From Streptomyces sp. CMB-StM0423 (lineage in GTDB: Bacteria > Actinomycetota > Actinomycetes > Streptomycetales > Streptomycetaceae): a stretch of DNA of 64,000 nt. Both the position numbers and the translations under genes were made by a program. This document shows, piece after piece, positions 1 to 64,000 of the stretch. Location of the stretch: NCBI RefSeq assembly GCF_002847285.1, contig NZ_CP025407.1, positions 1,550,001 through 1,614,000 on the forward strand. The letters are read 5' to 3'. Within the stretch, counting starts at the first letter, position 1. Each line of letters begins with the position of its first letter. Below the pieces are notes generated by a model. The model was given only the letters and a program-made list of their open reading frames with translations, was not told the origin of the DNA and did no database searches.

Positions 1-330
1 GGCGCCGCCTCGGTACGGGTGGGGCGCCCGGCGTTCGGGCTACTCGCTGCCGCTCGGCCTTCCCTGGCTGGGGGGCCCGACCAACCGCACCGGCTTCAGC
101 GGCTGTTACTCCCGCGATCGCGCGAAAGCGCCCCGGTGCCCGGCCCCTTCCCGGTCGGCGGTGACGCCACGACCCCGCACCGGAGCGCCCCCGTGCCGGG
201 CTCCCCCGTTGCCCGCGGTGGAGCCGCGAGTGCTTGACGCCGTTACGTCGCGCGGATAGCGTCCGCCAAGGCGTTTTAGCAAGCGCTTACTGAGATCGTG
301 GGATCCTCTTCTGGCAGGGGAGATGACGCA
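1..330. other. Left-edge intergenic stretch
   Basis: I see no convincing gene here. Short open frames on both strands lack family features and good start sites. The only structured element is a LacI-type palindrome close to the first gene, listed separately. Confidence 0.5.
278..291. promoter_or_regulatory. Possible LacI-family operator
   Basis: The sequence AGCAAGCGCTTACT is a 14-bp near-palindrome centred on AAGC/GCTT with one mismatched pair. That core is typical of LacI/CebR-like operators. It lies 40 bp upstream of the ATG at 331, so it could control the LamG-type gene. No LacI regulator is in the window. Confidence 0.35.
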
Positions 331-1326
331 ATGCGCAAGCACAGCGGGAGCGTTGCCGCGCGGGCTGTCGCGGCGGCCGCGGCGCTGGTCCTGACCGCAC
401 TCGCGGCCGGGCCGGTGCAGGCGGTGCAGGGTGGGGACACCGCGGACGGGGACAGGCGGGGGGCGCCCGTCGTGTTGCCGGCGCTGGGGCCCGGCCTCGT
501 CGCGTACTACGACTTCGGCCATCCGGTCCCCGGCAGCCCCGCCCTCGAAAGCGACCGTGGCCGCTCCGGCACCGACATCGAACTCGTCAACGGCGGCGCC
601 GCCATGCGCGTGCCCGACAGCGCCTTCCCGGGCGCCGGGTCCGCGCTGCAGACCGCCCAGGTCTCCCCCGCCACCGCCGGGAACGACGACTGGAAGGCCG
701 GCCTCTACCGCCCCGGCGGCGTGCCGAGCATGCGCGCGTTCAACGGGGCGCAGTCCGCCACCGTCATGGGCTGGTTCAAGATGACCGGCGACAACCCCTC
801 CCCCAACTCCAACACCGCCGACCCCCATGACCGTTACGGCGCCGTCGGCCTGGCCGGTGTGCTCTCCGGCAACTCCGACGGCCACGGCGTACGGGCCCTG
901 CTGGAGCTGATCGAGGTGAACGGCGAGATGCGCCTCGTGGCGCTGGGCCGCCGGGTCGACGAGGGCGCCTCGCAGACGTTCGCCGCCGCCGAGGACTGGC
1001 GCCGGCTGCTGCCGCCCGACGAGTGGGTGTTCCTGGCCGCGACGTTCGACTACTCCGACGGCACCATGGCGCTGTTCCGCAACGGCGAGCGCCTCGACGG
1101 CTTCTACACCAACCCCGGCGACCCCTGGCAGGTCGGCGGGCCCGGCGAGCACCGCGCCTCGCCCACCGATCCCCGGGGCATCAAGATCGGCGGGAGCTTC
1201 CCGCAGAACACCCGCGAGGGCAATCCCTGCAACTGCCGCATGGACAGCCTGATGTTCCTCGACCGCGAGCTGACCGGCGGTCAGGTACGGGCGCAGTACC
1301 GGCTGATGGTCGCGCCCCGGCCCTGA
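331..1326 (+). CDS. Secreted LamG/concanavalin A-like domain protein
   Basis: The protein has 331 residues. The first 31 or so form a Sec signal peptide: a basic start (MRKHSG), an alanine/leucine-rich core, then GPVQA. The rest resembles a single LamG/concanavalin-like beta-sandwich: GLVAYYDFGHPVPG near the mature N-terminus, later DEWVFLAATFDYSDGTMALFRNGERLDG, and a terminal CRMDSLMFLDRELTG stretch. Such domains bind glycans or proteins outside the cell; I see no catalytic residues. ATG 331 is preferred over GTG 298 because AGGGGAG sits 6-8 bases upstream and the signal peptide begins there. The next gene, 115 bp downstream, is also secreted and may be co-transcribed. Confidence 0.8.
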   Translation: MRKHSGSVAARAVAAAAALVLTALAAGPVQAVQGGDTADGDRRGAPVVLPALGPGLVAYYDFGHPVPGSPALESDRGRSGTDIELVNGGAAMRVPDSAFPGAGSALQTAQVSPATAGNDDWKAGLYRPGGVPSMRAFNGAQSATVMGWFKMTGDNPSPNSNTADPHDRYGAVGLAGVLSGNSDGHGVRALLELIEVNGEMRLVALGRRVDEGASQTFAAAEDWRRLLPPDEWVFLAATFDYSDGTMALFRNGERLDGFYTNPGDPWQVGGPGEHRASPTDPRGIKIGGSFPQNTREGNPCNCRMDSLMFLDRELTGGQVRAQYRLMVAPRP

Positions 1327-1358
1327 GCCGCCACCCGGCCACCCGGTCACCGGCCCCC

Positions 1359-1392
1359 TTCCCGTAGTACGCCGTTTCCCGTAGTACGCCGT
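1359..1392. repeat. Two tandem copies of a 17-bp repeat
   Basis: TTCCCGTAGTACGCCGT is repeated twice back to back between the LamG gene and the dehydrogenase gene. The GTAGTAC core is itself a near-palindrome. It could be a regulator binding site for the downstream gene (start 1442). No function is known to me. Confidence 0.6.
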
Positions 1393-1441
1393 CCGCCGCA
1401 CCACGCGCCCGCGCACCCGCACCCCCAGAACGGAGCCCGGC

Positions 1442-2968
1442 ATGCCCCTGTCCACCCGCAGAAAGCCCCGCCTCCTCGCCCCCGCGCTCGCCGCCGCCGT
1501 GGCCGCGACCGCCTTCCTCACCGCCCCCGCCGAGGCCCGCACCGAGCCGACCGCCGCGCCGGGCGCGACCGCGGGCGCCGCCGCGCCCGGCGACTCCCTG
1601 CTCCCCAAGCCGGTACCCGCCAAGCTCGGCCTCGTCGTCGAGGAGTACGCGCAGTTCCCGGAGTCGGAGCCCACTCCCCCGCCGACCGACCCCCGGCTGA
1701 TGCGGCACGCCCGGATCAACGCGCTCACCGAACTCCCCGACGGCTCCGGCCGCAAGGCGGTGCCCGACCTCAACGGCAAGCTGTACCTCGTCGAGGACGG
1801 CGCGCAGCCCCGCACGTACCTCGACGTCGGCGCCACCTTCGCGCCCCAGTTCTTCTCCGGCCAGGGCCTCGGCCAGGGCTTCGGGTACGCGGCCTTCCAC
1901 CCCGACTTCGCGCGCAACGGCATCTTCTACACCGTGCACACCGAACTGGCCTCCACCACCGACAAGAAGCCGGACCTCACCCCGCAGCCCAACACCGGCT
2001 ACCACGGCATCATCACCGAGTGGACCGCCGACGACCCGGCCGCCGGCACCTTCTCCGGCACCCGCCGCGAGGTGCTGCGCCTCGGCTTCAACGGCCGCAT
2101 CCACGGCATCCAGCAGATCGCCTTCAACCCCACCGCCCGCAAGGGCAGCGCCGACTACGGCAAGCTCTACCTCGCCGTGGGCGACGGCGGTACCGGCGTG
2201 CGCACCACCGAGCCGCAGAACCTCGCCCTGCCGCACGGCAAGCTGCTGCGGATCGACCCGCGCGGCAGCAACAGCGCCAGCGGCAAGTACGGCGTGCCCG
2301 CCGACAACCCGTTCGCCGACCGCCCCGGCGCCCTCGGCGAGGTCTACGCGTACGGCTTCCGCGACCCGCACCGCTTCAGTTGGGACACCGGCGGCAAGCA
2401 CCGGCTGTACCTCGGCCACATCGGCGAGCACGCCATCGAGTCCATCTACGAGGTGCGGGCCGGGGACAACCTCGGCTGGAGCGAGCGCGAGGGCCCGTTC
2501 GTCTTCGACAAGAACCCGGCCGACCCGTGCGACGCGTACAAGCCGCTGCCGCCCGACGACGACACGTACGGCTACACCTACCCCGTCACCGCCTACGACC
2601 ACGACCCGCCGGCCGACTGGAACTGCACCTCCGACGTCGGCCGGGCCGTCTCCGGCGGCTTCGTCTACCGCGGTGACGACCTGCGCAAGCTGCGCGGCAC
2701 GTACCTCTTCGGCGACCTCGTCGACGGCCGCGTCTTCGGTACGAAGACGGGCGAGATGAACCGCGGCGCGGCCGAGATGGCGACGATCCACCAGCTCAGG
2801 CTCTACGACGCCGCCACCGGAAACCTCGTCACGGCGCAGGACCTGGCCGGCGACACCCGCGTCGACCTGCGCTTCGGGCAGGACTCGGCGGGCGAGCTGT
2901 ACCTGCTGGCGAAGGCGAACGGCAAGGTCTGGAAGGTCACCGGCACGCGCGGCCCCGCGCTGCCGTAG
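1442..2968 (+). CDS. Secreted glucose/sorbosone dehydrogenase-type beta-propeller protein
   Basis: The protein has 508 residues. A signal peptide covers residues 1-31 (RRKPRLL, an alanine-rich core, then AEA). The remainder matches the GSDH family of PQQ-type sugar dehydrogenases: GQGFGYAAFHPDFARNG, RIHGIQQIAFNP, YLAVGDGGTG, LPHGKLLRIDPRG, and YGFRDPHRFSWDTGG followed by LGHIGEHAIESI. Family members oxidise sugars or alcohols outside the cell with PQQ, but many actinobacterial ones are untested, so substrate and cofactor are inference. GGAG precedes the ATG by about 7 bases. A long hairpin follows the stop. Confidence 0.85.
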   Translation: MPLSTRRKPRLLAPALAAAVAATAFLTAPAEARTEPTAAPGATAGAAAPGDSLLPKPVPAKLGLVVEEYAQFPESEPTPPPTDPRLMRHARINALTELPDGSGRKAVPDLNGKLYLVEDGAQPRTYLDVGATFAPQFFSGQGLGQGFGYAAFHPDFARNGIFYTVHTELASTTDKKPDLTPQPNTGYHGIITEWTADDPAAGTFSGTRREVLRLGFNGRIHGIQQIAFNPTARKGSADYGKLYLAVGDGGTGVRTTEPQNLALPHGKLLRIDPRGSNSASGKYGVPADNPFADRPGALGEVYAYGFRDPHRFSWDTGGKHRLYLGHIGEHAIESIYEVRAGDNLGWSEREGPFVFDKNPADPCDAYKPLPPDDDTYGYTYPVTAYDHDPPADWNCTSDVGRAVSGGFVYRGDDLRKLRGTYLFGDLVDGRVFGTKTGEMNRGAAEMATIHQLRLYDAATGNLVTAQDLAGDTRVDLRFGQDSAGELYLLAKANGKVWKVTGTRGPALP

Positions 2969-2992
2969 CCGAAGGAAGGCCGGCCCGTACGC

Positions 2993-3042
2993 AACGGGCG
3001 CGGGCGGCGGTCCGGGAAGCCGGGCCGCCGCCCGCGCCCGTT
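2993..3042. terminator. Strong hairpin terminator
   Basis: An 18-bp perfectly paired stem (2993-3010 with 3025-3042) encloses a 14-base loop, starting 24 bases after the dehydrogenase stop codon. Confidence 0.8.
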
Positions 3043-3132
3043 CTCCCTGTCTCCGGCCGGACACCGCCGAACTCCCGTCGGCGCGCCCCCGATTCCGGCG
3101 AATTCTCCCCGGCGGCGGCCCGCGCGGGCAAC

Positions 3133-3262
3133 ATCCGCAAATGCTCCAGCATGGGTAGTGCCCACTACCCGATCGAGCAGTGGACCGGCAGCAGAACGCA
3201 GGTCTAGCCTCCTTGATCAGTGTGCAATTCCTCTGCCGAATACGACGCGCCCATTTGCGGAT
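3133..3262. other. Long-range inverted repeat flanking an operator
   Basis: ATCCGCAAATG at 3133-3143 is perfectly complementary to CATTTGCGGAT at 3252-3262. The 11-bp arms bracket the 22-bp palindrome at 3162-3183 and end about 30 bases before the haloperoxidase homologue's start. It could fold in the leader RNA or form a DNA loop; this is inference. Confidence 0.45.
3162..3183. promoter_or_regulatory. Cluster operator, copy 1
   Basis: Half-sites CCACTACCCG and CGAGCAGTGG are separated by 2 bp. This is the same architecture as the copies at 17077-17098 and 20112-20133. The site is 111 bp upstream of the GTG at 3294. An overlapping GGGTAGTG/CACTACCC repeat (3153-3170) adds a further half-site. 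It probably binds a cluster regulator. Confidence 0.65.
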
Positions 3263-3293
3263 CCAGCCCACGCACGAACAAGGAGATCGTCCG

Positions 3294-4781
3294 GTGGCGA
3301 AAGTGACACGGCTGCGTAGCCGGCGCCTGGGATACGCGGTGGCCATCGCCACCGCGGCGGCGCTGACGGGGACCCTGACGAGTGCGGTGCCGGCGTCGTC
3401 GCAGGACGACGGCTTCGACATCGACCATGACAACGTGCTGATGGAAGTCGTGTATCCGAAGTTCCAGCGGGTGTCGCGCGAGGAGAGTTCCGGCCGCGCG
3501 GTGTCGCTGACCGTGGACCACGCGATGCTCATCGAAATGCCGTGGTTCGACGCCATCGCGCCCTATCACCCCACGGCGAAGGGCATCTTCTCCGATATCC
3601 CGCGCCGCCCGGAATCCGAGCACACGACGCGCAACCAGAACATCGCGGTCACCTACGCGGCGTTCACCTCGCTGAACGCGCTGCTGCCGGAGTACAAGGA
3701 CCGGTGGATCGAGATGATGGACGCGGCCGGTCTCGACCCGGGCGCCACCGCCGAGGACCCGACCACGCCGAGCGGCATCGGCATCCTCGCGGCGAAGAAC
3801 GCGATGGCGGCGCGGCAGGACGACGGCAGCAACCGGGACGGCGGCATGGGCGGCCGCAAGTACAACAAGAAGCCCTACTCGGACTACACCGGCTACAGGC
3901 CCGTCAACTCCGCCTACGAGCTGCGCAATCCGTCGCGCTGGCAGCCGGGCACGTCCTCGACCCGGGACGTCTACAAGGACCAGCAGTTCGCGACCCCGTA
4001 CTACGGCAGGGTGAAGCCGTTCACGTACGACAGCCCGACCGAGTTCAAGGTCTCCCCGCCGGTGAACAGCGACCACCACAACGGCCGCGCCTACCAGCGC
4101 CAGGCGGACGAGGTGCTCAAGGCGTCGGCGAACCTCACCGACGAGCAGAAGATGACCGCCGAGCTGTTCAACGACAAGGTGCTCACCTTCGGCCAGTACG
4201 CGGGCACGCCGGTGGTGCTGGCGGGCAAGCTGAACACCGAGCAGACCGTGCACTACATCACCATGTCCGACGTGGCGTTCATCGACGTCACCATCGCGAC
4301 CTGGCACTACAAGCGCAAGTACGACTCGGTGCGGCCGGGCACCGCGGTCGGGTACCTGTACGGGGACCGGAAGCTGACCGCCTGGGGCGGGCCCGGGCAG
4401 GGCACCGTCGACGACATCACCGGCCGCGAGTGGCAGGGCTATCTGGACTCCGTCTCTGCCGACCACCCCGAGTACCCGTCCGCCAGCTCCGCGCTCTGCC
4501 TCGCCTTCGCCGCGCAGGTGCGGCAGTTCACCGGCAGCGACCAGATCAAGGTGACGGCGAACTTCCCGAAGGGTTCCTCGCTGGTCGAGCCGGGCGTCAC
4601 CCCGGCCGCCGACGTCTCGCTGCAGTGGAACAGTTGGACGGAGTTCGCCGACGACTGCGGTGAGAGCCGGATCTGGGCCGGAGAGAACTTCCGGTCCTCG
4701 GTCGAGGCCGCGGAGCAGTACGCACCCGAGATCGGCGATCTGAGCTACAAGTTCGTGCAGCGGAAGGTGAACGGCGGCTGA
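3294..4781 (+). CDS. Secreted vanadium-haloperoxidase/PAP2 homologue lacking vanadate histidines
   Basis: The protein has 495 residues from GTG 3294, chosen because AAGGAG lies 6 bases upstream and a signal peptide begins there (MAKVTRLRSRRLGY, hydrophobic core, VPASS). It carries the all-helical PAP2/vanadium haloperoxidase pattern: KRKYDSVRP (K-x6-RP), HPEYPSASS where the family has PSGH, and SRIWAGENF where the family has SR-x5-H. Both expected active-site histidines are therefore replaced (by Ser and Asn). In meroterpenoid clusters, related proteins either halogenate (NapH1) or act without vanadium (NapH3, an alpha-hydroxyketone rearrangement). Its operator, shared with the AHBA operon and prenyltransferase, suggests a role in the same product. 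A bidirectional terminator follows. Confidence 0.8.
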   Translation: MAKVTRLRSRRLGYAVAIATAAALTGTLTSAVPASSQDDGFDIDHDNVLMEVVYPKFQRVSREESSGRAVSLTVDHAMLIEMPWFDAIAPYHPTAKGIFSDIPRRPESEHTTRNQNIAVTYAAFTSLNALLPEYKDRWIEMMDAAGLDPGATAEDPTTPSGIGILAAKNAMAARQDDGSNRDGGMGGRKYNKKPYSDYTGYRPVNSAYELRNPSRWQPGTSSTRDVYKDQQFATPYYGRVKPFTYDSPTEFKVSPPVNSDHHNGRAYQRQADEVLKASANLTDEQKMTAELFNDKVLTFGQYAGTPVVLAGKLNTEQTVHYITMSDVAFIDVTIATWHYKRKYDSVRPGTAVGYLYGDRKLTAWGGPGQGTVDDITGREWQGYLDSVSADHPEYPSASSALCLAFAAQVRQFTGSDQIKVTANFPKGSSLVEPGVTPAADVSLQWNSWTEFADDCGESRIWAGENFRSSVEAAEQYAPEIGDLSYKFVQRKVNGG

Positions 4782-4797
4782 GCGAGCACGACACGGA

Positions 4798-4851
4798 AAC
4801 GGCGCCGGCCGCCGGCGGGTGACCTCCACCCCGCCGGCGGCCGGCGCCGTT
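4798..4851. terminator. Bidirectional hairpin terminator
   Basis: A 22-bp perfect stem (4798-4819 with 4830-4851) and a 10-base loop lie between the convergent haloperoxidase homologue and the flavoprotein hydroxylase. Confidence 0.85.
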
Positions 4852-4859
4852 CGGTGCGG

Positions 4860-4900
4860 GCCGCCGCCGGGAAGGCCGTACGGACCCTCCCGGCGGCGGC
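4860..4900 (-). terminator. Second hairpin terminator
   Basis: A 13-bp perfect stem (4860-4872 with 4888-4900) ends one base before the stop codon of the minus-strand hydroxylase gene. It stacks with the preceding terminator. Confidence 0.7.
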
Positions 4901-4901
4901 G

Positions 4902-6509
4902 TCAGCGGGCCCGGCCCGCGCCCCGTACGCGCCGCACCACGGCCGCCGCATTCGCGGGCGCCTTGTTGCCGCGCCACGCCACGTGGTGGTCGGGGCGGAG
5001 CAGCACGAGGTCCCGCTCCCACAGCTCGCGCGCCCGCGCGTCCCGCACCACCGTGTGCCGGACGGGCACGCCCTGCGTGGCGGCGGCACGCAGCAGCGGC
5101 CCGGCGCGGCCGTCGCCCGCGAAGTCGACGAGGGTGAAGTCCGTGGCGAACAGGTCGAACAGCGGCGTCCCGTCCGCCAGCAGCACGCTGGGCGGGCGGC
5201 TGCCGGGCCAGGTCGTCGGCGTGTAGACCTCCGGCGTCCAGCGGGGCGCAGGGCCGTCCTCGTGGCAGACGACGGGCGAGTCGTCGTAGCGGTAGCCGAG
5301 TTCGACCCCGCGGTACTCGTTCTCGCCGCGCTCGCAGTCCAGGAACCCCGCCACCGCGGCGGGCGGAGCCCCGTCCCGCAGCAGGCCGCCGGCCTGCACG
5401 TGCACGCCGATGTGCCGGTGCGAGGTGCGCATGTTGCGCAGCCCGACCGGGCGGCGGTCGGTCTCGTAGCTGTCGAGCAGCGCGGGTCCTCCGGTGTGCC
5501 GGACCAGGGCGGCGACCTTCCAGGCGGCGTCCATCGCGTCGCCGATGCCGGTGTTCATCCCGTACGCGCCCGTGGGGAACATGCGGTGCGCGGCGTCCCC
5601 TGCGAGCAGCACGCGCCCGGCGCGGTAGCGGTCGGCGAGCATGAAGCCGGGGCGCCAGCGGGAGGTCAGCAGCACCTTGTCGATCTTCAGCTCGGTGCCC
5701 AGGGTCGCCAGCAGGAAGGCCGCCGGGTCGGCGGGCGGGGTGGCGAACTCGTCCGGGTGCGCGCCGTTGACGTGCGCGGTCCAGGTGTCCTTCTCGTCCT
5801 GGGCGATGACGACGTAGCGGAAGGCGAAGTAGTGCCAGAACGGGCCGTGCCGGTGCAGGGACGCCAGGTCGCGGCTCTTGAAGTGCACCATGAACGCGCC
5901 GGGCAGCCCGGGGACGCCGAAGCTGTCCTCGCCGATGCCGAGGACGGCGCGGACGCGGCTCGACGCGCCGTCGCAGCCGATCACGTACCGGGACCTGATC
6001 CGGATCCGCTCGTCGGTCATGACGTCGCGCAGACTGCTGGTCACGCCCTGGTCGTCCTGGGTGAGGGTGTCGAACCGCAGTCCCGGGCGCAGGTCGACGA
6101 GGTGGCTGCGGCGGCAGTGCGCGCGCAGCACGGGCTCCAGGTCGGTCTGGGAGATCCGCTGGCCGGGTTCGGCCGGCCGGGTGCCGTCGTCGTACGCGGC
6201 GATGCGCCGCCGCTCCTCGTCGACGGAGGGCAGCGCCCAGGTGGTGAGCGGCCGGCCGGCCAGCCCGGTGGACCAGATGACGTCGGCCGGGTGCCGGGGC
6301 GCGACGCCGGCGGCGCGGACGGCGCCGGCGAGGCCGAGCTGGCGGAAGAACTCCATGCTGCGGGCGTTCACGTAGTCGAGCTTGGGGTGGACGGAGGTCT
6401 CGAAGTCCTGGTCGGCGAGTACGCACCGGACGCCCCGGCGGGCGAGCGCCAGCGCGGTTGCCATGCCGACCGGGCCTGCGCCCACGACGAGTACCGGTGC
6501 CGGATCCAC
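4902..6509 (-). CDS. FAD-dependent aromatic hydroxylase
   Basis: The protein has 535 residues and belongs to the PHBH/MhpA-type class A flavoprotein monooxygenases. The N-terminal FAD-binding GAGPVGMATALALARRG motif is at about residues 8-24. The conserved YVIGCDGASSRVRAVLG lies mid-protein and LLAGDAAHRMFPTGAYGMNTGIGDAMDAAWK binds the FAD ribityl/pyrophosphate. The C-terminus has the thioredoxin-like extension seen in MhpA/TetX-type enzymes. These enzymes hydroxylate phenols with NAD(P)H and oxygen. GTG 6509 is preferred over the ATG at 6539 because GGGGAGG lies 5 bases upstream of it. A hairpin separates it from the transporter gene, so it may be transcribed partly on its own. A phenolic intermediate of the AHBA pathway is the likely substrate (inference). 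Confidence 0.8.
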   Translation of the reverse strand: MDPAPVLVVGAGPVGMATALALARRGVRCVLADQDFETSVHPKLDYVNARSMEFFRQLGLAGAVRAAGVAPRHPADVIWSTGLAGRPLTTWALPSVDEERRRIAAYDDGTRPAEPGQRISQTDLEPVLRAHCRRSHLVDLRPGLRFDTLTQDDQGVTSSLRDVMTDERIRIRSRYVIGCDGASSRVRAVLGIGEDSFGVPGLPGAFMVHFKSRDLASLHRHGPFWHYFAFRYVVIAQDEKDTWTAHVNGAHPDEFATPPADPAAFLLATLGTELKIDKVLLTSRWRPGFMLADRYRAGRVLLAGDAAHRMFPTGAYGMNTGIGDAMDAAWKVAALVRHTGGPALLDSYETDRRPVGLRNMRTSHRHIGVHVQAGGLLRDGAPPAAVAGFLDCERGENEYRGVELGYRYDDSPVVCHEDGPAPRWTPEVYTPTTWPGSRPPSVLLADGTPLFDLFATDFTLVDFAGDGRAGPLLRAAATQGVPVRHTVVRDARARELWERDLVLLRPDHHVAWRGNKAPANAAAVVRRVRGAGRAR

Positions 6510-6525
6510 GGTTGCCTCCCCAGGC

Positions 6526-6555
6526 GTGTGGGGCGGCACCCGGGCCGCCCCACAC
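6526..6555 (-). terminator. Hairpin between transporter and hydroxylase genes
   Basis: A 12-bp perfect stem (6526-6537 with 6544-6555) and a 6-base loop follow the symporter gene. It could terminate or attenuate readthrough into the hydroxylase. Confidence 0.65.
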
Positions 6556-6616
6556 AGTCGCGGTTGTCGTTCGGTCGTGGCTCAGCGCGCTCGGGCGGCG
6601 GTGCCGCCCGGCGGGC

Positions 6617-8350
6617 TCAGCGGGCCTCGCTGTGCGTACGGGGCTGGTTGCCGCGGTCGTCGGGGCCGTCGGGGCCCCGGCCGTTGGGGTGCTGCCCGTT
6701 GGGGGAGCCGGCGGTCGCCGCGCCGCGGGCGGCGTCCTTGCGGGCGCCGGGTGCGAGGCCGCCGGTCAGGGCGCGTACCTGCATCTCGGCGAAGGCCGCG
6801 TCGTCGCGCTCCTTGCTGGCGATCGAGCCGAGGTAGCCGAGCAGGAAGCCGGCCGGCACGGTGATCAGGCCGGGTTCGATGTCGACGAACTTGAAGTCGT
6901 GGCCGGGGAAGATGGCGTCGTCCGGGCCGGTGACGCCGTTGGAGAAGATCACCAGGAAGAACAGCAGGGCCGTGCCGCCGTAGACGATCCACTTCAGCCC
7001 GGAGGTGTTGAACCGGCGCCAGAACAGGGCGTAGACGACGGCCGGGAGGATCGCGGTGCCGGCCAGGTCGATGGAGGTCGGGATGAAGATGTGGGTACGC
7101 ACCGGGAGCATCGCGACGCCGATGAGCACGGAGACGACGCCGATCCGCACGGTGTTGCGGCGGATGTCCTTCAGCTCGTCGGCCGGGGACGGCTTGCGGC
7201 CGCGTACGACGTTGAGGTCCTTGGTGACGCAGGTGACCGCGTTGATGAGCAGGGCCGCGTAGACGCCGACGATCGTCAGCAGCGCGATCGGCGCGAGCAC
7301 CCCGACCATCACCGATCCGCCCAGCTCGTCCACGAGCTTGGGCAGGCTGATGTCGCGGTGGGCCTTGATCACGCCGATCCGCTCGGAGCCGAGGACCGCG
7401 ACGGAGGCGAAGCCGACGACCGCCATGCACAGGTAGGTGCCGACGACGATCATCGACGCCCAGCCGGCGGAGCGGCGGGCGTCCCTGCCGCTGGTGGTGG
7501 CGAAGTTGCGCATGAACAGGAACGGGATGGCGGCGACGCCGACGGCGACGCAGAAGAGCTTGGAGAGGTGGACCAGCCGGTGCTGGCCCTCGCCGAACTC
7601 GCGTCCTGGACCGAGCAGGTCGTAGCCGGTGGGGACGTCCTTGCGGTTGGCCTCGGCCTTGTCGAGGATGTCGAGGACGTTGAGGTTGAACTTCGCGAGC
7701 ACCAGGCAGGTCAGCACCAGCACGACGGTGAGCGTGAGGATCGCCTTGAACACCAGCAGCCGGGTGACGCCCGGCATGCCGGCCATGGCCGCGTACAGCA
7801 CGGTGACGAGCCCCACGACCAGGACCGAGAGGCCCAGCCCCACGACGTTGTCCAGGGCGAACCAGCGGTTGAAGATGAAGGCGATCGCCGCGAGGCTGAT
7901 GATCGTGAACATCCCGTAGATCAGCAGGGTGACGACCGCCGCCGCCTTGCGCGCCTGGCGTTCCTCCGCGCGCATCGCGAAGATGTCGCCGAGGGTGTGT
8001 CCGCCGAGGTTGCGTATGGGCGAGGCGAAGAGCAGCACCCCGAGCACCATCGAGGTGGTGAACGCGGTCAGCAGCATCGCGGCGTCGTAGCCGTTGAGCG
8101 CGATATGCCCGGTGATGATGAACAGGGTGGAGTACATGAGCGGCGCGGACGCCAGCGCGATGGCGTTCTGTACGGGCCCGATCCGCCGGCCGGCGATGAG
8201 GAAGTCGTCGGAGGTGCGCACGCTGTCGCGTACCGCCTTGACGACGAAGTACACGGCGACCGCGGCGGCTATCGTCGCGGGTATCGCGATCTCGTTCGCC
8301 GCCCAGGTGTTGTCGATGGGCGGCGGCGGGTCGGCCAGGATCGTGCTCAT
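6617..8350 (-). CDS. SSS-family sodium:solute (ActP-like) symporter
   Basis: The protein has 577 residues with about 13 hydrophobic segments. It is an SSS-family permease of the ActP/MctC monocarboxylate branch, seen in DFLIAGRRIGPVQNAIALASAPLMYSTL near the N-terminus and in the pairing with a DUF485 gene just upstream. The C-terminus is a hydrophilic Gly/Asn/Pro-rich tail. GGAGAG lies about 8 bases before ATG 8350. The start overlaps the DUF485 stop by 4 bases (ATGA), so the two are translationally coupled. Family members import acetate, pyruvate or other organic acids with sodium or protons. Its position next to the AHBA operon suggests transport of an aromatic or small acid, but direction and substrate are unknown. 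Confidence 0.85.
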   Translation of the reverse strand: MSTILADPPPPIDNTWAANEIAIPATIAAAVAVYFVVKAVRDSVRTSDDFLIAGRRIGPVQNAIALASAPLMYSTLFIITGHIALNGYDAAMLLTAFTTSMVLGVLLFASPIRNLGGHTLGDIFAMRAEERQARKAAAVVTLLIYGMFTIISLAAIAFIFNRWFALDNVVGLGLSVLVVGLVTVLYAAMAGMPGVTRLLVFKAILTLTVVLVLTCLVLAKFNLNVLDILDKAEANRKDVPTGYDLLGPGREFGEGQHRLVHLSKLFCVAVGVAAIPFLFMRNFATTSGRDARRSAGWASMIVVGTYLCMAVVGFASVAVLGSERIGVIKAHRDISLPKLVDELGGSVMVGVLAPIALLTIVGVYAALLINAVTCVTKDLNVVRGRKPSPADELKDIRRNTVRIGVVSVLIGVAMLPVRTHIFIPTSIDLAGTAILPAVVYALFWRRFNTSGLKWIVYGGTALLFFLVIFSNGVTGPDDAIFPGHDFKFVDIEPGLITVPAGFLLGYLGSIASKERDDAAFAEMQVRALTGGLAPGARKDAARGAATAGSPNGQHPNGRGPDGPDDRGNQPRTHSEAR

Positions 8351-8682
8351 CGCGGCTCTCCTTCCAGTTCCGCCCGGACCTGGTCGGTCAAGGGGTCGAG
8401 CCGATTGGCGGCGTAGCGCAGATAACTGGCGCAGACCGTCACGACGACCACGAACGTCAGGAACATGAAAAGCAGCCCGACGTTCACGGGGCCGCCTATC
8501 TCCTGCCGGAAGAATCCGGGGGCGAATGCGGCCAGCGACGTCCCGGTGAACCACCATCCGAAGAAGAGGACGCTCGCCCGGATGAGAAAGGAATTCGTCT
8601 TACGCTGCAGGGTTTTGAACCCGGCGCTGCCGTGTACGGCGACATAGCGGTCGCCGCCCGCCGGCGAGTCCGTCGAACTCAT
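8347..8682 (-). CDS. DUF485 membrane partner of the symporter
   Basis: A 111-residue protein with two transmembrane segments (about residues 32-54 and 66-90). It is the DUF485/YjcH type almost always encoded with ActP-like SSS permeases. An ideal AAGGAGGTGTC site precedes the ATG. It overlaps the symporter start by 4 bases. A 188-bp gap to the upstream SDR gene may hold a promoter; I found no copy of the cluster palindrome in it. Confidence 0.85.
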   Translation of the reverse strand: MSSTDSPAGGDRYVAVHGSAGFKTLQRKTNSFLIRASVLFFGWWFTGTSLAAFAPGFFRQEIGGPVNVGLLFMFLTFVVVVTVCASYLRYAANRLDPLTDQVRAELEGEPR

Positions 8683-8870
8683 GACACCTCCTTGACAGGG
8701 ACGCCGGGACGCGGACGTCCTGACGTGGCGGTCACACTGCATTCTCGGGCGTCGTGCACCGGCGGGCATGACCCATTCACGCGGTCTTCCGGCGCGGTAC
8801 GCGAATTGGCGTGACCGCGCGGCGGATTCACGTGTTCGGGGGGCTTCTCCGAAATACGGGAGAGGCGGCG

Positions 8871-9572
8871 TCAGAGGAGGACGTCGCCGCCGTCGATGTT
8901 CAGGTTGACGCCGTTGATCGCGCGGTTCTCCAGCAGGAACGTGATCGCGTGGGTGCAGTCGCGCATCGTCACCGGCCGCTTGGTGAGGGCCTTTTCCTCC
9001 GCGGCGGCGCGCGCGGCCGGCTTGTCGCTCCAGAACGGGGTGTCGGCGACGATGCTCGGGTGCAGGGCGTTGACGCGGATCGGCGACAGCTCGAACGCCA
9101 GGGTCCGCACCAGCGCGGCGATGCCGCCGTTGGCGGTGGTCACGGTGGTGGAGCCCGGGTACGGGCGGTGGCTGGCCAGGCCGCCGAGCAGGACGGCCGC
9201 GCCGTGGTCCGGCATCCGGGGGGCGAGGGCGTGCAGGACGGCGGTGTAGCCGGTGAGCTTCACCGTGAGCAGCCGGGTGGCGTCCGCGGGGCGGTAGTCG
9301 CGCACGGTGTTGCGGTCCCGGTCGAGCGCGGTGAGCACCAGGTGGTCGGCGTGCTCGACGCCGGCCAGCGCGGCGATGGCGGCCTCGGGGTCCGCCAGGT
9401 CGAGCGCGAGCCCGCGGGTGCGGCCGCCGATCTCGTCGGCGGCGGCCTTGGTGCGGTCCTCGCCGCGGCCGGTGATGACGACGTCGCTGCCGCGGTCGGC
9501 GCAGGTCTGGGCGAAGTGCCGCCCGATGCCCGACGTTCCGCCGACGACGACGACGTGAGTGCGGTCCGACAC
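8871..9572 (-). CDS. Atypical short-chain dehydrogenase/reductase
   Basis: A 233-residue Rossmann-fold protein. The cofactor motif [12 protein letters not shown] is intact near the N-terminus and GGDVLL ends the chain. The usual catalytic YxxxK is absent: where the tyrosine and lysine are expected the sequence reads [14 protein letters not shown]. It may therefore bind NAD(P)H but use other residues, or have lost oxidoreductase activity. GTG 9572 is the start that puts the nucleotide-binding strand at the N-terminus; its ribosome site is modest (AAGGGA). It sits 41 bp after the EntA-like gene as the apparent last gene of the main operon. Confidence 0.75.
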
Positions 9573-9613
9573 GGTGGTGTTCCCTTCCTCGGGGGCCGGT
9601 GGTGCCGGCGGCG

Positions 9614-10402
9614 TCAGACGTGCAGGGAGGCGCCGCCGTCCACGTACAAGTCGTGCATCGTGACATGGCCCGCCTGGTCGGAGACCAGATACGCGACGGC
9701 CTCGGCCACGTCCCGCGGCTGGGCGAGCTTGTGCAGCGGGATGCCCACGCGGTACTCGGCGGGCATGCCCTCGACGACCTCCCGCAGCTCCGGGTCGCCG
9801 TCGTGCATCGCGCGCAGCATGGGCGTGTCCGTCGAGCCGGGCGAGACGACGTTGCACCGGATGCCGTGGCCCGCGAGCTCCAGGCCGAGGCAGCGGGTGA
9901 ACTGGGCGGACGCGGCCTTGGAGGCGGCGTACGCGGCCATTTCGGTGCGCGGCACGCCCGCGGCGTTGGACGCCACCGTGACGATCGCGCCGCGCCCGCG
10001 GCGGATCATCCGCCGCGCCACCGCGCGGGAGACGTGGAACACGCCGCCCGCGTTGACCGCGAGGGTCTCCGCCCACTGCCGGTCCCGCAGCTCGACGACG
10101 CGGCCGGTGTGCATGACGCCGGCGGCGTTGACGAGGATGCCGACGGGCCCCAGCTCCTCCTCGACGCGCGCGACGGCCGCGTCCACCGCGGCGCTGTCGC
10201 GTACGTCGAGGTCGTAGCCGCGCGCCGGCACGCCCTCGGCGGCCAGCTTGGCGACGACCGTGGCGAGCTTCTCCGCGTTGCGGTCGGCCGCGGCGACGTG
10301 CGCGCCGGCGGCGGCCAGGGTCGTGGCCACGGCCGCGCCGATGCCCTGGGCCGCGCCGGTGACCAGGGCGACGGTCGACTCGATTCCGGTCAGTTCCATC
10401 AT
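9614..10402 (-). CDS. EntA-like 2,3-dihydro-2,3-dihydroxybenzoate dehydrogenase-type SDR
   Basis: A 262-residue classical SDR, strikingly like EntA/Dhb[14 protein letters not shown] for NAD binding, [24 protein letters not shown] with the catalytic Ser-Tyr-Lys, then the signature [21 protein letters not shown] and [19 protein letters not shown]. EntA oxidises a dihydrodiol of benzoate; relatives aromatise dihydro-hydroxyanthranilate. No isochorismate pathway genes are present, so here it more likely oxidises or reduces a cyclohexadiene/quinol form of the AHBA-derived ring (inference). The start overlaps the previous stop (TGATG). Two adjacent ATGs exist (10402 and 10399); the second has better spacing from GGAG. 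Confidence 0.85.
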
Positions 10403-11604
10403 CAGCTCCTGCCGGTCGTGGCGACTGCCTGCTCGGCGTCGTAGCCGAACAGCCACTGGTGCCGGTCCAGACCCGGTTCCGCCAGGGAGCCGGTGTCGCG
10501 GCGCCGCTGCGCGGCGCCGTCGGCCAGGTGGAAGGTCTCGGCGTTGGCGCGGGACTGACGCTGGATCCGGGTCGTACGGGGCAGTCGGAGCTGCTCGTAG
10601 CGGCGTACGGCGGCGCGCAGCTCGTCCCGGCCCGCGGCGGGTCCCGCGGCGGTGAGGCAGCGGGCGAGGACGACGGCGTCCTCGATCGCCTGGTTCGCTC
10701 CCTGGGCCTGGAACGGCAGCATCGGGTGGGCGGCGTCGCCGACGACGGCCACCCGGCCCCAGCCGAGCCGGTCGATGCCGTCGCGGTCATGCAGCGCCCA
10801 TCTGCTCACCGCCCCGGCCGCGTCGAGCAGCCGGGCGACGTCCTCGTGCCAGCCCTTGTACGCCTCCCGCAGCCCCTCGGCGTCGCCCCGCGCCGACCAC
10901 GACTCGACCTCCCAGGCGGCGGCGGGCACGGTGGCGCCGAAGCTGATCTGCCGGCCGCCCGAGACGGGGTAGCACACGCAGTGCTGGTCGGGGCCGAACC
11001 ACAGCCGCACCCGCGGCTCGCCGAGCAGATGGGGCACCCGCTCGGCGGGCACGAGGCCGCGGTAGATCGTCTGCCCCGAGTAGCGCGGCCAGTCGGCGAC
11101 GAACCACTCGCGCACCGCCGAGTGGATGCCGTCGGCGCCGACCACCGCGTCCGCCGCGACCGTCCGCCCGTCGGCCAGGTGCAGCCGCGCCTCCGCCTCG
11201 TCCTGCGTGACGGCGACCAGCCGGGCACCCAGGTGCAGCCGGTCCGGTGGCAGCCCGGACAGCAGCGCGGCGTGCAGGTCCGCGCGGTGCACGGTGTAGT
11301 ACGGCGCCCCGAAGCGGCGCAGGCACCTGTCGCCCAGCGGGGTGCGCTGGAGCATCAGACCGTCGTCCCAGCGCCGCATCTCGATCGCCTCGGGGGCGAC
11401 CGCGGCGGCCCGCAGCCGGTCGCCCAGGCCCAGGCGGTGCAGCAGCCTGGTCGCGTTGGGCGCGACCTGCACGCCCGCGCCGACCTCGGCCAGTTGCTCC
11501 GCCTGCTCGTAGACGTGGCACTCCGCCCCGCCGCGGCGCAGGGCGGCGGCGAAGGCGAGGCCGGCGATCCCGGCGCCGACGACGGCCACCCTCATCTGCG
11601 ACAT
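10402..11604 (-). CDS. Salicylate-hydroxylase-type FAD monooxygenase
   Basis: A 400-residue class A flavoprotein monooxygenase. The FAD motif [17 protein letters not shown] is at residues 9-25, [16 protein letters not shown] is mid-chain and [30 protein letters not shown] is the second FAD motif. Length and motifs fit the NahG/salicylate 1-hydroxylase branch, whose members hydroxylate ortho or ipso to a carboxylate, sometimes with decarboxylation. On a 3-amino-4-hydroxybenzoate-derived ring this could give an aminohydroquinone or install the oxygen for an epoxyquinone; in asukamycin biosynthesis the AHBA-derived ring is similarly oxidised by flavoproteins. GGAGG lies about 5 bases before the ATG. 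It is separated by 10 bp from the ligase gene. Confidence 0.85.
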
Positions 11605-11614
11605 GCCTTCCTCC

Positions 11615-12934
11615 TCAGTAGTAGAGGAGCGCTTTGCTCCAGTCCTCGTCGGGGCCGAACAGGCTGCGCGGCTTGACCACGTCGGGCATGTTCGTGAGCG
11701 CCTCGCGCGGGATCAGCGATCCCGGGGGCAGCCCGGTGACGTCGGCGTCGACGCCGAACTCGGCGCGTACGGCGGCGGTGAGCGCAGCCTCGGCGTGCAC
11801 GCGGTGCTCGGGCGGCACCTCGATCTCGACGCGCAGCGAGACCGGTTCCGCGCGGGCGCGCCAGAAGCACACCCCGTAGGTGTCGGGGAGGGAGAAGACG
11901 ACCTCCTCCAGCCGGTGCTGGGTGATCCGCGCGTCGCCGACGCGGTGGCCGAAGGCGGCCCGGCCGAGGACGCGGACGGTGGGCAGGTGCCAGCCGCAGT
12001 CGCAGTCGTCGTACGAGACCTCGACGTCGTCCTCCAGGTTGTAGCGCAGCAGCGGCATCGCCTCGCGGTACAGCGGGGTGACGACGAGCTGCCCGGCGCC
12101 CTCGGCGGCGACGCGCCCGGTCTCCGGGTCGTACACCTCGAACAGCGCCCGGTCGGCCCAGAGATGCATGCGCCCGTACTCGCACTCGCCGGCGAGGCTG
12201 CCGGTCTCGGTGGAGCCGTACTCCTCGATCACCGGCACCCCCCACAGCCGGCTGATCCGCCGGCGGCGGGGGGTCGTCAGCGGCTCGCCGCCGACGAACA
12301 GCGCGCGCAGCGCGGGGAAGTCGGCGCCCGGGCGGTGGCCCGCGGCGGTGGCGGCGGCGGCCCAGATGAGGCATTCGGTCGGCACCGACCAGGTGAGGGT
12401 GACGTCCAGGTCGTGCAGGGTACGCACCACGCGGGCGTACGGCATGGCCAGTGACCGGTTGTCGCCGGGCACGACGGTGGCGCCGTGCAGCCGGGCGGCG
12501 GCGTGCGCGAGGTGGCCGGTGAGCAGCAGCGCGTACGGGGTGCGTACCAGGAAGACGTCCGCGGCGGAGATGCCGATCCACTTGCGGGCGAAGCGCTCGG
12601 CGAGGTCGAGCCAGTCCTCCTGGGTGTAGTACGAGGGCGTGGGCCGGCCGGCGGTGCCGCTCGACTCGTGGTACGTCGCCAGGCGTTCCTTCGGGACGCC
12701 GAGCATGCCGTACGGGTAGTTGTCCCGCAGGTCCTGCTTGGTCGTCAGCGGCAGGTCCGCGAGGTCGGCGGCGGTCGCGGGCAGGGTGGCGGCGCCGGCC
12801 AGGCGGGGCCCGTAGAAGGCCGAGCGGGCGGCCCAGGCGACGGTCTGCGGAAGCTGCTTCTCCTGCAGTCCGCGCAGTTCCCCGGGGCCGTTCCACTGGC
12901 CGATGTGCGGCAGGTTCGCCGGTGCGTCGGTCAC
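11615..12934 (-). CDS. PaaK-like adenylate-forming ligase (aryl-AMP/CoA ligase)
   Basis: The protein has 439 residues, the length of phenylacetate-CoA ligase family enzymes. Visible motifs are the phosphate-binding ESSGTAGRPTPS (about residue 90), FVGGEPLT, and the core IEEYGSTETGSLAGEC. These enzymes activate aryl acids as AMP esters and often pass them to CoA or directly to an amine or phenol. GTG 12934 overlaps the amidohydrolase stop by 4 bases (GTGA) behind GGAGGAG. A ligase paired with an amidohydrolase is the arrangement that builds benzoxazoles in the nataxazole pathway, so activation of 3,4-AHBA or a partner acid is the favoured hypothesis; simple amide or CoA-ester formation is the alternative. 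Confidence 0.8.
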   Translation of the reverse strand: MTDAPANLPHIGQWNGPGELRGLQEKQLPQTVAWAARSAFYGPRLAGAATLPATAADLADLPLTTKQDLRDNYPYGMLGVPKERLATYHESSGTAGRPTPSYYTQEDWLDLAERFARKWIGISAADVFLVRTPYALLLTGHLAHAAARLHGATVVPGDNRSLAMPYARVVRTLHDLDVTLTWSVPTECLIWAAAATAAGHRPGADFPALRALFVGGEPLTTPRRRRISRLWGVPVIEEYGSTETGSLAGECEYGRMHLWADRALFEVYDPETGRVAAEGAGQLVVTPLYREAMPLLRYNLEDDVEVSYDDCDCGWHLPTVRVLGRAAFGHRVGDARITQHRLEEVVFSLPDTYGVCFWRARAEPVSLRVEIEVPPEHRVHAEAALTAAVRAEFGVDADVTGLPPGSLIPREALTNMPDVVKPRSLFGPDEDWSKALLYY

Positions 12935-13692
12935 GGTTTCTCCTCCCCCAGTAGTCGGTGTGCGTTCTCCCAGGCGATCTGCCGCCAGTCCGCGGGCGTG
13001 GTGGCGATCGCCGTGAACTTGGCGAGTTCCACGGCCGGGTGCTGGAGCGGGTACTCGGAGCCGAACACCACGCGCGCGGCACCCAGCCGGTCGATCGCCG
13101 CCTCGGCCACGCAGGTGTAGCCGCCGGAGGTCTCCAGCAGGATGTTGGGCTCGTCGCGGATCAGGGCGAGGGCGTGGAAGTCGATGTTGCCGATGCCGCT
13201 GTGCCCGAGCACGAAGTCGGTTTGCGGGAACCGGCGGGCCAGGGAGACGAGGTCGGCGACGCCCGCGCCGGGGCGGGCGAGGCACACGGTGTAGACGGGG
13301 TGGCCGTTGTCGGCGGCCACCTCCACCAGGGCGGTCACGCGCGGGTCGGTGAGCGCCACGCCGTGCACCGCGGGCGAGACCTCCAGGCCGCGGAACTCCG
13401 CCGCCCGCTCCCGGTACGCGCCGGGCGGGCGGTGCGGGTTGGCGAACCAGAACGGCACCAGCCGCCTGTCAGTACCCGCGCAGGCCGCCAGCACGGCGTC
13501 GTTGTCGGCGTCGGTCTCGACGTGCCCGCCGTCGGTCAACTGCCGGGCGAGCGTGTCGAGGTCGATCGTGCCGCCGGCGCAGACCACCGCGCGCGCCAGG
13601 CCGCAGTCGTCCAGCGCCGCCAGCAGCCGCGCGGCGGCGCCCGGCCGGGGCGCGAGGCGTACGTGGAAGTCCAGCACGGGCTGTGCGGTCAT
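12931..13692 (-). CDS. Amidohydrolase-2 family TIM-barrel protein
   Basis: A 253-residue protein of the amidohydrolase_2 (ACMSD-like) group. The N-terminal metal motif is degenerate: VLDFHVRL keeps one His where the family has HxH. FVLGHSGIGNIDFHALAL supplies a middle His and FGSEYPLQH stands where FGSDYP is usual (Asp to Glu). Metal-dependent hydrolysis may be altered. In nataxazole biosynthesis a member of this superfamily acts with an acyl-AMP ligase to close the oxazole ring. Translational coupling to the adjacent ligase (4-base overlap) supports a joint step here. It starts 11 bp after the cyclase gene. Confidence 0.75.
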   Translation of the reverse strand: MTAQPVLDFHVRLAPRPGAAARLLAALDDCGLARAVVCAGGTIDLDTLARQLTDGGHVETDADNDAVLAACAGTDRRLVPFWFANPHRPPGAYRERAAEFRGLEVSPAVHGVALTDPRVTALVEVAADNGHPVYTVCLARPGAGVADLVSLARRFPQTDFVLGHSGIGNIDFHALALIRDEPNILLETSGGYTCVAEAAIDRLGAARVVFGSEYPLQHPAVELAKFTAIATTPADWRQIAWENAHRLLGEEKP

Positions 13693-13703
13693 CGCGGCCC
13701 CGC

Positions 13704-14807
13704 TCACTTCTCGATGCAGAACTCGTCGATGGGGTAGCCGACGTGCCGCTGCTCGACGGGCAGGTACCCGAGCACCTTCGTGCCGGGGGTCAGGTCGGTG
13801 ACATTGAGCACCTCGCCGCCGGGCCCGAGGACCCGTACGTGCCAGTCGTCCTGCACGATGAGGTTGACCGTCACCCCGGACGGCGCGACCGCGTCGATGG
13901 CGAGCAGCGGCCGCGTCTCGATCTTGACCCGGCCCACGGTGACCACGCGGGTCTTGCCCGCGGAGTCCACGGCGAGCACCTTGCCGCCGGAGGACAGCTC
14001 GCTGAGGTAGTTGGTGCGGCCCTCGGCCGAGAGCGTGTACGAGTGCAGCGCGCCGGCGTTGACGCGGAACGGGCGGGTCGGCATGTACGGCAGCGGATGG
14101 GTCTCGCTGCAGCACAGAATCATGCCGGTGGAGTGCGAGCCGACGAGGATGCCCTCGTCCAGCCGGAAGTTGGTGCAGGTGTCCACGCACGCCCGCTCAC
14201 CCATGCCGACCCGGCGGATGCCGGTGATCTCCAGCTCCACCAGCGACAGGTCCGCCGCCTGCGTGACCGCGGCGGCCTTCAGCTCGGTGGCCTCGCCGGG
14301 CGCGCGCGGGGCGAGCATCACGCCGTCGGAGCCGTGTTCGAGGACGCCGAAGACGATCTCCGCCTCCTCCACGTCGGCGACCCGGGTGACGATGCTGCCC
14401 TCGGCCCCGGCCGCGGCGGCGAGCACGATCTCCAGCGGGATCTTCGTGGGGTCGCGGAAGTCCAGCAGGCTCCACCGGTCGTGGCGCGCGGCCCGGCAGG
14501 CGTCGTCCAGGCTGGCGGCGTCGGTGATCTCGACGTAGCGGCCGAACTCCACGCCGGCGTGGGCGTGGGCGAGTGCGGCGGGGTCGCCGTGGCGGGCGGG
14601 ATCGACGATGACGAGGTCGGCGGGCTCCAGCTTCTCCGGCAGCGGCCTGCCGAGCGGGAAGAGCACTTTCTTCACCGTCGGGGGCAGCGGCTCCAGGTCG
14701 GCGGGGTCGGCGGCCACGATGGCGTCGACCCGCTGGTGGATGGCTTCTTCGACGATGGCCTCCTTGGCCCCGTCGGCGGCACGGATGTCCAGCCAGCACA
14801 GCTTCAC
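13704..14807 (-). CDS. griH: 3-dehydroquinate synthase II-type cyclase (3,4-AHBA synthase)
   Basis: A 367-residue member of the 3-dehydroquinate synthase II family (archaeal AroB', GriH). The family-specific block is plain: VGMGERACVDTCTNFRLDEGILVGSHS, then PYMPTRPFRVNAGALHSYTL and RTNYLSELSSGGKVLAVD. In Streptomyces griseus, GriH converts the C7 phosphate made by GriI into 3-amino-4-hydroxybenzoate. The gene lies directly after the GriI-type aldolase, as in grixazone and similar 3,4-AHBA clusters, which favours AHBA over a shikimate role. The GTG start has GAGGAGAG upstream. Confidence is high for the family and good for the product. Confidence 0.88.
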   Translation of the reverse strand: MKLCWLDIRAADGAKEAIVEEAIHQRVDAIVAADPADLEPLPPTVKKVLFPLGRPLPEKLEPADLVIVDPARHGDPAALAHAHAGVEFGRYVEITDAASLDDACRAARHDRWSLLDFRDPTKIPLEIVLAAAAGAEGSIVTRVADVEEAEIVFGVLEHGSDGVMLAPRAPGEATELKAAAVTQAADLSLVELEITGIRRVGMGERACVDTCTNFRLDEGILVGSHSTGMILCCSETHPLPYMPTRPFRVNAGALHSYTLSAEGRTNYLSELSSGGKVLAVDSAGKTRVVTVGRVKIETRPLLAIDAVAPSGVTVNLIVQDDWHVRVLGPGGEVLNVTDLTPGTKVLGYLPVEQRHVGYPIDEFCIEK

Positions 14808-14861
14808 GGATCTCTCCTCAGAGCGGTCGGTCGGCGGGGATCGGGCGGAACGGGCGGGGCG

Positions 14862-15725
14862 TCACGGGGTGAGCGCGAGCCGGTCTCCCCCGCCGGCCAC
14901 GCCCTCATTGGCGGGGGTACCCCCACTGATGCCGGTACGCCCCGGAGGCGGCACGGCCGTGTGCACCAGCCGGGCGATCGACGCGGCCATCCGGCCGGGC
15001 TTCTCGGCCTGGAAGACGTTGCGCCCCATCGCCACCCCGGCCGCGCCGCCGCGCAGCGCGTCGGAGACGAACGACAGCACGGCGTCCGGGTCGGCCGCGC
15101 GCGGGCCGCCGGCCACGATCACCGGGATCGGGCAGGCCCGTACGACGTCGGCCATCTCCTCTGGCGTGCCCGCGTAGTCGGTCTTGACGACGTCGGCGCC
15201 GAGGTCGGCGGCGAGCAGCGCGGCGTGCGCCACCAGGTCCGGCGCGTGCGCGTCACCGATCTCCGGCCCGCGGGCGTAGACCATGGCCAGCAGCGGTACG
15301 TTCCAGCGGTCGCACTCCCCCGCCACCGCGGCCAGGTCGGCGACCTGCCGGGCCTCCTGGCGGGAGCCGAGGTTGACGTGCACGCTGACGGCGTCCGCGC
15401 CCGCCCGCAGCGCCTCCTCGACGTGCGCGACCAGGTACTTGGCGTCCGGATCCGGGGCGTGCCTGGTGCTCGCGTTCAGATGCAGGATCAGCGACATGCC
15501 GCCGAACCAGCCGTGGTCGAGGTGGCGCAGCGTGCCCTTGTGCAGCACGACGGCGTCGACGCCGGTGCCGGCCAGCTCGCCCAGCAGCGGGTCCAGCTCG
15601 CCCGGGCGCAGCGGCCCGTCGGTGACGGAGTGGTCGAGGGGGACGACGAGCAGCCGCCCGTCGCCGTGCCGGAAGAGGCGTCGCAGGCGCAGCCCGCGGC
15701 CGAAAGAAGCGTGGAGTAGAGCCAC
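14862..15725 (-). CDS. griI: DhnA/GriI-type class I aldolase (3,4-AHBA pathway)
   Basis: A 287-residue class I aldolase of the DhnA/FbaB family. LLVVPLDHSVTDGP is near the N-terminus, LGADVVKTDYAGTPEEM contains the Schiff-base lysine, and PVIVAGGPRA and AAGVAMGRNVFQ form the phosphate-binding end of the barrel. GriI joins L-aspartate 4-semialdehyde to dihydroxyacetone phosphate, the committed step to 3,4-AHBA. The upstream aspartokinase and downstream GriH-type cyclase fit this exactly. The C-terminal 25 or so residues (GGTPANEGVAGGG region) lie beyond the normal fold and are encoded by a repeat element also found in the LAL regulator gene. The GTG start has a modest GAGG 10 bases upstream. 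Confidence 0.88.
   Translation of the reverse strand: MALLHASFGRGLRLRRLFRHGDGRLLVVPLDHSVTDGPLRPGELDPLLGELAGTGVDAVVLHKGTLRHLDHGWFGGMSLILHLNASTRHAPDPDAKYLVAHVEEALRAGADAVSVHVNLGSRQEARQVADLAAVAGECDRWNVPLLAMVYARGPEIGDAHAPDLVAHAALLAADLGADVVKTDYAGTPEEMADVVRACPIPVIVAGGPRAADPDAVLSFVSDALRGGAAGVAMGRNVFQAEKPGRMAASIARLVHTAVPPPGRTGISGGTPANEGVAGGGDRLALTP
14885..14926 (-). repeat. Palindromic repeat element, copy in the aldolase gene
   Basis: A 42-bp element containing the 12-bp palindrome GGGGGTACCCCC. It matches the copy at 20461-20502 at about 37 of 42 positions. It is read in frame as part of the aldolase C-terminus. Confidence 0.75.
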
Positions 15726-15741
15726 TTGTGTCCTGCCTCTC

Positions 15742-17013
<1,272 letters not shown>

Positions 17014-17076
17014 CGCCGTTTCACCGCCTTCGTCGACCCGGTATGGCACGACAGTAAGCGCGGCTTTCTTCCCGGC

Positions 17077-17098
17077 CCACTACTCGCCCGGGTAGTGG
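17077..17098. promoter_or_regulatory. Cluster operator, copy 2
   Basis: Half-sites CCACTACTCG and CGGGTAGTGG are separated by 2 bp, 64 bp upstream of the aspartokinase start. The site is in the same intergenic region as the histidine kinase operator but has a different spacing. Confidence 0.7.
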
Positions 17099-17227
17099 CG
17101 TCGAATTCAGTGGGTCACGCCATGGCGAACGGGCGTTACCGCGAACACGCGATGGCGGCACCGCGCTGCACCGTATTGCGGCCCGCGGGAATTCGCCGGG
17201 TGCCGCGGCCGCCGTACCGCCCGTCAA

Positions 17228-17247
17228 ACTACTGTGTCCGCGGTAGT
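17228..17247. promoter_or_regulatory. Two-component-type operator, copy 1
   Basis: ACTACTG-N6-CGGTAGT lies 47 bp upstream of the histidine kinase start. It has the same architecture as the sites at 27484-27503 and 28068-28087. It is a plausible autoregulatory site of the adjacent NarL-type response regulator. Confidence 0.55.
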
Positions 17248-17293
17248 CGGATTGTCCTCCGCAAGCAGTACTCGGATGCCGGGAACTGCGGTT

Positions 17294-18436
17294 ATGGTGC
17301 TCGGTATGAGCGCCCGGCTGTCCAAGGTCTGGGCCCGGGCGAGAAGCCTGGTGATCGCGGTCTGTGTGGCGGCCGTGCTCCTGATCACCGCGCTCTCCGG
17401 GGACCATGCCGCCACGAAACTCGACCTGCTCGGCTACGGGCTGCTGGTGACCAGCGGCCTCGCGCTGGCCGGCAGCGCACGCGCCCCCGTGCCGATCCTC
17501 GCCGTGACCGCGCTGTGCGTGGTGGGCTACAACGCGGCAGGTTTCGACGTGCCCGCCGTGGCCTACCTGTTCGCCGTCTACGCCGCCGTGCGCTCCGGGC
17601 ACCGGATCGTCACGGTCGGGGTGAGCGTCGGGCTGGTGCTCAGCCTCCCGTACGCCGTGATGGCCTACCCGGGCGACGGCGCGGGCGACGCCTACGCGCA
17701 GGCCCGCGGCGTGCTCGAACTCGCCTGGCTGGTCGCCGCGGGCGCCGCGGGCGAGGCGCTGCGGCAGGCCACGCAGCGGGCGGACGAGGCCGAGCGCACC
17801 CGGGAGGAGACCGCCCGGCTGCGCGCGAGCGAGGAACGGCTGCACATAGCGCGGGAGTTGCACGACTCGCTCACCCACCAGATCTCCATCATCAAGGTGC
17901 AGTCCGAGGTCGCCGTCCATCTGGCGCGCAAGCGCGGCGAGGACGTCCCCGAGTCGCTGCTCGCCATCCAGGAGGCGGGCCGGGAGGCGACCCGGGAGCT
18001 GCGCGCGACGCTGGAGACGCTGCGCGACGACGAGGAACAGGCCCCGGCGCACGGGCTCGACCGGGTGCCGGAGCTGGTGGAGCGCACCCACGGGATAGGG
18101 CTGCACACGACGCTCACCATCGAGGGGCAGCGGCACGAGGTGCCCGAGGCGGTGGGCCGTACCGCCTACCGCATCGTGCAGGAGTCGCTGACCAACACCG
18201 CCCGGCACGCCGCGGCCTCCACCGCCTCGATCCGTATCTCCTACCGCCCCGACGCCCTCGCCATCCGCATCGACGACGACGGGACCGCCCGGCCGGGCAC
18301 CGCGCCCAAGCCCGGCGTCGGCCTGCTGGGGATGCGCGAGCGCGTCGCCGCCCTCGGCGGCAGCCTGCGCGCAGAGCCGCGCACCGAGGGCGGCTTCACC
18401 GTCCAGGCCGAACTACCCGTGGCGAGAATCCCGTGA
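17294..18436 (+). CDS. NarL-class sensor histidine kinase
   Basis: The protein has 380 residues. Four or five transmembrane helices occupy residues 15-160, then a coiled linker (QRADEAERTREETARLRASEER). The HisKA_3 phospho-acceptor is in HIARELHDSLTHQISIIKVQ and a HATPase domain is near the C-terminus (YRIVQESLTNTARHA, PGVGLLGMRERVAALGGSL). It would phosphorylate the response regulator whose GTG overlaps its stop by 4 bases. The start is uncertain: ATG 17294 has GGGAA 8 bases upstream; ATG 17306 is also possible. It is divergent from the aspartokinase operon and probably regulates part of this cluster. Confidence 0.85.
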   Translation: MVLGMSARLSKVWARARSLVIAVCVAAVLLITALSGDHAATKLDLLGYGLLVTSGLALAGSARAPVPILAVTALCVVGYNAAGFDVPAVAYLFAVYAAVRSGHRIVTVGVSVGLVLSLPYAVMAYPGDGAGDAYAQARGVLELAWLVAAGAAGEALRQATQRADEAERTREETARLRASEERLHIARELHDSLTHQISIIKVQSEVAVHLARKRGEDVPESLLAIQEAGREATRELRATLETLRDDEEQAPAHGLDRVPELVERTHGIGLHTTLTIEGQRHEVPEAVGRTAYRIVQESLTNTARHAAASTASIRISYRPDALAIRIDDDGTARPGTAPKPGVGLLGMRERVAALGGSLRAEPRTEGGFTVQAELPVARIP

Positions 18437-19098
18437 TCCGTGTGCTGATGCTCGACGACCAGCCGCTGCTGCGCAGCGGGTTCCGCGCGCTGCTCGACGC
18501 CGAGGACGACATCGAGGTGGTGGCGGAGGCGGGCGACGGCAAGGAAGGGCTGGCGCTGGCGCGGGAGCACCTGCCGGACCTCGCGCTGGTGGACCTGTCG
18601 ATGCCGGTGATGGACGGCATCGAGACGACCAGGCGGATCGCCGCGGACCCGGCGCTCGCCCACATCCACGTGGTGATCCTGACCAACTACGGCCTGGACG
18701 AGAACGTGTTCAACGCGCTGCGGGCGGGCGCGGCCGGGTTCCTGGTCAAGGACATCCTGCCCGAGGACCTGCTGCACGCCGTCCGCGTGGCCGCCCGCGG
18801 CGACGCACTGCTGGCGCCGTCGATCACCCGCAGGCTGATCAACAAGTACGTGTCCCAGCCCCCGCTGGACCCCTCCGCCGTCCGCGGCCTGGAGGAGCTG
18901 ACCAACCGGGAGCGGGAGTCCGTCGCTCTGGCCGCGCAGGGTCTCTCCAACGACCAGATCGCCGACCGCATGGTGATCAGCCCGCTGACCGCGAAGACCC
19001 ATATCAACCGGGCGATGTTCAAGCTGCACGCGCGCGACCGCGCCCAACTGGTCGTCATCGCCTACGAGTCGGGCCTGGTGACCCCGCGCGGCCGGTGA
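18433..19098 (+). CDS. NarL/FixJ-family response regulator
   Basis: A 221-residue protein. The receiver domain has DD at residues 9-10, the phosphorylation Asp in LALVDLSMPVMDG and a Lys in GFLVKDILPED. The LuxR-type helix-turn-helix runs over about residues 152-210 (LTNRERESVALAAQGLSNDQIADRMVISPLTAKTHINRAMFKL). The GTG start lies within the kinase stop (GTGA). It is likely to bind the ACTACYG-N6-CGGTAGY sites found upstream of its own operon and of the MMPL and MFS exporters (inference from site distribution). Confidence 0.88.
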   Translation: MIRVLMLDDQPLLRSGFRALLDAEDDIEVVAEAGDGKEGLALAREHLPDLALVDLSMPVMDGIETTRRIAADPALAHIHVVILTNYGLDENVFNALRAGAAGFLVKDILPEDLLHAVRVAARGDALLAPSITRRLINKYVSQPPLDPSAVRGLEELTNRERESVALAAQGLSNDQIADRMVISPLTAKTHINRAMFKLHARDRAQLVVIAYESGLVTPRGR

Positions 19099-19111
19099 CG
19101 GGCCGCGCGGG
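19083..19111. terminator. Hairpin between convergent genes
   Basis: An 11-bp perfect stem (19083-19093 with 19101-19111) overlaps the response regulator stop codon and ends 6 bases before the prenyltransferase stop. It can serve both strands. Confidence 0.65.
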
Positions 19112-19116
19112 TGCGG

Positions 19117-20007
19117 TCAGATGAAGTCCATCGTCCCGGCCTTCCAGCGGTAGTGCGACTCCAGCTTGTAGTACTCGCCCCCGGGCGCCACGGCGACGCC
19201 GTAGACGAACTTGCGATCGCCGTCGCCGGCCGGGACGCCGCGCACGAACCGCTCGGTCTCCGGGTCCACCCGGACCGGCAGCGCGGCCAGGTCCGGGGTG
19301 GTCACGGCGTAGCAGATCCGCTCGACGCGCGGCGAGTCCCAGCCGAGGGTGACGTACAGGCCGAACGCCTCCCGGCCGAGCTTGAGCATGTGCGCGCTCG
19401 GCGTCGCCATGCCCAGCTCGCGGAGCACCGCGGTGATGGCCTCCGGCTCGAAGAGACGCGGGGGCACGTCGTTGAAGTACACGTTCAGGGTGCGGTGGCG
19501 GTAGTCGACGCCGACGACGCCCACGCGGTCGGCGAGGCCGTGGCGGGCGAGGAAGCCGGCGTGCGCGGCCAGGGCGGGCGGCATGGCGGGCAGGTCGGCG
19601 AACTTCGCGACGTCCTGGAGATCGTCGGGGGTGAAGAACGCGTAGACCTTCTTGAAGCCGCCGACGACGCCGAAGTCGACGCCGTGGCTGTCGACCCGGC
19701 AGCGCCCGTGCAGTTGGGCGAGCACGGCGCCCACGGGGTGGTCCGTGGGCGCGGTGAGGCCGGCGGCGAGCGCGGCGGCGTACGGGTCGCGCTGCCCGGG
19801 GTGGGTCGTGAAGCGGCAGTCGAGTTCGCCGGCGTGCCGCAGGCTGGTCGCGACGCGGAAGGCGACGACGGTCGCGTCGTGCCCGAAGGCGTCCGCGTAC
19901 GCGGCGAGGACCGGGCGTACCGTCGCGGGCGCGCACGGTACGCCGAGCGTCCGGGCGGAGTGCTCGATGACCGAGTACAGCTCGTCCATCTCGGCGGTTG
20001 CGGACAT
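19117..20007 (-). CDS. NphB-type ABBA aromatic prenyltransferase
   Basis: A 296-residue soluble prenyltransferase of the CloQ/NphB family (NphB has 307). Clear matches are GELDCRFTTHPGQRDPY (contains NphB's Mg-binding Asp), VVGGFKKVYAFFTPDD, ADLPAMPPALAAHAGFLARHGL, VYFNDVPPR and the C-terminal KFVYGVAVAPGGEYYKLESHY. Such enzymes move dimethylallyl or geranyl groups onto electron-rich aromatic rings. Beside a 3,4-AHBA pathway the ring acceptor is most likely AHBA or a hydroxylated derivative (inference). ATG 20007 is preferred because AAGGGG lies 5 bases upstream. It shares a promoter region, with the cluster palindrome, with the divergent LAL regulator. Confidence 0.9.
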   Translation of the reverse strand: MSATAEMDELYSVIEHSARTLGVPCAPATVRPVLAAYADAFGHDATVVAFRVATSLRHAGELDCRFTTHPGQRDPYAAALAAGLTAPTDHPVGAVLAQLHGRCRVDSHGVDFGVVGGFKKVYAFFTPDDLQDVAKFADLPAMPPALAAHAGFLARHGLADRVGVVGVDYRHRTLNVYFNDVPPRLFEPEAITAVLRELGMATPSAHMLKLGREAFGLYVTLGWDSPRVERICYAVTTPDLAALPVRVDPETERFVRGVPAGDGDRKFVYGVAVAPGGEYYKLESHYRWKAGTMDFI

Positions 20008-20111
20008 ACGAACCCCTTGGTCGGCGAGGAATGTATTGCTGTACGTATCGGGGGTGCTGCGAATGCACCTTAATGGGATAACCAAAAAGTAATCCCGTCA
20101 CGCGGCCCGGC

Positions 20112-20133
20112 CCACTACCCGTACGGGTAGTGG
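20112..20133. promoter_or_regulatory. Cluster operator, copy 3 (perfect palindrome)
   Basis: Half-sites CCACTACCCG and CGGGTAGTGG with a TA spacer form a perfect palindrome that extends one base on each side. It is 105 bp from the prenyltransferase start and 117 bp from the LAL regulator start, and a further half-site (CTACCCGAG) lies just downstream. Of the three copies this is the closest to symmetry. Confidence 0.75.
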
Positions 20134-20249
20134 GGGCTACCCGAGTTGTCGGGGCGGATTTCATTGACCCGCCATTGCCGCTCGATGACCATAAAAGCAA
20201 GGCTCATGGCTCGTGTTCGAGGATTCTCCACGGCACCGCGGGAGCGATC

Positions 20250-22886
20250 ATGGCACCACTCGTAGGGCGTGAGGGCACGCTGTCCGTGCTGGGCGGCCAT
20301 CTGGACGCCGCGGCGCGGGGCGCCGGCGGCTGCGTCGTCGTCGAAGGGCCGCTGGGCATCGGCCGGAGCCGGCTGCTCCAGGCGACCGCGCGGGAGGGCG
20401 CGGAGCGCGGGCTGACGGTGGTGTCCGGGCGGGCCGGGGCGAATGGGGGCACTCCCGCCGGTGGGGGTACCCCCGCCCATAGGGGCGTAGCCGGTGGGGG
20501 AGGGCAGCCGCTGCCCGTGCACCTGTTACTGAACTACCTGCGGCGGGTGCTGTCCGCCGACGTGGACGTGGACGACCTGGTACGACCCGACGGCAACCCG
20601 TTCCGGCTGATGGACCAGGTCGGCGAGCTGGTGGAGATCGCGGCGCGCCGGCATCCGGTCGTCGTCCTGCTGGACGACGTGCACCTGGTGGACGACCTGG
20701 GCGGGCTCGCGCTGCGCGGGCTGGTGCAGTCGCTCGCGGAGTCGCCGGTGCTGTGGCTGCTGACGCGGCGGTCGGTGGCGGCGCGGTCGCTCGCGCAGCA
20801 CGCCGTCGACCGGCTGATCGACGGAGCCGCGGTCCGGCTGCACCTCGGGGCGCTGGACAACGAGGCGGTGGCGGAGCTGTGCACGGGGCTGCTGGGCGCC
20901 AAGCCGGACTCCTCCGTGCTCGACTGGGCGGCCCGCTGCGGGGGCAACCCGTGGCTGCTGGCGAGCGTCTTCGACGCGCTGGTCACCGCGGGCCGGGTGG
21001 TGTTCGTGGACGGCACGGCGGCGGCGCTGGGCGAGCGGCTCCCCGACGACGTGCTCGGCGTCGTCCGGGGGCTGCTCGACGAGCTGCCGGCGGCGGTGGG
21101 GCGGCTGCTGGTGGCCGGCGCGGGCGTCGGCGCGGAGTTCACCGCCGCGCAGGCCGCGGCGGCGCTGGGCGGGCACGGGGACGCGGCGGGTGCTCCGGTG
21201 GCGGGCGTGGACGAGGCCGTACGGACCGGGCTGCTGCAACGGCACGGGGAGGAGCTGGCGTTCGCGCACGGGGTGATCGCGGAGGCGCTGCGGCACCCGG
21301 ATTTCCGGCGGCCGGAGCCGGCCGCGGCGGCGCTCCCGGCGGCCGCCCCGGCGCCGGCCGGCACGGCGGAGGCCGTACGGGACGGGCACCGCGAACAGCC
21401 GTACCCCGTACCGCCGGAGGACTCCCCCGCCGCGCCGCAGCGCCCCGGGTGCGGCTGTACGGGCCTGGTGGCCGCATCGGTGGCGGCGCTGGCGGAGCGC
21501 TCGGACGCGGCGCCGCGCACCCTCGCGCGCGCCCTGCGGCTACTGGCCGGCGCGGGCCGCACCGCGGAGGCCGCGCGGCTCGCGGAGGTCGCCGTACGCG
21601 CCGGTGTCGACGTGCCCGACGTGCCCGACGCGACCGCGGACCCGGCGCGCCCGGTGACCCGACTCCCGAGTCCCGCCGCCGGGCGGCCGGACGGGACGGT
21701 CGCGGCGCACTGCGAGGTGTGCGCGCGCCCACTGTGGACCTGGCTGGTCCGCGCCCTCGTCGCCGCCGACGCCTTCGAGGAGGCGACCGCCGTCTGTGAC
21801 GCCGTACGGCAGGAGGCCGGGCGGCGCGGCGGGCCGTGGGCCGCCGGCCTGTGGCACGGCCATCGCGCCGAACTGATGGCCGCCGCGGGGCGGCTGGAGG
21901 AGGCGCGCGCCGAGGCCGGGACGGCACTGGGCCTGGCCGACCGGACACCGCCGGAGGACCTGCTGCCCGCGCGGCTCGTACTGGCCCGCATCAGCATGCA
22001 CTGCGGCGATCTCGCCACCGCCAGCCAGCAGTTGCGGATGGCGGAGCGGCCCGCGGGCGCCGCCGCGGCGGCCGCGCAGCCGCGGCTGGACTGGGCGCTG
22101 GCGCAGTTCCACGCGGCCAGCGGGCGGGCGGCGATGACGGTCCGCTCGCTGCTCGACGCCGAGCAGGGCGCCGCGCCGGAGCCGCTGCTGTTCGCGGAGG
22201 CGCCGACGGCCGCGGCGACGCTCGTACGGCTGGCCGGGCAGACGGGGCTCGGCGAAGAGGCCGCGCAGGCGGCCGGGTTCGCCCGGCGGCTGGCCGCGGC
22301 CAACCCGGAGGTGACCTCCCTGGCCGCCGGTGCCGCGCACGCGGACGGCGTGCTGCACGACGACCTGGACGCCCTCCGGCGCGCCGCCGAGCTGTACCGG
22401 CTCGCCGGCCGGCCGCTGGCGGCCGCCGGTGCGCTGGAGGACGCGGCCCGCGGGAACGGGGCCGGGGACGGCGCCGCGCGGCTCCTCGCGGCGGCGGCGG
22501 ACCTGTATCTGGAGTGCGGCGCACAGCGCGACACGGCCCGGGTGCAGCGCAAGCTACGCCGCCTCGGCGTGCCGCACGCGCGCGCCGCGCTGGGCACGCA
22601 GAAGCCCAAGTCGGGGTGGGAGAGCCTGACGGGCGCGGAGCTGCGCGTGGTGCGGGCCGTCGTCGACGGCAGGACCAACAGGGAGGCGGCGGGCGAGCTG
22701 TTCCTCTCGCCGCACACCGTCGACAGCCATCTGCGGCGGGTCTTCGCCAAGCTCGACATCAACAGCCGGGTCGAGCTGACCAAGCAGTTCCTGGCGCACG
22801 AGGCGGCCGCGCCCGGGGGCCCGGCCGCCTCCCGTCAGCTCGCCGCCGCGGGCCCGGAGCCGCGCCTGTCGTCGGTGAGGGAGTAG
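20250..22886 (+). CDS. LAL-type LuxR regulator with a TTA codon
   Basis: An 878-residue large ATP-binding LuxR-family regulator. The N-terminal NTPase has a Walker A with Arg in place of Lys (EGPLGIGRSRLL) and a Walker B HPVVVLLDDVHLVDD. A long TPR-like helical region follows, with an HTH at about residues 790-850 (LTGAELRVVRAVVDGRTNREAAGELFLSPHTVDSHLRRVFAKL). ATG 20250 follows GGGAG by 6 bases. Codon 93 (20526-20528) is TTA, implying bldA-dependent expression. A repeat element is inserted in frame just before it. Probably the pathway activator, controlling itself and the prenyltransferase through the shared palindrome. Its 3' end overlaps the next gene's 3' end by 52 bp. Confidence 0.88.
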   Translation: MAPLVGREGTLSVLGGHLDAAARGAGGCVVVEGPLGIGRSRLLQATAREGAERGLTVVSGRAGANGGTPAGGGTPAHRGVAGGGGQPLPVHLLLNYLRRVLSADVDVDDLVRPDGNPFRLMDQVGELVEIAARRHPVVVLLDDVHLVDDLGGLALRGLVQSLAESPVLWLLTRRSVAARSLAQHAVDRLIDGAAVRLHLGALDNEAVAELCTGLLGAKPDSSVLDWAARCGGNPWLLASVFDALVTAGRVVFVDGTAAALGERLPDDVLGVVRGLLDELPAAVGRLLVAGAGVGAEFTAAQAAAALGGHGDAAGAPVAGVDEAVRTGLLQRHGEELAFAHGVIAEALRHPDFRRPEPAAAALPAAAPAPAGTAEAVRDGHREQPYPVPPEDSPAAPQRPGCGCTGLVAASVAALAERSDAAPRTLARALRLLAGAGRTAEAARLAEVAVRAGVDVPDVPDATADPARPVTRLPSPAAGRPDGTVAAHCEVCARPLWTWLVRALVAADAFEEATAVCDAVRQEAGRRGGPWAAGLWHGHRAELMAAAGRLEEARAEAGTALGLADRTPPEDLLPARLVLARISMHCGDLATASQQLRMAERPAGAAAAAAQPRLDWALAQFHAASGRAAMTVRSLLDAEQGAAPEPLLFAEAPTAAATLVRLAGQTGLGEEAAQAAGFARRLAAANPEVTSLAAGAAHADGVLHDDLDALRRAAELYRLAGRPLAAAGALEDAARGNGAGDGAARLLAAAADLYLECGAQRDTARVQRKLRRLGVPHARAALGTQKPKSGWESLTGAELRVVRAVVDGRTNREAAGELFLSPHTVDSHLRRVFAKLDINSRVELTKQFLAHEAAAPGGPAASRQLAAAGPEPRLSSVRE
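20461..20502 (+). repeat. Palindromic repeat element, copy in the LAL gene
   Basis: A 42-bp element with the GGGGGTACCCCC palindrome, about 37 of 42 positions identical to 14885-14926. A related partial copy immediately upstream (20444-20460) extends the Gly/Pro-rich insert. It is read in the same frame and orientation as the aldolase copy, encoding GGTPA-x2-GVAGGG. Confidence 0.75.
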
Positions 22887-24925
22887 ATCGCCGCGGCACC
22901 CGAGTAGGTCGCGGCCTCGCGGGCGAGTTCGACACGCGTGCCGATGCCCAGCTTCTTGTAGATCTTCCGCAGGTGGTAGTTGACCGTGTGCGCCGAGAGA
23001 TGGACGCGCCGGGCGATCTGCCGGTTCGTCATCCCGACGCTGACCAGGTAGGCGATGCGCCGTTCCATGTCGGACAGCACGACCCAGCAGGAGCCGTGCT
23101 GGTGCCCGGCGGTGCCGTCGGCGACCACCGCCGTGGCGTCGAGCGCGGCCGGTACGGCCCGCGGCCGGCGCGCCGGGGCCTGCCCGGCGTGCAGCCTGGC
23201 GAGTTCCTCGGTGGCCAGGGCGATGGAGATGGGGTCGGGGGACTGCGCGACGATGTGCGCGAGCCCCGAGGCGTCGCGCTCGGCGACCGCGTTGGCGTGC
23301 AGCGCGCTGAGGCTGACGACGGAGATGCCGGGGTTGTCCCCGGCGAGGCCGTTGACGGTGTCGAGCACCGTGCGCCTGAGGCCGTCGTCGTCGGTGTCGA
23401 GCGCGAGCCGGACGAGGAACGCGGCGGCGGCCGGGTCCTCGACGTACAGCCGGCGCTCCGCCGGAAGGCGGTCGTACGCGCCGGAGAGCAGGGCGACGCC
23501 CGCGCGGGGCCCCTCCCTTCTCACGGCGACCCGCACGTCCGTCCAGGCGTACCGCGGCGAGCGCCGTACGTCCCGGTCGTACGCGGGATCCGCGCGGGCC
23601 CGCTCCAGGTGGTCGGTCGCCGTGGGCAGGTCGCCGGTGTAGAGCGACACGGCGGCCAGGACCGCGTACGCGAAGGGCAGGAGCGCGGGGACGGCGTTCC
23701 GGTCCGTCGCCGCGGTGACCAGCTCCGCGTGCCTGCGGGCGTCCCGGAACCGCCCGGAGGCCAGGAACAGCCGGGCCCGCAGCGCGGCCGGCGCCGCGTG
23801 CCAGACGTCCGAGGGCAGCGCGTACAGGCCCGCCTCGGCCTCGTCGACCAGCGCCTCGGCCTCGTCGTACTCGCGCAGGTCGATGAGCTTGGCGGCCAGT
23901 TCGAGGCGGATGTGCAGCCGCCACAGGGGGTCGGCGGCACCGCAGTACCGGACCGCGGCCCGGCCCAGCCTGATGCCCTCGGCCAGGTCGCCGGCCCGCC
24001 AGCTCAGATGGGACAGCGCCGTCAGCGCCATCAGCGCGGCGACGTCGTCCGGCTCGTCCGTCCGCTCCCCGAGGATCTCCCGGGCGCGGGTCCCGGCCTC
24101 CTCCTCGCGGCCCAGCAGCAGGCCGCCCAGGAGGGCCGACGCCTCGGCGTCGAGGCGGTCCGCGGCGGGAATTCCGGGGACGGTCAGGGTGCGTTGTGCG
24201 AGATCCGTGCCGACGGCCACCTTTCCTTTCATGATCAGCCCGTGTGCCCGTGAATAGGGGCCGCCGTCGCCCTCCGCTACCACGGCGAACCGCTGAGCCG
24301 GGTACTCGGGCACCCAGGTTCTTCGGTCTGTTTCCTCCGCACTCCTGCCGGAATGGTGCATCGCCTCGCGCTGCAACGCACCGCGTGCGGGGGCGGGAAT
24401 GGCGGCGACTGCGCCGCGCCTCAAGAAGTCGCTACGGAATACGAATTGACGCTCCGTAGCCGCCACGAAGCCCGCGGACATCGCCTCGTCCAGCGGTGCG
24501 AGCAGGGTGGCGAGCGGACGGTTCAGCATCCGGGAGACATCCTCCAGGAGGAAGGACCGGCCCTGCAGCGCGGCGATCTTCAGCAACTCCTGGCAACCGG
24601 GGCTCAGCTCGCCGAGCGCCAGCTTCACGAAGGCCGGCACACAGCGCGGGGTCCGCGACTCCAGGAGCCGGACCGTTCCTTCGTCCAGGGTCACCAGACC
24701 CTCGTCCACCAGCCCGTACGCCAGCTCGGCCAGTAACCTGCCGTTCTCACCCGCCGCTGCCGCCAGACCGCGCAACTCGTCGTCCAGATCGGCGCCGAGC
24801 AGCTCGCTCAGAAACTGTTCGTTCGCCTCGGCGTGCACCGGCCCCGGCTGCGGACGCCCGTGCGCTCCGGCGTCACCGGGTATCGTCTCCGGCTTCTTCG
24901 TCACCTTCTTCGACCACGTAGTCAT
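22835..24925 (-). CDS. LuxR-family regulator without ATPase domain, with a TTA codon
   Basis: A 696-residue protein resembling the C-terminal two thirds of LAL regulators: a helical TPR-like region and an HTH at about residues 620-685 (LSDMERRIAYLVSVGMTNRQIARRVHLSAHTVNYHLRKIYKKLGIGTRVEL). No Walker A or B is visible; it starts directly in the region that normally follows the NTPase. Codon 64 (plus-strand 24734-24736) is TTA. The ATG at 24925 has GGGGGC upstream. Its stop lies inside the LAL gene, a 52-bp tail-to-tail overlap. It is likely a second cluster regulator, its DNA binding perhaps independent of nucleotide. Confidence 0.85.
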   Translation of the reverse strand: MTTWSKKVTKKPETIPGDAGAHGRPQPGPVHAEANEQFLSELLGADLDDELRGLAAAAGENGRLLAELAYGLVDEGLVTLDEGTVRLLESRTPRCVPAFVKLALGELSPGCQELLKIAALQGRSFLLEDVSRMLNRPLATLLAPLDEAMSAGFVAATERQFVFRSDFLRRGAVAAIPAPARGALQREAMHHSGRSAEETDRRTWVPEYPAQRFAVVAEGDGGPYSRAHGLIMKGKVAVGTDLAQRTLTVPGIPAADRLDAEASALLGGLLLGREEEAGTRAREILGERTDEPDDVAALMALTALSHLSWRAGDLAEGIRLGRAAVRYCGAADPLWRLHIRLELAAKLIDLREYDEAEALVDEAEAGLYALPSDVWHAAPAALRARLFLASGRFRDARRHAELVTAATDRNAVPALLPFAYAVLAAVSLYTGDLPTATDHLERARADPAYDRDVRRSPRYAWTDVRVAVRREGPRAGVALLSGAYDRLPAERRLYVEDPAAAAFLVRLALDTDDDGLRRTVLDTVNGLAGDNPGISVVSLSALHANAVAERDASGLAHIVAQSPDPISIALATEELARLHAGQAPARRPRAVPAALDATAVVADGTAGHQHGSCWVVLSDMERRIAYLVSVGMTNRQIARRVHLSAHTVNYHLRKIYKKLGIGTRVELAREAATYSGAAAIYSLTDDRRGSGPAAAS

Positions 24926-25218
24926 ATTGCCCCCGACTATCCAGGTATATCCCGGGACTTGCTCAGCCGTTACAGTGCCCTCCTCTCGACTCGTGTTCCA
25001 CTTGATTTTCAACCTGTTGGCTTGGTCTGCGCTTGGTGCCGACTTGGCGGCAAAATCAAGGGAGTTGCTTTCTTTTCCATAATATGGCGCACCCTTTACT
25101 TGCCTTTGACCGCGCGCCAATTTAACGGCAAAATGGCGTACAGAATTACCGGAAATACGCCATGACGAAGCGGGGAACCCCGGTTGTGGGATTCCCCGCC
25201 CGACGTACCGGGAAAAGG
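24926..25218. promoter_or_regulatory. AT-richer promoter region of the second LuxR gene
   Basis: This gap is noticeably less GC-rich than the rest. It holds CTTGG at 25021, 25032 and 25043, an exact 11-bp phasing like SARP direct repeats. It also holds a perfect inverted repeat CTTGATTTT/AAAATCAAG (25001-25009, 25052-25060) and GGCGTA/TACGCC arms (25135-25140, 25155-25160). The minus-strand LuxR gene starts at 24925, so these lie about 75-235 bp upstream of it. Confidence 0.45.
25170..25199 (-). terminator. Hairpin terminator of the MMPL gene
   Basis: An 11-bp stem with one bulged base (25170-25180 with 25188-25199) lies 20 bases after the MMPL stop codon. Confidence 0.65.
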
Positions 25219-27390
25219 TCAGACCCTGGCCTCTTCCCCGACCTCGGCCGGCGGTGGCGAGGTCGTCTCGGGTGCCTTGCGGCCGGGCATCCACCAGTTG
25301 GTCTTGCCGCACAGCTCCATCACCGCGGGCACGAGGATCATCCGCACGATGGTGGCGTCGATGAACACGGCGACGGCCATGCCCAGGCCGATCTGCTTGA
25401 CGGACACGTCGTGGCCGAGGAGTGAGGTGGTGAAGACGGCGATCATGATGGCCGCGGCGGCGGTGATGACCTTGGCGGTCCGCGCCAGCCCGCGGGTGAC
25501 GGCCGTCCTGGTGTCGCCGGTGCGCTCGTACTCCTCGCGGACCCGCGAGATCAGGAAGACCTCGTAGTCCATCGACAGGCCGAAGAGCACCGGGAACATC
25601 ATCATCGGCACCCAGGTGGTGATGGGCATGTCCGTCGGGAACCCGAGGGCGGAGCCCAGCCACCCCCACTGCACCACCGCGACCAGCACGCCGTACGCGG
25701 CGCCGATCGACAGCAGGTTCATCACGGCGGCCTGGAGGGCGATCGTCACCGACCGCACCAGCGCGACCAGCAGCACCAGCGACAGCACGATCACGACCGC
25801 GATCATGAACGGCAGCCGCGAACTCGTCTCCTCCGCGAAGTCGATCGCCCCGGCGTTCGGCCCGCCGACCTGGACGGCCTCGCCGCCGGGCGCCTTGGGC
25901 AGCACGTCGTCGCGGAGTTCGTGCACCAGGTCCGCGGTCTTCTCGTCCTGGTAGCCGGTCTCCGGGAAGGCCATGAAGGTGGCGGCCTCGCCGTCCTCGC
26001 TCACCCGCGGCTGCGTCACCTGCGCGATGCCCGGCGTGCCGTCGACCGCCGCGACGGCGGGGGTCAGGTCGCCGCCCGCGGCGTCGACCTCCGCGGCGAA
26101 GATCAGCGGTGCGCCGTAGCCGGGGCCGAAGCCCTCGGAGACGATCTCGTACGAGGTGTAGCTGCTCCGGTCGCGCGGCTGGACGCTGGCGTCCGGCAGG
26201 CTGAGCCGCATCGACAGCGCCGGCGCGGCGAGCACGAGCAGCCCGGCGACGGCCAGCACCGCGGCGGCCAGCGGCCGGCGCTGCACCACCCCGGCCCAGC
26301 GCTCCGCGGGGGTGCGGCGCTCGGTGTCCGCGTCGGAGCCGGCGCCCCGGGCCGTACGGCGGGGCAGCCGCAGGGAGTTGATCCGGTGCCCGGTGAAGCC
26401 GAGGAACGCCGGCAGCAGGGTCACCGCGGCGACCATCGTCACCAGCACCGTCAGGGACGCCGCGACGGCCACGCCGGTCATCAGCCGCTGCCCCATGGTG
26501 ACCAGGCCGAGCAGCGCGATCACCACGGTGGTGCCGGCGAAGAGCACGGCGCGGCCCGCGGTGGTGATGGCGCCGACGGTGGCGTCCTCGGGGCTCTCGC
26601 CGTTCTGCAGCTTCTCCTTGTAGCGGGTCACGATGAACAGCGCGTAGTCGATGCCCACGCCGAGCCCGATGAGCGCGGAGACCAGGACGGTGAAGTCCGG
26701 CGAGGGGACGATGTGCCCGACGATCTTCATGAGGGCGATGCCGCCGAGGATCGCCATCAGCGCGGTGACGATCGGCAGCCCCATCGCCACCAGCGAGCCG
26801 AAGGAGATGAAGAGGATGACCGCGGCGGCCAGCACGCCGACGCTCTCGGCGGGGCCCTGCTTGGGCGTCTCGGCCTTCTCCGCCTTGTCGCCGCCGAGCC
26901 CCAGCGTCACGCCCTCGCCGGAGGCGTCCTTGACGGTCGTCACCAGCGGCTTGACGTCGTCCTTCGTCGCCTCCTTGTCGGTGAGCGGGATGGTCGTACG
27001 GGCGATGCGGCGGTCCTCGGTGACCAGTTGGTCGTCGTCGTACGGCGACGTCACGGGCCCGGTGACCGGCGAGTCGGCGAGGTCGGCGACGACCTTCTCC
27101 ACCTTCTGCCGCACGGCCGGGTCGTCGACGCCCGCGCCCGCCTTGATCGCGAGGGTCAGGGTGTCGCCCTGCTCCTCGGGGAAGTGCTTCTCCATCAGGG
27201 CCTGCGCCCTGGCCGACCCCGAGTCCCCGCCGGAGAAGTCGTTGTCGGGGTCGGCCGCGAGGCCGAAGCCGGCGGCTGCCACGGCGATCACGCCGACGAT
27301 CCAGGTCAGCAGGACCAGGCGGCGGCGCCGGTGACAGAACCGGGCCAGCCTCGCCAGGGCGCCGTCCGGGCGGGCGGTCTCGGTGGGCAT
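25219..27390 (-). CDS. MMPL/RND-family exporter
   Basis: A 723-residue MMPL-family permease with two repeats, each an extracytoplasmic loop plus a bundle of helices, about 12 transmembrane segments in all. Typical motifs are GLGVGIDYALFIVTRYKE in the first repeat and MFPVLFGLSMDYEVFLISRVREEY in the second, with the Asp-Tyr pairs used for proton coupling. Relatives export lipids, antibiotics or siderophores. Two ATGs (27393, 27390) follow GAGGAG; the second has better spacing. A two-component-type operator lies 94 bp upstream. It is probably the exporter or self-resistance pump for the cluster product (inference). Confidence 0.88.
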   Translation of the reverse strand: MPTETARPDGALARLARFCHRRRRLVLLTWIVGVIAVAAAGFGLAADPDNDFSGGDSGSARAQALMEKHFPEEQGDTLTLAIKAGAGVDDPAVRQKVEKVVADLADSPVTGPVTSPYDDDQLVTEDRRIARTTIPLTDKEATKDDVKPLVTTVKDASGEGVTLGLGGDKAEKAETPKQGPAESVGVLAAAVILFISFGSLVAMGLPIVTALMAILGGIALMKIVGHIVPSPDFTVLVSALIGLGVGIDYALFIVTRYKEKLQNGESPEDATVGAITTAGRAVLFAGTTVVIALLGLVTMGQRLMTGVAVAASLTVLVTMVAAVTLLPAFLGFTGHRINSLRLPRRTARGAGSDADTERRTPAERWAGVVQRRPLAAAVLAVAGLLVLAAPALSMRLSLPDASVQPRDRSSYTSYEIVSEGFGPGYGAPLIFAAEVDAAGGDLTPAVAAVDGTPGIAQVTQPRVSEDGEAATFMAFPETGYQDEKTADLVHELRDDVLPKAPGGEAVQVGGPNAGAIDFAEETSSRLPFMIAVVIVLSLVLLVALVRSVTIALQAAVMNLLSIGAAYGVLVAVVQWGWLGSALGFPTDMPITTWVPMMMFPVLFGLSMDYEVFLISRVREEYERTGDTRTAVTRGLARTAKVITAAAAIMIAVFTTSLLGHDVSVKQIGLGMAVAVFIDATIVRMILVPAVMELCGKTNWWMPGRKAPETTSPPPAEVGEEARV

Positions 27391-27483
27391 CATCGTCTCC
27401 TCGGGTCTGGTGCGGTGCACCCCTCATCCTCGGGACGGGGATCACCGGAGTCGACGTACAGACGCAGGCACTCCGCGGGCCGC

Positions 27484-27503
27484 ACTACCGCAGCCGCGGT
27501 ACT
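27484..27503. promoter_or_regulatory. Two-component-type operator, copy 2
   Basis: ACTACCG-N6-CGGTACT lies 94 bp upstream of the MMPL start. It has the same spacing as the histidine kinase promoter site, with one mismatch in the right arm. Confidence 0.5.
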
Positions 27504-27579
27504 CCTCTTGCAGTACATGTCAATCGAAGGGAGCAGTCGTCCCGGCCGCGGACCGGTCCGGGAGATCCTGCCGACCGGG

Positions 27580-27978
27580 CTACGCGGACACCGCGCGGCG
27601 GGCGCGGGCCAGCGCCAGGCCGCCGAGGGCCAGTCCGGCGACGCCGAGGACCAGGGCCACGATCGCGCCGCCCCGGCCGGAGCCCGAGCCGACGCCGTCG
27701 GAGCCGGCGAGCGCCACCGCGCCGATGACGACGCCGGCCACCGACGCCACCACGGACACCAGCGGCCACCGCGGTCCCGCGCCCAGCTTGCGCGCCAGCG
27801 CGAGCCCGCCGAGGACCACGCCGATCAGCCCCAGGACCGCCGCGGCCGTGGCCGGGCCGCGGCCCTGGCCGTCGTCGCTCTCGGCCGCGACCGCGACCCG
27901 CGCGGCCGCCGGCGCCGCGGACACGAGGACGGCGAGTACGGCGGTCGCGGCGGCAGTGGACAGGTGACGGACGGACAT
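27580..27978 (-). CDS. DUF6223-like small membrane protein
   Basis: A 132-residue protein: a signal-like N-terminal helix (MSVRHLSTAAATAV), then three hydrophobic helices separated by short Gly/Arg-rich loops. The middle and last helices repeat the pattern GLxGxVxGGLALAR (residues 52-66 and 113-127). This fits the DUF6223 family common in Streptomyces; function unknown. AAGGGG precedes ATG 27978. It is divergent from the MFS gene, with a shared operator between them. Confidence 0.7.
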   Translation of the reverse strand: MSVRHLSTAAATAVLAVLVSAAPAAARVAVAAESDDGQGRGPATAAAVLGLIGVVLGGLALARKLGAGPRWPLVSVVASVAGVVIGAVALAGSDGVGSGSGRGGAIVALVLGVAGLALGGLALARARRAVSA

Positions 27979-28067
27979 CGGGGACCCCTTCGGTCGCACG
28001 GCGGTTGGCGGCGTCAGCGTACGAACCGGCCGGGCCCCCTGGCGTCCTCCAGACGCGGCCGGTTTCG

Positions 28068-28087
28068 GCTACCGCCGCGGCGGTAGC
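28068..28087. promoter_or_regulatory. Two-component-type operator, copy 3 (perfect palindrome)
   Basis: GCTACCG-N6-CGGTAGC is a perfect 20-bp palindrome, 90 bp from the DUF6223 start and 139 bp from the MFS start. A further half-site GCTACCGCGG lies at about 28121. Confidence 0.6.
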
Positions 28088-28225
28088 GGCGGCCGGTGAC
28101 GTCTGCGGCCACAGCACCCGGCTACCGCGGCCGCAGCACCGCGCGCCCCCGCACACCGCGGGGTTTCTCCGAATGGCGTCGAAACGCCCTGGAACTGCCC
28201 CGCCACCCCGGCGTTAGCTGCGGCC

Positions 28226-29494
28226 ATGGCTTCCAAGGTGAGTTCCTCTCCGCAGGCGCGGGGCGCGGGATGGCTGCTGTGCCTGATGTTCGCCACCTTC
28301 GTCATCGGCACGGACGACTTCGTCATCGCGGGCGTGCTCCCGGACATCGCCGCCGACCTCGACGTGAGCGAGGCCGCCGCCGGGCAGTTGGTGACGGTCT
28401 TCTCGGTCACCTTCGCGGTGACCGCGCCCGTGCTGGCCGTGGCCACCGCGCGGCTGCCCCGCAAGACCCTGATCGTCGGCGGCCTTTCGGCCTTCGCCGT
28501 GGCCAACACCGCCACCGCGCTGGCCCCGAACTACGCGACCCTCATGGGCGCCCGCGTGCTGACCGCGCTGATCGCCGCCACCGTCTCCCCCGCCGCCTTC
28601 GCCGCGGCGGCGCGGCTGGCGGCGCCCGAGCGGATGGGCCGGGCCATCGGCACGGTCGCGGCGGGGCTGACGCTCTCGCTCTTCACCGCCGTGCCCGCGG
28701 GCACGCTGCTCGGCGAGGCATTCGGCTGGCGGTCGACGTTCGTGGCGGTCGCGGTGGCCACCGCGCTGGTGGCGGCGGCGTCCGCCGCGGCGCTGCCCCG
28801 GCTGTCCGGGGCGCTGCAGCTCGGCGTACGGGGGCAGTTGCGGATCCTGGGCCGCCCGGCGGTCCTGCTCTGCGCCGCCGGCACCGTGGTCTGCGCCGGC
28901 AGCGGTCTGATGGTCTACACCTACGTCGCGCCCCTGACCCGGGACCTCACCGGCCGCGGCGGCGGCGTGCTGGCCCTGTTCATCGCCGTGGTCGGCGTCG
29001 CCGGGGCGGTCGGCACCGGCGCGGGCGCGCTGCTGACGGACCGCTGGGGCCCGGACCGTACGCTGCGCGCGTCGGTCGCCGGCGTCGTGGCCGCGACCGC
29101 GCTGCTGGCCGTCATCGGGGCGACCGGCCGGACGGCGCCGGTGTGGCTGGTGGCGCTCAACCTGGCGGTGTGGGGCTGCGCGGCGTGGAGCTTCACCCCG
29201 CCGACGAACACCCGGATCCTGCAACTCGCGGGCGAGGCGGGCACGGAGGCGGTGGCGCTCAATACCAGCGGGCTGTACGTGGGCGTCGCGCTGGCCGGCG
29301 CGGGCGGCGGCGCGGCGCTGGCCGTCTCCGACGGCACCGGGGTGGCGGTCACGGCGACGGCGGTGGGGCTGGTCGCGTACGCGGTGACGGCGCTGGCGAT
29401 CCGCCGCCACCCGGCGGGCGTGCCGGACCCGGCGGCGCGGCCGCCCGCCCCCGTGCCCGTACCCCCGCGCCCGCAGGCCGGGGAAATACCGTGA
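28226..29494 (+). CDS. MFS drug/sugar efflux transporter (DHA1 type)
   Basis: A 422-residue protein with 12 predicted transmembrane helices. Helix 1 reads LLCLMFATFVIGTDDFVIAGVLPDIAADLDVSEAAAGQLVTVFS, typical of AraJ/YdhP-like DHA1 exporters; the loop-2/3 motif is RLPRKTLIVGG and helix 5 holds GTLLGEAFGWRSTF. The C-terminal 25 residues are a Pro-rich tail. No clear ribosome site precedes the ATG, so the mRNA may be leaderless or the start slightly different. Its operator, shared with the kinase and MMPL genes, suggests it belongs to the same response as the biosynthetic cluster; the substrate is unknown. Confidence 0.82.
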   Translation: MASKVSSSPQARGAGWLLCLMFATFVIGTDDFVIAGVLPDIAADLDVSEAAAGQLVTVFSVTFAVTAPVLAVATARLPRKTLIVGGLSAFAVANTATALAPNYATLMGARVLTALIAATVSPAAFAAAARLAAPERMGRAIGTVAAGLTLSLFTAVPAGTLLGEAFGWRSTFVAVAVATALVAAASAAALPRLSGALQLGVRGQLRILGRPAVLLCAAGTVVCAGSGLMVYTYVAPLTRDLTGRGGGVLALFIAVVGVAGAVGTGAGALLTDRWGPDRTLRASVAGVVAATALLAVIGATGRTAPVWLVALNLAVWGCAAWSFTPPTNTRILQLAGEAGTEAVALNTSGLYVGVALAGAGGGAALAVSDGTGVAVTATAVGLVAYAVTALAIRRHPAGVPDPAARPPAPVPVPPRPQAGEIP

Positions 29495-29587
29495 ACGCGG
29501 GATGAGCCCGCAGCCCGGGACCGGGGTACGGTCGGGGCACCGGCTGTCCCCGGCCCCCGGGGGTCGACGGCATCCCCGCGCCCGCGT

Positions 29588-30340
29588 TCAGCGGTCGCTC
29601 GCCGTGATCCGCCACGGGCCCCACCACCCGGTCGCGCCCTGTCCGCGCTCCCGCTCCGCGCGGGAGTAGCGGGCGAGGTCGCGGGCCGAGAAGAGGGCCA
29701 TCCCCGCGTGGAAGCCGGTCACCGGCACCGGCACCCGCGCCCAGTAGGCCAGCCGCCCGTCGACGTACCACTCCACCTCGGACGTCCCGGCCCGGTAGCC
29801 GACCCCGTAGCGGTGCGCCTGCCCGGGTTCCGTGGGCACGTCCATGACGACGCGGTGGATGTAGTGGTCCTCGGGGCGGCTCACCCCGGGGATCACCAGC
29901 CGCTCGACGACCGCGTACACCGTGTCGTTGGTGGCGGCGGCGTTGATGACGACGCCCGTCCCCAGATCGAAGAGGTTGACGGTGCCGAAGGCGTCGAGCA
30001 GGTCGTACGGCACCTGCCCGTAGGTCCGCACCGCCATCTCCACCTCGAACGCCAGCCGCCCCCCGGCCGGCACGTCGAACCGCCGCACCGACCGGTACAT
30101 CTGCTTGGCGTTGTTGCGCCGCGGGTCGGTGTCGTGGAAGCGGGTGAACGGGTTGACGGTCAGCGTCAGCCGCCCGTCCCCGGTGCGGACCCGGGCGTTG
30201 TCGTCCCGGTACTCGTGCCGTACGCCCCCGGCCCCCGTCATCTCCATGACCCGCCAGCGGGCCGGGTCGAGGGCGCCGCGGGTGAAGTCGTCGTAGGTCC
30301 ACGTGCTCGCCACGGATGCGGAAGTCATACGACCCACCAT
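29588..30340 (-). CDS. DUF6081-like lectin/glycanase-fold protein of unknown function
   Basis: A 250-residue protein without a signal peptide or membrane segment. Its pattern of short beta strands ([18 protein letters not shown] at the start, [31 protein letters not shown] near the end) resembles a GH16/concanavalin-type sandwich and I believe it matches DUF6081. I see no glycanase catalytic motif. Two in-frame ATGs (30340, 30328) exist; neither has a strong ribosome site. The neighbours do not explain it. Confidence 0.6.
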
Positions 30341-30424
30341 CGGCGCGCCCGCGCGGCCCGGAACATCCCGGATTCACGCGGTCCGCCCGCCCTCCGACGC
30401 CAATTCCCGCCGGCGGGGCGGCGG

Positions 30425-31465
30425 TCAGCCGGTCTCCGGGAAGTGGCAGGCGGCCTCCCTGGTGCCGCCGCCGGCGCGCTCCAGCACCGGGCGCTCCGTC
30501 CGGCACACGTCCTGCGCCTTCGGGCAGCGCGGGTGGAACGCGCAGCCGCCCGGCGGCGCGGCGGGGCTGGGCAGGTCGCCCTTGAGGACGATGCGTTCGC
30601 GGGTGCGCTCCACCGCCGGGTCCGGCACCGGTACCGCGGAGAGCAGCGCGCGGGTGTACGGGTGGGCGGGGCGGGCGTAGACCTCGTCGCGGTCGCCCAG
30701 CTCCACGATCCGGCCCAGGTACATCACCGCGACGCGGTCGCAGACCCGCTTGACCACCGACAGGTCGTGGGCGATGAAGAGGTAGGCGAGGCCCAGTTCG
30801 CGGCGGAGGCGTTCCATCAGGTTGACGATCTGGGCCTGGATGGAGACGTCGAGCGCGGACACCGGCTCGTCGGCGACGATCAGCCGCGGCCTGGTCGCCA
30901 GCGCCCGGGCGATGGCGATGCGCTGCGCCTGGCCGCCGGAGAACTGGTGCGGGTAGCGCTCCAGATGCTCGGCGCCGAGCCCGACCTGCGCCAGCAGTTC
31001 CGCGGCCCGCAAGCGCGCCGCGCGCGGTTCCGTGCCCTGGACGACCATCGGGTCGGTGAGCGTGCGGAGCACCCGGTGGCGGGGGTTGAGCGAGGAGAGG
31101 GGGTCCTGGAAGACCATCTGGACGTGGCGGCGCACCGGGCGCAGCGCGCGCTGCCCGAGGTGGGTGATGTCCGTACCGTCGAACGTCACGGAGCCCCCGG
31201 TCGGCTCCAGCAGCCGGACGAGCATCCGGCCGGTGGTGGACTTGCCGCAGCCCGACTCCCCCACCAGGCCCAGGGTCTCGCCCGCCCGCAGGTCGAAGCC
31301 GACGCCGTCCACCGCCCGTACGGCGGGGGCGGCACGGCCGGTGCGGGTGCGCCGGCCGGGGAAGGTCTTGACGAGGTTGCGGGCCGACAGCAGCGGCTCG
31401 CCCGCGGCCGGGCGCGGGCCCGCCTTGGTGAGCGCCGCGGGCCCGGCCTCGGGGGTGGACGTCAT
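30425..31465 (-). CDS. dppF: Peptide ABC importer ATPase (OppF/DppF type)
   Basis: A 346-residue ABC ATPase. Walker A is GESGCGKST, the Q-loop [16 protein letters not shown], signature QFSGGQAQR and Walker [14 protein letters not shown]. The oligopeptide/dipeptide C-terminal domain carries the expected Cys-rich [15 protein letters not shown], which in this family can bind an iron-sulfur cluster. The ATG has GGAAGGAA upstream and overlaps the DppD stop (ATGA). It is last in a five-gene operon with substrate-binding protein, two permeases and two ATPases. A peptide substrate is likely, and collagen-derived peptides are suggested by the neighbouring collagenase. Confidence 0.92.
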
Positions 31466-32565
31466 CGGGTTCCTTCCGGTGCGGGGGTCGGGGCGGGCAC
31501 GGCGGCGGGGCCGTCCCGGCGCCCGGACGGGGCCGCGGCCAGCGGCAGATGGCAGGACGCCAGCCGCCCCGGCCGCAGCGGTACGAGCTCTGGCCGCGTC
31601 CCCTCGCAGCGTGCGCGTACGTCGTCCGCCGCCTCGGCGGCGCGGAAGCAGCGCGGCGCGAACGCGCAGCCGGGTCCCGGGGCGAGCAGCGAGGGCGGGC
31701 TGCCGGGGATGGTGTGCAGCGGCACGCCCGGGTCGTCGTCGAGCCGCGGCAGCGAGTCGAGCAGCCCGCGCGTGTACGGGTGCGCGGGGGCGGCGAACAG
31801 CTCCTCCACCGGCGCCTGTTCGGCAGGCCGGCCCGCGTACATCACCAGGACCTCGTGCGCCACGCGCGCGACCACCCCCAGGTCGTGGGTGATCATCACG
31901 ACGCCGAGGCCGCGCTCGGCCTGGATCCGGGCGATCAGCTCCAGGATCTGCGCCTGCACGGTGACGTCGAGCGCGGTGGTCGGCTCGTCGGCGATGAGCA
32001 GGTCGGGCTCGCACGCCAGCGCCATGGCGATCATGACCCGCTGGCGCATGCCGCCGGAGAACCGGTGCGGGTGATCCGCGGCCCGGCGCGCGGGCTCGGG
32101 GATGCCGACCTCGCCGAGCATCTCCACCGCCCGGCTGCGGGCGGCGCGGCGGCCCGCGCCGAAGTGCACGCGGTACGCCTCGGCGATCTGCTCGCCGACC
32201 GTGTAGTAGGGGTGCAGGCTGGACATCGGGTCCTGGAAGATCATCGCCATCCGGCGGCCGCGCAGCCGCGCCAGTTCCCGGTCGGCGAGGCCGCTCAGCT
32301 CACGGCCCGCGAGCGCGACCGACCCGCTGACCTCGGCGCCGCGGTGCAGCCCCATCACGGCCAGGGAGGTCACGGACTTCCCGGAGCCGGACTCGCCGAC
32401 GATGCCGAGGGTGCGGCCGGCCCGTACGGTGAAGTCGATGCCGTCGACGGCCCGTACGGGCCCGGCGGCGGTCGGGAAGGTGACCTTCAGGTCGCGCACG
32501 CGCAGCAGCTGCGGCTCGCCGGCGGGGCCGCCGGGGGTGGCGGGGGTGGTGTCGTCAGCGGTCAT
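31462..32565 (-). CDS. dppD: Peptide ABC importer ATPase (OppD/DppD type)
   Basis: A 367-residue ABC ATPase with Walker [11 protein letters not shown]-loop [21 protein letters not shown], signature RFSGGMRQR, Walker [13 protein letters not shown] and a terminal oligopeptide domain [22 protein letters not shown]. It follows the permease stop by 2 bases and overlaps the start of DppF. It works with DppF as the ATPase heterodimer of the importer. Confidence 0.92.
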
Positions 32566-32567
32566 GT

Positions 32568-33554
32568 TCAGTACCTCACCCTCGGGTCGACGACCGCGTA
32601 GAGGATGTCCACGACGAGGTTCGCCGCCACGATGAAGAAGGCCGCCAGCAGCGTGACCCCGAGGATCACCGGCTGGTCGGAGCGCTGGAGGGCGTCGAAG
32701 AAGAGCCTGCCGACGCCCGGGATGCCGAAGATGCTCTCGGTGATCACGGCGCCGGCGAGCAGCCCGCCGAGGTCCATGCCGAAGATGGTCAGCACCGGGG
32801 TCATGCCGGAGCGCAGCCCGTGCTTGACCACGACGACGGACTCGGGCATGCCCTTGGCGCGCGCGGTGCGGATGTAGGGCTGGGCCATGGCCTCGATCAT
32901 CGAACTGCGGCTCTGCCGGGCGTACATCGCGGCGTACAGCAGCGCCAGCGCGGTCCACGGCAGCAGCAGGTTCGCGGCCCAGTCGAGCGGATCGTCGGTC
33001 AGGGCGGCGTACTCGGGATACGGCAGCACGCCGGCGACGCGGACGACGCCGTGGATGAGCATGACGGCGGTGAAGTACACCGGCAGCGAGGCGGCGGCCA
33101 CGGCGCCGACCATCAGGGTGCGGTCGGTGCGCGTGCCCTTGCGCAGGGCGGCGGCGATGCCCGTGCCGAGGCCGAGGACCAGCCACATGAGCGCGGCGCC
33201 GAAGGCCAGCGACGCCGAGACCGGCAGCCGGTCGGTGAGCAGGTCCCACACCGGCAGCGAGTACTCGTAGGAGTAGCCGAAGCAGGGGAAGCCGCACTGG
33301 AGCGCGTGCGGTCCCCCGCCCAGCTCGCGGCCCGCGAAGATCCCGGTGAGGTAGTCGGTGAACTGGCGCCACAGCGGCTGGTCGAGCCCCATGGAGTGGC
33401 GCACCTCGGCGAGCCGCTCCGGCGTGCAGGTCTTGCCGCAGGCGGCCGCGGCGGGGTCGGCGGGCAGCAGGTAGAAGATGGTGAAGGTGACGAGGCAGAT
33501 GGCCAGCAGGACGCCGGCGACGCCCACGAGCCGGCGGGCGAGGTAGAGGATCAC
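32568..33554 (-). CDS. dppB: Peptide ABC importer permease (OppB/DppB type)
   Basis: A 328-residue inner-membrane permease. The N-terminus MILYLARRLVGVAGVLLAICLVTF is typical of DppB, followed by an extracytoplasmic loop and five more helices. The ATPase-contact EAA loop reads PYIRTARAKGMPESVVVVKHGLRSGM, and GRLFFDALQRSDQPVILG ends the core. The loop has two cysteine pairs (CGKTC, CGFPC), which could form disulfides. The GTG start overlaps the DppC stop by 4 bases. Confidence 0.92.
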   Translation of the reverse strand: MILYLARRLVGVAGVLLAICLVTFTIFYLLPADPAAAACGKTCTPERLAEVRHSMGLDQPLWRQFTDYLTGIFAGRELGGGPHALQCGFPCFGYSYEYSLPVWDLLTDRLPVSASLAFGAALMWLVLGLGTGIAAALRKGTRTDRTLMVGAVAAASLPVYFTAVMLIHGVVRVAGVLPYPEYAALTDDPLDWAANLLLPWTALALLYAAMYARQSRSSMIEAMAQPYIRTARAKGMPESVVVVKHGLRSGMTPVLTIFGMDLGGLLAGAVITESIFGIPGVGRLFFDALQRSDQPVILGVTLLAAFFIVAANLVVDILYAVVDPRVRY

Positions 33555-34525
33555 GCGCGGTCTCCCCGGGGGTCGAGGGTCTCCCGGAGCGTGTCGGCGA
33601 GGACGGTGAACGCCAGCACGGCCAGGAAGAGGAAGGCGCTGGGGATGACGAAGTACATGGGGTCGGTCTCGTAGAAGGAGACGGCCTCGGAGATCATCTG
33701 CCCCCAGGAGGAGGTCGGCGGCTGCACGCCCACGCCGAGGAAGCTGAGCGCGGCCTCGGTGCTGATCATCCCGGGGATCAGCAGGGTGGTGTACGCGATG
33801 ACGGGCCCCGAGACGTTCGGCAGGATCTCCCGGGTGACGATCCGCCAGGCCCCGAACCCGCCGGCGCGGGCGGCGTCGACGTACTCGCGGTGCTTGACGG
33901 ACAGCGTCTCACCGCGCACCACGCGGGCGATGCCGGGCCAGCCGAAGATGCCGATGACACCGGTCATCAGCAGCACCCGGTCGACGTCCTGGGCCACCGA
34001 CATCATCGCGATCATGAAGATGAGCGAGGGGAAGGACATCGTGAGGTCCATCAGCCGGCTGAGCACGGTGTCGGTCCGGCCGCCGAAGTAGCCGGCCGCG
34101 ATGCCCGCGGCGGTGCCGACGACGACCACGATGGCGGTGGCCGCGAAGGAGATGAACAGGGAGACCTGGCCGCCGTGGACGACCCGGGCGAACAGGTCCC
34201 GGCCGGTGACCGGTTCCACGCCCAGCCAGTGCTCCGCGCTGATCCCGCCGAGCGCGCCCTTGGGCAGGCCGCCGAGGTACGGGTCGACGGCGGTCTTGTC
34301 GAACTCGGTCGGGGACCAGCCGCCGAGCGCGCTGAGCAGCGGCGCGGCGGCGGCCATGACGACGAGCAGGGCGACGACGACGAGGGCCGCGAAGGCGCCG
34401 CGGTCGCCGCGTACCGCGTGCCACGCCAGCCGCCAGGGGCCCCGGCCGGCCTCGTCCTCCGGGCCGGCCTCGGCCCCGGCGCTCCCGGACCGCGGCCGCC
34501 CGGAGCCCTTGCGGAGTACCGTCAT
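33551..34525 (-). CDS. dppC: Peptide ABC importer permease (OppC/DppC type)
   Basis: A 324-residue permease: a hydrophilic N-terminal tail of about 40 residues, then six transmembrane helices. The OppC N-terminal motif is HWLGVEPVTGRDLFARVVHGGQVSL, the EAA loop is REYVDAARAGGFGAWRIVTREILPNV, and STEAALSFLGVGVQPPTSSWGQMI is typical of the family. It pairs with DppB. The ATG overlaps the binding-protein stop by 4 bases. Confidence 0.92.
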   Translation of the reverse strand: MTVLRKGSGRPRSGSAGAEAGPEDEAGRGPWRLAWHAVRGDRGAFAALVVVALLVVMAAAAPLLSALGGWSPTEFDKTAVDPYLGGLPKGALGGISAEHWLGVEPVTGRDLFARVVHGGQVSLFISFAATAIVVVVGTAAGIAAGYFGGRTDTVLSRLMDLTMSFPSLIFMIAMMSVAQDVDRVLLMTGVIGIFGWPGIARVVRGETLSVKHREYVDAARAGGFGAWRIVTREILPNVSGPVIAYTTLLIPGMISTEAALSFLGVGVQPPTSSWGQMISEAVSFYETDPMYFVIPSAFLFLAVLAFTVLADTLRETLDPRGDRA

Positions 34526-36255
34526 GACTTCCCCGGGTCCTTCAGCCCGATGACCGCGTAGTCGAACTGCCCGGTCCAGACCGGGTGTCCGAAGGCGCCG
34601 GCGATGTTGTCGCCGGCGAGCAGCGGCTTGCGCTCCCACAGCAGCGGGACGGACGGCGCCTTCTTCATGATCTCGGCGTCCAGTGCGGTCCACGCCTTGT
34701 TCGCCTCGCCGACGTCGGTCAGAGTGGCGATGCGGTCCATCTCCCGCATCACCTCCTCGTCGCGGAACTGGGCGTAGTTGCCCTTGTTGCCGGTCTCCTG
34801 GATGGTGCGGCCGTCGAAGACGAACGGCAGGAAGGTGGCGCCGGAGGGGTAGTCGGGGCACCAGCCGCTGATCGCCATGTCGGGCGCGTTCTTCGTGTCG
34901 CCGATGGTGTCGTAGAAGACGGACGGGTCGACGGTCTGGATCTTCACGGTGACGCCGGCCCGGTCCAGGCTCTGCTGCAGCGCCTCGGCCCTGGTCTTGT
35001 CGCCGGTGGAGACGGTGAGGGTGGCGGTGAAGCCGTCGGATTCACCGGCCTTCGCGAGCAGTTGCTTCGCCTTCTCCACGTCGCCCTCGGGCGGGATGCC
35101 GAGCACGTCGCTCTTCTTGCCGCCGGCCAGCGCGGGCGGCAGGTAGGCGGTGGCGACCTCGTTGAGCGCGGGGCCGCCGTTGGCGGTGACCTGGGCCTCG
35201 CGGTCGACGGCGGCCATCATCGCCCGCCGCACCACGGGGTCGTCGAAGGGCGCGCGCGAGGTGTTGAGGTGCAGCATGTCGGTGCAGCCGGTGATCTCGG
35301 CGGCGAGCCGGGCCCGTACGTCCTCCTTGGAGAGCACCTTGGCCACGCTCTCGGGGCGCATGTCGGCCCACTCCACGGCGGAGGCGTCGCCGCCGCCGCT
35401 CGCGATGAGCCGGTCGTCGATCTGGTCGCCGCCCAGGCCCATCCTGACCACGATCCGGTCGGGGTACGCCTTGCGCACGGGGTCGGTGGCGGCGCGCCAG
35501 TGCTCGTTGCGTACGAGCACCAGCTCCTTGCCGCGGTCGTAGCGGTCGATCTTGTACGGGCCGGAGGAGAACGGCCGCTGGTCGTACTGGACGCCCTTGT
35601 CCTGGGCCGCGGGCACCGGCGCGAACGTCGGCAGGGTGGCGGTGTAGGAGAACTCGGCGATGGGCCGCTTGAGCCGGAAGACGATGGTCCGTTCGTCCGG
35701 CACCTCGATGGAGTCCAGGTGCTCGCCGTCCAGCGGGCCCGCGTAGCCGTCGGTGCCGGCGAGGTACTGCTGCGCGTAGTCCGGGCCGCCGGTGAGGTCG
35801 GCGGCGAAGGACCGCTCGACGTTGTACTTCACGTCCGCGGCGGTGATCGGGCTGCCGTCCTCGTACGTCAGCCCCTTCTTCAGCGTGAACGTCCACACCT
35901 TGCCGCCCTCGGAGGGCGTGCCGAGGTCGGTGGCCAGGTCGGGGACGATCTCGGTGCCCTTCTCGCCGGGCTCGGCGCGGAAGGTGGTGAGGGTCCGGTA
36001 GAGCAGCCGGATGCCGAAGTCCATGTCGGGCATGGTCCAGTTGCGGGTCGGGTCGAGGTGGGCGAAGTCCTGGTTGGACAGCACGGTCAGGGTGCCGCCG
36101 CGCTGGGGGGTACCGCCGATCACGCCGGTGGCGCCGGGGTTGCGGCCCTTGCCGCCGCCGGAGTCGCCCGGGTCGGCCGAGCAGGCGGCCGCACCTGCGG
36201 TGAGGGCTGCCGCGAGAGACGCCGCGAGGGCGGCGCGCACACTTCTGCTGATCAT
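34522..36255 (-). CDS. dppA: Peptide ABC importer substrate-binding lipoprotein
   Basis: A 577-residue SBP family 5 protein. The N-terminus is a lipoprotein signal ending in AGAAAC, so Cys would be lipidated and the protein anchored outside the membrane. Family features include the proximal RGGTLTVLSNQDFAHLDPTRN, VWTFTLKKGLTYEDGSPITAADVKYNVERS and FSSGPYKIDRYDRGKELVLVRNEHW. It captures oligopeptides for the permease encoded downstream. GGAG is about 7 bases before the ATG. It is the first gene of the operon, with a GntR-like box about 110 bp upstream in the region shared with the aminopeptidase gene. Confidence 0.92.
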   Translation of the reverse strand: MISRSVRAALAASLAAALTAGAAACSADPGDSGGGKGRNPGATGVIGGTPQRGGTLTVLSNQDFAHLDPTRNWTMPDMDFGIRLLYRTLTTFRAEPGEKGTEIVPDLATDLGTPSEGGKVWTFTLKKGLTYEDGSPITAADVKYNVERSFAADLTGGPDYAQQYLAGTDGYAGPLDGEHLDSIEVPDERTIVFRLKRPIAEFSYTATLPTFAPVPAAQDKGVQYDQRPFSSGPYKIDRYDRGKELVLVRNEHWRAATDPVRKAYPDRIVVRMGLGGDQIDDRLIASGGGDASAVEWADMRPESVAKVLSKEDVRARLAAEITGCTDMLHLNTSRAPFDDPVVRRAMMAAVDREAQVTANGGPALNEVATAYLPPALAGGKKSDVLGIPPEGDVEKAKQLLAKAGESDGFTATLTVSTGDKTRAEALQQSLDRAGVTVKIQTVDPSVFYDTIGDTKNAPDMAISGWCPDYPSGATFLPFVFDGRTIQETGNKGNYAQFRDEEVMREMDRIATLTDVGEANKAWTALDAEIMKKAPSVPLLWERKPLLAGDNIAGAFGHPVWTGQFDYAVIGLKDPGKS

Positions 36256-36360
36256 GTTCCACTCCGTCGTGGGTGGGTCCGGGGGGCTGGATCCGAGATC
36301 ACCGAGGGCAGTTGGGCCGTACGGGCCGCTTCCCTCCCCTGGCGCGCTGTGTAACATAAT

Positions 36361-36369
36361 AATGTGCAA
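36361..36369. promoter_or_regulatory. Putative GntR/FCD box, site A
   Basis: AATGTGCAA, in an unusually AT-rich run, lies between the divergent peptide-importer operon and the aminopeptidase gene. It differs from the AATGTCACA consensus at two positions. It is the weakest of four sites. Confidence 0.35.
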
Positions 36370-36443
36370 TTTTATTGGCAAGGGATCGGCGGACTCGTTA
36401 CGCACCCGTGTCCGGCACCCCCCGCTCACCAGGAGCCGCCCCG

Positions 36444-37925
36444 ATGGACAAGCCCCTCGCCCGCCCGCACACCGGCAGCCACGACCTCGACGTCCCGGCC
36501 GCCCTGCAGACCTTCATGAGCAGCGCGTGGGCGCCCAGCCCGCTGCCGTCCGGCCGCCGCGTGCCCGGGTACGACGCGCTCGCCGGCCGCCGCGCCCGGC
36601 TGTCCGCGCGCTTCCCCGGCGAGCGGCTGGTGCTGCCCGCCGGGGTGCTCAAGGTCCGTTCCAACGACTGCGATTACCGCTTCCGACCGCACAGCGCGTA
36701 CGCCTGGCTGACCGGTCTGACCGGCGAGGACCAGGCGGGACACGTCCTCGTCCTGGAGCCCGCCGGGGCCGAGGGACACGAGGCCGTGCTGTACGTGCGG
36801 CCGCGCTCGGCCCGGGACACCGACGAGTTCTACCGGGACCGCCGCTACGGCGAGTTCTGGGTCGGCCGCCGCCCCGACCTCGGCGAGGCCGCGGAACTGA
36901 CCGGTGTCGCCGCCCGCGACCTCGACGACCTCGCCAAACTCGCCGCCGGGCCCCGGCCGCAGGCCCGGGTGCTCTCCGGGCTCGACGCCCGCGTCGACGG
37001 CCTCTTCGACCGCGGCCCGCGCAGCGCCGCCGAGCCGGACCGGGACGCCGAACTGGGCACGTACCTCGCGGAGTTGCGGCTGGTCAAGGACGACTGGGAG
37101 GTCGGGCAGCTCCAACTCGCCGTCGACCACACCGCGGCCGGCTTCGAGGACGTCGTACGCGCCCTGCCCACCGCCCTGCGCCACCCGCGCGGCGAACGCT
37201 GGCTGGAGGGCGTCTTCCAGACCCGCGCCCGCGCCGAGGGCAACGGCACCGGATACGAGACCATCGCCGCCTCCGGCGAACACGCCTGCGTCCTGCACTG
37301 GATCCGCAACGACGGCCGGCTCGACCCGGAACGGCTGCTGCTCCTCGACGCCGGGGTGGAGACCGACACCCTCTACACCGCCGACGTCACCCGCACCCTC
37401 CCGCTCTCCGGGCGCTTCTCACCGGTGCAGCGGCAGGTGTACCGACTCGTCCTCGACGCCCAGGACGCCGGCATCGCGGCCCTCCGGCCGGGCGCCCGCT
37501 TCCGCGACTTCCACCGGGCGGCGATGACGGTGATCGCCGAGGGGCTCTACGACTGGGGCGTGCTGCGCGTCACCCCCGAGGAGGCGCTGGCCCCCGACAG
37601 CGGCCTGTACCGCCGCTACACGTTGTGCAGCAGCGGGCACATGCTCGGCCTGGACGTGCACGACTGCGCCAAGGCGCGGGCGAGCGCGTATCTCGACGGG
37701 GTGCTGGCGGCGGGGCAGGTCCTCACCGTGGAGCCCGGGCTCTACCTCCAGCCCGACGACGAGACGCTGCCGCTCGAACTGCGCGGCATCGGCGTGCGGA
37801 TCGAGGACGACCTCGTGATCACCGAGGACGGCGCCCGGCTGATGTCGGACGGGCTGCCGCGGGACCCGGACGCCGTCGAGGAGTGGATGGGGACTCTGCT
37901 CGACGGCGGCCGCCGGGCGGTCTGA
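36444..37925 (+). CDS. pepP: Xaa-Pro aminopeptidase (M24B)
   Basis: A 493-residue metallopeptidase of the PepP type: an N-terminal creatinase-like domain (residues 1-170) and a C-terminal pita-bread domain. All five metal ligands are visible: Asp in LLLLDAGVETDTLYTADVTRTL (two Asp), His in SSGHMLGLDVHDC, Glu in VLTVEPGLYL and Glu in GIGVRIEDDLVIT. It removes an N-terminal residue from peptides whose second residue is proline, so it is well suited to collagen peptides brought in by the divergent ABC importer. AGGAG lies 9 bases before the ATG. A terminator separates it from the convergent GntR gene. Confidence 0.92.
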   Translation: MDKPLARPHTGSHDLDVPAALQTFMSSAWAPSPLPSGRRVPGYDALAGRRARLSARFPGERLVLPAGVLKVRSNDCDYRFRPHSAYAWLTGLTGEDQAGHVLVLEPAGAEGHEAVLYVRPRSARDTDEFYRDRRYGEFWVGRRPDLGEAAELTGVAARDLDDLAKLAAGPRPQARVLSGLDARVDGLFDRGPRSAAEPDRDAELGTYLAELRLVKDDWEVGQLQLAVDHTAAGFEDVVRALPTALRHPRGERWLEGVFQTRARAEGNGTGYETIAASGEHACVLHWIRNDGRLDPERLLLLDAGVETDTLYTADVTRTLPLSGRFSPVQRQVYRLVLDAQDAGIAALRPGARFRDFHRAAMTVIAEGLYDWGVLRVTPEEALAPDSGLYRRYTLCSSGHMLGLDVHDCAKARASAYLDGVLAAGQVLTVEPGLYLQPDDETLPLELRGIGVRIEDDLVITEDGARLMSDGLPRDPDAVEEWMGTLLDGGRRAV

Positions 37926-37988
37926 GCGGGGGGCCGGGCGGTGCGCCGTCCTCGCCCGCGTCCGGCCCCGCCCCGCTCGGCCGTCCCA

Positions 37989-38020
37989 CCGCCCGCGGCG
38001 CCGCACGGCGCCGCGGGCGG
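37989..38020. terminator. Hairpin between convergent pepP and GntR genes
   Basis: A 14-bp perfect stem (37989-38002 with 38007-38020) and a 4-base loop. Confidence 0.8.
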
Positions 38021-38053
38021 CTCCGCGCGCCGGCCGCGGGTGCCCCCCGCGGG

Positions 38054-38764
38054 TCAGCCCTCGCCGAGGCGCAGTGCGCTCGCGCGCTTCGCGGCGCTGC
38101 GCCGGCCGGCCGCCCACAGGGTGCGGATGTGGCCGAGGTGTCCCGCCATCAGCTCCTGGGCCGCGGTGGCGTTGCCGGCGATCATCAGGTCGAGCAGGGT
38201 GAGGTGCTCCTGCGCGGAGTCGACGAGCACGCCGGCGCGGTCGAGGTCCGTCAGGCCGTACAGCCGGGAGCGGTTGCGCAGTTCGGCGACGACGGTGACC
38301 AGGTGGTCGTTGCCGGCGAGCGCGAGCAGGTCGAGGTGGAAGCGGCGGTCGGCCTCCAGATAGCCGATGAGATCGTGGTCGCGGGTGGCCTTGACGATGT
38401 CCTCCGCGAGCGGGCGCAGCGCCTCCAACTGCTCCTCGGTGGCCACCTCCGTCACCCGGCCCACGGTGGGGATCTCGATCAGCTCGCGGATCTCCGTGTA
38501 GTTGTCGAGGTCGCCCTCGGTCATCTCGGTGACGCGGAAACCCTTGTTGCGCACGGCCTCGACCAGACCCTCGCGGGCGAGGTCGAGCATGGCCTCGCGC
38601 ACGGGCGTGGCCGAGACGCCGAACTCCGTGGCCAGCGCGGGCGCGGAGTAGATGACGCCGGGCCGCAGCTCGCCCGCTATCAGCGCCGCCCGCAGGGCGT
38701 TGGCGACCTGGTCGCGCAGGTGCTTCTGCACCGAGATGAGCTTGCCCCGCTTCGCCTCAGCCAT
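38054..38764 (-). CDS. GntR-family regulator, FCD subfamily
   Basis: A 236-residue transcription factor. The N-terminal winged helix is at residues 10-78 (LRDQVANALRAALIAGELRPGVIYSAPALATEFGVSATPVREAMLDLAREGLVEAV). A C-terminal all-helical FCD effector domain has the metal-ligand-like D-x3-H and later His residues (DRRFHLDLLALAGN, HLTLLDLMIAGN, HLGHI). FCD proteins sense amino acids, sugar acids or similar metabolites. GGAGGG precedes the ATG. Similar boxes occur upstream of this gene, the DapA-like gene, the collagenase and the importer/pepP pair, so it probably represses the whole locus until a collagen breakdown product appears. Confidence 0.9.
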   Translation of the reverse strand: MAEAKRGKLISVQKHLRDQVANALRAALIAGELRPGVIYSAPALATEFGVSATPVREAMLDLAREGLVEAVRNKGFRVTEMTEGDLDNYTEIRELIEIPTVGRVTEVATEEQLEALRPLAEDIVKATRDHDLIGYLEADRRFHLDLLALAGNDHLVTVVAELRNRSRLYGLTDLDRAGVLVDSAQEHLTLLDLMIAGNATAAQELMAGHLGHIRTLWAAGRRSAAKRASALRLGEG

Positions 38765-38802
38765 GGTGTTCCCTCCGGGAGCGGCAGGGGCCCGATGCGC
38801 GA

Positions 38803-38811
38803 TGTGACATT
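38803..38811. promoter_or_regulatory. Putative GntR/FCD box, site B
   Basis: AATGTCACA on the minus strand, 39 bp upstream of the GntR start. The preceding bases (ATACAAC) are AT-rich relative to the surroundings. It suggests autoregulation. Confidence 0.5.
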
Positions 38812-38897
38812 GTTGTATCGTACCCCGCCCTTCCGCCCCGGCGGCCGGGGACCGGGACGGAAGGCGGCTGCGGGTCCGTACGCGGTGGTGCGGCAGG

Positions 38898-39806
38898 TCA
38901 GCCCAGGCCCTCGGCGAGCAGCTTCTCCGTGACCCCCCTGACCACCGCGGCCTGTTCGTCCGCCAGCGGCGAGCGCGGCGGGCGGCAGGGGCCGCCGTGC
39001 AGCCCGGCGACGTCCATGGACAGCTTGATCGCCTGGACGAACTCCGGCTTGGAGTCCCAGCGGAGCAGCGGGTGCAGGGCCCGGTAGAGCGGCTTGGCCA
39101 GCGCCAGGTCACCGCCGGTGGCGGCGCGGTAGAGGGTGGCGCAGGCGTCGGGCAGCGCGTTGGGGAAGCCGGCGATCCAACCGACGGCACCCGCGATGGC
39201 CAGCTCCAGCAGCACGTCGTCCGCGCCGACGAGCAGGTCGAGTCCGGGCGCCAGCTCGGCGAGTTCGTAGGCGCGGCGGACGTCGCCGGTGAACTCCTTG
39301 ACGGCGACGATGCTCTCCTCGCCGTGCATGGCCGCGAGCAGCGCGGGGGTGAGGTCGGTGCGGGTGTCGTACGGGTTGTTGTACGCGACCACCGGCAGGC
39401 CGACCTGCGCCACCTCCGCGTAGTGCGCGCGCACCGCCGCCTCGTCCGCCCGGTACGCGGTGGGCGGGAGCAGCAGCACCGAGCCGACGCCGGCCTCCGC
39501 CGCCCGCTCGGTCCAGCCGCGGGCCTCCGCGCTGCCGTACGCCGCGGCGCCCACCATGACCCGGTCGCCGTCGCCGGCCGCGGCCACGGCGGTGTGCACC
39601 AGGCGGATGCGCTCGTCGTCGGTGAGGGTCTGGTACTCGCCCAGGGAGCCGTTGGTCACGACCCCGTCGCAGCCGGCGTCGAGGAGCCGGCGCACGTGCT
39701 CGGCGTAGGCGTCGAAGTCCACGGTCAGGTCGGCGCGCAGCGGGAGCGCGGTGGCGACCATGAGGCCGTGCCAGGGGCGGGACCGTTCCTGTGGGGCAGA
39801 GGTCAT
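38898..39806 (-). CDS. DapA-family lyase/deaminase, possibly for hydroxyproline catabolism
   Basis: A 302-residue class I aldolase-fold protein of the DHDPS/NAL family. The Schiff-base Lys is in SIVAVKEFTGD, the catalytic Tyr in LPVVAYNNPYDTRTD, and the substrate-binding loop reads TNGSLGEYQTLTDDER rather than the GTTGE of true DapA. That loop, and the neighbouring collagenase, peptide importer and prolyl peptidase, suggest a 1-pyrroline-4-hydroxy-2-carboxylate deaminase-like step in 4-hydroxyproline breakdown. This is inference; other keto-acid lyases share the fold. No hydroxyproline epimerase or D-Hyp dehydrogenase is in the window. GGAG lies 6 bases before the ATG. Confidence 0.85.
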   Translation of the reverse strand: MTSAPQERSRPWHGLMVATALPLRADLTVDFDAYAEHVRRLLDAGCDGVVTNGSLGEYQTLTDDERIRLVHTAVAAAGDGDRVMVGAAAYGSAEARGWTERAAEAGVGSVLLLPPTAYRADEAAVRAHYAEVAQVGLPVVAYNNPYDTRTDLTPALLAAMHGEESIVAVKEFTGDVRRAYELAELAPGLDLLVGADDVLLELAIAGAVGWIAGFPNALPDACATLYRAATGGDLALAKPLYRALHPLLRWDSKPEFVQAIKLSMDVAGLHGGPCRPPRSPLADEQAAVVRGVTEKLLAEGLG

Positions 39807-39875
39807 GGAGTACTCCGGGTGAGTCGCGGCAGGCAGGCGCGGGCCGCGCGGTCGCGGGCCCGTGGACAACAGTAC

Positions 39876-39884
39876 AATGTCACA
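39876..39884. promoter_or_regulatory. Putative GntR/FCD box, site C
   Basis: AATGTCACA preceded by CAGTAC, 70 bp upstream of the DapA-like gene. It matches site D over CAGTA-N2-ATGTCACA. Confidence 0.5.
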
Positions 39885-39948
39885 TGGTTCTCTGGATACC
39901 GGCCCCGGCGGCCGATGCCCCTGCGCCCGCGCGTCGGGCGCGCGGACG

Positions 39949-39990
39949 GCCCGGGTGGCGGCGGTGGTGCGCTCCGCTCGCCACCCGGGC
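39949..39990 (-). terminator. Hairpin terminator after the collagenase gene
   Basis: A 12-bp perfect stem (39949-39960 with 39979-39990) and an 18-base loop, 51 bases downstream of the collagenase stop. Confidence 0.6.
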
Positions 39991-40041
39991 TCCCCCGGGT
40001 TCCTCCCTCCCGTACCGTCGTGTCCTTGTGTCCCTACCCGG

Positions 40042-42438
40042 TCAGTACTCGGTGGTGACCGTCGCTCCGCCGAAGTCCGTTGCGGCGACGAGGGTGAGGT
40101 AGTGGTAGCCCGCCTGCGGGTTGCTCACCGTCAGCGTCTCGCTGTTGCCGGGTCCCATCGACCTGCTGGTGTAGCTGCCGGTCGTGGCCCAGGTGCTGCT
40201 GTTGTAGTAGAGGTCCGCGTTGCCGGTGCCCCCTTCACTGGTGATCTTCAGTTGCCGGGTGCCGGCGGGGACGTAGAGGTAGAAGTACGCGTAGTCCCCG
40301 GCCCGCGCGGTGACGCCGCTGCGCCGGCAGTTGCGGTCCATCTGACGGGTGTCGGCGCCGGTGCACTCGGTGATGCCGCCGCCCCCGCCGCCTCCGCCGC
40401 ACTCGCCGGCGGCGCACGCGGTGAGCCACGTGTACCAGTCGCCGTCGTAGCGCGAGCCGATGCTGCCGGTCAGATAGCTGCGGGCGGCGCTCCAGTTGCC
40501 GCCGCGGTAGTAGCCGAGGACGGTGTCCATCTCCGACCTGTGGGACTGGAGCATGTACCGGACGGCCAGGTAGCCCCACCGGTAGACGCGCGTCTGGTCA
40601 TGGCTGTACGTGGTGTCGAACAGCGTGCTGAGCGCGTAGGTGCGCCGGCCCGCCTCCGTGATGGCGGCGTCGTAGCGCAGATTGCGGTACGAGTAGGACA
40701 CGTACTCCGCGAAGCCCTCGATCCACCAGATCGTCGGGGTGGAGACGTTGGCGGTGAAGTCGCCGTACATGTTGAAGCGGCCGTCGAGGTAGTGCGTGTA
40801 CTCGTGGTTGAGGTTCCAGATCTCGAACGCGGGCCGCACCCACTCGGCCTCGTAGGCGATGAACCGGGGCTGGTTGCCGGCGGCCGCGGGGTCCCCTTCC
40901 AGATACATGCCGCCGTTGTTGGTGTCGATGCCGAACATCGCGCCCGCATAGGTCTGGTAGTCGGTGCTGGAGTCGAACGCGACCACCTCCAGGGTGGTGT
41001 TGCGGTCCCCCGCGACCGGCCCGCTGTCGCGCGCGATGCCGTGGAAGTAGGCGTCCTGGTTGGCCAGGCTGGCGCACGACTCGCCGAGCTGCGCCGCGGT
41101 CATGTCCTGGGCGCGGATGCGCAGGCTGCCGCTGCACGTGTGGTTGATCGGCAGCACGGCCGCGGCCAGCCGCTCCTGGAGGTTGCAGGTGCCGTAGTAC
41201 CCGCAGTTGGCCTTGTCGTAGAAGTCGGCCATCTCGGCGAAGCCGACCCACAGCGGCGCGGTCCTGCCGGTCATGGAGCTCTGGCCGAGCAGCCCCGCGC
41301 CCTTCGGGCGCACGTCGGGCTGGAGCGCGGAGTGCTGGAGGAACCGGCCCAGTTCGCGGCCGGCGTTGGAGGTCAGATAGCCGCGGTCGGTGCCGAGCAG
41401 GCCGACGTGGCCGGAGGCGAAGTCGTACAGCGTGGTGAGCACGCTGCGGTCGGAGGTGACCGCGCTGACGAACTCCGGCACCTGGTGGCCGCGGAAGAGC
41501 ACCGTGTAGACGCTGTTGACGGCGTTGAGCATCCACCAGGAGCCGTCGTACGAGCTGTTGTAGCCGGTCAGCAGCCGCTTGACCACGTGCAGATAGCGGG
41601 CGTTCTCCTCGGCGCTGTCGATGAGGATCACCGCCTCGGCGAGGGTCTCGCCGTTGGCGTCGCTGACGTCGAAGGCGTGGCTGCTCGCGAAGAACGCGTC
41701 CAGGCCCGACCGGATCGCGGTCTTCAGGCCCTGGCCGTACGGGCCGACGGTGGACTCGTTGTACCAGTGCACGTAATAGCCCGCGCGCAGGTAGAGCACC
41801 AACTGCGGCATGCCCGTGCTGCTGTTGCCGGGGTAGGCCGACGAGCCGTCGCGCAGCGCGTACGCGACGCTCGTCATCTGCGCCTCGCGGAAGGCGTAGT
41901 AGGCGTCGCCGCCGGTCAGGCTGAACAGCGTGTTGATGCAGTCGGTGGTCGACGCCCTGATCTGGGCGACCAGGGCGCTGCCGGTGCGGCTGGTGAAGTC
42001 GCCGGTGCTGCACGCGGCGGCGGCCGCGTCGGCGCCGGCCCCGCCCTTCCCTGCGGCGCTCTTGCCGGGCGCGTTCCTCCCGGCCGCCTTCATCGACGGC
42101 CGGGCGCGCTCGGCCGAGGTCGCTGGGCCGTCGTAGTCGCGCTTCAGTTCGTCCTTCGACGCGGACAGCGGCGCGCGCTGCCGCGGCTTGAGCGGGTCCT
42201 TCCCGACGTGCTCGGGCTCGTCGCCGTCCTGCGCGACGGCCGAGGACTGCGGGGGTGGCTGCGCCGTTCCGTTCCGCTCCTGCGCCTGCGGCCGCTCCTG
42301 CGACTGCGCCTGTGCCGCGGGGCGTTCGGGTGCCGTACGGGCCTGCGCCTGTGTGGCGAGCAGCCCCGTGCCCAGGCTGAGGGTCACAGCCAGGACGAGG
42401 AGTCCTGATCCCCGCCGTCCCATCGGTCTCGGTCTCAC
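40042..42438 (-). CDS. Secreted M9 collagenase with C-terminal PPC domain
   Basis: A 798-residue secreted protease. The signal peptide covers about residues 6-33 (RRGSGLLVLAVTLSLG, ending AQA). A low-complexity Gln/Pro/Ala segment to about 140 follows, then the collagenase activator region. The catalytic zinc site is NHEYTHYLDG near residue 545 with the third ligand in WIEGFAEYVSY about 30 residues on. A Gly linker leads to a PPC-type beta domain (last 110 residues or so, ending GGATVTTEY). M9 collagenases cleave triple-helical collagen. GTG 42438 has GGGAGG 8 bases upstream. Peptides would feed the neighbouring importer and prolyl aminopeptidase. A GntR-like box lies about 60 bp upstream. 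Confidence 0.93.
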   Translation of the reverse strand: MRPRPMGRRGSGLLVLAVTLSLGTGLLATQAQARTAPERPAAQAQSQERPQAQERNGTAQPPPQSSAVAQDGDEPEHVGKDPLKPRQRAPLSASKDELKRDYDGPATSAERARPSMKAAGRNAPGKSAAGKGGAGADAAAAACSTGDFTSRTGSALVAQIRASTTDCINTLFSLTGGDAYYAFREAQMTSVAYALRDGSSAYPGNSSTGMPQLVLYLRAGYYVHWYNESTVGPYGQGLKTAIRSGLDAFFASSHAFDVSDANGETLAEAVILIDSAEENARYLHVVKRLLTGYNSSYDGSWWMLNAVNSVYTVLFRGHQVPEFVSAVTSDRSVLTTLYDFASGHVGLLGTDRGYLTSNAGRELGRFLQHSALQPDVRPKGAGLLGQSSMTGRTAPLWVGFAEMADFYDKANCGYYGTCNLQERLAAAVLPINHTCSGSLRIRAQDMTAAQLGESCASLANQDAYFHGIARDSGPVAGDRNTTLEVVAFDSSTDYQTYAGAMFGIDTNNGGMYLEGDPAAAGNQPRFIAYEAEWVRPAFEIWNLNHEYTHYLDGRFNMYGDFTANVSTPTIWWIEGFAEYVSYSYRNLRYDAAITEAGRRTYALSTLFDTTYSHDQTRVYRWGYLAVRYMLQSHRSEMDTVLGYYRGGNWSAARSYLTGSIGSRYDGDWYTWLTACAAGECGGGGGGGGITECTGADTRQMDRNCRRSGVTARAGDYAYFYLYVPAGTRQLKITSEGGTGNADLYYNSSTWATTGSYTSRSMGPGNSETLTVSNPQAGYHYLTLVAATDFGGATVTTEY

Positions 42439-42496
42439 TTGCCGCCTCCCGGGTTACGAGATTCTTGGCATGAACACGTGCATGACGGTGCAGTAA

Positions 42497-42505
42497 TATG
42501 TCACA
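42497..42505. promoter_or_regulatory. Putative GntR/FCD box, site D
   Basis: TATGTCACA preceded by CAGTAA, about 60 bp upstream of the collagenase start. One mismatch from the consensus, and a second near-copy (TCACATG) follows at once. Confidence 0.45.
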
Positions 42506-42546
42506 CATCACATGTCCGAGGAAGACGTCGCGCAGGAAGTCGTGGC

Positions 42547-44814
42547 TCACCTCTTCTTCCGGGCGTCGAGTTCGATGGCGAGCGGGGTGGCGGTGAAGAC
42601 CGAGGAGTACGTGCCCGCGGCGATGCCGACGAGGAGCGCGAGCGCGAAGTCGGTGAGGGCGCCGCCGCCGAGCAGCGCCAGCGCGGCGAGGATGAAGACG
42701 GCGCCCATACCGGTGTTCACCGTGCGCGGCAGGGTCTGCAGGATCGCCGTGTTCGCGGCGGTGCGGAACGGCTTGCGGCGGTCGGCGGCGACGAGTTCGC
42801 GGACGCGGTCGTACAGGACGACGGAGTCGTTGACGGAGTAGCCGATGACGGTGAGCAGGGCGGCGAGGAAGATGCCGTCGATGGGCTTGCCGAGCCAGGC
42901 GAAGACGCCGACGAGGATCACCGCGTCGTGGACGAGCGCCGCGACCGCGGAGGTGGCGTACGTCCAGCGGAAGCGGACGGCGAGATAGACCAGTTGGGCG
43001 GCCAGGGCGACGCCGAGCGCGATGAGCGCGCCGGTGCGCAGCTCCTCGCCGAGGCTGGGCCCGATCATCTCGTCGCGGACCATCTCCGCGCCGCCGCCCA
43101 GCTCGTCCACCGCGGCGGTGACCTCGGCCGCCTCGTCGTCGGAGAGTTCTTCCGTACGGACGCTCAGCTCGCCGTCGCCCGAGGTGTTGACGACGGCGCG
43201 CGGGTGCCCGGCGTCGGCGAGCGCGGCGCGGGCGTCGTCGGCGTCGACCGGCTGCGTGGTGGCGTACTCGATGAGCCGGCCGCCGGTGAACTCCACGCCG
43301 AAGTCCAGCCCGCGGACCACGATGCCGCTGCCGGCCAGCAGCAGGGCGATGCCGGAGAGCGCGAGCCAGCGGCGCGAGTGGCGCAGGAGCTTCGGGTCGC
43401 GCCGGACCAGCCAGGACCGCACCCGGCCGTGGCCCGCGATCCCGGAGCGGCCGGGGCGTACCCGCAGGGCGCGGCGGCCCGCGGCGTACTCGGCGAGGAC
43501 CCGGGTGACGACCAGCGCGCTGAACATCGAGGCCAGCACGCCGATCGCGAGCGTGACGCCGAAGCCGCGCACGGGTCCCGAGGCCAGGAAGAAGAGCAGC
43601 CCGGCGGCGATGAGCGTGGTGACGTTGGAGTCGGCGATGGCGCTGAACGCCTTGCGGAACCCGCCGGCCAGGGCGGTACGCACGGTGGGCCGCCGGCCGG
43701 CGGCGTACTCCTCCCTGGCCCGCTCGAAGACCAGCACGTTCGCGTCCACGGCCATGCCGATGGCCAGCACGAAGCCGGCGAGCCCGGGCAGCGTGAGGGT
43801 GGCCCCGAGGGCGGCCAGGGCGGCGTACGAGATCAGCGCGTAGCAGGCGAGGGCGACGATGGCCAGGAAGCCCAGCAGCCGGTAGACGACGATGATGAAC
43901 ACCGAGGTGAGGGCGGCGCCGATGAGCGCGGCCCAGGCGCTGGCGGAGATGGCCTCGGCGCCGAGGGTCGGGCCGACGGTGCGCTGCTCGACGGTCTCCA
44001 GCGGCATGGGAAGGGCGCCGCCGTTGACGAGCAGGGCGAGTTCGCGGGCCTCGTCGCGGCCGAAGTCGCCGGTGATCTGGGTGGAGCCACCGGTGATGCC
44101 GGTGCGGCAGCCGACGCCGGGGTCGACCTGGGGCGAGGAGATGACCTTGCCGTCGAGGACGATGGCGATGCGCCGCGCCGGATCGCCGGGGGGCGCGCAG
44201 GCGGCGGCGCCGGTCAGCGCGGCCCACCCGGAGTCGCCGTCGCCGTCGAAGCCGACGGTGACGAACCAGCCGCGGGCCTGCTGGGTGTCGAAGAGCGCCT
44301 CGGCGTCGGCGACGTCGGCGCCGGTGAGCGCGGCGGGCCCGAGGCGCAGCGGCTGCCCGGCCTCGTCACGCAGCACCTTGCCGTCCGCTGCCTTGCCGTC
44401 TGCTTCCTTGCCGTCCGCTTCCTTGCCGTCCGCTGCCTTGCCGTCCGCCGCGGTGCCGTCCGCGGTGCCGAGGACGGGGTGGAAGGTGAGCTGGGCGGTA
44501 CGGCCGAGGAGGTCGGCGGCCTCGCGGGGGTCCTGGACGCCGGGCAGGTCGACGATGATGCGGTCGTCGCCGGAGCGGGTCAGGGTGGGCTCGGTGACGC
44601 CGAGGGCGTCGACACGGTTGCGCAGTACTTCGAGGGTGTGGTCGGTGGTGTCGGCGTCGGCTTTCGCGGCGTCGGAGTCGCGGGCCTCCAGGACGATCTG
44701 GGTGCCGCCGCGCAGGTCGAGCCCCAGGTGTACGGGGACGAGGGCGGCGACGGTGACGGACAGGGCGAGCACGGCGAGGGCCAGCACGGCCCGCACGCGG
44801 GTAGCGCGTGTCAT
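42547..44814 (-). CDS. secDF: Fused SecD-SecF protein translocase subunit
   Basis: A 755-residue fusion. The SecD half has helix 1, then GLDLRGGTQIVLEA, the P1 domain, and GFVLAIGMAVDANVLVFERAREEY. The SecF half has a second DFGVEFTGGRLIEY motif and GYSVNDSVVLYDRVRE, with 12 transmembrane helices in total. It uses the proton gradient to pull secreted proteins across the membrane after SecYEG. A five-unit ADGK repeat sits in the periplasmic P1 loop (about residues 118-143). This would be an extra copy beside the usual separate secD and secF of actinomycetes. GGAG lies about 9 bases before the ATG. It probably follows the small secreted-protein gene in one operon. Confidence 0.92.
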   Translation of the reverse strand: MTRATRVRAVLALAVLALSVTVAALVPVHLGLDLRGGTQIVLEARDSDAAKADADTTDHTLEVLRNRVDALGVTEPTLTRSGDDRIIVDLPGVQDPREAADLLGRTAQLTFHPVLGTADGTAADGKAADGKEADGKEADGKAADGKVLRDEAGQPLRLGPAALTGADVADAEALFDTQQARGWFVTVGFDGDGDSGWAALTGAAACAPPGDPARRIAIVLDGKVISSPQVDPGVGCRTGITGGSTQITGDFGRDEARELALLVNGGALPMPLETVEQRTVGPTLGAEAISASAWAALIGAALTSVFIIVVYRLLGFLAIVALACYALISYAALAALGATLTLPGLAGFVLAIGMAVDANVLVFERAREEYAAGRRPTVRTALAGGFRKAFSAIADSNVTTLIAAGLLFFLASGPVRGFGVTLAIGVLASMFSALVVTRVLAEYAAGRRALRVRPGRSGIAGHGRVRSWLVRRDPKLLRHSRRWLALSGIALLLAGSGIVVRGLDFGVEFTGGRLIEYATTQPVDADDARAALADAGHPRAVVNTSGDGELSVRTEELSDDEAAEVTAAVDELGGGAEMVRDEMIGPSLGEELRTGALIALGVALAAQLVYLAVRFRWTYATSAVAALVHDAVILVGVFAWLGKPIDGIFLAALLTVIGYSVNDSVVLYDRVRELVAADRRKPFRTAANTAILQTLPRTVNTGMGAVFILAALALLGGGALTDFALALLVGIAAGTYSSVFTATPLAIELDARKKR
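44386..44460. repeat. 15-bp tandem repeat inside secDF
   Basis: About five units of a 15-bp repeat built on CCTTGCCGTCCGC encode the (A/E)ADGK units of the SecDF loop. Units differ only by A/E-changing substitutions, so the array is recent and may vary in copy number. Confidence 0.75.
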
Positions 44815-44892
44815 GGGGTTTGCTCCAGCCAGGCATGGCGCGGCGGCCCGCGTGCGCGGGGGCGCGCCGGGGTGGATGTCAAGGGGGTGGTG

Positions 44893-45330
44893 TCAGATGC
44901 CTGGAGCGGGCGGAGGCGCGCGTTCCCCGCCGGGGGCGGGGCTGAAGCCGGGGTGGGTGCCGCCGTCCGGCGGGGCCGGAGCGGGGACGGAGGGGGTACG
45001 GGGGAGGTCGTACGGGGGCCGGGGTGCGGCGACGAACGGCGCGGAGGGCCGCTCCGCGGGGGCGCCGCGCTGGCCCTGCTGGGGCGCGGCGTGGTCCTCG
45101 GGCCCGGCCCCTGGGGCGCCGGCGAGGTGCTGATCGGCGCTCGGGGCGGGCTCGCCGACGACGTCGAAGGCGGCCCCGTACGACGACGGCCCGCCGTATA
45201 CCGCCGCCCCGCCCTGCCCGGCGCCGGCCCCGAGCACGCCGGCGACGGCGAGCACGACGGCGACGACGACACCCCGCCACCGGCCCCCACCGGGGGAGCC
45301 GGGATGGACCGCGCGCGCGTACCTGCTCAT
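44893..45330 (-). CDS. Small secreted Pro/Gly-rich protein, function unknown
   Basis: A 145-residue protein. After MSRYARAVHPGSPGGGRWRG comes one hydrophobic helix (VVVAVVLAVAGVLGAGAGQ), so it is a secreted or anchored protein. The rest is a low-complexity Pro/Ala/Gly chain without a recognisable domain. A good ribosome site (AGGAG, 7 bases) supports ATG 45330 and a real gene; the longer upstream frame has none. It lies 78 bp before secDF on the same strand. Confidence 0.6.
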   Translation of the reverse strand: MSRYARAVHPGSPGGGRWRGVVVAVVLAVAGVLGAGAGQGGAAVYGGPSSYGAAFDVVGEPAPSADQHLAGAPGAGPEDHAAPQQGQRGAPAERPSAPFVAAPRPPYDLPRTPSVPAPAPPDGGTHPGFSPAPGGERAPPPAPGI

Positions 45331-45489
45331 ACGCGGTCTCCTAGGTGGCCGGCCGGGGCCCGCAGCGCGAGCACGAACAGGCCACCATACCCACCCCCAC
45401 CCCACAAAGACACCCGCCCCCTCCGGACCCGGGAGCGGGGACCGGCCCGGCGGATGCGGCGGCGCATGGGTGTGAGATGTCATGGGCAT

Positions 45490-45505
45490 GTCTATACGCG
45501 TAGAC
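45490..45505. promoter_or_regulatory. Possible GntR-type inverted repeat
   Basis: GTCTA-N6-TAGAC, 110 bp upstream of the nuclease gene. The arms resemble GntR-family half-sites. Evidence is only the symmetry. Confidence 0.3.
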
Positions 45506-45615
45506 GCGGCGGGCCGTTCGAACCTGCGTCAACCGTAGAGCAGTTCGGCACCGGCGGACTTCGCCGGCTCTCCGCTCCGTCGCAGACGTTCCTCCTCACC
45601 CCCCTGGAGGCCCTG

Positions 45616-46275
45616 TTGCCCGGAACCCCGGCGATATCCCCGCGCGGCTGGATCGCCGCGCTCGCCCTTCTGGCCCTCGCCCTCGGCGTCGCGCTCGGTG
45701 CGGCGCCGCCTGCGGCGGCGTTCCCGCCCGATGTGCCGCCCAAGGCGCAAGTGCAATCCGAGCTCAACAGCCTGACCGTGGCCGCGGAAGGCTCGATGAG
45801 CGGCTACTCCCGTGATCTGTTCCCCCACTGGACCACCGTCTCCGGCTCCTGCAACACCCGCGAGACGGTCCTCAAGCGCGACGGCACCAACGTCACCACC
45901 GGCGCCGACTGCTACCCCACCGGCGGCTCCTGGTACAGCTACTTCGACGGCGTCACCCGCAGCTCGCCCGCGCAGATCTCCATCGACCACATCGTGGCCC
46001 TGGCCGAGGCTTGGCGCTCCGGCGCCAGTTCCTGGACCACCGCCCGCCGCCAGCAGTTCGCCAACGACATCACCGGCCCGCAGCTCATCGCGGTGACCAC
46101 CGAGGTCAACAGCTCCAAGGGCGACCGCGATCCGGCCGACTGGAAGCCCCCGCGCACCGCGTCCTGGTGCGGATACGCCAAGTTCTGGATCCACACCAAG
46201 TACCGCTGGAACCTGAAGATCGACTCCGCGGAGAAGTCCGCGGTGCAGAGCATGCTCAACGGCTGTTCGTACTAG
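45616..46275 (+). CDS. Secreted HNH (DUF1524/GmrSD C-terminal-like) nuclease
   Basis: A 219-residue protein starting at TTG 45616, supported by GGAGG 6 bases upstream; no ATG or GTG gives a complete signal peptide. Residues 1-36 are a signal sequence (ISPRGWIAALALLALALG, ending AAA). The mature part has the DUF1524-type HNH motif: ISIDHIVALAEAW (DHI), QLIAVTTEVNSSKGDRDPADWKPP (the N and the KGD/DPADW block), then WIHTKYRWNLKID. Two Cys pairs suggest extracellular disulfides. Such proteins are secreted DNases; a role in nutrition or competition is inferred. A terminator follows. Confidence 0.85.
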   Translation: MPGTPAISPRGWIAALALLALALGVALGAAPPAAAFPPDVPPKAQVQSELNSLTVAAEGSMSGYSRDLFPHWTTVSGSCNTRETVLKRDGTNVTTGADCYPTGGSWYSYFDGVTRSSPAQISIDHIVALAEAWRSGASSWTTARRQQFANDITGPQLIAVTTEVNSSKGDRDPADWKPPRTASWCGYAKFWIHTKYRWNLKIDSAEKSAVQSMLNGCSY

Positions 46276-46284
46276 AAGCAGACG

Positions 46285-46319
46285 ACCGGGCGCCCCCGCC
46301 GACGGCCGGGGTGCCCGGT
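46285..46319. terminator. Hairpin between convergent genes
   Basis: A 12-bp stem (46285-46296 with 46308-46319) including one G-T pair, between the nuclease and the zinc-ribbon gene. Confidence 0.6.
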
Positions 46320-46333
46320 GCCGCCGGGTCCGG

Positions 46334-46525
46334 TCAGCCGAGGGCGCGCAGCACGGCCCGGAAGGCTGCCGAGATCCCCCGGCCGATCCACCCGAGCACT
46401 CCCAGCGACACGGCCACGTCCGCGCCCTCCACGGCCACGTCCGCCCGGCTCGACCCGGCCTGGCACGCCGGGCAGGAGCGGGGCCAGCGGCGCTTCCCCG
46501 CACCGCACTTCCTGCAAGTCGCCAC
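46334..46525 (-). CDS. Small zinc-ribbon protein
   Basis: A 63-residue peptide beginning MATCRKCGAGKRRWPRSCPAC: two CxxC pairs form a plausible zinc ribbon. A single amphipathic or membrane-associated helix follows (VAVSLGVLGWIGRGISAAFRAVL). The GTG start has a G-rich stretch upstream. No function is known; the Cys pattern is the main reason to call it real. Confidence 0.6.
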   Translation of the reverse strand: MATCRKCGAGKRRWPRSCPACQAGSSRADVAVEGADVAVSLGVLGWIGRGISAAFRAVLRALG

Positions 46526-46581
46526 GAACTCGATCCCCCCGCTGTTCCCGGCCCGAGGCCCCCTACGGCGTCCGAATCAGA

Positions 46582-47097
46582 TTACCCAGCGGGGTCCTGA
46601 TCCTCGCGGGTCAGGTCGCGCCGGTACCACGTGCCCGGCTTGCCGCCGAGGTGGGCGGGATCCGCCGGGCCCGCGGCCGTGAAGCCCGCCTTGACCAGCA
46701 CCCGCCGGGACGCCTCGTTCCCGTGCACGATGGCCGCCCGCAGGGTGTGCAGGCCGTACGCGGCCGGCGCCCGGCGGCACAGCTCCAGGACGGACGCGGT
46801 CGCCACCCCGCGGCCGGCGGCGCGCTCGGCGACCCGGTAGCCGAGTTCCGCGGTCCCGTCCCCGATGTCCATCAGGTTGAACCTGCCGAGCACCGCGCCG
46901 TCCTCGCCGACGAGCACGTGGAAGGCGCAGACGCCGGCCTCCTGCTCCGCCAGCAGCGCGCCGAACCGGTCCGGGAAACGGTCGAAGAAGGCGTCGCCGC
47001 GGTCGGGGACCGCGGCCGCGAAGTAGGCGCGGTTCGCCAGCTCGAAGGCCAGCACCGCCGGCGCGTGTCCGGCACGCAGCCGCTCCAGCTCGGGCAT
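46582..47097 (-). CDS. GNAT acetyltransferase (RimJ/RimL type)
   Basis: A 171-residue N-acetyltransferase. The fold is seen in AVLGRFNLMDIGDGTAELGYRVAERAAGRGVATASVLELCRRA, whose RxxGRG-like loop binds acetyl-CoA, and LRAAIVHGNEASRRVLVKAGF near the C-terminus. RimJ/L-like enzymes acetylate protein N-termini or small amines; the substrate cannot be told here. The ribosome site is weak. Confidence 0.85.
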   Translation of the reverse strand: MPELERLRAGHAPAVLAFELANRAYFAAAVPDRGDAFFDRFPDRFGALLAEQEAGVCAFHVLVGEDGAVLGRFNLMDIGDGTAELGYRVAERAAGRGVATASVLELCRRAPAAYGLHTLRAAIVHGNEASRRVLVKAGFTAAGPADPAHLGGKPGTWYRRDLTREDQDPAG

Positions 47098-47155
47098 CGT
47101 CCGACTCTATCCACGCGCCCGGCCGGAAGGCCCCCGGTTTTTCGGCGGGCGGGCG

Positions 47156-47604
47156 TCAGCGGGCGCCGTCCGGCAGGCGCGCGCCGCCCTCGGGGTCGAA
47201 GTAGTGCAGCGCCCCGGGACGTACGGCGAGGTCCACCGTGTCCCCGGGCTCGACCGGCACGTCCGCCGGGACACGAGCGCACAGCAGCCGCTCGCCCCGG
47301 CGCCGGCCGGGCCCGCCTCGCGGTCCTCCGCGAACGTGGCCCGCGCGATCACCGCGGCCTCGCCGGGCGCCGCGGGGGCGGCGAAGAACAGCGGCCGGTC
47401 CACCCCGAGGTTCTGCCGCACCACGCACGTCACCCGCAGCGCGCACGCGCCCGGGCCCGCGGCCCGCGGCTCTCGCAGCTCCTCCGGCCCGGCCCGCTCG
47501 ACGTTGCCCAGCGTGGGGTCCCCGGGCGGTCGCAGCGCCGACTCGCCGGCCGCCTCCGGGCCGCGCAGCACGGTCGTCGGCACCAGGTAGACGGGCAGCA
47601 GCAT
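47156..47604 (-). pseudogene. Remnant of a MalK-type ABC ATPase C-terminus
   Basis: The last 45 codons or so (VPVEPGDTVDLAVRPGALHYFDPEGGARL) match the C-terminal TOBE/OB region of MalK/MsiK-type sugar ABC ATPases. The preceding part (LRVTCVVRQNLGVDRPLFFAAPAAPGEAAVIARATFAEDRE) continues it in another frame, so a frameshift lies near 47290. No ATP-binding domain exists upstream. I read it as a decayed 3' fragment; a sequencing error would explain the frameshift but not the missing domain. Confidence 0.5.
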
Positions 47605-47639
47605 GGGGATCGCGGCGATCCGACCAACTCCGCGCCACC

Positions 47640-48206
47640 GCCCGCCGGGTGCCCCTCAGCCCGCCCGAGCTGGCCCACGCGGCCCTCGAAGGCTTCGACG
47701 TGGACGCCGCCGCGACCCGCCACCACCCCGCGTGCACCCTGCTGCCGCAGGAGGCCGACGGGCACGGCGTGGCCACCCTCGTCTGGCGGCGCGCCCGCCC
47801 CCTGCACCCCGGCCGGCTGTACGCCGCCCTGGAGGACGTCACCTGCGCCGCCGTACGCAGCCGGGGGCGCCTGTGGCTCGCCGACCGCCCGGACGCCCTG
47901 CTGACCTGGGACACCACCGGCGGCGCGCTCGGCATCGAGCACGCGGGACCGTGGCTGGCCGCGCTGCCCGAGGCCGCCTGGGAGCTGGAGCCCGCCGCGC
48001 GCCGGGGGGCCGCCGCCCTCGACTGGCATCCCAGGCACGGCGACCGCGGCCAGCACCTCACCTTCACCGGTCCTGGACTGGACCGCGACGCGCTGCGCAG
48101 GATCCTGGACTCCTGCCTGCTCACCGACGCCGAATACGCCGCGGGCCCGGACGGCTGGCGCACGCTGTCGACCGCGTTCGACGCCCTGCTGGGCATCCCC
48201 GCCTGA
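47640..48206 (+). pseudogene. Truncated CobW-family protein (C-terminal domain only)
   Basis: About 190 residues match the CobW C-terminal domain: ARPLHPGRLYAALEDVTCAAVRSRGRLWLADRPD and WHPRHGDRGQHLTFTGPGLD. The N-terminal G3E GTPase domain of these zinc chaperones is missing, and there is no start codon with a ribosome site at the expected place. It abuts the ABC-ATPase remnant head to head, as if one deletion removed the divergent promoters and both 5' halves. A free-standing domain protein cannot be excluded. Confidence 0.6.
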
Positions 48207-48210
48207 CCCG

Positions 48211-48255
48211 GCCCCCGGCGACCGGCCGCCGTGCTGTCGGCCGGTCACCGGGGGC
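48211..48255. terminator. Bidirectional hairpin terminator
   Basis: A 17-bp stem with one mismatch (48211-48227 with 48239-48255) between the CobW remnant and the convergent response regulator. Confidence 0.75.
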
Positions 48256-48266
48256 GCCAACGCCCG

Positions 48267-48929
48267 TCAGCCGGCGGGCTGTACGAGGCGGGTCTCGTAG
48301 GCGAAGATCGCGGCCTGGGTGCGGTCCCGCAGTCCCAGCTTCTCCAGGACGCGGCCCACATGGGTCTTGACCGTGGACTCGGCGACGACGAGGCGGGCCG
48401 CGATCTCGGCGTTGGACAGCCCCTGCGCGATGAGGGCGAGGACCTCGGTCTCGCGGCCGGTGAGGCCGTCGACGCGGGCTTCCGCCGGGAGGTTCTGCAC
48501 CGGCTTGCGCTCGGCGAAGACGGTGATCAGGCGCTTGGTGACGGTGGGCGCGAGCAGGGCCTCGCCGGCGGCGACGACGCGGACGCCCTCGGCGAGCTGG
48601 CGGGCGGAGGCGTCCTTGAGGAGGAAGCCGCTGGCGCCGGCGCGCAGTGCCTCGTAGACGTACTCGTCGAGGTGGTACGTGGTGAGGATCAGGATCTTGG
48701 TGCCGAGCCCGGTGCCGGCGATCAGGCGGGTGGCCTCCAGCCCGTTGACCTCCGGCATCCGGATGTCCATGAGCACGACGTCGGGTGCGAGCAGGCGCAC
48801 CTGGTCCACCGCCGCGCCGCCGTCGGCGGCCTCGCCGACGACCTCGATGCCGGGCTGGGCGTTGAGCAGCACGGTGAACCCCTCGCGCACCATCGACTGG
48901 TCGTCGGTGATGAGCACCCGGATGGTCAC
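48267..48929 (-). CDS. NarL/FixJ-family response regulator
   Basis: A 220-residue protein. Receiver domain: DD at residues 9-10, phospho-Asp in DVVLMDIRMPEVNG, Lys in GFLLKDASARQ. LuxR-type HTH at about residues 150-215 (LTGRETEVLALIAQGLSNAEIAARLVVAESTVKTHVGRVLEKLGLRDRTQA). The GTG start overlaps the kinase stop by 4 bases. It is the partner of the kinase encoded upstream; targets are unknown. Confidence 0.9.
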   Translation of the reverse strand: MTIRVLITDDQSMVREGFTVLLNAQPGIEVVGEAADGGAAVDQVRLLAPDVVLMDIRMPEVNGLEATRLIAGTGLGTKILILTTYHLDEYVYEALRAGASGFLLKDASARQLAEGVRVVAAGEALLAPTVTKRLITVFAERKPVQNLPAEARVDGLTGRETEVLALIAQGLSNAEIAARLVVAESTVKTHVGRVLEKLGLRDRTQAAIFAYETRLVQPAG

Positions 48930-50389
48930 GTGCCGACCGCCTTCTCGCGGATGCCGTCGGCGGGTCCGGCCACGGGAGCGTCGGCGGGGCCTTCGAGGGG
49001 ATCGTCGGCGGAGTCGTCGGCGAGGAGCAGCACCGCCACCTCGTAGCCGCCGTCCGGCGTCTCGCCCGCGGTCATCCGGCCGCCCAGCATCGCCACGCGC
49101 TCGCGCATCCCCGTGACGCCCTGCCCGGCGCCGGGCGACGGCGGCGGCTCGCCGGCCGGCGCCTCGTTGACGATCCGCAGGGCGAGACCGCCCAGGACGT
49201 ACGACAGCTCGACCTTCGCGGCGGCGCCCGGGGCGTGCCGCAGGACGTTGCTCAGGGCCTCCTGGACGATGCGGTAGGCCGACAGCTCGACGCCCTGCGG
49301 GAGTTCGCGCCGCGCGCCCGTGACGGTCTTCTCGACCGTCAGGCCCGTGTCGCGGACGTTGCCGAGCAGCCGGTCCAGGTCGGCGAGGGTGGGCTGGGGC
49401 GCGGACGGCGCCTCGTAGTCCTCGGTGCGTACGACGCCCAGGACGCGCCGGAGTTCGGCGAGCGCGGCGATGGCGTTCTCCCGGATCGTCGCGAAGGACG
49501 CGGTCAGTTCCGGCGGCGGGTTCTCCACCCGGTAGGGGGCGGCCTCCGCCTGGATCGCGATGACGGACATGTGGTGCGCCACGACGTCGTGCAGCTCGTG
49601 CGCGATGGACGTGCGCTTCTCCAGCCGCGTACGGCGGGAGCGCTCCTGGGCGGTGAGCGCCCCGCTGGCCTCGGCGCGGCGGCTGGCGGCGGTCCAGCCG
49701 CGTACGGAGACGGCGACGGCGATCACGACGGCCGAGGCGACGGTCATCTGGAGGGCGTTCACTTCCTCACGGGGCCGCAGGCTCAGCCAGGACGCGACGA
49801 GACCGCTCAGGGTCGTGAGGAGCCACATCGCGACGCCGGTGCCGACGCTTCGGCGCAGCGCGGCGATCGTGAGGACCACGAGATGCGAGACGAACGTCGC
49901 ATCCGCCCAGGGCCAGTCGTCCGCCGAACTGACGGTCGCTGCGATGGCGAAGCACACCACCAGGGACAGCCACCAGGCGCCGACCGGCCGGAAGAGGACC
50001 AGCAGCAGGGGGACCGCCGCGGCCAGGCTGACGGGCAGACCGATGTGGCGGCCTTCGAGGGCGCCCACGTGCGGCTCGTAGCTCCCGAACTCGTCGTAGT
50101 ACTCGCTGTCGCTGATCCCGTACCAGCCGCTGCCCCAGCCGAACAGGTACAGGGCGAGCGCGACGATCGCCATGTGCGGCAGCCAGACGGCGACGCGTCT
50201 GGCGGCGGGGGGCAGTCCCCTCACCACCGGCGCCTCCGGGGGCAGCGCGGGGAGGGGCGTCAGCGCGAGCGCTTCCTTGAAGACTTCGCGGCGCGTCGTA
50301 CGCGTCCGGACGCCCAGCAGCCGCCAGCCGTCCCGGATCACCTCGAACTCGCCGCGGACGCGGGGGGCTTGGGGGGTGGACTCGGTCAC
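48926..50389 (-). CDS. NarL-class sensor histidine kinase
   Basis: A 487-residue kinase. A cytoplasmic N-terminal segment of about 65 residues precedes six or so hydrophobic helices (residues 66-235). The HisKA_3 motif is SIAHELHDVVAHHMSVIAIQAEAA and the HATPase domain has YRIVQEALSNVLRHA and GQGVTGMRERVAMLGGRM. The tail is acidic and Pro/Ala-rich. GTG 50389 was chosen (VTESTPQAP); no Shine-Dalgarno is evident, so the message may be leaderless, and GTG 50395 is also possible. It forms an operon with the response regulator. Confidence 0.88.
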   Translation of the reverse strand: MTESTPQAPRVRGEFEVIRDGWRLLGVRTRTTRREVFKEALALTPLPALPPEAPVVRGLPPAARRVAVWLPHMAIVALALYLFGWGSGWYGISDSEYYDEFGSYEPHVGALEGRHIGLPVSLAAAVPLLLVLFRPVGAWWLSLVVCFAIAATVSSADDWPWADATFVSHLVVLTIAALRRSVGTGVAMWLLTTLSGLVASWLSLRPREEVNALQMTVASAVVIAVAVSVRGWTAASRRAEASGALTAQERSRRTRLEKRTSIAHELHDVVAHHMSVIAIQAEAAPYRVENPPPELTASFATIRENAIAALAELRRVLGVVRTEDYEAPSAPQPTLADLDRLLGNVRDTGLTVEKTVTGARRELPQGVELSAYRIVQEALSNVLRHAPGAAAKVELSYVLGGLALRIVNEAPAGEPPPSPGAGQGVTGMRERVAMLGGRMTAGETPDGGYEVAVLLLADDSADDPLEGPADAPVAGPADGIREKAVGT

Positions 50390-50463
50390 CCGCACACCGT
50401 ACGGGCGTGCGGGGCGCGGCCGCGTCCCTCCGGATACGGATCCGGGCGGGTCCTCCTCAGGTA

Positions 50464-51942
50464 CTACGCCGGGTCGCACCGGCCCGGCCGGGCGTAGAGG
50501 GTGACGCGCGCGCCACGGACCTCCGTGCTCTCGCAGGGGCGGAAGTGCGCCCGCAGGACGTCCCGTTTCACCTGCTCCTGAGCGCCGGCTTCGACCGGCT
50601 CGCCGGCAGGGTCGTGCAGCACGACGATCCGGTCGGCCGTGAGCATCCGGGCGTGGATGGCGGCGGCCGGCAGCTCCACGCCGTAGAGGGTGTCCGACGC
50701 ACGCGGATCCGCCCGCACCGCGAGGTCGACCAGGCTGGCGTACGCCGCGGGTTCTGCCGCCTGCCAGACACGGCGCCTGCCAGGCATGAAGAGCAGCCCG
50801 TCACCGGGCCGCCCCTGCGCCTGGACGGCGCGGGCGATGGCGCCCAGGTCGTCCTTGCGGCTCTCCGGGGTGCGCAGATGGAGCCCGACCGGAACAAGCG
50901 CCACCAGCACGGCCGCGGCGGCGAGGGCGGCGAGCAGGTGCCGGTGGTACCGGCGGCGCCACAGGTGGTCCAGTGTGGCGCCGAGGAGCAGCGCGAGACC
51001 GGCCTCCTCGTAGAGGACGTAGCGGGAGACGTAGAGCGGAACGATCGCGGAGGACAGCAGCAGGAGTCCGCCGGGCAGGATCAGCAGCGCCAGCGCGAGG
51101 GACCGCAGCAGCCGCGCACCCGCCGGGAGGAGGGCGGCGCCCAGCAGGCCGGCGAGGGCGGGGACGACGTAGCCGAGGAGCGCGCCGGGGCTGGGCGGGC
51201 CGATCCAGGCCACCTGCTCCGACTGCCGGGAGCTGACCACGGCGAGCGGGGCCAGCGCGGCCGCCACCGCGCCCGCGGTCCACGCCCAGGTCCACCGGTC
51301 CCTGCGGAAGTCGGGCGAGACCCACAGTGCGGCACCGTGCGCGGCGACGGCGAGCACCGCGAACTCGTGCAGCAGGCAACCCGTGAGGGCCACCACCCCG
51401 TAGGCCGCCCACAGCCGGGTCCTGCGCTCTTCCAGGGCGCGTACGAAGAGCCAGGTCGCCCAGATGACGGCGGCGCAGACGAGTGCGTACGAGCGGCCTT
51501 CCTGCGCGTAGCGCTGCACGGCGGGCAACAGCGCGAAGGCCAGGCCCGCGAGCAGCCCGGCACGGGGTCCCGCCAGCCGGCGGCCGAGGAGCGCGACGCC
51601 CGAGGCCGCGGCGGACATGGCGAGCAGCGAGGGCAGGCGCAGCGCGACCAGGCTGTCGCCGAACACGCCGAACACCCCGTGCAGCAGCAGGTAGTACAGG
51701 CCGTGGACCGCGTCCACGCCGGCGAGCGTGTCCAGGAGTCCGGAGATGTCGCGCTGCGCCATGTCGTACGTGACGGCCTCGTCACGCCACATCGCCCCCC
51801 GGCGGGTGAGCCCCCACAGCCCGAGGACGAGGGTGACGACGGCGGGGATCAGGGCGAACGCCCATGGCCGCCGGGCGGATGGGACGGGTGGATCGGCGAT
51901 CTCAGGCCGGAGGAGGGCAGGGGTGGGCCGGGTGAGGGCCAT
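50464..51942 (-). CDS. GT39-like multi-spanning glycosyltransferase
   Basis: A 492-residue membrane protein with 10-11 helices. After helix 1 the first extracytoplasmic loop has TRRGAMWRDEAVTYDMAQRD, the acidic motif typical of GT-C/PMT (ArnT/GT39) enzymes that use polyprenyl-phosphate sugars. The C-terminal soluble part (RTPESRKDDLGAIARAVQAQ onward) is the usual extracytoplasmic domain. It probably glycosylates a surface polymer or protein. AGGAG lies 7 bases before the ATG. Confidence 0.82.
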   Translation of the reverse strand: MALTRPTPALLRPEIADPPVPSARRPWAFALIPAVVTLVLGLWGLTRRGAMWRDEAVTYDMAQRDISGLLDTLAGVDAVHGLYYLLLHGVFGVFGDSLVALRLPSLLAMSAAASGVALLGRRLAGPRAGLLAGLAFALLPAVQRYAQEGRSYALVCAAVIWATWLFVRALEERRTRLWAAYGVVALTGCLLHEFAVLAVAAHGAALWVSPDFRRDRWTWAWTAGAVAAALAPLAVVSSRQSEQVAWIGPPSPGALLGYVVPALAGLLGAALLPAGARLLRSLALALLILPGGLLLLSSAIVPLYVSRYVLYEEAGLALLLGATLDHLWRRRYHRHLLAALAAAAVLVALVPVGLHLRTPESRKDDLGAIARAVQAQGRPGDGLLFMPGRRRVWQAAEPAAYASLVDLAVRADPRASDTLYGVELPAAAIHARMLTADRIVVLHDPAGEPVEAGAQEQVKRDVLRAHFRPCESTEVRGARVTLYARPGRCDPA

Positions 51943-52220
51943 GGTCGGTCTCCTGTACGCGGGGCCACACGCGCGCCGCCCGCCCGCCGTTGCCGGCTAC
52001 TGACCCGCGCGGCCCGGCGGTTTCAGGGCAGGGGGTGGTAAGGCGGCGGCGGAGCAGGGGTGCGGGTGAGGCGGTGGCGGAGGACGGCGTGCGCCCCTCG
52101 GGAAGTGGGGGTCGCCGCACGTCTCTTCGGTACGAACGCTCGGGTTTCGGTCCCGCCACAACCTAGGACGGCGGCGGGCCCGGGCACCTCCCCCTCGATA
52201 CGGAACCCCGAAGTTCCACC

Positions 52221-52619
52221 TCAGGTACCGGACGTGAACACGACCGGGTCCGGCGCGCCGCCGCCCGGCCGCGCCCTGCCCGGCCGCGGGAGGGGGCGCC
52301 GCCGGGCCGCCGTGACGCGGGTCCCCGCCCCCTTCTCCGCGGCGAGGTAGCCCTCGGCGCCCAGTTGCTCGTAGGCACCCACCACCAGGCCCCGGGAGAT
52401 GCCGAGTTGCTGCGCCAGCCGACGCGAGGACGGCAGCCGCTCGCCCGGCTGCGGCCTGCCGGAGCGCACCGCCGCCCGGAGCTGCTCCTGCAACTGCCGG
52501 CCGAGCGTCTCCGGCGCCGCCCGGTCCAGGGCCATCAGGAAGTCGGGCCCGTCGCGCCCCCACCGCACCGTCACGGAGCCACCGTACGAAAACGTCCGGT
52601 CCGCCGCCGGATGGTCCAC
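52221..52619 (-). pseudogene. Truncated MocR/PdxR-type GntR regulator
   Basis: About 130 residues contain a complete GntR winged helix with MocR-style spacing (LGRQLQEQLRAAVRSGRPQPGERLPSSRRLAQQLGISRGLVVGAYEQLGAEGYLAAEKGAGTRV). A short Arg/Pro linker leads to a stop exactly where the aminotransferase-like domain should begin. No other frame downstream supplies that domain. It is either a decayed 5' fragment or a short stand-alone DNA-binding protein. It is divergent from the reductase gene. Confidence 0.6.
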
Positions 52620-52706
52620 GGATCAGCGCGCCGAGTGGACCTTCAGCCGGGCCCGCGGCTGCCCGAGGCTGGGAGCCCAACCGTTCCTCCGGCCAAGGAT
52701 CCGGGC

Positions 52707-53453
52707 ATGCGCAAGATCATCAACTCCAGTTACGTGACCCTCGACGGCGTCGTCGACGGCCCGCACACCTGGCCGGCGCTGCCGGGCGGCGCCGCGAAGG
52801 AGCACGAGGAGGTCCAACTCGCCCTCCTGGAGCAGTGCGACACCCTGCTGATGGGCCGCAGGACGTACGACGTGTTCGCCGGCGCGTGGCCGGAGCGCAG
52901 CGGCGACCCTGTCGCCGACCGCCCCAACTCCATGCGGGAGCCGGTGGCTTCCACCACGCTCCAGGACGCGGCCTGGGCGAACACCGAGGTGGTCGCCGAC
53001 GGGCTGGCCGAGCGGATCAGCGCGCTCAAGGCGGAGAGCGGCGGGCACATCGTGCAGTACGGCATCGGCCCGGTCACCCACCTGATGGTGCGCGAGGGCC
53101 TGCTGGACGAGCTGCATCTGTGGCTGTACCCGCAGTTCGTCCGGGCGGGCGCCGGCGACCTGGTCTTCGATCGGGAGAGCCGGGCGGACTTCGACCTGCC
53201 GGGTTCCCGGACGCTCAGGAACGGCGTGGTCGTCCTCCGCCACGGAGTCCTCACCCCCTGGCCCGTACCGCCCCCAGCCTGCAGTTTCCGCACCGGCCCC
53301 CGCCTCGGCGAGGGCCGGTTTCCGCTGCCGCCACCTGGCCCGGAAAGCCGAGGCTTCCCCTTCCCGGTCCGGTGTGGCATCTTGTACGTACAACAGATAC
53401 GTACAAGTTCGGCGCCCGCGCCGTTCCTGATGCCGACGAGGAGGTTGGCGTGA
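52707..53453 (+). CDS. RibD C-terminal/DHFR-like reductase with unusual C-terminal extension
   Basis: A 248-residue protein. Residues 1-185 or so are a typical dihydrofolate-reductase-like RibD_C domain (MRKIINSSYVTLDGVVDGP, LLMGRRTYDVFAGAWPE, GHIVQYGIGPVTHLMVREGLLDELHLWLYPQFV, ending LRNGVVVLRHGVL). Such proteins probably reduce small NADPH-dependent substrates. About 60 extra residues are Pro-rich and encoded across a hairpin (53292-53319) and the operator of the next operon, so the natural stop may have been lost. The stop overlaps the KdgT start by 4 bases. AAGGA lies upstream of the ATG. Confidence 0.8.
   Translation: MRKIINSSYVTLDGVVDGPHTWPALPGGAAKEHEEVQLALLEQCDTLLMGRRTYDVFAGAWPERSGDPVADRPNSMREPVASTTLQDAAWANTEVVADGLAERISALKAESGGHIVQYGIGPVTHLMVREGLLDELHLWLYPQFVRAGAGDLVFDRESRADFDLPGSRTLRNGVVVLRHGVLTPWPVPPPACSFRTGPRLGEGRFPLPPPGPESRGFPFPVRCGILYVQQIRTSSAPAPFLMPTRRLA
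53292..53319 (+). terminator. Hairpin inside the reductase extension
   Basis: A 13-bp stem with one mismatch and a very small loop, followed by TTTCC. It looks like the reductase gene's terminator although the open frame runs through it. Confidence 0.5.
53381..53407. promoter_or_regulatory. GntR-type operator of the four-carbon acid operon
   Basis: CTTGTACGTA and TACGTACAAG are perfect 10-bp inverted arms separated by 7 bp. The left part alone, TTGTACGTACAA, is a 12-bp perfect palindrome. It lies 43 bp upstream of the permease start. The likely ligand-responsive binder is the GntR/UTRA protein encoded at the end of the same operon. Confidence 0.7.
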
Positions 53454-54553
53454 GCGGTCCAGAGAAGTCCAGGGTCCCCCTGTTCGCCACCATGCAGCGC
53501 ATACCCGGCGGACTGATGCTGATCCCGCTGATCCTCGGCGCGATCTTCGGCACCTTCGCCCCCGGGGCCCTCGGGATCGGCAGCTTCACCACCGCGCTCT
53601 TCCAGGACAGCGCGCTGCCCCTCATCGCCCTGCTGATCTTCGCGACGGGTACCCAGGTCTCCCTCCGCACCGGCGGCCCGATCCTGGCCCACGCGGGCAC
53701 GCTGCTGGTGATGAAGAGCCTGATCCCGGCCACGCTGGTCGTGCTGCTCGGGCTCGGCGTCGGCCTCGACGGGCTGCTCGGCATCTCGCTGCTCGCCCTG
53801 CTCGCCTCGATGGACAACAGCAACGGCGGCCTCTGGCTCGCCTTCTCCGGTCAGTACGGCGACGAGCGGGACCGCGGGGCGTACGTGGCCAGCGCCATCA
53901 ACGACGGGCCCTTCCTGACGCTGCTCTTCCTCGGCGCCTCGGGCCTCGGCGACATCCCGTTCCTCGCCCTGCTCGGCGCGATCGTCCCGTTCCTGCTGGG
54001 CGTGCTGGTGGGCAACATCGACGCCGAGTGGCGCCGGGTCGTCCAGCCGGTGCCGAACATCGTCATCCCGTTCTTCGCGTTCTCCCTCGGCACCGGCATC
54101 GACCTCGGCGACATCGTCACCGGCGGCGTGACCGGCCTGGCCCTGGGCCTGGTCATCGCGCCGTTCACCGGCGGCCTGGTCTACCTCGGCTACCGGTACA
54201 TCCTGCGCCGCGGCACCATGTCCGGCCTCGGCTTCGCCGCCGGCACCACCGCGGGCAACGCCATCGCCACCCCCGCCGTCGTCGCCGCCGCGGACCCCCG
54301 TTTCGAGGAGTACGTCGGCACCGCCACGGCGCAGGTCGCGGCGTCGGCCCTGGTCACGGCGATCGTCGCGCCGCTGATCGCGGCGTACGCGCTGAAGCGG
54401 AAGGGTGCCCTGCGGCAGGGGGGCGTCACGGAAGAGCCAGAAGACCCGGCCGGGGCAGCCGGGGCGGCCGACGCCCCCGCGTCCGCGGACGACGCCGTGC
54501 ACGGCTCCGCGGGCGGCCTCGCGGACCGCCCGGAGCAGGAGCAGCGCGCATGA
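53450..54553 (+). CDS. kdgT: KdgT-family (2-keto-3-deoxygluconate-type) permease
   Basis: A 367-residue membrane protein with about 10 helices. The start MQRIPGGLMLIPLILGAIFGTF, then SLLALLASMDNSNGGLWLAFSGQYG and VPNIVIPFFAFSLGTGIDLGDI, are typical of the KdgT family. It moves a sugar acid with protons. The C-terminal 40 residues are a hydrophilic Ala/Asp tail. GTG 53450 follows GAGGAGG by 5 bases. The stop overlaps the kinase start (ATGA), so import and phosphorylation are coupled. Confidence 0.88.
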   Translation: MSGPEKSRVPLFATMQRIPGGLMLIPLILGAIFGTFAPGALGIGSFTTALFQDSALPLIALLIFATGTQVSLRTGGPILAHAGTLLVMKSLIPATLVVLLGLGVGLDGLLGISLLALLASMDNSNGGLWLAFSGQYGDERDRGAYVASAINDGPFLTLLFLGASGLGDIPFLALLGAIVPFLLGVLVGNIDAEWRRVVQPVPNIVIPFFAFSLGTGIDLGDIVTGGVTGLALGLVIAPFTGGLVYLGYRYILRRGTMSGLGFAAGTTAGNAIATPAVVAAADPRFEEYVGTATAQVAASALVTAIVAPLIAAYALKRKGALRQGGVTEEPEDPAGAAGAADAPASADDAVHGSAGGLADRPEQEQRA

Positions 54554-55818
54554 CGTACGAGGTGGCGATCGTCGCCGACGACCTCACGGGCGCCGGCGAC
54601 ACCGCCGTGCAGTTCGCCGCGGCGGGCTGGCCCACCCTGCTGCGGCTGGGCGGCGACCGGCCCGGAGGCGCCGACGGCAGCGGCGGTGACGTCTCCGTCG
54701 TGGCGATCACCACGGACTCCCGGGCCCGGCCGGACGCCGGGGCGGCGGACCTCGTACGCGCCGCGACCACCGGGCTGCTGCGCGGCGGCGTGACCCACCT
54801 CTTCAAGAAGGTGGACTCGACGCTGCGCGGGCCGGTCCGCGCCGAGGTCGACGCCATGCTCGACGTGCTCGCCCCGGGCACCGTCGCGCTGGTGTGCCCC
54901 GCCTTCCCTGCCGTGGGCCGCACCGTCGTGGACGGCGTCCTGCTGGTCGACGGCCGCCCGGTCAGTGAGACCGCGGTGGGCCGCGACCCGGTGACGCCCG
55001 TGACGGTCAGCCATCTGCCGACGCTGCTCGACGCGCCGCTCGTACGCCTCGATCCGCGGTGGACGCCCGCGGCCTGGGCCGCGGAGGTCCGCGCGGCGGG
55101 CAGCCGGATCGTCGTCCTCGACGCCGCGAGCGACGAGGACCTGGACCGGATCGCGCGTACCGTCGCGGACCTCGGCGAGCAGGCGCTCGCCGTGGGCTCC
55201 GCGGGTCTCGCGGGCCCGCTGGCCGCCCGGTGGCGGCCGCGGGAGGCGCAGGCGCCCGGCAGCGCGCCGGAGACCCGCCCGGACGCCGTACCCGCCGGGG
55301 ACCCTGCCGGCACCGCCCTCGTGGTGGTGACGAGCCTGCACGACGCCTCGCGCGCCCAGGCCGAAGCCCTCGCCGCGCACTCCGCGGAACACCTGCGGCC
55401 CACCGCGCGGGACCTCACCGAGGACGACGCGTGGGCGGGGTTCCTCACCCGGGTGCGGACGGCGGCGGCCGGCCGCCCGGCCACGCTGCTGCTGAGCACC
55501 CCCGACCGGGGCGCCACGGCCGTGGACCCGGAGCTGGTCGCCCGCCGGCTCTCGGACGCCGCCGCGCACGCGGTGGCCGCGGGCACGGTCGCCGGCCTGG
55601 TCGCCACCGGAGGCGACGGCGCCCGCGCGGTCCTGGAGCGGCTCGGCGGGACCGGTATCAGGCTGTACGACACCGTCGAGCCGGGCGTGCCGCTCGGCGT
55701 CGTCGTCGGCGGCCCGGCCGCCGGGCTGCCCGTGGCCACCAAGGCCGGGGGCTTCGGCAGCCCCGATGTACTGATCAAGGCCGCGCAAGCGGTGCGAACG
55801 GAGAGGAGTCACCGGTGA
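54550..55818 (+). CDS. Four-carbon acid sugar kinase (DUF1537)
   Basis: A 422-residue kinase of the OtnK/DtnK family. The N-terminal domain has IVADDLTGAGDTAVQFAAAG and FKKVDSTLRGPVRAEVDAML for the sugar acid. The C-terminal domain has GLVATGGDGARAVLERLGG and PVATKAGGFGSPDVL, the nucleotide-binding elements. With PdxA2-type dehydrogenases these kinases phosphorylate D-threonate or D-erythronate at C4. Start and stop overlap the neighbouring genes by 4 bases each. The exact stereoisomer cannot be read from sequence. Confidence 0.9.
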   Translation: MTYEVAIVADDLTGAGDTAVQFAAAGWPTLLRLGGDRPGGADGSGGDVSVVAITTDSRARPDAGAADLVRAATTGLLRGGVTHLFKKVDSTLRGPVRAEVDAMLDVLAPGTVALVCPAFPAVGRTVVDGVLLVDGRPVSETAVGRDPVTPVTVSHLPTLLDAPLVRLDPRWTPAAWAAEVRAAGSRIVVLDAASDEDLDRIARTVADLGEQALAVGSAGLAGPLAARWRPREAQAPGSAPETRPDAVPAGDPAGTALVVVTSLHDASRAQAEALAAHSAEHLRPTARDLTEDDAWAGFLTRVRTAAAGRPATLLLSTPDRGATAVDPELVARRLSDAAAHAVAAGTVAGLVATGGDGARAVLERLGGTGIRLYDTVEPGVPLGVVVGGPAAGLPVATKAGGFGSPDVLIKAAQAVRTERSHR

Positions 55819-56912
55819 ACGACCCGCAGGTGCCCACGCTTGCCCTCACCCTGGGCGACGTGGCCGGAATCGGACCGGAGATCACGGCCCGTACCCTGCT
55901 GCACCACGACGAGCTGCGCGGCGTCAGCCGGCCGGTCGTGGTCGGCGACGCCGACGCCGTCCGCAGAGCCGTCGAGCTGATCGGCGAGGACCCGGCCGCG
56001 GTGCGCGTCGTCGACTCGCCCCGCGACGCCGGGAACGAGCCGGGGACCATCGACCTGGTGCAGGACGGTCCTTCCCTGAGGGCGGTCCCGTACGGCGAAC
56101 TCAGCGCGGCGGCCGGCGACGGCTCCGCCCGCTTCGTCAAGCGCGCCTGCGCGCTGGCCCGCGACGGGCTGGTCGACGGCATCGTCACCGCGCCGCTGAA
56201 CAAGGCCGCCATGCACGCCGGGGGCCACCTCTGGCCCGGGCACACCGAGCTGCTGGCGCACGAGTTCGGCGTGGAGAACTTCAGCCTCGTGCTCTCCGCG
56301 GGCGAGCTGTACTTCTTCCACCTCACCACCCACGTGTCCCTCACCGAGGCCATCGCCGGGGTCTCCCCCGCGCGTACGGACAACGTCCTGCGCCTCGTCG
56401 GCTCGTTCGCCCGCGCCCTCGGCCTGCCCGAGGAGCCGATCGGCGTCGCCGGACTCAACCCGCACGCGGGCGAGAACCGCCTCTTCGGCGACGAGGACGC
56501 CGACGTGCTGGCGCCCGCGGTGGAGCGGGCGGACGCCGCCGGTATCCGCGCGGTCGGGCCGCTGCCCGCCGACGCGCTCATCCCCGCCGCGGTCAGGGGC
56601 GCGTGGAAGTTCGTCGTCGTCTGTTACCACGACCAGGGCCACGCCCCCTTCAAGGCGGTCTACGGCGACGACGGCGTGAACATCACCGTCGGCCTGCCCG
56701 TCGTCCGGGTCTCCGTCGACCACGGCACCGCCTTCGACATCGCGGGCAAGGGCGTCGCCCGGGAGGCGAGCCTGGTGCTGGCCACCCGGCGCGCCGCGGA
56801 ACTGGCGCCGGGCTGGGGCCAGGTGTGGCGGACGGCGCAGGCGGGCGAGGCGGCCGCGGCGACGGCTGCGGGCGCGGCGGCCGCCGTGGAGCGGCCCGGG
56901 ACGGCCTCGTAG
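55815..56912 (+). CDS. pdxA2: PdxA2-type 4-phospho-sugar-acid dehydrogenase
   Basis: A 365-residue PdxA-family NAD-dependent oxidative decarboxylase. LGDVAGIGPEITAR starts the fold, then PLNKAAMHAGGHLWPGHTELLAH and GLNPHAGENRLFGDED with the metal-binding His residues, VVCYHDQGHAPFKAVYGDDGVNITVGLPVVRVSVDHGTAFDIAGKG. In operons with a DUF1537 kinase, PdxA2 oxidises 4-phospho-D-threonate or erythronate and, after decarboxylation, gives dihydroxyacetone phosphate; the vitamin B6 role is less likely in this context. The GTG start overlaps the kinase stop behind GAGGAG. Confidence 0.9.
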   Translation: MNDPQVPTLALTLGDVAGIGPEITARTLLHHDELRGVSRPVVVGDADAVRRAVELIGEDPAAVRVVDSPRDAGNEPGTIDLVQDGPSLRAVPYGELSAAAGDGSARFVKRACALARDGLVDGIVTAPLNKAAMHAGGHLWPGHTELLAHEFGVENFSLVLSAGELYFFHLTTHVSLTEAIAGVSPARTDNVLRLVGSFARALGLPEEPIGVAGLNPHAGENRLFGDEDADVLAPAVERADAAGIRAVGPLPADALIPAAVRGAWKFVVVCYHDQGHAPFKAVYGDDGVNITVGLPVVRVSVDHGTAFDIAGKGVAREASLVLATRRAAELAPGWGQVWRTAQAGEAAAATAAGAAAAVERPGTAS

Positions 56913-56924
56913 ACTCCGGGCGAT

Positions 56925-57797
56925 ATGGCAGTCGACAGAAGTGACCCGCGGCCCCTGCACCAGCAGGTCGCCCAGTCCCTGCGCCAGCAGATCCTGGGCC
57001 ACGACCTGCCGCCGGGGGCGCCCCTGCCGAGCGAGGCCGAGCTGTGCGCCACGTTCGGCGTCGGGCGCAGCGTCGTGCGCCAGTCGGTGGCGGGACTGGC
57101 CGCCGACGGCCTGGTCATCCGCCGCCAGGGCCGGCCCACGCTGGTGGCGTCGCCTGCCGAGTACCGGCGGCTGGTGCAGCGGGCGACCGGGCTCTCCGAC
57201 CAGTTCGCCGTCGCCGGGCAGGAGTTGCACACCGTCGTCCGCACGCTGGGCCCCGGCACCCCGCCGCCGCGCGCGCAGGCGTTCCTGCACACGGCGGACG
57301 CGCTGCGCCTGGAGCGCCTCCGCCTCGTCGGCGGCGATCCGCTGGCGTACGTACGCACCTGGCTGCCCGCCGCGAAGGTCCCCGGACTGCGCGCCGCGGA
57401 CCTGACCGACGCCTCGCTGCACCGGCTGCTCACCCGGAACTACGGGCTGCGGCCGGTCAGCGGGCGGCGGCAGGTCCGCGCGGTCGCGGCCGACGACATG
57501 CTCGCGGAGGCGCTGCGCACCGAACCGGGCGGCCCGCTGCTGATGCTCGAAGGGGAGACCACCGACCAGCACGGGCACGCGCTGGAGTGGTTCACCACCT
57601 GGCACCGCGCCGACCGCGTGGTCTTCGACATCGACGTCTCCGAGACCACCGAGACCGTACGGCTGAGCGCGCTCGACGCCGAAGGCGCCGAGGCTCCCGA
57701 GGCCGGCCCGGTCACCGGCGGCACGGGGGCACCGGCGCCCGCCGACCTGGAGCGGGCGCGCGAACTCGCCGAGGAACTGCGGCGACTGCTCGGCTGA
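56925..57797 (+). CDS. GntR regulator with UTRA ligand domain
   Basis: A 290-residue regulator. The winged helix at residues 8-72 reads LHQQVAQSLRQQILGHDLPPGAPLPSEAELCATFGVGRSVVRQSVAGLAADGLV. A UTRA effector domain follows (about residues 95-240, with YVRTWLPAAKVPGL and MLEGETTDQHGHALEWFTTWHRADRVVFDIDV). The C-terminus is an acidic helix. It is the last gene of the operon, 12 bp after pdxA2, and probably represses it at the TTGTACGTACAA site unless a four-carbon acid or its phosphate is present. Confidence 0.9.
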   Translation: MAVDRSDPRPLHQQVAQSLRQQILGHDLPPGAPLPSEAELCATFGVGRSVVRQSVAGLAADGLVIRRQGRPTLVASPAEYRRLVQRATGLSDQFAVAGQELHTVVRTLGPGTPPPRAQAFLHTADALRLERLRLVGGDPLAYVRTWLPAAKVPGLRAADLTDASLHRLLTRNYGLRPVSGRRQVRAVAADDMLAEALRTEPGGPLLMLEGETTDQHGHALEWFTTWHRADRVVFDIDVSETTETVRLSALDAEGAEAPEAGPVTGGTGAPAPADLERARELAEELRRLLG

Positions 57798-57816
57798 CCG
57801 GACCGTACGCCCGGGG

Positions 57817-59172
57817 TCAGTACCGCCGGCGGGTGGCGTCGACGGTCTCGGCCCGGGAGCGGCCGGCGAAGAGACCGTCCTCCGCCTCGCGTACCGCGAG
57901 CAGCGCGTCGAAGAGGTGGTCCCCCATCGCCTTGCGCAGCACCACCGAGCTCCTGAGGTGCCGTACCGCGTCCGCCAGACCGGCCGGCAGCCGCTCGATG
58001 CCGCGCTGCGCGAGTTCACCGGGGTCGGCGTGGGCCGGGTCGTCGGTGAACTCCGCCGGCAGGCGCAGCGCGTCCTCGCGGCCCGCGAGACCCGCGGCGA
58101 TGACCGAGCCCACCACCAGGTACGGATTGGCCGCCTGGTCGAAGCACTTGAGCTCGGCATTCGCGCGCTGGGCCGCCTCGCCCGCGGGCCCGGTGATGAA
58201 GCGCAGCGCCGCCTCCCGGTTCTCCCAGCCCCAGCAGCGGTAGGCGCCGGACCACGAGGACGGTGCCAGCCGCAGATAGCTGGCCGGGGACGGGCAGCCT
58301 ACGCAGGTCAGGGCGGGCAGCGACCGCAGCAGCCCGGCGAGGAACGCCTCCCCGTCCGGCGCCGTGCCGCGCGGGCCCGTACCGCCGTGCATCAGGTTCT
58401 TCTCGCCGCGCCACAGGCTCAGGTGCACGTGCCCGCCGTTGCCGATGCCGGAGTGCCCGGGGAGGGGCGCGAAGGAGGCGCGCAGCCCGTGGGCGTGGGA
58501 GACGGTCCGTACCGTGTGCCGGACGAGGACGGCGGTGTCGGCGGCGTCCAGCGGGGCTTCCGGGACGGTGGAGATCTCGAACTGCCCCGGCTCGTACTCC
58601 GGATGGATCTGGAGGACCTCCACGCCCTGCGCGGTGAGCGCGTCGACGATGTCGAGGAGGTACGCGCCGGAGTCCGCCAGCCGGGCCAGCCCGTACGCAG
58701 GCCCGTCGCCGAGGGCGCCGGGGCCGACGCTCCACTCCGTCTCGAACCCCATCCGCAGGCTCAGCCCCTGGCCGGCCGCGGCCCGCACCATGCGGTTGAC
58801 GAAGGACCGGTGGCACCCCGGGTACGGCTCGCCGTCCTGGCTGTACCGGTCCGCGGGCGCCCACGCCCAGCCGGGCTGTGCGGCGAGCCGGGTGAGCCGG
58901 TTCAGGTCCGGCAGCAGGAGCAGGTCGCCGACGGGGCCGCCGTAGCCGTCGGTACGGGCCATCGAGTCGTCCACGAGGAAGGTGTCGAACACCGGGGACA
59001 TCCCCACGCCGTGGACCGCGAGCCGGGGAAGCCGGGCGAGCGGCACGGTCTTGACCCGGCCGATGCCCGCGTTGTCGACCCAGCTCAACGCGATGAGTCT
59101 GACGCCGGCCTCGGACATCGCGGCCATCGCCCGGTCCACCGATGCCGCTCCGTCAGCGGTACGCACAGTCAT
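57817..59172 (-). CDS. Glutamine-synthetase-like ligase (GlnA3/GlnA4 group)
   Basis: A 451-residue protein with the glutamine synthetase catalytic fold: MGFETEWSV (metal-binding Glu), PGHSGIGNGGHVHLSLW (His), RCWGWENREAALRFI and AELKCFDQAANPYLVVGSVIAAG. The N-terminal beta-grasp part is short. Streptomyces homologues that are not true glutamine synthetases glutamylate polyamines or ethanolamine, and that is more likely than ammonium assimilation here; the amine is unknown. GAGGG precedes the ATG closely. It is convergent with the GntR gene. Confidence 0.82.
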   Translation of the reverse strand: MTVRTADGAASVDRAMAAMSEAGVRLIALSWVDNAGIGRVKTVPLARLPRLAVHGVGMSPVFDTFLVDDSMARTDGYGGPVGDLLLLPDLNRLTRLAAQPGWAWAPADRYSQDGEPYPGCHRSFVNRMVRAAAGQGLSLRMGFETEWSVGPGALGDGPAYGLARLADSGAYLLDIVDALTAQGVEVLQIHPEYEPGQFEISTVPEAPLDAADTAVLVRHTVRTVSHAHGLRASFAPLPGHSGIGNGGHVHLSLWRGEKNLMHGGTGPRGTAPDGEAFLAGLLRSLPALTCVGCPSPASYLRLAPSSWSGAYRCWGWENREAALRFITGPAGEAAQRANAELKCFDQAANPYLVVGSVIAAGLAGREDALRLPAEFTDDPAHADPGELAQRGIERLPAGLADAVRHLRSSVVLRKAMGDHLFDALLAVREAEDGLFAGRSRAETVDATRRRY

Positions 59173-59320
59173 GCCCTCATGATTGGGCCGGACGGGTCAC
59201 CGCTCATCCCGCCACTCCGACAGCGGACACGGCGTTCACCCGATCGGCGGCAGCGACGGTCGGGCTGCTGTCCGTCGCGGTCCGCACCGGCGGCTCAACC
59301 CGGGGCCGCGGCGGGCTCGT

Positions 59321-59800
59321 TCAGCCGGGCAGGTCCTCGGGGCGCTTCTTCGCGAAGACGCCTTCGAGCATGCCGGTGGCCTGGCCCACCTCGATCAGGT
59401 AGCCGTCGGGGTCGCGCAGGTAGCAGCGCTTCTCCGGCCCGCGGTCGATGGGCGGGGTGACGAAGGTGGCTCCCTTGGCGCTCCACTCCCGGTAGACCGC
59501 GTCGATGTCGGCGACGCGGAGGTTCATGAAGCTGGAGACCGTGTCGCCGGGCTCGTAGTCCACCACGGTGATATCCGGTTTGTCGGGGGTCGGACCGCCG
59601 CCCGGGTTCATGATCACCCACGAGTTGGCGAGCTTGACGATGCAGGGGTTCTCCTCCAGGACGACCTGCCCGCCCAGGACCTCGCTGTAGAAGGCCCGGG
59701 AGCGGGCGATGCGCCGGACGGTCAGGAAGAGCGTCACGACCATCCCGGTCTCGGGAGCGGGCAGGTTCTCCAGGTCGATGGCCGGCTTCTGGTCGGTCAT
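59321..59800 (-). CDS. VOC/glyoxalase-like protein
   Basis: A 159-residue VOC-superfamily protein with two beta-alpha-beta-beta-beta modules (LFLTVRRIARSRAFYSEVLGGQVVLEE and FMNLRVADIDAVYREWSAKGATFVTPPIDRG, ending RDPDGYLIEVGQ). The Glu in LIEVGQ is a usual metal ligand. Substrate unknown. GAGGAGAG precedes the ATG. The next gene upstream ends 12 bp away on the same strand, so they are co-transcribed. Confidence 0.85.
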   Translation of the reverse strand: MTDQKPAIDLENLPAPETGMVVTLFLTVRRIARSRAFYSEVLGGQVVLEENPCIVKLANSWVIMNPGGGPTPDKPDITVVDYEPGDTVSSFMNLRVADIDAVYREWSAKGATFVTPPIDRGPEKRCYLRDPDGYLIEVGQATGMLEGVFAKKRPEDLPG

Positions 59801-59812
59801 GGCTCTCCTCTG

Positions 59813-60745
59813 TCAGCGCGGGCCCGCCCGGCGGGCGGGGTCGTCCTCCAGGGCGGCGCGGTCCCAGTCGCCGTGGAGGGCGGCCGCCTCGTACGTGGAC
59901 TGCAGGAAGCCCAGCAGCAGGGCGTCGGGGTCAGGGGCGGTGCGTACGGTCTCGTACGGCAGGAGGAACTGCTTCCACTCCTGCGCATAGGCCCCGGCCG
60001 GGACCGGATGGTCGCTGAAGCCCGGCGGCTCCGGATAGGCGTACGCGTAGAACATGCCCTCGCCGTCGCCGCCCGGCCAGAAGCCGGCGCTGCTCAGCTC
60101 GTGCGAGTAGCCCTCGGTCATCACCCAGTCCGGGCAGTTGGGGGTGCCGCCGGCGTGGACGGGTGCGGTGCGTCCCGAGAACCGGGTGACGGCCATGTCC
60201 ATGCCGCCCCAGAAGAAGTGCACGGGGCTGACCTTGCCGATGAAGCGCGACCGGAACTCGCTCAGCACCCGCGACGCCTGCACCAACTGGCCCCAGAAGG
60301 CGCGCGCGTGCTCGGGGTCGTACGCGGTGTGGGTGCGGTCCTCGGCGAACGGGATCGCCACCTCCACCTCGACCGGGCGGGCCAGGATGGAGACGTCGAC
60401 CCCGGCCCGCTCCAGGGCCGCCATCGTCTCCCGGTAGAAGTCGGCGACCGGCTTCGCCTCCAGCGCGACGGTCTCCACGGCGCCGGCCGTGGTGCGCAGC
60501 CGCAACTGGTGGTCGACGAAGTCGAACTCCATGTCGAACGTGCGGCGGCCGGGGATCGCGGACGTCGTCAGACCGCGGGCGGAGACGTAGAACGCCACCT
60601 GCCACCAGTGGTTGACCATCGGCGCCAGCGCCAGCCGGACCTTCCCGACGATCTGGGTCCACATGTGCAGGGACTGGCGGGTGTCCGCCCAGTCCGCGAC
60701 GCGCAGCGCCGGCCACGGGTCGGCGGTGGGAAGCACATTCGTCAT
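59813..60745 (-). CDS. DUF5996 family protein
   Basis: A 310-residue soluble protein. WPALRVADWADTRQSLHMWTQIVGKVRLALAPMVNHWWQVAFYVSARGLTTS opens it and HFFWGGMDMAVTRFSGR lies mid-chain, the pattern of DUF5996. Function is unknown; the conserved Trp/His residues suggest a hydrophobic ligand pocket. GGAG lies 6 bases before the ATG. It is in an apparent operon with the VOC protein and the UBP zinc-finger protein. Confidence 0.85.
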   Translation of the reverse strand: MTNVLPTADPWPALRVADWADTRQSLHMWTQIVGKVRLALAPMVNHWWQVAFYVSARGLTTSAIPGRRTFDMEFDFVDHQLRLRTTAGAVETVALEAKPVADFYRETMAALERAGVDVSILARPVEVEVAIPFAEDRTHTAYDPEHARAFWGQLVQASRVLSEFRSRFIGKVSPVHFFWGGMDMAVTRFSGRTAPVHAGGTPNCPDWVMTEGYSHELSSAGFWPGGDGEGMFYAYAYPEPPGFSDHPVPAGAYAQEWKQFLLPYETVRTAPDPDALLLGFLQSTYEAAALHGDWDRAALEDDPARRAGPR

Positions 60746-60763
60746 CGACAGCTCCAGGACGCG

Positions 60764-61123
60764 TCAGTTGAGGTGCTGCTGCCAGTCCGGCGGAACCTTC
60801 CCCGCGGGCCCCGGCACGGGCTGCCCGTCGGGGTGCGCGTGCGGCGGGCTCATCGCGGGCCCGTCGACGAACTGCCCGGTGTCGGCGTTCCAGAACCAGT
60901 CCTCACCGGGCTCGAAACTGGTCAGCACCGGATGCCCGGTCTCCCGCGCATGCCGGCTGGCGTGCTGCGAGGGCGAGGAGTCACAACACCCGATGCGCCC
61001 ACAGGCGGCACACCGCCGCAAGTGAAACCACCACCCGGGCCCCTCCCCGGCCAAACACCCGGCACACCCGTCCCCACTGGGGCTGGAGGCAGGATCGATC
61101 CCAGACATCCGCTCGGCATCCAT
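60764..61123 (-). CDS. UBP-type zinc finger protein
   Basis: A 119-residue protein with a ZnF-UBP domain: CAGCLAGEGPGWWFHLRRCAACGRIGCCDSSPSQHASRHARETGHPVLTSFEPGEDWFWN carries the full Cys/His set. The C-terminus is a short Pro-rich tail. In bacteria the domain is stand-alone and of unknown role. The start may be ATG 61123 or ATG 61108; neither has an ideal ribosome site. Confidence 0.82.
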   Translation of the reverse strand: MDAERMSGIDPASSPSGDGCAGCLAGEGPGWWFHLRRCAACGRIGCCDSSPSQHASRHARETGHPVLTSFEPGEDWFWNADTGQFVDGPAMSPPHAHPDGQPVPGPAGKVPPDWQQHLN

Positions 61124-61238
61124 ACCCCCATGCTGCGCACGAGAGCCCACCACAGCCTCCCGAGGAACCCATTCGGGTGCCGCAGGCCCGCCCGGCGGGC
61201 CGCACGCCCGTCGCGAAGTCGCAGTTCAGCCGGCCGGT

Positions 61239-61270
61239 GTGGGGGTACGGACCGGAGTCCGTACCCCCAC
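61239..61270 (-). terminator. Strong hairpin terminator
   Basis: A 14-bp perfect stem (61239-61252 with 61257-61270) and a CGGA loop, 35 bases after the glycoside hydrolase stop. Confidence 0.85.
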
Positions 61271-61305
61271 GCGGCCACGCGTCGTGCCGCTCCCGGCCCG
61301 CGGGC

Positions 61306-64000
61306 CTACGGCGTGGCTTCCCGGGTGCCCAGGGAGAGGCGGTCGAGGTCTGGGGCGGAGTCGGTGGCGTTGCCGATTCTGATCGTGTTGGTGCCTGGTT
61401 GGAGGGTGATCGGGAGCGAGGTCGTGCGTGGGGTGTTGTTGCCGATGTCCGTCACCGTCGCCTCCGCCGGCGGGCCGCCGTTGACGCTCACCTGGAACGT
61501 GCGCGTGCCGTTCACCGTGTAGTCGATGTACAGCGTCCGCTCGCCGCCCTCGTCCACCCGCACGTCCGGGAAGACCACCGACGCCTCCGCGCCGCCGCCG
61601 ATGTTGCGGATCTTCTCGTCGCCCGAGCAGGGGCCGCACCCGGTGATCCCCGTCGTGCCGAGGTCGTTCGCCGAGTCCTCCGCCTCGCGCATCCACGCCC
61701 GGTCGCCGGGCAGCGTCCGTAGCGACACCTCGTCCGACACGCTCTTGCCGCGCCCCAGCACCTCGAAGTCCGCCGCCACCGGGATGTCCGCCGAGCCGAT
61801 GTCCTGGCCGGGCGGTGAGGTGACCGTCCAGCTCGCCTCAAGCGTCTGGCCCAGCCGCAGCGACGAGGCCGTGGCCGGCCCGCCCTCCGCCGCCCAGCCG
61901 GCCGGCAGCCGCGGGGCGAGGCGGACGTCGGTGAGCTGCTCGTCGTCGTCCAGCCGGAGCTGCGCGGTGACCGTGGTCGAGCGCCGGCCCGGGCCGGCCC
62001 ACTGCAGGCCGTGCGGGCGGACGGTGAGCGTCGTCTTCGGCCGGTACGAGGCCGGGGGCAGCGGGCCGACCGAGATCCGGTCCAGGCCGGGGCCCCGGCT
62101 GTCGGAGCTGAAGACCTTCACCGTGTTCGCTCCGGCCTTCAGCGGTACGGAGACCGCCGTGCTCTCCGGCACCTCCGCGTTGCTGCCGGCGACGGAGACG
62201 CCGACGGGCGCCGCGCCGTTGACGCTCACCGACAGCGACGAGTCGCCGCGCGCGGTGTGGTCGAGCTGGAGGCGGTAGTCGCCGTCCGCGGGCGCGCGGA
62301 CATCGCGGTACGTGACGGAGCTGCGCTCCCCGCCGCCGAGCCCGGCGACGTGCCGCGAGCCGGAGCAGGCGTCGCACCCGGTCGGGCGCGCCCCGCCCTG
62401 CAGCCGGTTGTCCCGCGCCTCGGCCTCCAGCGGCAGTGCGGCGCGGGTGGCCGCGGGGCGGCCGTGGGCCACCTGGATCTCGTCGACGCGCAGTTGCCCG
62501 AAGAACTCCGGGGCCTGCGGGCCGCCCCAGAGGCTGCGTACCTCCAGCTTGAGGTAACGGGCCTGCTGGTCGCCGATGTCGACGACCTGCACCCCGCGGG
62601 CGCTGCGCATCGCCCCGGCGCGCACCTGCCTGAAGTGCTTGCCGTCGTCGCTCACGTAGACGCGGTAGTCCCTGATGCGCGCGGAGTCCTCGGGGCGGCC
62701 GAAGGTCGTACGGGCGTGCGTCGGGGACCACTCGCGCTGGTTGACCGCCAGCGCCGTGGCGGGCTTGCGCGCGCCCAGGTCCAGGGTGACGGACGCGGGC
62801 AGTCGGCCGTCGCTGTCCCAGTAGGTCTCGTAGTCGCCGTCGGTGAGGTCGGCGGCCGGGTGGCCGGCGCGTGCGGAGGAGGCGGTGGCGGTCACTCCTG
62901 CGGCGTCGTAGGAGGGCTGCCCGCCGTCGGTGGTGACCTTGAAGACGGTGTCGTACGGGTCCCAGTCGCGGATGTCCAGGATCGAGAGGTAGCCGCCGGA
63001 CTGGCTGAAGCGCATCTCCTCGCCGGTGCGCAGGTCGGTCACCGCGGTCGCGCGATAGCCGTTGTCGCGCAGCCGGACGGAGTCGGTACGGGGCCGGGTG
63101 AGCACGTGGACGTACTGGGTGCGGGTGCCGCCGTCGCCCCGGCCGACGGTGACCACGCCGTGGGCGCCGTCGTTCCAGAAGCCGGGCTGCATGCCGCCGT
63201 ACATGTAGCCGCCGCCCTCGACGCCGTAGACCGACTCCCTGACGGGCTCGACCCACCGGCCCATGAAGTCGTTGAACGCCTCCTGCTGCGGCGGCATCTT
63301 GCCGTTCACCATCGGGGTCTCGGCCATGAGCGACTTCATCGAGGCGCCGGCGTTGGTGATGTAGCGGCCGGTGCTCAGCCGCGCGTCGACCTCGTGGTCG
63401 CCGCCGTCGTACCACCAGCTACCGGTGGTGGGCAGCTTGTAGTCCGCCTCCGTCAGCCGCGGCATGGGCACGGTCACGGCGGACGGGTAGTCGTACGAGG
63501 GGGTCATGCCGGTCTTCTGCTCGTTGCTGACGGTGTCCATGATCGGCGTGTCTTCGTTGTTGTTGCTCAGCAGCCAGTCGGGACGCCGCTCGCGGATCTG
63601 CTCGTAGAGGTCGTTCTCCTCCCAGTACTCGTTGTCGTTGTCGATCCAGAAGCCGGCCAGGCCGGGATAGTTCTCCATCAGCTCGAAGAACAGGTCGTAG
63701 CTGTACATGCCGAACCCGGCGCGGGTGGTCAGGTCCACGTCCCGGCCCTTGTGGGCGGAGTACGCGGCCGAGTCGAGCGTCTCGACGCCCTGCTCGTTGT
63801 GCCACTGCGGGTCGTCGGTCATATACATGATGATCTTGACGTCCTTCTCCTGCCCGGCCGCGACGAGTTCGCCGAGCAGGTCGCGCTCCGTGGCGCAACT
63901 GCCGGGGATCTCCGACGGCCACGGGCGGGCGTAGCCGAGCCGGCTGTGGAAGGTCGCCAGCACGATGTACGAGGCGCCGAGCTTCTTCGCCTCGTCCACC
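61306..64000 (-). CDS. Multidomain secreted glycoside hydrolase (GH29-like), 5' end missing
   Basis: About 898 C-terminal residues are present; the gene continues past the right edge. The first third is the end of a TIM barrel resembling GH29 alpha-L-fucosidases (ASYIVLATFHSRLGYARPWPSEIPG, GFWIDNDNEYWEENDLY). An F5/8 type C (CBM32-like) domain follows (HPAADLTDGDYETYWDSDG, VTLDLGARKPATALAVNQREW). Then come two CBM35/CBM6-like domains, each with an xxGCxxCSG loop (TGCDACSGSRHVAGLGG and TGCGPCSGDEKIRNIGG), flanking a NEW3-type beta domain. The CBMs would tether it to glycans outside the cell. Family assignment of the catalytic part is moderate because its N-terminal half is not visible. Confidence 0.75.
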   Translation of the reverse strand, partial: VDEAKKLGASYIVLATFHSRLGYARPWPSEIPGSCATERDLLGELVAAGQEKDVKIIMYMTDDPQWHNEQGVETLDSAAYSAHKGRDVDLTTRAGFGMYSYDLFFELMENYPGLAGFWIDNDNEYWEENDLYEQIRERRPDWLLSNNNEDTPIMDTVSNEQKTGMTPSYDYPSAVTVPMPRLTEADYKLPTTGSWWYDGGDHEVDARLSTGRYITNAGASMKSLMAETPMVNGKMPPQQEAFNDFMGRWVEPVRESVYGVEGGGYMYGGMQPGFWNDGAHGVVTVGRGDGGTRTQYVHVLTRPRTDSVRLRDNGYRATAVTDLRTGEEMRFSQSGGYLSILDIRDWDPYDTVFKVTTDGGQPSYDAAGVTATASSARAGHPAADLTDGDYETYWDSDGRLPASVTLDLGARKPATALAVNQREWSPTHARTTFGRPEDSARIRDYRVYVSDDGKHFRQVRAGAMRSARGVQVVDIGDQQARYLKLEVRSLWGGPQAPEFFGQLRVDEIQVAHGRPAATRAALPLEAEARDNRLQGGARPTGCDACSGSRHVAGLGGGERSSVTYRDVRAPADGDYRLQLDHTARGDSSLSVSVNGAAPVGVSVAGSNAEVPESTAVSVPLKAGANTVKVFSSDSRGPGLDRISVGPLPPASYRPKTTLTVRPHGLQWAGPGRRSTTVTAQLRLDDDEQLTDVRLAPRLPAGWAAEGGPATASSLRLGQTLEASWTVTSPPGQDIGSADIPVAADFEVLGRGKSVSDEVSLRTLPGDRAWMREAEDSANDLGTTGITGCGPCSGDEKIRNIGGGAEASVVFPDVRVDEGGERTLYIDYTVNGTRTFQVSVNGGPPAEATVTDIGNNTPRTTSLPITLQPGTNTIRIGNATDSAPDLDRLSLGTREATP

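Follow-up and report, generated by a model that had tools for sequence, protein, structure and literature searches.

The question raised by this locus is what Streptomyces sp. CMB-StM0423 makes with a tightly packed minus-strand operon for 3-amino-4-hydroxybenzoate (3,4-AHBA). A first-pass annotation of the 64,000-nucleotide stretch analysed here (the window) had placed the operon at 4902-20007 and had seen in it a cluster of apparently new composition that tailors 3,4-AHBA. The locus is best read as a diazepinomicin-like cluster, hence of a known kind rather than a new composition, and it lacks local supply genes for ring A and for mevalonate.

Extent and gene content of the cluster

The cluster spans approximately 3294-30340, about 27 kb, and is wider than first delimited. 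All minus-strand genes named before, from the aspartokinase to the second flavoprotein, were found in the order stated. Their tight packing is borne out by overlaps or gaps of fewer than 60 bases at 8 of 10 junctions, with 4-base overlaps between amidohydrolase and ligase and between the DUF485 and SSF genes. The order aldolase, cyclase, amidohydrolase, ligase on one strand recurs in 51 of 57 other loci, and thus the arrangement is beyond chance. The earlier gene list left unnamed an ABBA prenyltransferase (19117-20007) that falls inside the region it covered, as does a plus-strand pair of sensor kinase and regulator (17306-19098) adjacent to it. Outside that region lie a haloperoxidase (3294-4781) and, up to 30340, two LuxR regulators, an MMPL, an MFS and a DUF6081 gene. 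In agreement with the earlier reading, the Pfam matches of the operon include neither a PKS or NRPS nor a phenoxazinone synthase, and an o-aminophenol oxidase is likewise absent from the Pfam matches. The cluster genes are listed below; plain percentages give identity to the homologue in Micromonospora chalcea.

3294..4781, plus: vanadium-haloperoxidase-like protein (PF21167, PF22778; 59%)
4902..6539, minus: HydB, second flavoprotein, FAD aromatic hydroxylase (PF01494, 242 bits; RebC, 219 bits; 76%)
6617..8350, minus: SSF-family solute symporter (PF00474; 69%)
8347..8682, minus: DUF485, small symporter partner (PF04341; 56%)
8871..9572, minus: SDR2, short-chain dehydrogenase (NCBIfam SDR matches under cut-off; 81%)
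9614..10402, minus: SDR1, EntA-like (TIGR04316, 343.5 bits, cut-off 300; 81%)
10402..11604, minus: FMO, NahG-type flavoprotein (76%)
11615..12934, minus: LIG, NatL2-type PaaK-like AMP ligase (NatL2-like scores and residues)
12931..13692, minus: AMH, ACMSD-like amidohydrolase, candidate ring-closing enzyme (81%)
13704..14807, minus: GriH-type 3,4-AHBA synthase, the cyclase (PF01959, 365 bits; BagC/FevH model, 610 bits, cut-off 750; 88%)
14862..15725, minus: GriI-type aldolase (PF01791; BagB/FevI model, 368 bits, cut-off 500; 77%)
15742..17049, minus: aspartokinase (scores over cut-off with two aspartate kinase equivalogs of NCBIfam; 81%)
17306..18436, plus: sensor kinase, near PT as in the dzm cluster (PF07730; 76%)
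18433..19098, plus: LuxR-type response regulator (PF00072, PF00196; 81%)
19117..20007, minus: PT, DzmP-type ABBA prenyltransferase, 296 aa (PF11468, 205 bits)
20247..22886, plus: large LuxR-family regulator 1 (AAA_16 and GerE domains; 52%)
22835..24925, minus: large LuxR-family regulator 2 (GerE domain; 54%)
25219..27420, minus: MMPL transporter (PF03176; 78%)
28226..29494, plus: MFS transporter (PF07690; 77% within two Actinomadura clusters, L025 and L027)
29588..30340, minus: DUF6081 protein (PF19559; 78% to an M. chalcea gene between SDR2 and DUF485)

The MFS transporter has no match in M. chalcea and is likely a cluster member. The best solved relatives of the haloperoxidase-like protein are VHPOs, NapH1 and NapH3, and in three Streptomyces loci an MMPL gene shares one neighbourhood with the haloperoxidase (VCPO) and PT.

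Match to a probable diazepinomicin locus

Nineteen window genes have homologues, as reciprocal best matches with 52-88% identity, in a 42-kb locus of M. chalcea (328.5-370.9 kb), which contradicts the claim of a new composition. The four primers published for the region of the diazepinomicin prenyltransferase gene, dzmP, fit this locus with zero mismatches, over the gene-specific parts of dzmP_F and dzmP_R and the whole of orf10_F and orf12_R, as these are given in the available part of the publication (PMC3871700). Equivalence to the published dzm cluster runs through these primer matches. The degenerate orf12 primer has six additional 3-mismatch matches in locus L092, while its zero-mismatch match lies only in the kinase gene. 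HMG-CoA synthase, prenyltransferase and sensor kinase follow one another in M. chalcea in the order that the available text describes. As controls, 11 neighbours in the window were compared with M. chalcea; MFS and DUF6081 have since been taken as cluster genes, and among the nine true outside controls eight have no match and one hits as a weak paralogue; compared in the reverse direction, this match leads to the cluster kinase. With 19 genes in common with the locus that the dzmP primers match, the predicted product is a similar prenylated dibenzodiazepinone.

The prenyltransferase fits this assignment. PT is 67% identical to the M. chalcea prenyltransferase, groups with this DzmP homologue in one clade (100/99), and conserves Arg51 and Arg65. 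A PT match is present in 15 of the 24 genomes searched and in none of the other 9. All 17 cluster prenyltransferases form one clade (100/99), separate from 17 of 22 further matches, the remaining 5 being omitted from the tree.

Predicted genes for ring B

The GriI-type aldolase adjoins the GriH-type synthase, and the pair named in the first-pass annotation is supported: the best NCBIfam models are BagB/FevI and BagC/FevH, with scores under the cut-offs of these exception models and over the subfamily cut-offs. Most likely, however, the pathway draws on a second precursor besides 3,4-AHBA, since the ligase resembles the 3-hydroxyanthranilate (3-HAA) ligase NatL2 and the EntA-like SDR fits a dihydro-3-hydroxyanthranilate (DHHA) dehydrogenase. 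SDR1 is accordingly predicted from its sequence to be the enzyme that would convert DHHA to 3-HAA.

Two hydroxylases accompany the pair. FMO is likely a decarboxylative ipso-hydroxylase of 3,4-AHBA, to judge from its relatives. Its best solved relatives are tropone 2-monooxygenase, then 6-hydroxynicotinate 3-monooxygenase and vanillate 1-hydroxylase, and they include decarboxylative hydroxylases, which counts for the proposed route. Against it count the first place of tropone 2-monooxygenase among the solved relatives and the top NCBIfam model, the non-decarboxylating 3-hydroxybenzoate 6-monooxygenase, at 295 bits under a cut-off of 459. For HydB the closest solved relative is RebC. In the available part of the 2013 paper, ring B of diazepinomicin was only guessed to derive from 3-amino-5-hydroxybenzoate. 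We rejected this route because neither the window nor the M. chalcea stretch contains a DHQ synthase or an aminotransferase of the DegT type. The 3,4-AHBA genes together with two hydroxylases of putative ring-B regiochemistry point to a revision of the published guess. Separately, the cluster contig of S. toyocaensis carries a DegT-type gene at G295:C1:214748-215818.

A 3-HAA-type ligase and an amidohydrolase with an altered metal site

LIG scores 598 bits to 6siw (NatL2), 590 to AjiA1 and 168 to 9s3l, which we take to be ClxA; against the BagE/FevW model it reaches 589 bits, below the cut-off of 800. Residues E238, T139 and K421 correspond to NatL2 E235, T135 and K418, and the zinc ligands Cys248 and His254 of NatL2 are kept as C251 and H257. 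On these likenesses LIG would activate 3-HAA.

In AMH, R12, E104 and V136 replace the second His of HxH, a Lys and a His that are kept by 8/8 canonical homologues. Superfamily knowledge and the alignment lead us to read the lost residues as presumed metal ligands. Residues were counted in the window and 59 loci (L013, L014, L016-L072); among the best 120 of at least 526 database homologues, 116 have the full derived pattern and 4 a short N-terminus. NatAM and ClxD are not among the fold matches listed, which is uninformative either way. The metal-site change falls on a single branch of the AMH trees, so it represents one event, a point against the proposed pathway. (In these trees L070 is flagged for possible long-branch attraction to L013/L014. 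L072, whose frame of 672 aa has later columns that seem out of frame, was excluded from them but retained for the residue counts.) Beyond this branch, a NahG-type hydroxylase and a ligase with the 3-HAA-type residue occur with few exceptions, and phzD/phzE often. The 3-HAA-type Glu is found in 51 of 52 loci with a derived amidohydrolase, and Asp in 8/8 canonical loci, in ligase rows that include shortened sequences and one (L022) split into two matches. PhzE or PhzD homologues occur in 36 of 53 derived loci, a set that includes L010 (G104) from outside the residue table, versus 0 of 8 canonical loci. The traits are not locked together: L043 has a derived AMH, yet an Asp-type ligase, and FMO, phzD and phzE are missing from the locus, and in L035-L037 and L040 the locus contains FMO but neither phzD nor phzE.

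Probable supply of ring A

No phzD, phzE, DAHP synthase or HMG-CoA synthase was found within the window, whereas the M. chalcea locus has all four, and this difference counts against the diazepinomicin-like reading. The single kynureninase match of the genome lies far outside the window, and in the absence of phzD and phzE from it 3-HAA is thus not made locally. HMG-CoA synthase was not found across the whole genome either, at 1e-10 in a search run without a positive control. PhzE and PhzD are on the cluster contig in 13/13 other genomes with PT. Among the five genomes with the reduced cluster, four have adjacent phzD, phzE and phzF genes at another site; for the fifth (G049), a fragmented assembly of 1770 contigs that is 82% complete, the search covered phzF alone. 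PhzF is present in 4 of 5 MAR4-type genomes versus 2 of 13 others, a difference that counts as one event because the MAR4-type genomes are one lineage. The distant phzD-phzE-phzF genes are a likely source of ring A.

Proposed pathway and alternative products

It is highly probable, in our judgement, that the window encodes a diazepinomicin-like pathway in which 3-HAA (ring A) is predicted to be joined to an aminohydroxybenzoquinone (ring B), likely derived from 3,4-AHBA, and the conjugate closed to a dibenzodiazepinone and prenylated. The sequences establish which genes are present and which supply genes are not, their homologies, the altered residues and the distant phz genes, while all reactions and the product are inferred. 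Aspartokinase, GriI and GriH would provide 3,4-AHBA. FMO would replace its carboxyl group by a hydroxyl and HydB add an ortho-hydroxyl, giving 2-amino-6-hydroxyhydroquinone/benzoquinone, whose positions would match N10, O8, O6 and the N5-bearing carbon of 4,6,8-trihydroxydibenzodiazepinone. SDR1 would form 3-HAA from DHHA supplied by the distant phenazine-type operon, with the kynurenine route as a possible alternative source. LIG would adenylate 3-HAA and couple it to ring B, AMH without its metal site may aid closure of the seven-membered ring by a dehydrative C-N bond on the quinone carbonyl, and PT would attach a prenyl chain, probably farnesyl, at the amide nitrogen.

A more far-reaching version is tentative and, taken as a whole, rather doubtful. 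AMH would be a metal-free diazepinone synthase that closes the seven-membered dibenzodiazepinone ring, an ACMSD-like barrel derived from metal-dependent benzoxazole-forming enzymes, with the metal site turned into an Arg-Glu pair. This swap would have coincided with the switch of the ligase to 3-HAA and with a new hydroxylase supplying the quinone electrophile. AMH clusters without PT, in many actinobacterial genera, would be an untapped family of unprenylated dibenzodiazepinones, and the pathway of marine MAR4 Streptomyces would feed on the phenazine operon.

Alternative products have to be weighed against the diazepinomicin-like pathway. A closoxazole-type cluster, in which the ligase would dimerise 3,4-AHBA, AMH would form a benzoxazole and the rest of the enzymes would serve for its decoration and prenylation, was favoured at first: the available description of closoxazole names the same enzyme kinds, namely aldolase, AHBA synthase, AMP ligases and a condensing amidohydrolase (PMC12118335), and the ligases of the two clusters are alike in being PaaK-like. 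We now regard it as improbable, given the residues lost from AMH, a ligase much nearer NatL2 than 9s3l and with the 3-HAA-type Glu, and the same amidohydrolase (81%) in the dzmP-primer locus; a benzoxazole is also a different core from that of a dibenzodiazepinone. The idea that 3,4-AHBA alone is tailored by a cluster of new composition agrees with the lack of local 3-HAA supply, but appears very unlikely beside the 19 shared genes, the NatL2-type ligase, an SDR1 above the EntA-like cut-off and a genome with phenazine-type genes and kynureninase. Just as little credit can be given to a decayed diazepinomicin cluster that yields no complete product after loss of its ring-A and mevalonate genes. 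The four missing genes, with HMG-CoA synthase not found genome-wide, would suit decay, but the remaining genes are open frames, the close relatives L010, L016 and L017 keep them in the same order with 81-99% identity, which argues for selection, and possible 3-HAA or DHHA sources exist elsewhere in the genome. Other candidates were rejected on the parts of the publications available: a nybomycin-type pathway has a different DAHP synthase/anthranilate synthase set (PMC6265801), the ahbamycin cluster is 3,4-AHBA-derived but has methyltransferases, kinases and other genes (PMC10179220), and the microechmycin (mich) benzoxazole cluster starts from 3-HAA only (PMC9864271).

Comparison with known systems

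Nataxazole (NatL2/NatAM) and closoxazole (ClxA/ClxD) pair a PaaK-like AMP ligase with an amidohydrolase, as does the window, and closoxazole likewise uses 3,4-AHBA. The window differs in an AMH without the putative metal ligands, in two expected aryl precursors and in its prenyltransferase. Bagremycin/ferroverdin and grixazone share the GriI/GriH-type pair, while the window has in addition FMO, an EntA-like SDR and the ABBA prenyltransferase. Diazepinomicin has been in a phase II cancer trial. The genes described here name a likely dzm ligase and a candidate ring-closing amidohydrolase; the available text of the 2013 paper describes the individual gene functions of the dzm cluster as untried before the work on its prenyltransferase, and in the literature searched no biosynthesis paper on a 3,4-AHBA origin of diazepinomicin was found by title.

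The closest system is dzm itself (diazepinomicin, ECO-4601/TLN-4601; Micromonospora and S. griseoflavus Tu4000), with a DzmP-type PT near a sensor kinase and an EntA/MxcC-like SDR, as in the window, although response regulator, kinase and haloperoxidase are positioned differently in the primer-matching M. chalcea locus. For the homologous cluster of S. griseoflavus, no diazepinomicin was detected in two media, according to the part of the report available (PMC3871700), a point against the predicted product. By elimination, the window cluster is probably HIBGC2, an orphan hybrid-isoprenoid cluster of MAR4 Streptomyces with PTC13 and a haloperoxidase (PMC4650096). That study tabulates only the haloperoxidase as its content and gives no scaffold, places the PTC13 sister in S. 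griseoflavus Tu4000, and includes strain CNH-099, which carries the cluster (L017). Thus, an orphan MAR4 cluster gains a likely scaffold, together with the prediction that two chromosomally distant gene sets share an intermediate.

Gene content and relation to the diazepinomicin cluster

The cluster at about 3294-30340 of the window probably works like the diazepinomicin (dzm) cluster. Genes were called by codon-position GC and start-site inspection and annotated with Pfam and NCBIfam, and every gene that the first-pass annotation had named within 4902-20007 is present, from the aspartokinase, GriI-type aldolase and GriH-type cyclase to the transporter pair and the second flavoprotein. Two features inside this interval had gone unnamed. 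One is a pair of sensor kinase and regulator genes; the other is an ABBA aromatic prenyltransferase of 296 aa (PF11468, 205 bits), whose best solved relatives are 4ee6 and 1zb6, the latter presumably NphB. The cluster extends beyond the interval on both sides, and its genes include:

3294-4781, haloperoxidase-like gene, left of the interval
4902-6539, minus strand, HydB
9614-10402, minus strand, EntA-like SDR1
10402-11604, minus strand, FMO
11615-12934, minus strand, ligase
12931-13692, minus strand, amidohydrolase
19117-20007, minus strand, DzmP-type ABBA prenyltransferase
up to 30340, two large LuxR regulators and MMPL, MFS and DUF6081 genes, right of the interval

DzmP is described as a 296-aa ABBA enzyme that farnesylates the amide nitrogen of the dibenzodiazepinone; the published dzmP gene is flanked by an HMG-CoA synthase and a sensor kinase, and S. 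griseoflavus Tu4000 carries a homologous cluster (Bonitz et al., 2013, PMC3871700). The Micromonospora chalcea locus (L031, L092-L094) has the same order of HMG-CoA synthase, prenyltransferase and kinase. All four published primers of the region, orf10_F and the degenerate orf12_R in full and the dzmP pair in its gene-specific parts, match there with zero mismatches. It also holds homologues of all four genes that the limazepine paper lists for the diazepinomicin cluster, namely DAHP synthase, DHHA (dihydro-3-hydroxyanthranilate) oxidoreductase, isochorismatase and ADIC synthase (PMC5958127). Within 42 kb of M. chalcea sequence, 19 window genes have homologues that are reciprocal best hits at 52-88% identity. 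They comprise all but one of the 19 cluster queries together with DUF6081, originally included as a control. MFS alone among the cluster queries lacks an M. chalcea match; two Actinomadura clusters contain a gene that shares 77% identity with it. Among nine true outside control genes, eight had no match in M. chalcea and one matched a paralogue. Thus, the gene composition, which had been proposed as apparently new, is not new, since 19 genes are common to a locus that matches the dzmP primers.

Distribution and earlier notice

A homologue of the haloperoxidase-like gene is also found in the M. chalcea locus; diazepinomicin is not known to contain halogen. The MAR4 cluster HIBGC2 has been described with the prenyltransferase PTC13, a haloperoxidase and a product listed as unknown, and the sister of PTC13 is placed in S. 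griseoflavus Tu4000 (Gallagher and Jensen, 2015, PMC4650096). By elimination, the window cluster is probably HIBGC2. Its nearest relatives, in genome G104, S. aculeolatus, Streptomyces sp. CNH099 and S. phytophilus, are in or near the MAR4 clade; CNH-099 is counted as a MAR4 strain (PMC4650096) and S. aculeolatus is named in a MAR4 review (PMC10897937). An amidohydrolase alignment used to search one genome per species yielded 57 loci. In 51 of them the aldolase, AHBA synthase, amidohydrolase and ligase genes share a strand and follow each other in the order given, and 48 have an FMO match of at least 100 bits.

The window prenyltransferase has a match in 15 of the 24 genomes searched whole and none in the other nine. 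All 15 carry a close copy on the apparent cluster contig, as judged by length or position, in 14 of them inside the cluster or at most about 22 kb from the amidohydrolase, and in Actinomadura alba at 56 kb. The window and M. chalcea proteins form one clade (100/99) with 15 other cluster proteins, separate from the 17 of 22 further matches that the tree took in. In the amidohydrolase tree, the clusters of Actinoplanes xinjiangensis (L032) and Micromonospora sp. C95 (L033) fall inside the clade whose members carry a prenyltransferase, but their whole genomes gave no prenyltransferase match, so the gene was likely lost in both. Phytohabitans suffuscus has two such clusters in one genome, L028 of the full type, with a prenyltransferase 1.2 kb past the locus, and L051, within which no prenyltransferase match was found. 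At the S. toyocaensis locus L087, the cluster prenyltransferase has a squalene-hopene-cyclase-like gene (5396-7045) as its neighbour, which hints that the prenyl chain may be cyclised in this subgroup.

Amidohydrolase, ligase and the supply of ring A

The ligase scores 598 bits against NatL2, 590 bits against AjiA1 and only 168 bits against 9s3l. The last is presumed to be ClxA, since the number of entries (two) and of chains (eight) agrees with the paper on that enzyme (PMC12519233). At the site of NatL2 E235, which contacts the 3-OH of 3-hydroxyanthranilate (3-HAA, the predicted source of ring A), Glu is found in 51 of 52 loci whose derived amidohydrolase is without the three metal-ligand-like residues (R12, E104 and V136 instead in the window protein), and Asp in all eight canonical loci, which keep His, Lys and His. 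Actinophytocola gossypii (L043) pairs a derived amidohydrolase with an Asp-type ligase; no FMO, phzD or phzE was found at this locus, which may be an intermediate or serve a different product. A canonical-type amidohydrolase and ligase pair occurs in Nocardiopsis lucentensis DSM 44048 (L044), which we take to be the nocarbenzoxazole producer, and the 12.8 kb searched there gave no AHBA-gene match.

SDR1 scores above the cut-off of an EntA-type NCBIfam model, and an EntA-kind dehydrogenase has been proposed to convert DHHA to 3-HAA (PMC3871700, PMC5958127). No homologue of PhzE, PhzD, DAHP synthase or HMG-CoA synthase was found in the window, while in the 13 other prenyltransferase-bearing genomes the cluster contig always carries PhzE (73-100%) and PhzD (72-100%). 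The window's genome holds a phzG-phzF-phzE-phzD-phzC run by Pfam (L098, G000:C1:857334-863252) at a distance of about 0.69 Mb, probably a phenazine operon, which may provide the DHHA for ring A; a kynureninase is also present in this genome. In the relatives G104, G317 and G318, too, phzF sits next to a PhzD/E pair located away from the cluster, phzF was not found in the fragmented assembly of a fifth genome (G049), and two of the 13 other prenyltransferase-bearing genomes have a phzF match. This distribution fits, without proving, a supply of ring A from a phenazine-type operon.

Origin of ring B

Bonitz et al. (PMC3871700) credit McAlpine and colleagues with the guess that 3-amino-5-hydroxybenzoate is the source of ring B. 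Instead, an aspartokinase and GriI- and GriH-type proteins are encoded in the window as well as at the M. chalcea locus, and neither stretch gave a DegT-type aminotransferase or DHQ synthase match at 1e-10. We infer that 3-amino-4-hydroxybenzoate (3,4-AHBA) would undergo C1 ipso-hydroxylation and C5 ortho-hydroxylation to 2-amino-6-hydroxyhydroquinone. In 4,6,8-trihydroxydibenzodiazepinone, the amine, hydroxyls and C4 of this compound would become N10, O8, O6 and the carbon attached to N5. The closest solved relatives of FMO are tropone 2-monooxygenase and, next, enzymes of decarboxylative hydroxylation, however its role is uncertain because its top NCBIfam score, under the cut-off, is to 3-hydroxybenzoate 6-monooxygenase. 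HydB has RebC as its closest solved relative.

Comparison with the diazepinomicin system

The testable core of interest lies in the switch of amidohydrolase and ligase and in the proposed derivation of ring B from 3,4-AHBA. Compared with the diazepinomicin cluster, the window cluster is without in-cluster supply genes for ring A and without the HMG-CoA synthase, and it is therefore classed as a diazepinomicin variant.
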